Source: Utricularia gibba (Eukaryota > Streptophyta > Magnoliopsida > Lamiales > Lentibulariaceae). Taken from it: a stretch of DNA of 34,727 bases. A model generated the notes under the pieces. The model was not told the origin of the DNA. It worked only from the letters and a program-made list of their open reading frames with translations, and did no database searches. Positions 1 through 34,727 of this stretch are shown in pieces. Position 1 is the first letter of the stretch, and every line of letters begins with the position of its first letter. The stretch is from NCBI GenBank assembly GCA_002189035.1, contig NEEC01000492.1:1-34727 (forward strand), in the 5' to 3' direction. The translations under genes and the position numbers were made by a program.

Positions 1-3000
1 AAAGGAGTCAGACCGAACTTGGGTCAGAACGAAGTTCACAACGACATCACCCCCCAAAAACGACAAGCTTTTCCTTGAGAAACCATGTAGGCAGCCAATT
101 AAAACCCAACGTTAAGAAAATGCATCAAGTTTTTTGCCGAGCTACAAATGACTATGGGCCCGAGCTCGACTCGACCTCCTTCTCGATACCGTTGCCCCAC
201 GAGAGCGCCTCCTCAGATATAAAGCATGCGGTTGAGAAAACCATTTTGGGTGCTTATGACATCCTAACTTCAATAAGTGCATCACGATTTTCGTCGAGTA
301 GGACCCGATGTGGCAAAGGAGTCAGACCGAACCTTGGGTCAGAACGAAGTTCACAACGACATCACCCCAAAAACGACAAGCTTTTCCTTGAGAAACCATG
401 TAGGCAGCCAATTAAAACCCAACGTTAAGAAATGCATCAAGTTTTTTGCCGAGCTACAAATGACTATGGGCCCGAGCTCGACTCGACCCTTTCGATACCG
501 TTGCCCACGAGAGCGCCTCCTCAATATAAAGCATGCGGTTGAGAAAACCATTTTGGGTGCTCATGACATCCTAACTTCAATAAGTGCATCACGATTTTCG
601 TCGAGTAGGACCGATGTGTCAGACCGAACCTTGGGTCAGAACGAAGTTCACAACGACATCACCCGCCAAAAACGACAAGCTTTTCCTTGAGAAACCATGT
701 AGGCAGCCAATTAAAACAACGTTAAGAAATGCATCAAGTTTTTTGCCGAGCTACAAATGACTATGGGCCCGAGCTCGACTCGACCTCCTTCTCGATACCG
801 TTGCCCACGAGAGCGCCTCCTCAGATATAAAGCATGCGGTTGAGAAAACCATTTTGGGTGCTCATGACATCCTAACTTCAATAAGTGCATACGATTTCGT
901 CGAGTAGGACCCGATGTGGAAAAGGAGTCAGACCGAACCTTGGGTCAGAACGAAGTTCACAACGACATCACCCGCCCAAAAACGACAAGCTTTTCCTTGA
1001 GAAACCATGTAGGCAGCCATTAAAACCCAACGTTAAGAAATGCATCAAGTTTTTTGCCGAGCTACAAATGACTATGGGCCCGAGCTCGACTCGACGCTCG
1101 ATACCGTTGCCCACGAGAGCGCCTCCTCAGATATAAAGCATGCGGTTGAGAAAACCATTTTGGGTGCTTATGACATCCTAACTTCAATAAGTGCATCACG
1201 ATTTTCGTCGAGTAGGACCCGATGTGGCAAAGGAGTCAGACCGAACCTTGGGTCAGAACGAAGTTCACAACGACATCACCCGCCCAAAAACGACAAGCTT
1301 TTCCTTGAGAAACCATGTAGGCAGCCAATTAAAACCAACGTTAAGAAATGCATCAAGTTTTTTTGCCGAGCTACAAATGACTATGGGCCCGAGCTCGACT
1401 CGACTCCTTCTCGATACCGTTGCCCCACGAGAGCGCCTCCTCAAATATAAAGCATGCGGTTGAGAAAACCATTTTGGGTGCTATGACATCCTAACTTCAA
1501 TAAGTGCATCACGATTTTCGTCGAGTAGGACCCGATGTGGCAAAGGAGTCAGACCGAACCTTGGGTCAGAACGAAGTTCACAACGACATCACCCGCCCAA
1601 AAACGACAAGCTTTTCCTTGAGAAACCATGTAGGCAGCCAATTAAAACCCAACGTTAAGAAATGCATCAAGTTTTTTGCCGAGCTACAAATGACTATGGG
1701 CCCGAGCTCGACTCGACTCCTTCTCGATACCGTTGCCCACGAGAGCGCCTCAGATATAAAGCATGCGGTTGAGAAAACCATTTTGGGTGCTTATGACATC
1801 CTAACTTCAATAAGTGCATCACGATTTTTCGTCGAGTAGGACCGATGTGGCAAAGGAGTCAGACCGAACCTTGGGTCAGAACGAAGTTCACAACGACATC
1901 ACCCGCCCAAAAACGACAAGCTTTTCCTTGAGAAACCATGTAGGCAGCCAATTAAAACCCAACGTTAAGAAATGCATCAAGTTTTTGCCGAGCTACAAAT
2001 GACTATGGGCCCGAGCTCGACTCGACCTCCTTCTCGATACCGTTGCCCCACGAGAGCGCCTCCTCAGATATAAAGCATGCGGTTGAGAAAACCATTTTGG
2101 GTGCTTATGACATCCTAACTTCAATAAGTGCATCACGATTTTCGTCGAGTAGGACCCGATGTGGAAAGGAGTCAGACCGAACCTTGGGTCAGAACGAAGT
2201 TCACAACGACATCACCCGCCCAAAAACGACAAGCTTTTCCTTGAGAAACCATGTAGGCAGCCAATTAAAACCCAACGTTAAGAAATGCATCAAGTTTTTT
2301 GCCGAGCTACAAATGACTATGGGCCCGAGCTCGACTCGACCTCCTTCTCGATACCGTTGCCCCACGAGAGCGCCTCCTCAGATATAAAGCATGCGGTTGA
2401 GAAAACCATTTTGGGTGCTTGACATCCTAACTTCAATAAGTGCAATTTTCGTCGAGTAGGACCCGATGTGGCAAAGGAGTCAGACCGAACCTTGGGTCAG
2501 AACGAAGTTCACAACGACATCACCCCCAAAAACGACAAGCTTTTCCTTGAGAAACCATGTAGGCAGCCAATTAAAACCAACGTTAAGAAATGCATCAAGT
2601 TTTTTGCCGAGCTACAAATGACTATGGGCCCGAGCTCGACTCGACCTCCTTCTCGATACCGTTGCCCCACGAGAGCGCCTCCTCAGATATAAAGCATGCG
2701 GTTGAGAAAACCATTTTGGGTGCTCATGACATCCTAACTTCAATAAGTGCATCACGATTTTCGTCGAGTAGGACCCGATGTGGGGAGTCAGACCGAACCT
2801 TGGGTCAGAACGAAGTTCACAACGACATCACCCGCCAAAAACGACAAGCTTTTCCTTGAGAAACCATGTAGGCAGCCAATTAAAACCCAACGTTAAGAAA
2901 TGCATCAAGTTTTTTGCCGAGCTACAAATGACTATGGGCCCGAGCTCGACTCGACCTCTTCTCGATACCGTTGCCCACGAGAGCGCCTCCTCAGATATAA

Positions 3001-4624
3001 AGCATGCGGTTGAGAAAACCATTTTGGGTGCTCATGACATCCTAACTTCAATAAGTGCATCACGATTTTCGTCGAGTAGGACCCGATGTGGCAAAGGAGT
3101 CAGACCGAACCTTGGGTCAGAACGAAGTTCACAACGACATCACCCGCCCAAAAACGACAAGCTTTTCCTTGAGAAACCATGTAGGCAGCCAATTAAAACC
3201 CAACGTTAAGAAATGCATCAAGTTTTTTGCCGAGCTACAAATGACTATGGGCCCGAGCTCGACTCGACCTCCTTCTCGATACCGTTGCCACGAGAGCGCC
3301 TCCTCAGATATAAAGCATGCGGTTGAGAAAACCATTTTGGGTGCTTATGACATCCTAACTTCAATAAGTGCATCACGATTTTCGTCGAGTAGGACCCGAT
3401 GTGGCAAAGGAGTCAGACCGAACCTTGGGTCAGAACGAAGTTCACAAGACATCACCCGCCCAAAAACGACAAGCTTTTCCTTGAGAAACCATGTAGGCAG
3501 CCAATTAAAACCAACGTTAAGAAATGCATCAAGTTTTTTGCCGCTACAAATGACTATGGGCCCGAGCTCGACTCGACCTCCTTCTCGATACGTTGCCCAC
3601 GAGAGCGCCTCCTCAGATATAAAGCATGCGGTTGAGAAAACCATTTTGGGTGCTTATGACATCCTAACTTCAATAAGTGCATCACGATTTTCGTCGAGTA
3701 GGACCCGATGTGGCAAAGGAGTCAGACCGACCTTGGGTCAGAACGAAGTTCACAACGACATCACCCGCCAAAAAACGACAAGCTTTTCCTTGAGAAACCA
3801 TGTAGGCCCAATTAAAACCCAACGTTAAGAAATGCATCAAGTTTTTTGCCGAGCTACAAATGACTATGGCCCGAGCTCGACTCGACCTCCTTCTCGATAC
3901 CGTTGCCCACGAGAGCGCCTCCTCAGATATAAAGCATGCGGTTGAGAAAACCATTTTGGGTGCTTATGACATCCTAACTTCAATAAGTGCATCACGATTT
4001 TCGTCGAGTAGGACCCGATGTGGAAAGGAGTCAGACCGAACTTGGTCAGAACGAAGTGACATCACCCCAAAACGACAAGCTTTTCCTTGAGAAACCATGT
4101 AGGCAGCCAATTAAAACCCAACGTTAAGAAATGCATCAAGTTTTTTGCCGAGCCAAATGACTATGGCCCGAGCTCGACTCGACCTCCTTCTCGATACCGT
4201 TGCCCACGAGAGCGCCTCCTCAGATATAAGCATGCGGTTGAGAAAACCATTTTGGGTGCTCATGACATCCTAACTTCAATAAGTGCATCACGATTTTCGT
4301 CGAGTAGGACCAAAGGAGTCAGACCGAACCTTGGGTCAGAACGAAGTTCACAACGACATCACCCGCCAAAAAACGACAAGCTTTTCCTTGAGAAACCATG
4401 TAGGCAGCCAATTAAAACCCAACGTTAAGAAATGCATCAAGTTTTTTGCCGAGCTACAAATGACTATGGGCCCGAGCTCGACTCGACCTCCTTCTCGATA
4501 CCGTTGCCCCACGAGAGCGCCTCTCAATATAAAGCATGCGGTTGAGAAAACCATTTTGGGTGCTCATGACATCCTAACTTCAATAAGTGCATCACGATTT
4601 TCGTCGAGTAGGACCCGATGTGGC

Positions 4625-4911
4625 AAAGGAGTCAGATTGGGTCAGAACGAAGTTCACAACGACATCACCGCCAAAAACGACAAGCTTTTCCTTGAGAAAC
4701 ATGTAGGCAGCCATTAAAACAACGTTAAGAAATGCATCAAGTTTTTTGCCGAGCTACAAATGACTATGGGCCCGAGCTCGACTCGACCTCCTTCTCGATA
4801 CGTTGCCCACGAGAGCGCCTGCATGCGGTTGAGAAAACCATTTTGGGTGCTCATGACATCCTAACTTCAATAAGTGCATCACGATTTTCGTCGAGTAGGA
4901 CCCGATGTGGC
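4625..4911. repeat. Monomer M16 with the 13-bp deletion that removes TATAAA
   Basis: The sequence reads GAGCGCCTGCATGCGG at about 4,813-4,828. It lacks the 13 bp CCTCAGATATAAA that normally precede GCATGC. The identical deletion is found in M47 at about 14,254-14,269. The unit start also has a partial 10-bp block (GTCAGATTGGG). Confidence 0.85.
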
Positions 4912-5521
4912 AAAGGAGTCAGACCGAACCTTGGGTCAGAACGAAGTTCACAACGACATCACCCGCCAAAAACGACAAGCTTTTCCTTGAGAAACATGTA
5001 GGCAGCCATTAAAACCCAACGTTAAGAAATGCATCAAGTTTTTTGCCGAGCCAAAATGACTATGGGCCGAGCTCGACTCGACCTCCTTCGATACCGTTGC
5101 CCCACGAGAGCGCCTCCTCAATATAAAGCATGCGGTTGAGAAAACCATTTTGGGTGCTTATGACATCCTAACTTCAATAAGTGCATCACGATTTTCGTCG
5201 AGTAGGACCCGATAAAGGAGTCAGACCGAACCTTGGGTCAGAACGAAGTTCACAACGACATCACCCCCCAAAAACGACAAGCTTTTCCTTGAGAAACCAT
5301 GTAGGCAGCCAATTAAAACCAACGTTAAGAAATGCATCAAGTTTTTTGCCGAGCTACAAATGACTATGGCCCGAGCTCGACTCGACCTCCTTCTCGATAC
5401 GTTGCCCCACGAGAGCGCTCTCAAATATAAAGCATGCGGTTGAGAAAACCATTTTGGTGCTCATGACATCCTAACTTCAATAAGTGCATCACGATTTTCG
5501 TCGAGTAGGACCCGATGTGGC

Positions 5522-5814
5522 AAAGGAGTCAGACCGAACCTTGGTCAGAACGAAGTTCACAACGACATCACCCGCCCAAAAACGACAAGCTTTTCCTTGA
5601 GAAACATGTAGGCAGCCAATTACAACGTTAAGAAATGCATCAAGTTTTTTGCCGAGCTACAAATGACTATGGCCCGAGCTCGACTCGACCTCCTTCTCGA
5701 TACCGTTGCCCCACGAGAGCGCCTCAAATATAAAGCATGCGGTTGAGAAAACCGGTGGACATCCTAACTTCAATAAGTGCATCACGATTTTCGTCGAGTA
5801 GGACCCGATGTGGC
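5522..5814. repeat. Monomer M19 with an internal deletion in subunit B
   Basis: At about 5,749-5,762 the sequence reads GAAAACCGGTGGACATCC. The expected ATTTTG and CTCAT segments on either side of GGTG are both missing, which removes the GCTC/GCTT diagnostic site. It is a single-copy variant; two nearby deletions explain it. Confidence 0.8.
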
Positions 5815-8800
5815 AAAGGAGTCAGACCGAACTTGGGTCAGAACGAAGTTCACAACGACATCACCCGCCCAAAAACGACAAGCTTTTCCTTGAGAAACAT
5901 GTAGGCAGCCATTAAAACCCAACGTTAAAAATGCATCAAGTTTTTTGCGAGCTACAAATGACTATGGGCCCGAGCTCGACTCGACCTCCTTCTCGATACC
6001 GTTGCCCACGAGAGCGCCTCCTCAGATATAAAGCATGCGGTTGAGAAAACCATTTTGGGTGCTTATGACATCCTAACTTCAATAAGTGCATCACGATTTT
6101 CGTCGAGTAGGACCCGATGTGGCAAAGGAGTCAGACCGAACCTTGGGTCAGAACGAAGTTCACAACGACATCACCCCCCAAAAACGACAAGCTTTTCCTT
6201 GAGAAACCATGTAGGCAGCCAATTAAAACCCAACGTTAAGAAATGCATCAAGTTTTTTGCCGAGCTACAAATGACTATGGCCCGAGCTCGACTCGACCTC
6301 CTTCTCGATACCGTTGCCCCACGAGAGCGCCTCCTCAGATATAAAGCATGCGGTTGAGAAAACCATTTTGGGTGCTCATGACATCCTAACTTCAATAAGT
6401 GCATCACGATTTCGTCGAGTAGGACCTAAAGGAGTCAGACCGAACCTTGGGTCAGAACGAAGTTCACAACGACATCACCCGCCAAAAACGACAAGCTTTC
6501 CTTGAGAAACCATGTAGGCAGCCAATTAAAACCAACGTTAAGAATGCATCAAGTTTTTGCCGAGCTACAAATGACTATGGGCCCGAGCTCGACTCGACCT
6601 CCTTCTCGATACCGTTGCCCACGAGAGCGCCTCCTCAGATATAAAGCATGCGGTTGAGAAAACCATTTTGGGTGCTTATGACATCCTAACTTCAATAAGT
6701 GCATCACGATTTTCGTCGAGTAGGACCCGATGTGGAAAAAGGAGTCAGACCGAACCTTGGGTCAGAACGAAGTTCACAACGACATCACCCGCCCAAAAAC
6801 GACAAGCTTTTCCTTGAGAAACCATGTAGGCAGCCAATTAAAACCCAACGTTAAGAAATGCATCAAGTTTTTTGCCGAGCTACAAATGACTATGGGCCCG
6901 AGCTCGACTCGACCTCTTCTCGATACCGTTGCCCCACGAGAGCGCCTCAGATATAAAGCATGCGGTTGAGAAAACCATTTTGGGTGCTTATGACATCCTA
7001 ACTTCAATAAGTGCATCACGATTTTCGTCGAGTAGGACCCGATGTGGAAAAGGAGTCAGACCGAACTTGGGTCAGAACGAAGTTCACAACGACATCACCC
7101 GCCCAAAAACGACAAGCTTTTCCTTGAGAAACCATGTAGGCAGCCAATTAAAACCCAACGTTAAGAAATGCATCAAGTTTTTTGCCGAGCTACAAATGAC
7201 TATGGGCCGAGCTCGACTCGACCCTGCTCGATACCGTTGCCCCACGAGAGCGCCTCCTCAGATATAAAGCATGCGGTTGAGAAAACCATTTTGGGTGCTC
7301 ATGACATCCTAACTTCAATAAGTGCATCACGATTTTCGTCGAGTAGGACCCGATGTGGCAAAGGAGTCAGACCGAACTTGGGTCAGAACGAAGTTCACAA
7401 CGACATCACCGCCCAAAAACGACAAGCTTTTCCTTGAGAAACCATGTAGGCAGCCAATTAAAACCCAACGTTAAGAAATGCATCAAGTTTTTTGCCGAGC
7501 TACAAATGACTATGGGCCCGAGCTCGACTCGACCTCCTTCTCGATACCGTTGCCCAGAGAGCGCCTCCTCAATATAAAGCATGCGGTTGAGAAAACCATT
7601 TTGGGTGCTCATGACATCCTAACTTCAATAAGTGCATCACGATTTTCGTCGAGTAGGACCCGATGTGGAAAAAGGAGTCAGACCGAACCTTGGGTCAGAA
7701 CGAAGTTCACAACGACATCACCCGCCAAAAACGACAAGCTTTTCCTTGAGAAACCATGTAGGCAGCCAATTAAAACCCAACGTTAAGAAAATGCATCAAG
7801 TTTTTTGCCGAGCTACAAATGACTATGGGCCCGAGCTCGACTCGACCTCCTTCTCGATACCGTTGCCCACGAGAGCGCCTCCTCAGATATAAAGCATGCG
7901 GTTGAGAAAACCATTTTGGGTGCTTATGACATCCTAACTTCAATAAGTGCATCACGATTTTCGTCGAGTAGGACCCGATGTGGCAAAGGAGTCAGACCGA
8001 ACCTTGGGTCAGAACGAAGTTCACAACGACATCACCGCCCAAAAACGACAAGCTTTTCCTTGAGAAACCATGTAGGCAGCCAATTAAAACCCAACGTTAA
8101 GAAATGCATCAAGTTTTTTGCCGAGCCACAAATGACTATGGGAGCTCGACTCGACCCTTCTCGATACCGTTGCCCCACGAGAGCGCCTTATCAATATAAA
8201 GCATGCGGTTGAGAAAACCATTTTGGGTGCTCATGACATCCTAACTTCAATAAGTGCATCACGATTTTCGTCGAGTAGGACCCGATGTGGCAAAGGAGTC
8301 AGACCGAACCTTGGGTCAGAACGAAGTTCACAACGACATCACCGCCCAAAAACGACAAGCTTTTCCTTGAGAAACCATGTAGGCAGCCAATTAAAACCCA
8401 ACGTTAAGAAATGCATCAAGTTTTTTGCCGAGCCACAAATGACTATGGGCCGAGCTCGACTCGACCTGCTCGATACCGTTGCCCCACGAGAGCGCCTCCT
8501 CAATATAAAGCATGCGGTTGAGAAAACCATTTTGGGTGCTCATGACATCCTAACTTCAATAAGTGCATCACGATTTTCGTCGAGTAGGACCCGATGTGGC
8601 AAAGGAGTCAGACCTTGGGTCAGAACGAAGTTCACAACGACATCACCCGCCCAAAAAACGACAAGCTTTTCCTTGAGAAACCATGTAGGCAGCCAATTAA
8701 AACCCAACGTTAAGAAATGCATCAAGTTTTTTGCCGAGCTACAAATGACTATGGGCCCGAGCTCGACTCGACCTCCTTCTCGATACCGTTGCCCCACGAG

Positions 8801-11681
8801 AGCGCCTCTCAATATAAAGCATGCGGTTGAGAAAACCATTTTGGGTGCTCATGACATCCTAACTTCAATAAGTGCATCACGATTTTCGTCGAGTAGGACC
8901 GATGTGGAAAGGAGTCAGACCGACCTTGGGTCAGAACGAAGTTCACAACGACATCACCGCCCAAAACGACAAGCTTTTCCTTGAGAAACCATGTAGGCAG
9001 CCAATTAAAACCCAACGTTAAGAAATGCATCAAGTTTTTTGCCGAGCTACAAATGACTATGGGCCCGAGCTCGACTCGACCTCCTTCTCGATACCGTTGC
9101 CCACGAGAGCGCCTCCTCAGAATAAAGCATGCGGTTGAGAAAACCATTTTGGGTGCTTATGACATCCTAACTTCAATAAGTGCATCAGATTTCGTCGAGT
9201 AGGACCCGATGTGGAAAAGGAGTCAGACCGAACCTTGGGTCAGAACGAAGTTCACAACGACATCACCCGCAAAAAACGACAAGCTTTTCCTTGAGAAACC
9301 ATGTAGGCAGCCAATTAAAACCCAACGTTAAAAATGCATCAAGTTTTTTGCCGAGCCAAATGACTATGGGCCGAGCTCGACTCGACCTCCTTCTCGATAC
9401 CGTTGCCCCACGAGAGCGCCTCCTCAATATAAAGCATGCGGTTGAGAAAACCATTTTGGGTGCTCATGATCCTAACTTCAATAAGTGCATCACGATTTTC
9501 GTCGAGTAGGACCCGATGTGGAAAAAGGAGTCAGACCGAACCTTGGGTCAGAACGAAGTTCACAACGACATCACCCGCCCAAAAACGACAAGCTTTTCCT
9601 TGAGAAACCATGTAGGCAGCCAATTAAAACCCAACGTTAAGAAATGCATCAAGTTTTTTGCCGAGCTACAAATGACTATGGGCCCGAGCTCGACTCGACC
9701 TCTGCTCGATACCGTTGCCCCACGAGAGCGCCTCCTCAATATAAAGCATGCGGTTGAGAAAACCATTTTGGGTGCTCATGACATCCTAACTTCAATAAGT
9801 GCATCACGATTTTCGTCGAGTAGGACCCGATGTGGCAAAGGAGTCAGGAACTTGGTCAGAACGAAGTTCACAACGACATCACCCGCCAAAACGACAAGCT
9901 TTTCCTTGAGAAACCATGTAGGCAGCCAATTAAAACCAACGTTAAGAAATGCATCAAGTTTTTTGCCGAGCTACAAATGACTATGGGCCCGAGCTCGACT
10001 CGACCTCCTTCTCGATACCGTTGCCGAGCGCCTCCTCAGATATAAAGCATGCGGTTGAGAAAACCATTTGGGTGCTTATGACATCCTAACTTCAATAAGT
10101 GCATCACGATTTTCGTCGAGTAGGACCCGATGTGGCAAAGGAGTCAGACCGAACCTTGGTCAGAACGAAGTTCACACGACATCACCCGCCCAAAAACGAC
10201 AAGCTTTTCCTTGAGAAACCATGTAGGCAGCCAATTAAAACCCAACGTTAAGAAATGCATCAAGTTTTTTGCCGAGCTACAAATGACTATGGGCCCGAGC
10301 TCGACTCGACCTCCTGCTCGATACCGTTGCCCCACAGAGCGCCTCCTCAAATATAAAGCATGCGGTTGAGAAAACCATTTTGGGTGCTCATGACATCCTA
10401 ACTTCAATAAGTGCATCACGATTTTCGTCGAGTAGGACCCGATGTGGCAAAAGGAGTCAGACCGAACCTTGGGTCAGAACGAAGTTCACAACGACATCAC
10501 CCGCCCAAAAACGACAAGCTTTTCCTTGAGAAACCATGTAGGCAGCCAATTAAAACCCAACGTTAAGAAATGCATCAAGTTTTTTGCCGAGCCACAAATG
10601 ACTATGGGCCCGAGCTCGACTCGACCCTTCTCGATACCGTTGCCCACGAGAGCGCCTCCTCAAATATAAAGCATGCGGTTGAGAAAACCATTTTGGGTGC
10701 TCATGACATCCTAACTTCAATAAGTGCATCACGATTTTCGTCGAGTAGGACCCGATGTGGCAAAAGGAGTCAGACCGAACCTTGGGTCAGAAGAGTTCAC
10801 AACGACATCACCCGCCCAAACGACAAGCTTTTCCTTGAGAAACCATGTAGGCAGCCAATTAAAACCCAACGTTAAGAAATGCATCAAGTTTTTTGCCGAG
10901 CTACAAATGACTATGGGCCCGAGCTCGACTCGACCTCCTCTCGATACCGTTGCCCACGAGAGCGCCTCTCAGATATAAAGCATGCGGTTGAGAAAACCAT
11001 TTTGGGTGCTCATGACATCCTAACTTCAATAAGTGCATCACGATTTTCGTCGAGTAGGACCCGATGTGGCAAAGGAGTCAGACCGAACCTTGGGTCAGAA
11101 CGAAGTTCACAACGACATCACCGCCCAAAAACGACAAGCTTTTCCTTGAGAAACCATGTAGGCAGCCAATTAAAACCCAACGTTAAGAAATGCATCAAGT
11201 TTTTTGCCGAGCTACAAATGACTATGGGCCGAGCTCGACTCGACTCCTTCTCGATACCGTTGCCCCACGAGAGCGCCTCCTCAGATATAAAGCATGCGGT
11301 TGAGAAAACCATTTTGGTGCTCATGACATCCTAACTTCAATAAGTGCATCACGATTTTCGTCGAGTAGGACCCGATGTGGCAAAGGAGTCAGACCGAACC
11401 TTGGGTCAGAACGAAGTTCACAACGACATCACCCGCCCAAAAACGACAAGCTTTTCCTTGAGAAACCATGTAGGCAGCCAATTAAAACCCAACGTTAAGA
11501 AATGCATCAAGTTTTTTGCCGAGCTACAAATGACTATGGGCCCGAGCTCGACTCGACCTCCTTCTCGATACCGTTGCCCCACGAGAGCGCCTCCTCAGAT
11601 ATAAAGCATGCGGTTGAGAAAACCATTTTGAAATGACAAACAGTGCATCACGATTTTCGTCGAGTAGGACCCGATGTGGCA
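5815..11681. repeat. Domain I, second part: monomers M20-M38, all long type
   Basis: Unit starts: 5815, 6124, 6428, 6738, 7049, 7360, 7671, 7985, 8292, 8601, 8908, 9216, 9524, 9837, 10137, 10450, 10763, 11071, 11382. The 10-bp block is present in whole or part in every unit, and every readable diagnostic site is GTGCATCAC. GAGCCACAA first appears here (units 7985, 8292, 10450). GTGGAAA.. starts recur (6738, 7049, 7671, 8908, 9216, 9524). A linked variant pair, TGCTCG for TTCTCG with CAATATA/CAAATATA, occurs in units 8292, 9524 and 10137. The block ends with the disrupted segment at about 11,630. Confidence 0.95.
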
Positions 11682-11964
11682 AAAGGAAACCTTGGGTCAG
11701 AACGAAGTTCACAACGACATCACCCGCCCAAACGACAAGCTTTTCCTTGAGAAACCATGTAGGCAGCCATTAAAACCCAACGTTAAGAAATGCATCAAGT
11801 TTTTTGCCGAACAAATGACTATGGCCCGAGCTCGACTCGACCTCCATACCGTTGCCCCGAGAGCGCCCAAATATAAAGCATGCGGTTGAGAAAACCATTT
11901 GGGTGCTCATGACATCCTAACTTCAATAAGTGCATCACGATTTTCGTCGAGTAGGACCGATGGC

Positions 11965-12233
11965 AAAGGAGTTTGGGTCAGAACGAAGTTCACAACGACA
12001 TTTTTCCTTGAGAAACCATGTAGGCAGCCAATTAAAACCCAACGTTAAGAATGCATCAGTTTTTTGCGAGCTGACTATGGGCCCGAGCTCGACTCGACCT
12101 CCTCTCGATACCGTTGCCCCACGAGAGCGCTCCTCAGATATAAAGCATGCGGTTGAGAAAACCATTTTGGGTGCTCATGACATCCTAACTTCAATAAGTG
12201 CACACGATTTCGTCGAGTAGGACCCGATGTGGC
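11965..12233. repeat. Shortest monomer M40 (about 269 bp), HindIII site lost
   Basis: This unit carries several deletions. CACAACGACATTTTTCCTTGAG-like sequence at about 11,992 shows that roughly 20 bp including AAGCTT has been removed. GAGTTTGGG at the start shows a partial loss of the 10-bp block. GCGAGCTGACTATGG shows loss around GAGCTACAAATGAC. It is the only unit in which I found no HindIII site. It sits directly beside the domain I/II border. Confidence 0.85.
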
Positions 12234-14056
12234 AAAGGAGTCAGACGAACCTTGGGTCAGAACGAAGTTCACAACGACATCACCGCCCAAAAACGACAAG
12301 CTTTTCCTTGAGAAACCATGTAGGCAGCCAATTAAAACCCAACGTTAAGAAATGCATCAAGTTTTTGCCGAGCTACAAATGACTATGGCCGAGCTCGACT
12401 CGACCTCCTTTCGATACCGTTGCCCCACGAGAGCGCTCCTCAATAAAAGCATGCGGTTGAGAAAACCATTTGGGTGCTTATGAATCCTAACTTCAATAAG
12501 TGCATCACGATTTTCGTCGAGTAGGACCCGATGTGGCAAAGGAGTCAGACCGAACCTTGGGTCAGAACGAAGTTCACAACGACATCACCCGCCCAAAAAC
12601 GACAAGCTTTTCCTTGAGAAACCATGTAGGCAGCCAATTAAAACCCAACGTTAAGAAATGCATCAAGTTTTTTGCCGAGCACAAATGACTATGGGCCCGA
12701 GCTCGACTCGACCTCCTCGATACCGTTGCCCACGAGAGCGCCTCCTCAGATATAAAGCATGCGGTTGAGAAAACCATTTTGGGTGCTCATGACATCCTAA
12801 CTTCAATAAGTGCATCACGATTTCGTCGAGTAGGACCCGATGTGGCAAAGGAGTCAGACCGAACCTTGGGTCAGAACGAAGTTCACAACGACATCACCCG
12901 CCAAAAACGACAAGCTTTTCCTTGAGAAACCATGTAGGCAGCCAATTAAAACCCAACGTTAAGAATGCATCAAGTTTTTTGCCGAGCCACAATGACTATG
13001 GCCCGAGCTCGACTCGACCTCCTTCTCGATACCGTTGCCCCACGAGAGCGCTCCTCAGATATAAAGCATGCGGTTGAGAAAACCATTTTGGGTGCTCATG
13101 ACATCCTAACTTCAATAAGTGCAGCACGATTTCGTCGAGTAGACCCGATGTGGAAACCTTGGGTCAGAACGAAGTTCAACGACATCACCCGCCAAAACGA
13201 CAAGCTTTTCCTTGAGAACCATGTAGGCAGCCAATTAAAACCCAACGTTAAGAAATGCATCAAGTTTTTTGCCGACAAATGACTATGGGCCCGAGCTCGA
13301 CTCGACCCTGCTCGATACCGTTGCCCCACGAGAGCGCCTATCAAATATAAAGCATGCGGTTGAGAAAACCATTTTGGGTGCTCATGACATCCTAACTTCA
13401 ATAAGTGCATCACGATTTTCGTCGAGTAGGACCCGATGTGGCAAAGGAGTCAGACCGAACCTTGGTCAGAACGAAGTTCACAACGACATCACCCGCCCAA
13501 AAACGACAAGCTTTTCCTTGAGAAACCATGTAGGCAGCCAATTAAAACCAACGTTAAGAAATGCATCAAGTTTTTTGCCGAGCCAAATGACTATGGGCCC
13601 GAGCTCGACTCGACCTCCTTCTCGATACCGTTGCCCCACGAGAGCGCCTCCTCAATATAAAGCATGCGGTTGAGAAAACCATTTTGGGTGCTCATGACAT
13701 CCTAACTTCAATAAGTGCATCACGATTTTCGTCGAGTAGGACCGATGTGGCAAAAGGAACCTTGGGTCAGAACGAAGTTCACAACGACATCACCCGCCAA
13801 AAAACGACAAGCTTTTCCTTGAGAAACCATGTAGGCAGCCAATTAAAACCCAACGTTAAGAAATGCATCAAGTTTTTTGCCGAGCCACAAATGACTATGG
13901 GCCCGAGCTCGACTCGACCTCCTCTCGATACCGTTGCCCCACGAGAGCGCCTCCTCAGATATAAAGCATGCGGTTGAGAAAACATTTTGGGTGCTCATGA
14001 CATCCTAACTTCAATAAGTGCATCACGATTTTTCGTCGAGTAGGACCCGATGTGGC

Positions 14057-14351
14057 AAAGGAGTCAGACCGAACCTTGGGTCAGAACGAAGTTCACAACG
14101 ACATCACCCGCCAAAAACGACAAGCTTTTCCTTGAGAAACCATGTAGGCAGCCAATTAAAACCAACGTTAAGAAATGCATCAAGTTTTTGCCGAGCTACA
14201 AATGACTATGGGCCCGAGCTCGACTCGACCTTCTCGATACCGTTGCCCCACGAGAGCGCCTGCATGCGGTTGAGAAAACCATTTTGGGTGCTCATGACAT
14301 CCTAACTTCAATAAGTGCACACGATTTTCGTCGAGTAGGACCCGATGTGGC
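14057..14351. repeat. Monomer M47 with the same 13-bp deletion as M16
   Basis: GAGCGCCTGCATGCGG at about 14,254-14,269 has the same breakpoints as in M16, 9.4 kb to the left. It lacks CCTCAGATATAAA. I see no obvious direct repeat flanking the deletion that would favour independent recurrence. Confidence 0.85.
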
Positions 14352-17100
14352 AAAGGAGTCAGACCGAACCTTGGGTCAGAACGAAGTTCACAACGACATC
14401 ACCCGCCAAAAACGACAAGCTTTTCCTTGAGAAACCATGTAGGCAGCCAATTAAAACCAACGTTAAGAAATGCATCAAGTTTTTTGCCGAGCTACAAATG
14501 ACTATGGGCCCGAGCTCGACTCGACCTCTTCTCGATACGTTGCCCACGAGAGCGCTCCTCAGATATAAAGCATGCGGTTGAGAAAACCATTTTGGGTGCT
14601 CATGACATCCTAACTTCAATAAGTGCAGCACGATTTTCGTCGAGTAGGACCCGATGTGGCAAAGGAACCTTGGGTCAGAACGAAGTTCACAACGACATCA
14701 CCCGCCAAAAACGACAAGCTTTTCCTTGAGAAACCATGTAGGCAGCCATTAAAACCCAACGTTAAGAAATGCATCAAGTTTTTGCCGAGCCACAAATGAC
14801 TATGGGCCCGAGCTCGACTCGACCTCCTCTCGATACGTTGCCCACGAGAGCGCCTCCTCAGATATAAAGCATGCGGTTGAGAAACCATTTTGGGTGCTCA
14901 TGACATCCTAACTTCAATAAGTGCATCACGATTTTCGTCGAGTAGGACCCGATGTGGCAAAAGGAACCTTGGGTCAGAACGAAGTTCACAACGACATCAC
15001 CCGCCCAAAAACGACAAGCTTTTCCTTGAGAAACCATGTAGGCAGCCAATTAAAACCCAACGTTAAGAAATGCATCAAGTTTTTTGCCGAGCCACAAATG
15101 ACTATGGGCCCGAGCTCGACTCGACCTCCTTCTCGATACCGTTGCCCACGAGAGCGCCTCCTCAGATATAAAGCATGCGGTTGAGAAAACCATTTTGGGT
15201 GCTCATGACATCCTAACTTCAATAAGTGCAGCACGATTTTCGTCGAGTAGGACCCGATGTGGCAAAGGAGTCAGACCGAACTTGGGTCAGAACGAAGTTC
15301 ACAACGACATCACCGCCCAAAAACGACAAGCTTTTCCTTGAGAAACCATGTAGGCAGCCAATTAAAACCCAACGTTAAGAAATGCATCAAGTTTTTGCCG
15401 AGCTACAAATGACTATGGGCCCGAGCTCGACTCGACTCCTTCTCGATACGTTGCCCACGAGAGCGCCTCTCAATATAAAGCATGCGGTTGAGAAAACCAT
15501 TTTGGGTGCTCATGACATCCTAACTTCAATAAGTGCATCACGATTTTCGTCGAGTAGGACCCGATGTGGCAAAGGAACCTTGGGTCAGAACGAAGTTCAC
15601 AACGACATCACCGCCAAAAAAACGACAAGCTTTTCCTTGAGAAACCATGTAGGCAGCCAATTAAAACCCAACGTTAAGAAATGCATCAAGTTTTTTGCCG
15701 AGCTACAAATGACTATGGGCCCGAGCTCGACTCGACCTCCTTCTCGATACCGTTGCCCCACGAGAGCGCCTCCTCAGATATAAAGCATGCGGTTGAGAAA
15801 ACCATTTTGGGTGCTTATGACATCCTAACTTCAATAAGTGCATCACGATTTTCGTCGAGTAGGACCCGATGTGGCAAAGGAGTCAGACCGAACCTTGGGT
15901 CAGAACGAAGTTCACAACGACATCACCGCCCAAAACGACAAGCTTTTCCTTGAGAAACCATGTAGGCAGCCAATTAAAACCAACGTTAAGAAATGCATCA
16001 AGTTTTTTGCCGAGCTACAAATGACTATGGGCCGAGCTCGACTCGACCTCCTTCTCGATACCGTTGCCCCACGAGAGCGCCCTCAGATATAAAGCATGCG
16101 GTTGAGAAAACCATTTTGGGTGCTCATGACCTAACTTCAATAAGTGCATCACGATTTTCGTCGAGTAGGACCCGATGTGGCAAAGGAGTCAGACCGAACC
16201 TTGGGTCAGAACGAAGTTCACAACGACATCACCCGCCCAAAAACGACAAGCTTTTCCTTGAGAAACCATGTAGGCAGCCAATTAAAACCCAACGTTAAGA
16301 AATGCATCAAGTTTTTTGCCGAGCACAAATGACTATGGGCCGAGCTCGACTCGACCTCGATACCGTTGCCCACGAGAGCGCCTTATCAAATATAAAGCAT
16401 GCGGTTGAGAAAACATTTTTGGGTGCTCATGACATCCTAACTTCAATAAGTGCATCACGATTTTCGTCGAGTAGGACCGATGTGGCAAAGGAGTCAGACC
16501 GAACCTTGGGTCAGAACGAAGTTCACAACGACATCACCCGCCCAAAAACGACAAGCTTTTCCTTGAGAAACCATGTAGGCAGCCAATTAAAACCAACGTT
16601 AAGAAATGCATCAAGTTTTTTGCCGAGCCACAAATGACTATGGGCCCGAGCTCGACTCGACCCCTGCTCGATACCGTTGCCCCACGAGAGCGCCTTCAAA
16701 TATAAAGCATGCGGTTGAGAAAACCATTTGGGTGCTCATGACATCCTAACTTCAATAAGTGCAGCACGATTTTCGTCGAGTAGGACCCGATGTGGCAAAG
16801 GAGTCAGACTTGGGTCAGAACGAAGTTCACAACGACATCACCCGCCAAAAAACGACAAGCTTTTCCTTGAGAAACCATGTAGGCAGCCAATTAAAACCCA
16901 ACGTTAAGAAATGCATCAAGTTTTTTGCCGAGCACAAATGACTATGGCCCGAGCTCGACTCGACCTCCTCTCGATACCGTTGCCACGAGAGCGCCTCCTC
17001 AGATATAAAGCATGCGGTTGAGAAAACCATTTTGGGTGCTCATGACATCCTAACTTCAATAAGTGCATCACGATTTTCGTCGAGTAGGACCCGATGTGGC

Positions 17101-17372
17101 AAAGGAACCAGAACGAAGTTCACAACGACATCACCCGCCCAAAACGACAAGCTTTTCCTTGAGAAACCATGTAGGCAGCCAATTAAAACCAACGTTAAGA
17201 AATGCATCAAGTTTTTTGCCGAGCACAAATGACTATGGCCCGAGCTCGACTCGACGATACCGTTGCCCCACGAGAGCGCCTCCTCAGATATAAAGCATGC
17301 GGTTGAGAAAACCATTTTGCTTGACATCCTAACTTCAATAAGTGCATCACGATTTTCGTCGACCGATGTGGC
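17101..17372. repeat. Truncated monomer M57 (about 272 bp) at the domain II/III border
   Basis: The start reads AAAGGAACCAGAACG, so it is short-type with a further loss of TTGGGTC. GACTCGACGATACCG shows loss of CCTCCTTCT, and CCATTTTGCTTGACATCC shows loss within GGGTGCTCAT. The next unit (17373) also starts after a truncated GTCGACCGATG junction. Together they form the second deletion cluster of the window. Confidence 0.85.
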
Positions 17373-17669
17373 AAAGGAGTCAGACGAACAGAACGAAGTT
17401 CACAACGACATGCCCAAAAACGACAAGCTTTTCCTTGAGAAACCATGTAGGCAGCCATTAAAACCAACGTTAAGAAATGCATCAAGTTTTTTGCGAGCTA
17501 CAAATGACTATGGGCCCGAGCTCGACTCGACCTCCTTCTCGATACCGTTGCCCCACGAGAGCGCTCCTCAGATATAAAGCATGCGGTTGAGAAAACCATT
17601 TTGGGTGCTCATGACATCCTAACTTCAATAAGTGCAGCACGATTTTCGTCGAGTAGGACCCGATGTGGC

Positions 17670-20600
17670 AAAGGAGTCAGACCGAACCTTGGGTCAGAAC
17701 GAAGTTCACAACGACATCACCCGCCCAAAAAACGACAAGCTTTTCCTTGAGAAACCATGTAGGCAGCCAATTAAAACCCAACGTTAAGAAATGCATCAAT
17801 TTTTTGCCGAGCCACAAATGACTATGGCCCGAGCTCGACTCGACCTCCTTCTCGATACCGTTGCCCCACGAGAGCGCCTCCTCAGATATAAAGCATGCGG
17901 TTGAGAAAACCATTTTGGGTGCTCATGACATCCTAACTTCAATAAGTGCAGCACGATTTTCGTCGAGTAGGACCCGATGTGGCAAAGGAACCTTGGGTCA
18001 GAACGAAGTTCACAACGACATCACCCGCCAAAAAACGACAAGCTTTTCCTTGAGAAACCATGTAGGCAGCCAATTAAAACCCAACGTTAAGAAATGCATC
18101 AAGTTTTTTGCGAGCTACAAATGACTATGGGCCCGAGCTCGACTCGACCTCCTTCTCGATACCGTTGCCCACGAGAGCGCCTCCTCAGATATAAAGCATG
18201 CGGTTGAGAAAACCATTTTGGGTGCTCATGACATCCTAACTTCAATAAGTGCAGCACGATTTTCGTCGAGTAGGACCCGATGTGGCAAAGGAGTCAGACC
18301 GAACTTGGGTCAGAACGAAGTTCACAACGACATCACCCGCCAAAACGACAAGCTTTTCCTTGAGAAACCATGTAGGCAGCCAATTAAAACCCAACGTTAA
18401 GAAATGCATCAAGTTTTTTGCCGAGCTACAAATGACTATGGGCCCGAGCTCGACTCGACTCCTTCTCGATACCGTTGCCCCACGAGAGCGCCTCCTCAGA
18501 TATAAAGCATGCGGTTGAGAAAACCATTTTGGGTGCTCATGACATCCTAACTTCAATAAGCAGCACGATTTTCGTCGAGTAGGACCCGATGTGGCAAAGG
18601 AGTCAGACCGAACCTTGGGTCAGAACGAAGTTCACAACGACATCACCCGCCCAAAACGACAAGCTTTTCCTTGAGAAACCATGTAGGCAGCCAATTAAAA
18701 CCCAACGTTAAGAAATGCATCAAGTTTTTTGCCGAGCCACAAATGACTATGGGCCCGAGCTCGACTCGACCTCCTCTCGATACCGTTGCCCCACGAGAGC
18801 GCCTTCAGATATAAAGCATGCGGTTGAGAAACCATTTTGGGTGCTCATGACATCTAACTTCAATAAGTGCAGCACGATTTTCGTCGAGTAGGACCCGATG
18901 TGGCAAAGGAACCTTGGGTCAGAACGAAGTTCACAACGACATCAGCCCAAAAACGACAAGCTTTTCCTTGAGAAACCATGTAGGCAGCCAATTAAAACCC
19001 AACGTTAAGAAATGCATCAAGTTTTTTTGCCGAGCCACAAATGACTATGGGCCCGAGCTCGACTCGACCTCCTTCTCGATACCGTTGCCCACGAGAGCGC
19101 CTCCTCAGATATAAAGCATGCGGTTGAGAAAACCATTTTGGGTGCTCATGACATCCTAACTTCAATAAGTGCACGATTTCGTCGAGTAGGACCCGATGTG
19201 GCAAAGGAGTCAGGAACCTTGGGTCAGAACGAAGTTCACAACGACATCACCGCCCAAAAACGACAAGCTTTTCCTTGAGAAACCATGTAGGCAGCCAATT
19301 AAAACCCAACGTTAAGAAATGCATCAAGTTTTTTGCCGAGCTACAAATGACTATGGGCCCGAGCTCGACTCGACCTCCTTCTCGATACCGTTGCCCCACG
19401 AGAGCGCCTCCTCAGATATAAAGCATGCGGTTGAGAAAACCATTTTGGGTGCTCATGACATCCTAACTTCAATAAGTGCAGCACGATTTTCGTCGAGTAG
19501 GACCCGATGTGGCAAAGGAACCTTGGGTCAGAACGAAGTTCACAACGACATCACCCGCCCAAAAACGACAAGCTTTTCCTTGAGAAACCATGTAGGCAGC
19601 CAATTAAAACCCAACGTTAAGAAATGCATCAAGTTTTTTTGCCGAGCTACAAATGACTATGGGCCCGAGCTCGACTCGACCTCCTTCTCGATACCGTTGC
19701 CCACGAGAGCGCCTCCTCAGATATAAAGCATGCGGTTGAGAAACCATTTTGGGTGCTTATGACATCCTAACTTCAATAAGTGCATCACGATTTTTCGTCG
19801 AGTAGGACCCGATGTGGCAAAGGAGTCAGACCGAACCTTGGGTCAGAACGAAGTTCACAACGACATCACCAGCCCAAAAACGACAAGCTTTTCCTTGAGA
19901 AACCATGTAGGCAGCCAATTAAAACCCAACGTTAAGAAATGCATCAAGTTTTTTGCCGAGCCACAAATGACTATGGGCCCGAGCTCGACTCGACCTCCTT
20001 CTCGATACCGTTGCCCCACGAGAGCGCCTCCTCAGATATAAAGCATGCGGTTGAGAAAACCATTTTGGGTGCTCATGACATCCTAACTTCAATAAGTGCA
20101 GCACGATTTTCGTCGAGTAGGACCCGATGTGGCAAAGGAACCTTGGGTCAGAACGAAGTTCACAACGACACCCGCCCAAAAACGACAAGCTTTTCCTTGA
20201 GAAACCATGTAGGCAGCCAATTAAAACCCAACGTTAAGAAATGCATCAAGTTTTTTGCCGAGCCACAAATGACTATGGGCCCGAGCTCGACTCGACCTCC
20301 TTCTCGATACCGTTGCCCCACGAGAGCGCCTCCTCAGATATAAAGCATGCGGTTGAGAAAACCATTTTGGGTGCTCATGACATCCTAACTTCAATAAGTG
20401 CATCACGATTTCGTCGAGTAGGACCCGATGTGGCAAAGGAGTCAGACCGAACCTTGGGTCAGAACGAAGTTCACAACGACATCACCGCCCAAAAACGACA
20501 AGCTTTTCCTTGAGAAACCATGTAGGCAGCCAATTAAAACCCAACGTTAAGAAATGCATCAAGTTTTTTGCCGAGCCACAAATGACTATGGGCCCGAGCT

Positions 20601-23600
20601 CGACTCGACCTCGATACCGTTGCCCACGAGAGCGCCTCCTCAGATATAAAGCATGCGGTTGAGAAAACCATTTTGGGTGCTCATGACATCCTAACTTCAA
20701 TAAGTGCAGCACGATTTCGTCGAGTAGGACCCGATGTGGCAAAGGAGTCACCGAACCTTGGGTCAGAACGAAGTTCACAACGACATCACCCGCCCAAAAA
20801 CGACAAGCTTTTCCTTGAGAAACCATGTAGGCAGCCAATTAAAACCCAACGTTAAGAAATGCATCAAGTTTTTTGCCGAGCTACAAATGACTATGGGCCC
20901 GAGCTCGACTCGACCTCCTTCTCGATACCGTTGCCCCACGAGAGCGCCTCCTCAGATATAAAGCATGCGGTTGAGAAAACCATTTTGGGTGCTCATGACA
21001 TCCTAACTTCAATAAGTGCATCACGATTTTCGTCGAGTAGGACCCGATGTGGCAAAGGAACCTTGGGTCAGAACGAAGTTCACAACGACATCACCAGCCC
21101 AAAAACGACAAGCTTTTCCTTGAGAAACCATGTAGGCAGCCAATTAAAACCAACGTTAAGAAATGCATCAAGTTTTTTGCCGAGCTACAAATGACTATGG
21201 GCCCGAGCTCGACTCGACCTCCTTCTCGATACCGTTGCCCACGAGAGAGCCTCCTCAGATATAAAAGCATGCGGTTGAGAAAACCATTTTGGGTGCTCAT
21301 GACATCCTAACTTCAATAAGTGCATCACGATTTTCGTCGAGTAGGACCCGATGTGGCAAAGGAGTCAGACCGAACCTTGGGTCAGAACGAAGTTCACAAC
21401 GACATCACCCGCCCAAAAACGACAAGCTTTTCCTTGAGAAACCATGTAGGCAGCCAATTAAAACCCAACGTTAAGAAATGCATCAAGTTTTTTGCCGAGC
21501 TACAAATGACTATGGGCCCGAGCTCGACTCGACCTCCTTCTCGATACCGTTGCCCACGAGAGCGCCTCCTCAGATATAAAGCATGCGGTTGAGAAAACCA
21601 TTTTGGGTGCTTATGACATCCTAACTTCAATAAGTGCATCACGATTTTCGTCGAGTAGGACCCGATGTGGCAAAGGAGTCAGACCGAACCTTGGGTCAGA
21701 ACGAAGTTCACAACGACATCACCCCCCAAAAACGACAAGCTTTTCCTTGAGAAACCATGTAGGCAGCCAATTAAAACCCAACGTTAAGAAATGCATCAAG
21801 TTTTTTGCCGAGCCACAAATGACTATGGGCCCGAGCTCGACTCGACCTCCTTCTCGATACCGTTGCCCCACGAGAGCGCCTCCTCAGATAAAAGCATGCG
21901 GTTGAGAAAACCATTTTGGGTGCTCATGACATCCTAACTTCAATAAGTGCACACGATTTTCGTCGAGTAGGACCGATGTGGCAAAAGAACCTTGGGTCAG
22001 AACGAAGTTCACAACGACATCACCCGCCCAAAAACGACAAGCTTTTCCTTGAGAAACCATGTAGGCAGCCAATTAAAACCCAACGTTAAGAAATGCATCA
22101 AGTTTTTTGCCGAGCTACAAATGACTATGGGCCCGAGCTCGACTCGACCTCCTTCTCGATACCGTTGCCCACGAGAGCGCCTCCTCAGATATAAAGCATG
22201 CGGTTGAGAAAACCATTTTGGGTGCTCATGACATCCTAACTTCAATAAGTGCATCACGATTTTCGTCGAGTAGGACCCGATGTGGCAAAGGAGTCAGACC
22301 GAACCTTGGGTCAGAACGAAGTTCACAACGACATCACCCGCCCAAAAACGACAAGCTTTTCCTTGAGAAACCATGTAGGCAGCCAATTAAAACCCAACGT
22401 TAAGAAATGCATCAAGTTTTTTGCCGAGCCACAAATGACTATGGGCCCGAGCTCGACTCGACCCCTTCTCGATACCGTTGCCCACGAGAGCGCCTCCTCA
22501 GATATAAAGCATGCGGTTGAGAAAACCATTTTGGGTGCTCATGACATCCTAACTTCAATAAGTGCAGCACGATTTCGTCGAGTAGGACCCGATGTGGCAA
22601 AGGAGTCAGACCGAACTTGGGTCAGAACGAAGTTCACAACGACATCACCGCCCAAAAAACGACAAGCTTTTCCTTGAGAAACCATGTAGGCAGCCAATTA
22701 AAAACCCAACGTTAAGAAATGCATCAAGTTTTTTGCCGAGCTACAAATGACTATGGGCCCGAGCTCGACTCGACCTCCTTCTCGATACCGTTGCCCCACG
22801 AGAGCGCCTCCTCAGATATAAAGCATGCGGTTGAGAAAACCATTTTGGGTGCTCATGACATCCTAACTTCAATAAGTGCAGCACGATTTTCGTCGAGTAG
22901 GACCCGATGTGGCAAAGGAACCTTGGGTCAGAACGAAGTTCACAACGACATCACCCGCCCAAAAACGACAAGCTTTTCCTTGAGAAACCATGTAGGCAGC
23001 CAATTAAAACCCAACGTTAAGAAATGCATCAAGTTTTTTGCCGAGCTACAAATGACTATGGGCCCGAGCTCGACTCGACCTCCTTCTCGATACCGTTGCC
23101 ACGAGAGCGCGCCTCAGATATAAAGCATGCGGTTGAGAAAACCATTTTGGGTGCTCATGACATCCTAACTTCAATAAGTGCAGCACGATTTTCGTCGAGT
23201 AGGACCCGATGTGGCAAAGGAGTCAGACTTTGGGTCAGAACGAAGTTCACAACGACATCACCCGCCCAAAACGACAAGCTTTTCCTTGAGAAACCATGTA
23301 GGCAGCCAATTAAAACCCAACGTTAAGAAATGCATCAAGTTTTTTGCCGAGCTACAAATGACTATGGGCCCGAGCTCGACTCGACTCCTTCTCGATACCG
23401 TTGCCCCACGAGAGCGCCTCCTCAGATATAAAGCATGCGGTTGAGAAAACCATTTTGGGTGCTCATGACATCCTAACTTCAATAAGTGCATCACGATTTT
23501 CGTCGAGTAGGACCGATGTGGCAAAGGAGTCAGACCTTGGGTCAGAACGAAGTTCACAACGACATCACGCCCCAAAAACGACAAGCTTTTCCTTGAGAAA

Positions 23601-24445
23601 CCATGTAGGCAGCCAATTAAAACCCAACGTTAAGAAATGCATCAAGTTTTTTGCCGAGCCACAAATGACTATGGGCCCGAGCTCGACTCGACTCCTTCTC
23701 GATACCGTTGCCCCACGAGAGCGCCTCCTCAGATATAAAGCATGCGGTTGAGAAAACCATTTTGGGTGCTCATGACATCCTAACTTCAATAAGTGCAGCA
23801 CGATTTTCGTCGAGTAGGACCCGATGTGGCAAGGAACCTTGGGTCAGAACGAAGTTCACAACGACATCACCCGCCCAAAAACGACAAGCTTTTCCTTGAG
23901 AAACCATGTAGGCAGCCAATTAAAACCCAACGTTAAGAAATGCATCAAGTTTTTTGCCGAGCTACAAATGACTATGGGCCCGAGCTCGACTCGACCTCCT
24001 TCTCGATACCGTTGCCCCACGAGAGCGCCTCCTCAGATATAAGCATGCGGTTGAGAAAACCATTTTGGGTGCTCATGACATCCTAACTTCAATAAGTGCA
24101 GCACGATTTCGTCGAGTAGGACCCGATGTGGCAAAGGAGTCAAACCGAACCTTGGGTCAGAACGAAGTTCACAACGACATCACCCGCCCAAAAACGACAA
24201 GCTTTTCCTTGAGAAACCATGTAGGCAGCCAATTAAAACCCAACGTTAAGAAATGCATCAAGTTTTTTGCCGAGCCACAAATGACTATGGGCCCGAGCTC
24301 GACTCGACCTCCTTCTCGATACCGTTGCCCCACGAGAGCGCCTCCTCAGATATAAAGCATGCGGTTGAGAAACCATTTTGGGTGCTCATGACATCCTAAC
24401 TTCAATAAGTGCAGCACGATTTTCGTCGAGTAGGACCGATGTGGC
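17670..24445. repeat. Domain III, first part: monomers M59-M80
   Basis: Unit starts: 17670, 17984, 18287, 18596, 18905, 19203, 19514, 19819, 20134, 20435, 20741, 21054, 21358, 21672, 21983, 22287, 22599, 22914, 23216, 23523, 23831, 24133. Short-type starts: 17984, 18905, 19514, 20134, 21054, 21983, 22914, 23831. GTGCAGCAC is found in 13 of 22 units. No CAAATATA, TGCTCG or GTGGAAA variant remains. A minor variant, CACCAGCCC for CACCCGCCC, is shared by units 19819 and 21054 here and by unit 29934 further right. Confidence 0.93.
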
Positions 24446-25011
24446 AAAGGAACCTTGGGTCAGAACGAAGTTCACAACGACATCACCCCCCAAAAACGAC
24501 AAGCTTTTCCTTGAGAAACCATGTAGGCAGCCAATTAAAACCCAACGTTAAGAAATGCATCAAGTTTTTTGCCGAGCCACAAATGACTATGGGCCGAGCT
24601 CGACTCGACCTCCTTCCCCCTTCCTCCCATATATGCCCTTGACTTTCTCATGACATCCTAACTTCAATAAGTGCAGCACGATTTTCGTCGAGTAGGACCC
24701 GATGTGGCAAAGGAGTCAGACCGAACCTTGGGTCAGAACGAAGTTCACAACGACATCACCGCCCAAAAAACGACAAGCTTTTCCTTGAGAAACCATGTAG
24801 GGCAAATTAAAACCAACGTTAGAAAATGCATCAAGTTTTTTGCCGAGCCACAATGACTATGGGCCCCGACTCGCTCGATTTCTCGATACCGTTGCCCACG
24901 AGAGCGCCTCCTCAGATATAAAGCATGCGGTTGAGAAACCATTTTGGGTGCTCATGACATCCTAACTTCAATAAGTGCAGCACGATTTTCGTCGAGTAGG
25001 ACCGATGTGGC
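24446..25011. repeat. Disrupted monomer pair M81-M82
   Basis: These two neighbouring units (starts 24446 and 24709) are the most abnormal in domain III. In M81, after GACCTCCTTC, about 80 bp of expected sequence are replaced by roughly 40 bp of C/T-rich sequence (24,617-24,650) containing CCATATATG. The standard sequence resumes at CTCATGACATCC. In M82 the AGGCAGCCAATT segment reads AGGGCAAATT, and the ApaI/SacI region is rearranged to GGGCCCCGACTCGCTCGA at about 24,861-24,878, losing SacI. Flanking units are near consensus. A gap-fill or assembly scar, or a local repair event, would both fit. Confidence 0.85.
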
Positions 25012-26541
25012 AAAGGAAGGAACCTTGGGTCAGAACGAAGTTCACAACGACATCACCCGCCCAAAAACGACAAGCTTTTCCTTGAGAAACCATGTAGGCA
25101 GCCAATTAAAACCCAACGTTAAGAAATGCATCAAGTTTTTGCCGAGCTACAAATGACTATGGGCCGAGCTCGACTCGACCTCCTTCTCGATACGTTGCCC
25201 ACGAGAGCGCCTCCTCAGATATAAAGCATGCGGTTGAGAAAACCATTTTGGGTGCTCATGACATCCTAACTTCAATAAGTGCAGCACGATTTTCGTCGAG
25301 TAGGACCCGATGTGGCAAAGGAACCTTGGGTCAGAACGAAGTTCACAACGACATCACCGCCCAAAACGACAAGCTTTTCCTTGAGAAACCATGTAGGCAG
25401 CCAATTAAAACCCAACGTTAAGAAATGCATCAAGTTTTTTGCCGAGCCACAAATGACTATGGGCCCGAGCTCGACTCGACCTCCTTCTCGATACCGTTGC
25501 CCCACGAGAGCGCCTCCTCAGATATAAAGCATGCGGTTGAGAAAACCATTTTGGGTGCTCATGACATCCTAACTTCAATAAGTGCAGCACACGATTTTCG
25601 TCGAGTAGGACCCGATGTGGCAAAGGAACCTTGGGTCAGAACGAAGTTCACAACGACATCACCGCCCAAAAACGACAAGCTTTTCCTTGAGAAACCATGT
25701 AGGCAGCCAATTAAAACCCAACGTTAAGAAATGCATCAAGTTTTTTGCCGAGCCAAAAAATGACTATGGGCCCGAGCTCGACTCGACCTCCTTCTCGATA
25801 CCGTTGCCCGAGAGCGCCTCCTCAGATATAAAGCATGCGGTTGAGAAAACCATTTTGGGTGCTCATGACATCCTAACTTCAATAAGTGCAGCACGATTTT
25901 CGTCGAGTAGGACCCGATGTGGCAAAGGAAACCTTGGGTCAGAACGAAGTTCACAACGACATCACCCCCAAAAACGACAAGCTTTTCCTTGAGAAACCAT
26001 GTAGGCAGCCAATTAAAACCCAACGTTAAGAAATGCATCAAGTTTTTTGCCGAGCCACAAATGACTATGGGCCCGAGCTCGACTCGACCTCCTTCTCGAT
26101 ACCGTTGCCCCACGAGAGCGCCTCCTCAGATATAAAGCATGCGGTTGAGAAAACCATTTTGGGTGCTCATGACATCCTAACTTCAATAAGTGCAGCACGA
26201 TTTTCGTCGAGTAGGACCCGATGTGGCAAAGGAGTCAGACCGAACCTTGGGTCAGAACGAAGTTCACAACGACATCACCCGCCAAAAACGACAAGCTTTT
26301 CCTTGAGAAACCATGTAGGCAGCCAATTAAAACCCAACGTTAAGAAATGCATCAAGTTTTTTGCCGAGCACAAATGACTATGGGCCCGAGCTCGACTCGA
26401 CCTCCTTCTCGATACCGTTGCCCCACGAGAGCGCCTCCTCAGATATAAAGCATGCGGTTGAGAAAACCATTTTGGGTGCTCATGACATCCTAACTTCAAT
26501 AAGTGCAGCACGATTTTTCGTCGAGTAGGACCCGATGTGGC

Positions 26542-26846
26542 AAAGGAACCTTGGGTCAGAACGAAGTTCACAACGACATCACCCGCCAAAAAACGACAAG
26601 CTTTTCCTTGAGAAACCATGTAGGCAGCCAATTAAAACCCAACGTTAAGAAATGCATCAAGTTTTTTGCCGAGCTACAAATGACTATGGGCCCGAGCTCG
26701 ACTCGACCTCCTTCTCGATACCGTTGCCCCACGAGAGCGCCTCCTCAGATATAAAGCATGCGGTTGAGAAAACCATTTTGGGTGCTCATGACATCCTAAC
26801 TTCAATAAGTGCATCACGATTTTCGTCGAGTAGGACCCGATGTGGC
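26542..26846. repeat. Reference short monomer (M88, 305 bp)
   Basis: This unit has the short junction AAAGGAACCTTGGG in place of AAAGGAGTCAGACCGAACC. That is a 10-bp deletion (GTCAGACCGA) next to a GA/GA microhomology. The rest matches the long unit. About 34 units have this form. All of them lie right of 11,680 and none lie among the first 38 units. Its recurrence with the same breakpoints marks it as an inherited subfamily, not a sequencing error. Confidence 0.92.
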
Positions 26847-29800
26847 AAAGGAGTCAGACCGAACCTTGGGTCAGAACGAAGTTCACAACGACATCACCGC
26901 CCAAAACGACAAGCTTTTCCTTGAGAAACCATGTAGGCAGCCAATTAAAACCCAACGTTAAGAAATGCATCAAGTTTTTTGCCGAGCCACAAATGACTAT
27001 GGGCCCGAGCTCGACTCGACCTCCTTCTCGATACCGTTGCCCACGAGAGCGCCTCCTCAGATATAAAGCATGCGGTTGAGAAAACCATTTTGGGTGCTCA
27101 TGACATCCTAACTTCAATAAGTGCAGCACGATTTTCGTCGAGTAGGACCCGATGTGGCAAAGGAACCTTGGGTCAGAACGAAGTTCACAACGACATCACC
27201 CGCCAAAAACGACAAGCTTTTCCTTGAGAAACCATGTAGGCAGCCAATTAAAACCCAACGTTAAGAAATGCATCAAGTTTTTTGCCGAGCTACAAATGAC
27301 TATGGGCCCGAGCTCGACTCGACCTCCTTCTCGATACCGTTGCCCCACGAGAGCGCCTCCTCAGATATAAAGCATGCGGTTGAGAAAACCATTTTGGGTG
27401 CTTATGACATCCTAACTTCAATAAGTGCATCACGATTTTCGTCGAGTAGGACCCGATGTGGCAAAGGAGTCAGACGAACCTTGGGTCAGAACGAAGTTCA
27501 CAACGACATCACCCGCCCAAAAACGACAAGCTTTTCCTTGAGAAACCATGTAGGCAGCCAATTAAAACCCAACGTTAAGAAATGCATCAAGTTTTTTGCC
27601 GAGCCACAAATGACTATGGGCCCGAGCTCGACTCGACCTCCTTCTCGATACCGTTGCCCACGAGAGCGCCTCCTCAGATATAAAGCATGCGGTTGAGAAA
27701 ATTTTGGGTGCTCATGACATCCTAACTTCAATAAGTGCATCACGATTTTCGTCGAGTAGGACCCGATGTGGCAAAGGAACCTTGGGTCAGAACGAAGTTC
27801 ACAACGACATCACCCGCCCAAAAACGACAAGCTTTTCCTTGAGAAACCATGTAGGCAGCCAATTAAAACCCAACGTTAAGAAATGCATCAAGTTTTTTGC
27901 CGAGCTACAAATGACTATGGGCCCGAGCTCGACTCGACCTCCTTCTCGATACCGTTGCCCCACGAGAGCGCCTCCTCAGATATAAAGCATGCGGTTGAGA
28001 AAACCATTTGGGTGCTTATGACATCCTAACTTCAATAAGTGCATCACGATTTTCGTCGAGTAGGACCCGATGTGGCAAAGGAGTCACCGAACCTTGGGTC
28101 AGAACGAAGTTCACAACGACATCACCCGCCCAAAAACGACAAGCTTTTCCTTGAGAAACCATGTAGGCAGCCAATTAAAACCCAACGTTAAGAAATGCAT
28201 CAAGTTTTTTGCCGAGCTACAAATGACTATGGGCCCGAGCTCGACTCGACCTCCTTCTCGATACCGTTGCCCCGAGAGCGCCTCCTCAGATATAAAGCAT
28301 GCGGTTGAGAAAACCATTTTGGGTGCTCATGACATCCTAACTTCAATAAGTGCATCACGATTTTCGTCGAGTAGGACCCGATGTGGCAAAGGAGTCAGAC
28401 CGAACCTTGGGTCAGAACGAAGTTCACAACGACATCACCCCCAAAAACGACAAGCTTTTCCTTGAGAAACCATGTAGGCAGCCAATTAAAACCCAACGTT
28501 AAGAAATGCATCAAGTTTTTTGCCGAGCCACAAATGACTATGGGCCCGAGCTCGACTCGACCTCCTTCTCGATACCGTTGCCCCACGAGAGCGCCTCCTC
28601 AGATATAAAGCATGCGGTTGAGAAAACCATTTTGGGTGCTCATGACATCCTAACTTCAATAAGTGCAGCACGATTTTCGTCGAGTAGGACCCGATGTGGC
28701 AAAGGAACCTTGGGTCAGAACGAAGTTCACAACGACATCACCCGCCCAAAAACGACAAGCTTTTCCTTGAGAAACCATGTAGGCAGCCAATTAAAACCCA
28801 ACGTTAAGAAATGCATCAAGTTTTTTGCCGAGCCACAAATGACTATGGGCCCGAGCTCGACTCGACCTCCTTCTCGATACCGTTGCCCACGAGAGCGCCC
28901 TCAGATATAAAGCATGCGGTTGAGAAAACCATTTTGGGTGCTCATGACATCCTAACTTCAATAAGTGCAGCACGATTTTCGTCGAGTAGGACCCGATGTG
29001 GCAAAGGAGTCAGACCGAACCTTGGGTCAGAACGAAGTTCACAACGACATCACCCGCCCAAAAACGACAAGCTTTTCCTTGAGAAACCATGTAGGCAGCC
29101 AATTAAAACCCAACGTTAAGAAATGCATCAAGTTTTTTGCCGAGCCACAAATGACTATGGGCCCGAGCTCGACTCGACCTCCTTCTCGATACCGTTGCCC
29201 CACGAGAGCGCCTCCTCAGATATAAAGCATGCGGTTGAGAAAACCATTTTGGGTGCTCATGACATCCTAACTTCAATAAGTGCAGCACGATTTTCGTCGA
29301 GTAGGACCCGATGTGGCAAAGGACCCTTGGGTCAGAACGAAGTTCACAACACACACCCCGCCCAAAAACGACAAGCTTTTCCTTGAGAAACCATGTAGGC
29401 AGCCAATTAAAACCCAACGTTAAGAAATGCATCAAGTTTTTTGCCGAGCACAAATGACTATGGGCCCGAGCTCGACTCGACCTCCTTCTCGATACCGTTG
29501 CCCCACGAGAGCGCCTCCTCAGATATAAAGCATGCGGTTGAGAAAACCATTTTGGGTGCTCATGACATCCTAACTTCAATAAGTGCAGCACGATTTTCGT
29601 CGAGTAGGACCCGATGTGGCAAAGGAGTCAGACCGAACCTTGGGTCAGAACGAAGTTCACAACGACATCACCCGCCAAAAACGACAAGCTTTTCCTTGAG
29701 AAACCATGTAGGCAGCCAATTAAAACCCAACGTTAAGAAATGCATCAAGTTTTTTGCCGAGCCACAAATGACTATGGGCCCGAGCTCGACTCGACCTCCT

Positions 29801-32800
29801 TCTCGATACCGTTGCCCCACGAGAGCGCCTCCTCAGATATAAAGCATGCGGTTGAGAAAACATTTTGGGTGCTCATGACATCCTAACTTCAATAAGTGCA
29901 GCACGATTTTCGTCGAGTAGGACCCGATGTGGCAAAGGAGTCACCTTGGGTCAGAACGAAGTTCACAACGACATCACCAGCCCAAAAACGACAAGCTTTT
30001 CCTTGAGAAACCATGTAGGCAGCCAATTAAAACCCAACGTTAAGAAATGCATCAAGTTTTTTGCCGAGCCACAAATGACTATGGGCCCGAGCTCGACTCG
30101 ACCTCCTTCTCGATACCGTTGCCCACGAGAGCGCCTCCTCAGATATAAAGCATGCGGTTGAGAAAACCATTTTGGGTGCTCATGACATCCTAACTTCAAT
30201 AAGTGCAGCACGATTTTCGTCGAGTAGGACCCGATGTGGCAAAGGAACCTTGGGTCAGAACGAAGTTCACAACGACATCACCCGCCAAAAAAAACGACAA
30301 GCTTTTCCTTGAGAAACCATGTAGGCAGCCAATTAAAACCCAACGTTAAGAAATGCATCAAGTTTTTTGCCGAGCCACAAATGACTATGGGCCCGAGCTC
30401 GACTCGACCTCCTTCTCGATACCGTTGCCCCCCACGAGAGCGCCTCCTCAGATATAAAGCATGCGGTTGAGAAAACCATTTTGGGTGCTCATGACATCCT
30501 AACTTCAATAAGTGCAGCACGATTTTCGTCGAGTAGGACCCGATGTGGCAAAGGAACCTTGGGTCAGAACGAAGTTCACAACGACATCACCCGCCCAAAA
30601 ACGACAAGCTTTTCCTTGAGAAACCATGTAGGCAGCCAATTAAAACCCAACGTTAAGAAATGCATCAAGTTTTTTGCCGAGCCACAAATGACTATGGGCC
30701 CGAGCTCGACTCGACCTCCTTCTCGATACCGTTGCCCCCACGAGAGCGCCTCCTCAGATATAAAGCATGCGGTTGAGAAAACCATTTTGGGTGCTCATGA
30801 CATCCTAACTTCAATAAGTGCAGCACGATTTCGTCGAGTAGGACCCGATGTGGCAAAGGAACCTTGGGTCAGAACGAAGTTCACAACGACATCACCCGCC
30901 AAAAACGACAAGCTTTTCCTTGAGAAACCATGTAGGCAGCCAATTAAAACCCAACGTTAAGAAATGCATCAAGTTTTTGCCGAGAACAAATGACTATGGG
31001 CCCGAGCTCGACTCGACTCCTTCTCGATACCGTTGCCCACGAGAGCGCCTCCTCAGATATAAAGCATGCGGTTGAGAAAACCATTTTGGGTGCTCATGAC
31101 ATCCTAACTTCAATAAGTGCAGCACGATTTTCGTCGAGTAGGACCCGATGTGGCAAAGGAGTCAGACCGAACCTTGGGTCAGAACGAAGTTCACAACGAC
31201 ATCACCCCCAAAAACGACAAGCTTTTCCTTGAGAAACCATGTAGGCAGCCAATTAAAACCCAACGTTAAGAAATGCATCAAGTTTTTTGCCGAGCTACAA
31301 AATGACTATGGGCCCGAGCTCGACTCGACCTCCTTCTCGATACCGTTGCCCACGAGAGCGCCTCCTCAGATATAAAGCATGCGGTTGAGAAAACCATTTT
31401 GGGTGCTCATGACATCCTAACTTCAATAAGTGCAGCACGATTTTCGTCGAGTAGGACCCGATGTGGCAAAGGAACCTTGGGTCAGAACGAAGTTCACAAC
31501 GACATCACCCGCCCAAAAACGACAAGCTTTTCCTTGAGAAACCATGTAGGCAGCCATTAAAACCCAACGTTAAGAAATGCATCAAGTTTTTTGCCGAGCC
31601 ACAAATGACTATGGGCCCGAGCTCGACTCGACCTCCTTCTCGATACCGTTGCCCCACGAGAGCGCCTCCTCAGATATAAAGCATGCGGTTGAGAAAACCA
31701 TTTTGGGTGCTCATGACATCCTAACTTCAATAAGTGCAGCACGATTTTCGTCGAGTAGGACCCGATGTGGCAAAGGAACCTTGGGTCAGAACGAAGTTCA
31801 CAACGACATCACCCGCCCAAAACGACAAGCTTTTCCTTGAGAAACCATGTAGGCAGCCAATTAAAACCCAACGTTAAGAAATGCATCAAGTTTTTTGCCG
31901 AGCTACAAATGACTATGGGCCCGAGCTCGACTCCTTCTCGATACCGTTGCCCCACGAGAGCGCCTCCTCAGATATAAAGCATGCGGTTGAGAAAACCATT
32001 TTGGGTGCTTATGACATCCTAACTTCAATAAGTGCAGCACGATTTTCGTCGAGTAGGACCCGATGTGGCAAAGGAGTCAAACCTTGGGTCAGAACGAAGT
32101 TCACAACGACATCACCCGCCCAAAAACGACAAGCTTTTCCTTGAGAAACCATGTAGGCAGCCAATTAAAACCCAACGTTAAGAAATGCATCAAGTTTTTT
32201 GCCGAGCTACAAATGACTATGGGCCCGAGCTCGACTCGACCTCCTTCTCGATACCGTTGCCCCACGAGAGCGCCTCCTCAGATATAAAGCATGCGGTTGA
32301 GAAAACCATTTTGGGTGCTCATGACATCCTAACTTCAATAAGTGCATCACGATTTTCGTCGAGTAGGACCCGATGTGGCAAAGGAGTCAGACCCTTGGGT
32401 CAGAACGAAGTTCACAACGACATCACCCGCCCAAAAAACGACAAGCTTTTCCTTGAGAAACCATGTAGGCAGCCAATTAAAACCCAACGTTAAGAAATGC
32501 ATCAAGTTTTTTGCCGAGCCACAAATGACTATGGGCCCGAGCTCGACTCGACCTCCTTCTCGATACCGTTGCCCCACGAGAGCGCCTCCTCAGATATAAA
32601 GCATGCGGTTGAGAAAACCATTTTGGGTGCTCATGACATCCTAACTTCAATAAGTGCAGCACGATTTTCGTCGAGTAGGACCCGATGTGGCAAAAGGAAC
32701 CTTGGGTCAGAAAAGTTCACAACGACATCACCCGCCCAAAAACGACAAGCTTTTCCTTGAGAAACCATGTAGGCAGCCAATTAAAACCCAACGTTAAGAA

Positions 32801-33300
32801 ATGCATCAAGTTTTTTGCCGAGCTACAAATGACTATGGGCCCGAGCTCGACTCGACCTCCTTCTCGATACCGTTGCCCCACGAGAGCGCCTCCTCAGATA
32901 TAAAGCATGCGGTTGAGAAAACCATTTTGGGTGCTGACATCCTAACTTCAATAAGTGCAGCACGATTTTCGTCGAGTAGGACCCGATGTGGCAAAGGAAC
33001 CTTGGGTCAGAACGAAAGTTCACAACGACATCACCCGCCAAAAAACGACAAGCTTTTCCTTGAGAAACCATGTAGGCAGCCAATTAAAACCCAACGTTAA
33101 GAAATGCATCAAGTTTTTTTGCCGAGCTACAAATGACTATGGGCCCGAGCTCGACTCGACCTCCTTCTCGATACCGTTGCCCCACGAGAGCGCCTCCTCA
33201 GATATAAAGCATGCGGTTGAGAAAACCATTTTGGGTGCTCATGACATCCTAACTTCAATAAGTGCAGCACGATTTTCGTCGAGTAGGACCCGATGTGGGC

Positions 33301-33615
33301 AAAGGAGTCAGACCGAACCTTGGGTCAGAACGAAGTTCACAACGACATCACCCGCCCAAAAACGACAAGCTTTTCCTTGAGAAACCATGTAGGCAGCCAA
33401 TTAAAACCCAACGTTAAGAAATGCATCAAGTTTTTTGCCGAGCCACAAATGACTATGGGCCCGAGCTCGACTCGACCTCCTTCTCGATACCGTTGCCCCA
33501 CGAGAGCGCCTCCTCAGATATAAAGCATGCGGTTGAGAAAACCATTTTGGGTGCTTATGACATCCTAACTTCAATAAGTGCATCACGATTTTCGTCGAGT
33601 AGGACCCGATGTGGC
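33301..33615. repeat. Reference long monomer (M110, 315 bp)
   Basis: This copy is essentially full-length consensus and serves as the reference long unit. Landmarks in order: AAAGGAGTCAGACCGAACC at the start, carrying the 10-bp block missing from short units; HindIII AAGCTT at 33367-33372; TTGAGAAACCAT at 33377; NsiI ATGCAT at 33421-33426; a T6 run; ApaI GGGCCC at 33457-33462 overlapping the 8-bp palindrome CGAGCTCG at 33462-33469; TATAAAG at 33519-33525; SphI GCATGC at 33525-33530; TTGAGAAAACCAT at 33533; and the diagnostic sites GCTTATGAC and GTGCATCAC. The consensus has about 19 CpG, close to chance expectation. Confidence 0.95.
33377..33532. repeat. Subunit A of the monomer (156 bp), exemplar
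   Basis: Subunit A runs from TTGAGAAACCAT to just before TTGAGAAAACCAT. After the opening TTGAGAAA, its next 58 bp (to 33442) align without gaps to subunit B at 40 of 58 positions, ending in the shared CGAG. Weaker similarity continues: GAGCTCGACTCGACCT in A against GAGTCAGACCGAACCT in B, and AAGC near both ends. A holds the NsiI, ApaI, SacI, TATAAAG and SphI landmarks and the GAGCTACAA/GAGCCACAA polymorphism. Confidence 0.8.
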
Positions 33616-33692
33616 AAAGGAGTCAGACCGAACCTTGGGTCAGAACGAAGTTCACAACGACATCACCCGCCCCAAAAACGACAAGCTTTTCC
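33533..33692. repeat. Subunit B of the monomer (159 bp consensus), exemplar
   Basis: Subunit B begins at TTGAGAAAACCAT, runs across the AAAGGA phasing point, and ends before the next TTGAGAAACCAT. This copy has one extra C (CGCCCCAAAAA) and so measures 160 bp. B carries most diagnostic variation: GCTTATGAC/GCTCATGAC, GTGCATCAC/GTGCAGCAC 27 bp downstream, and the 10-bp indel. In short units B shrinks to about 149 bp. The spacing between successive TTGAGAAA motifs is therefore 156 bp, then 159 or 149 bp. Confidence 0.8.
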
Positions 33693-34549
33693 TTGAGAAA
33701 CCATGTAGGCAGCCAATTAAAACCCAACGTTAAGAAATGCATCAAGTTTTTTGCCGAGCCACAAATGACTATGGGCCCCGAGCTCGACTCGACCTCCTTC
33801 TCGATACCGTTGCCCCACGAGAGCGCCTCCTCAGATATAAAGCATGCGGTTGAGAAAACCATTTTGGGTGCTCATGACATCCTAACTTCAATAAGTGCAG
33901 CACGATTTTCGTCGAGTAGGACCCGATGTGGCAAAGGAGTCAGACCGAACCTTGGGTCAGAACGAAGTTCACAACGACATCACCCGCCCAAAAACGACAA
34001 GCTTTTCCTTGAGAAACCATGTAGGCAGCCAATTAAAACCCAACGTTAAGAAATGCATCAAGTTTTTTGCCGAGCTACAAATGACTATGGGCCCGAGCTC
34101 GACTCGACCTCCTTCTCGATACCGTTGCCCCACGAGAGCGCCTCCTCAGATATAAAGCATGCGGTTGAGAAAACCATTTTGGGTGCTTATGACATCCTAA
34201 CTTCAATAAGTGCAGACGATTTTCGTCGAGTAGGACCCGATGTGGCAAAGGAACCTTGGGTCAGAACGAAGTTCACAACGACATCACCCGCCCAAAAACG
34301 ACAAGCTTTTCCTTGAGAAACCATGTAGGCAGCCAATTAAAACCCAACGTTAAGAAATGCATCAAGTTTTTGCCGAGCCACAAATGACTATGGGCCCGAG
34401 CTCGACTCGACCTCCTTCTCGATACCGTTGCCCACGAGAGCGCCTCCTCAGATATAAAGCATGCGGTTGAGAAAACCATTTTGGGTGCTCATGACATCCT
34501 AACTTCAATAAGTGCAGCACGATTTTCGTCGAGTAGGACCCGATGTGGC

Positions 34550-34727
34550 AAAGGAACCTTTGGGTCAGAACGAAGTTCACAACGACATCACCCGCCCAAA
34601 AAACAAGCTTTTCCTTGAGAAACCATGTAGGCAGCCAATTAAAACCCAACGTTAAGAAATGCATCAAGTTTTTTTGCCGAGCCACAAATGACTATGGGCC
34701 GAGCTCGACTCGACCTCCTTCTCGATA
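34550..34727. repeat. Partial monomer M114 at the right window edge
   Basis: This short-type start (AAAGGAACCTTTGGG, one extra T) continues normally through HindIII, NsiI and SacI and stops at CTTCTCGATA because the window ends. The first unit of the window begins exactly at the phasing motif, but nothing in the sequence makes that edge a natural array boundary. Confidence 0.95.

What the first reader, a model, noticed from the sequence alone, without database searches (positions are those of the whole stretch)
33377..33692. The 315-bp unit is an ancient dimer of two nucleosome-sized subunits
TTGAGAAA(A)CCAT occurs twice per unit, spaced 156 and 159 bp apart. After TTGAGAAA(A), the next 58 bp of the two halves align without a gap with 40/58 matches (33385-33442 against 33542-33599), ending in the shared CGAG. 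Weaker similarity continues: GAGCTCGACTCGACCT against GAGTCAGACCGAACCT, and AAGC near both ends. This implies an ancestral monomer of about 157 bp that doubled, diverged, and was then amplified as a dimer. The homogenised unit is now the pair, as in other satellites that evolved composite units.
Basis: seen in the sequence. Interest (0 to 1): 0.75.

Follow-up and report, generated by a model that had tools for sequence, protein, structure and literature searches.

The report
Bladderwort satellite built from ancient dimers
A long DNA repeat in what is probably the humped bladderwort genome is built from two distantly related halves of about 157 bases that joined long ago, and its relatives lie at the ends of several large assembled chromosome pieces, so it may be centromere DNA in a plant reported to lack such repeats.

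Summary
The window is one array of ~315-bp units (mean 98.8% alike); each unit is A (156 bp) + B (159 bp). The stated block matches 40/58; A aligns to B better than any of 2000+2000 shuffles, in the expected register. In 182.5 kb of array-bearing pieces, 1063 of 1066 neighbouring monomers alternate. The A-A junction pattern has no match genome-wide; all 59 hits of the B-B pattern are B-to-A junctions. In a tree of 20 monomers from five contigs the A|B split has support 100 (A-A 77%, B-B 78%, A-B 52% identity): the dimer predates every array family sampled. Beyond the finding, one branch forms a true higher-order repeat, a-b-c-(a-c)n (1,567 bp: dimers five apart 98% alike, neighbours 77%), another a 2,328-bp composite. 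The family lies at 7 of 46 ends of 23 large contigs, including one that starts with a telomere and enters the array 3.49 Mb later. The genome is probably Utricularia gibba, whose putative centromeres are described in print as lacking satellites. A centromere role is inferred, not shown; whether doubling or divergence came first cannot be told.

The parts
1..34727 (+). Tandem array of the ~315-bp A-B dimer; fills the whole window, both ends open
   Evidence: TRF: 80.6 copies 1-24616 and 32.8 copies 24647-34727
33376..33531 (+). Subunit A of the unit named in the finding (156 bp)
   Evidence: Start at CTTGAGAAACC, read from the letters; consensus A 156 bp
33532..33691 (+). Subunit B of the same unit (160 bp here; consensus 159)
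   Evidence: Start at GTTGAGAAAACC, read from the letters; consensus B 159 bp
33385..33442 (+). Best-matching block, copy in A
   Evidence: 40/58 identical to 33542-33599, no gap
33542..33599 (+). Best-matching block, copy in B
   Evidence: 40/58 identical to 33385-33442, no gap

Best explanation
This is a plant satellite whose basic unit is an old A-B dimer of two ~157-bp monomers. Shown: A and B are homologous over most of their length; the dimer predates every array family sampled; families are homogenised at the level of the dimer (window), of a higher-order repeat a-b-c-(a-c)n of dimers (C460 right end, C452), or of a 2,328-bp composite (C402). Inferred mechanism: A and B, about 54% alike, share too little to recombine with each other, so unequal exchange or break-induced replication runs in dimer register or multiples of it; this spreads variants among dimers and keeps A and B apart. 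Inferred role: the arrays belong to centromeric or pericentromeric regions of several Utricularia gibba chromosomes, where a unit could seat two nucleosomes. The confidence given is for the ancient-dimer origin with dimer-level homogenisation; the centromere role alone I put at about 0.5.
For: A/B alignment against shuffles and rotations and by profile. A|B split with support 100 among 20 monomers (already 100 for the B clade among 12). Strict alternation, 1063 of 1066 neighbours; no A-A junction match; all 59 hits of the B-B pattern are B-to-A. Within every consensus type A/B identity stays low (0.52-0.55; 0.46 and 0.54 in C510), so A and B do not homogenise each other. Higher-order repeat: lag-5 identity 0.981 against 0.775 for neighbours. 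Position: C213 telomere at base 1, array from 3,486,168 to the contig end.
Against: The part of A and B after base 66 alone is borderline (178 and 80 of 2000 shuffles). Rare out-of-register events exist: one A-A and two B-B pairs and one B-B in the C510 left piece. The erosion test (97 lost to 49 gained A-B matches) is weak: the reversed-B control gave 70 to 65, but rotated controls gave 1157 to 607, the same ratio; I hold those invalid because the aligner restored the register. Centromere role: no CENH3 or phasing data; 39 of 46 large-contig ends examined lack the family; no steady gain of homogeneity inward on C213.
Confidence: 0.88

Rival explanations
1. Capture instead of doubling: an older monomeric array already held diverged A and B monomers, and one neighbouring pair was amplified together (the usual model of higher-order repeat birth). 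The dimer is as old, but divergence came first.
For: Fits the higher-order repeats seen later in the same family, where diverged dimers a, b, c were amplified together. A and B are already far apart in the majority sequences, 92 of 156.
Against: No monomeric array was found to support an older monomeric stage, though strongly diverged ones could be missed.
Confidence: 0.5
2. Non-centromeric heterochromatin: a knob or pericentromeric block with the same dimer history but no kinetochore role.
For: Absent from 39 of 46 large-contig ends examined. Arrays abut Ty1/copia and Ty3/gypsy elements. C460 carries two different arrays about 774 kb apart, so at most one need be the centromere. A paper describes the putative U. 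gibba centromeres as satellite-free (PMC8333044, passages).
Against: Interior place on C213, 3.49 Mb from a telomere; members also at ends of C402, C414, C510; a floor of about 1.17 Mb; a 161-bp satellite is reported centromeric in the related genus Genlisea (PMC4542322, passages).
Confidence: 0.45
3. The A/B likeness is chance: a 315-bp monomer with a short shared motif and no dimer origin.
For: The second part alone barely beats shuffles.
Against: 0 of 4000 shuffles, register optimum at rotation 0, profile match over about 130 positions, other satellites of the same genome (337 and 344 bp) show no half-half signal.
Confidence: 0.02

Closest known systems
Primate alpha satellite: A/B (n/B) dimers and their higher-order repeats (PMC8997354, passages)
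   Same: Two monomer classes in alternation, 50-70% identity between monomers of one higher-order repeat, dimers as the base of longer chromosome-specific higher-order repeats with near-identical copies.
   Different: No sequence relation was tested or is claimed; no CENP-B box search was made; monomer 157 bp, not 171; the window type is a plain dimer array.
Doubled centromere repeats: New World monkey 343-bp repeat and Sorghum AB dimer (PMC4053949, passages)
   Same: A doubled, diverged monomer became the dominant unit; A and B copies cluster apart in a tree.
   Different: Different sequence and organism; the Sorghum A and B are described there as differing by SNPs, here A and B are only about 54% alike.
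Plant higher-order repeats in switchgrass (PMC4053949, passages)
   Same: Multi-monomer higher-order repeats in a plant satellite seen with PacBio reads.
   Different: There whole and truncated 166-175-bp monomers; here diverged dimers in the order a-b-c-(a-c)n.
Genlisea nigrocaulis 161-bp centromeric repeat Gn7c161 (PMC4542322, passages)
   Same: Same plant family, similar monomer length; reported to co-localise with a centromere-specific antibody.
   Different: Only its two published primers could be compared: not above chance, 596 and 201 of 1000 shuffled primers scored as well. Full sequence not available here.

Membership tests
Composite (dimeric) satellite DNA | Two homologous subunits per unit, more alike than shuffled sequence | tested here: met
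   0 of 4000 shuffles, best at rotation 0; profile E down to 5e-10
Composite (dimeric) satellite DNA | Whole units far more alike than the two subunits | tested here: met
   Units 0.988, A/B 0.538
Composite (dimeric) satellite DNA | A and B copies form separate clades | tested here: met
   A|B split support 100, 20 monomers from five contigs
Higher-order repeat satellite | Multi-unit blocks repeat with much higher identity than neighbouring units | tested here: met
   C460 right end: 0.981 at lag 5 against 0.775 at lag 1, 60 of 61 intervals kept. This holds for that family, not for the window array itself
Centromeric satellite | Bound by CENH3 | not testable with these tools
   No ChIP data available
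Centromeric satellite | Interior position on a chromosome, away from telomeres | tested here: met
   C213: telomere repeats at base 1, array from 3,486,168 to the contig end; shown for this one contig
Centromeric satellite | Present on every chromosome, or a defined subset | tested here: inconclusive
   7 of 46 ends of 23 large contigs carry the family; interiors of C1-C4 were not read
Genlisea Gn7c161 satellite | Sequence similarity to the 161-bp monomer | tested here: inconclusive
   Only primers compared, not above chance

The most novel reading that the evidence does not exclude
Utricularia gibba, a model for a minimal plant genome described as having satellite-free centromeres, does have a centromeric satellite on a subset of its chromosomes. 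It follows an alpha-satellite-like plan reached independently: obligate A/B dimers from which local higher-order repeats (a-b-c-(a-c)n and a 2.3-kb composite) are built, while other chromosomes use other repeats or none.
Probability: 0.4. Interest if true: 0.7.

Novelty: new member of a known kind. Interest (0 to 1): 0.52.

Why it matters
If the arrays are centromeric, a published statement about the centromeres of a well-known tiny plant genome needs correcting, and a 100-Mb genome would be at hand in which satellite and apparently satellite-free centromeres could be compared. The strict A/B alternation without homogenisation between A and B would give an independent test, in a plant, of why primate alpha satellite also builds its higher-order repeats from dimers.

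Tried and rejected
Order breaks looked like A-A-A runs; in the four places read they are B starts with a one-base homopolymer deletion. The 59 hits of the B-B pattern are all an A variant after B. A smooth gain of homogeneity inward from the C213 edge was expected but not found: pairwise identity over eight pieces is 0.908, 0.968, 0.939, 0.916, 0.926, 0.939, 0.964, 0.959, lowest at the edge but not monotone; the C460 array edge is at 0.981. Rotated controls for the erosion test (1157 to 607 over 20 rotations, the same ratio as the real 97 to 49) I set aside because the aligner restored the register; the reversed-B control gave 70 to 65; I give the erosion result little weight. tRNA and Rfam searches of the window: nothing. 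Rfam on 14 pieces (13 contig ends and the C460 array edge): nothing at gathering thresholds. Genlisea primers: chance level. The 337- and 344-bp repeats show no likeness to the 315-bp unit and no dimer signal. Finding the C503 flank elsewhere was not scored.

Rows dropped before counts: window intervals outside 290-330 bp (96 of 113 kept); C460 intervals outside 280-340 bp (60 of 61 kept); hits of 90 bp or less in the tiling, which also used 28 loci plus the window and not the later pieces; in the tree, C510 monomers of about 140 bp or less (left: 37 of 40 used; right: 9 of 12), C402 monomers of about 125 bp or less from one macrorepeat copy (4 used), type a2 and three of four C213 consensuses.

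Full report
What was checked. The window is contig C124 (34,727 bp) of a 100.09-Mb, 516-contig genome and consists wholly of one tandem array. From 96 units (of 113 intervals) I derived a 315-bp consensus; mean identity over 2000 sampled pairs is 0.988, range 0.948-1, gap columns left out. Units differ in length by one-base homopolymer indels and by a recurrent difference of about 10 bp; I take the homopolymer indels to be long-read errors (inference).

Is A homologous to B? Global alignment 98 of 149 columns, none of 2000 + 2000 shuffles as good, best of all rotations of B at rotation 0. The best stretch is the first 66 bp (48/66); the remainder alone is borderline (178 and 80 of 2000 shuffles reach it). 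A profile of A monomers alone finds B monomers over about 130 of 155 positions at E down to 5e-10 in the rows shown. As a control, the 337-bp and 344-bp repeats of the same genome give no half-half signal.

Is the dimer ancient? I collected other members. C213 carries a variant 95-97% like the window unit. The right end of C460 carries a diverged family with dimer types a, b, c that are 76-87% alike among themselves and 79-83% like the window and C213 types. C510 (left), C510 (right) and C402 carry further ones. In a maximum-likelihood tree of 20 monomers from five contigs (C124, C213, C402, C460, C510) the A|B split is present with ultrafast-bootstrap support 100 and a branch of 0.45; A-A averages 0.770, B-B 0.777, A-B 0.522 identity. 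So the sampled families descend from one A-B dimer, or from an array in which A and B already alternated. A test of whether lineage-specific changes erode A-B matches gave 97 lost to 49 gained against 70 to 65 with B reversed, but rotated controls, which I hold invalid, gave the same ratio as the real data; I do not lean on it.

Do other orders exist? A-A junctions: 0 in the genome at up to 3 mismatches. B-B pattern: 59 hits, all 59 listed, each a B-to-A junction with a variant A start. In the window and 28 loci (182,542 bp, some flank included) 1097 monomers were tiled; of 1066 adjacent pairs 532 are B-A, 531 A-B, 1 A-A and 2 B-B, and 2 more pairs were set aside for gaps over 100 bp. Later pieces: 40 monomers of C510 left with one B-B pair; 22 of C402 and 12 of C510 right, all in A-B order. 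Strongly diverged monomeric arrays elsewhere could have been missed.

A further level. The C460 right end (satellite from about 861,144 to the contig end 880,676) reads a-b-c-a-c over 60 dimers with one slip; units five apart average 0.981, neighbours 0.775. In two C452 pieces the order also includes a-b-c-a-c-a-c, and spacings near 935 bp of the b-type 33-mer on C99 and C435 suggest plain a-b-c (not read). That marker has 182 matches. Both 600-bp ends of C452, C456, C133, C435, C92 and C99 are wholly this satellite. On C402 three dimers plus about 1.5 kb of other sequence recur every 2,328 bp; two copies are 0.998 alike.

Amount and place. The 30-mer from B matches 3,782 times (1,643 + 2,139) at up to 2 mismatches. 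The same test finds 102 of about 113 units in the window and 62 of about 135 in seven C213 pieces, so about 1.17 Mb is a floor for these types. The listing shows only 100 places; in contig order it begins at C34, so C1-C33 appear to hold no exact copy of that 30-mer, withheld stretches aside. C213 (3.70 Mb) has telomere repeats at base 1 and satellite from 3,486,168, just behind a Ty1/copia element; every piece read from there to the contig end (eight) is satellite. C460 (881 kb) has window-type satellite at its left, read at bases 1-1000 and from 83,001 to about 86,960 with matches listed between, then a Ty3/gypsy element, and the higher-order array at its right. Five 3-kb samples between hold no satellite and three open frames of 120 aa or more; the two tested had no Pfam match. 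I read both ends (500-1,500 bp; 6 kb for C213 right) of 23 large contigs (0.38-8.5 Mb) that had come up in searches, not a complete set: 7 of 46 ends carry the family: C213 right, C402 right, C414 left (a 138-bp piece), C460 both, C510 both. C64 passes from the C213 type to the window type within one contig. Orientation at C213, C414 and C503 against C460 suggests more than one array, but inversions or large insertions could explain it (inference).

Which organism? Chlorophyll a/b-binding protein genes; TTTAGGG telomeres; a mitochondrial COX1 with LLLLCCSALVEV, two adjacent cysteines, and PMC3141634 (passages) reports two contiguous cysteines in COX of Utricularia and some Genlisea; that this is the site meant is from recall. 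Contig C451 is 6,822,880 bp and PMC8333044 (passages) names a Unitig_8 of 6.8 Mb. I conclude Utricularia gibba, probably the PacBio assembly. Against a perfect fit: a review gives 581 contigs (PMC5793159, passages), here 516; PMC8333044 counts 18 contigs over 1 Mb and four entire chromosomes, while I met 19 over 1 Mb and telomere repeats at both ends of two only, C3 and C4.

Literature. PMC8333044 (passages) states an absence of satellite repeats and a paucity of centromeric chromoviruses in putative U. gibba centromeres, citing an earlier genome paper; the 2017 genome paper I tried is not held. Searches with Utricularia, satellite, centromere, CENH3, higher-order and tandem-repeat terms listed no paper whose title or opening abstract describes this repeat; the lists were capped (15 of 314, 12 of 266), and most papers were not opened. 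Precedents for the principle: alpha satellite dimers (PMC8997354, passages); doubled centromere repeats in monkeys, AB dimers in Sorghum, higher-order repeats in switchgrass and in 76 of 171 species with Sanger data (PMC4053949, passages).

Mechanism, most likely. Shown: homology, alternation, no homogenisation between A and B, homogenisation at dimer or multi-dimer level. Inferred: exchange runs in dimer register because A and B share too little identity; repeated exchange gave local families and higher-order repeats; the interior place on C213 and the neighbouring retroelements suggest (peri)centromeric chromatin. Not shown: CENH3, nucleosome phasing, which chromosomes.

Noticed in passing
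C451 right end (L054, L065) and C244 right end (L048): Two contigs with telomere repeats at their left end finish in another tandem repeat, 337 bp on C451 and about 344 bp on C244; the two are related to each other (local score 520) but not to the 315-bp unit.
   Followed up: partly
C1, C2, C409, C505, C515: These contig lengths are round (8,500,000; 6,192,500; 2,492,500; 3,452,500; 267,500), as if cut at fixed steps; missing right telomeres on C1 and C2 may be due to this.
   Followed up: no
window 24602-24646: One unit has about 85 bp of consensus replaced by a shorter unrelated CT-rich stretch; it separates the two TRF rows.
   Followed up: no
window, e.g. 32692-32703 against 33303-33319: A recurrent ~10-bp length difference at AAAGGA(GTCAGACCG)AACC splits units into about 315-bp and 304-bp forms.
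   Followed up: no
C402:2622001-2629907 (L114): A 2,328-bp macrorepeat joins three A-B dimers to about 1.5 kb of non-satellite sequence of 37% G+C with no open frame over 139 aa.
   Followed up: partly
C414:1-400 (L064), C205:17209-17488: A 138-bp satellite piece is followed by a repeat found at many places on other large contigs (240 bp, 82-94% alike); C205 shares part of the same junction.
   Followed up: partly
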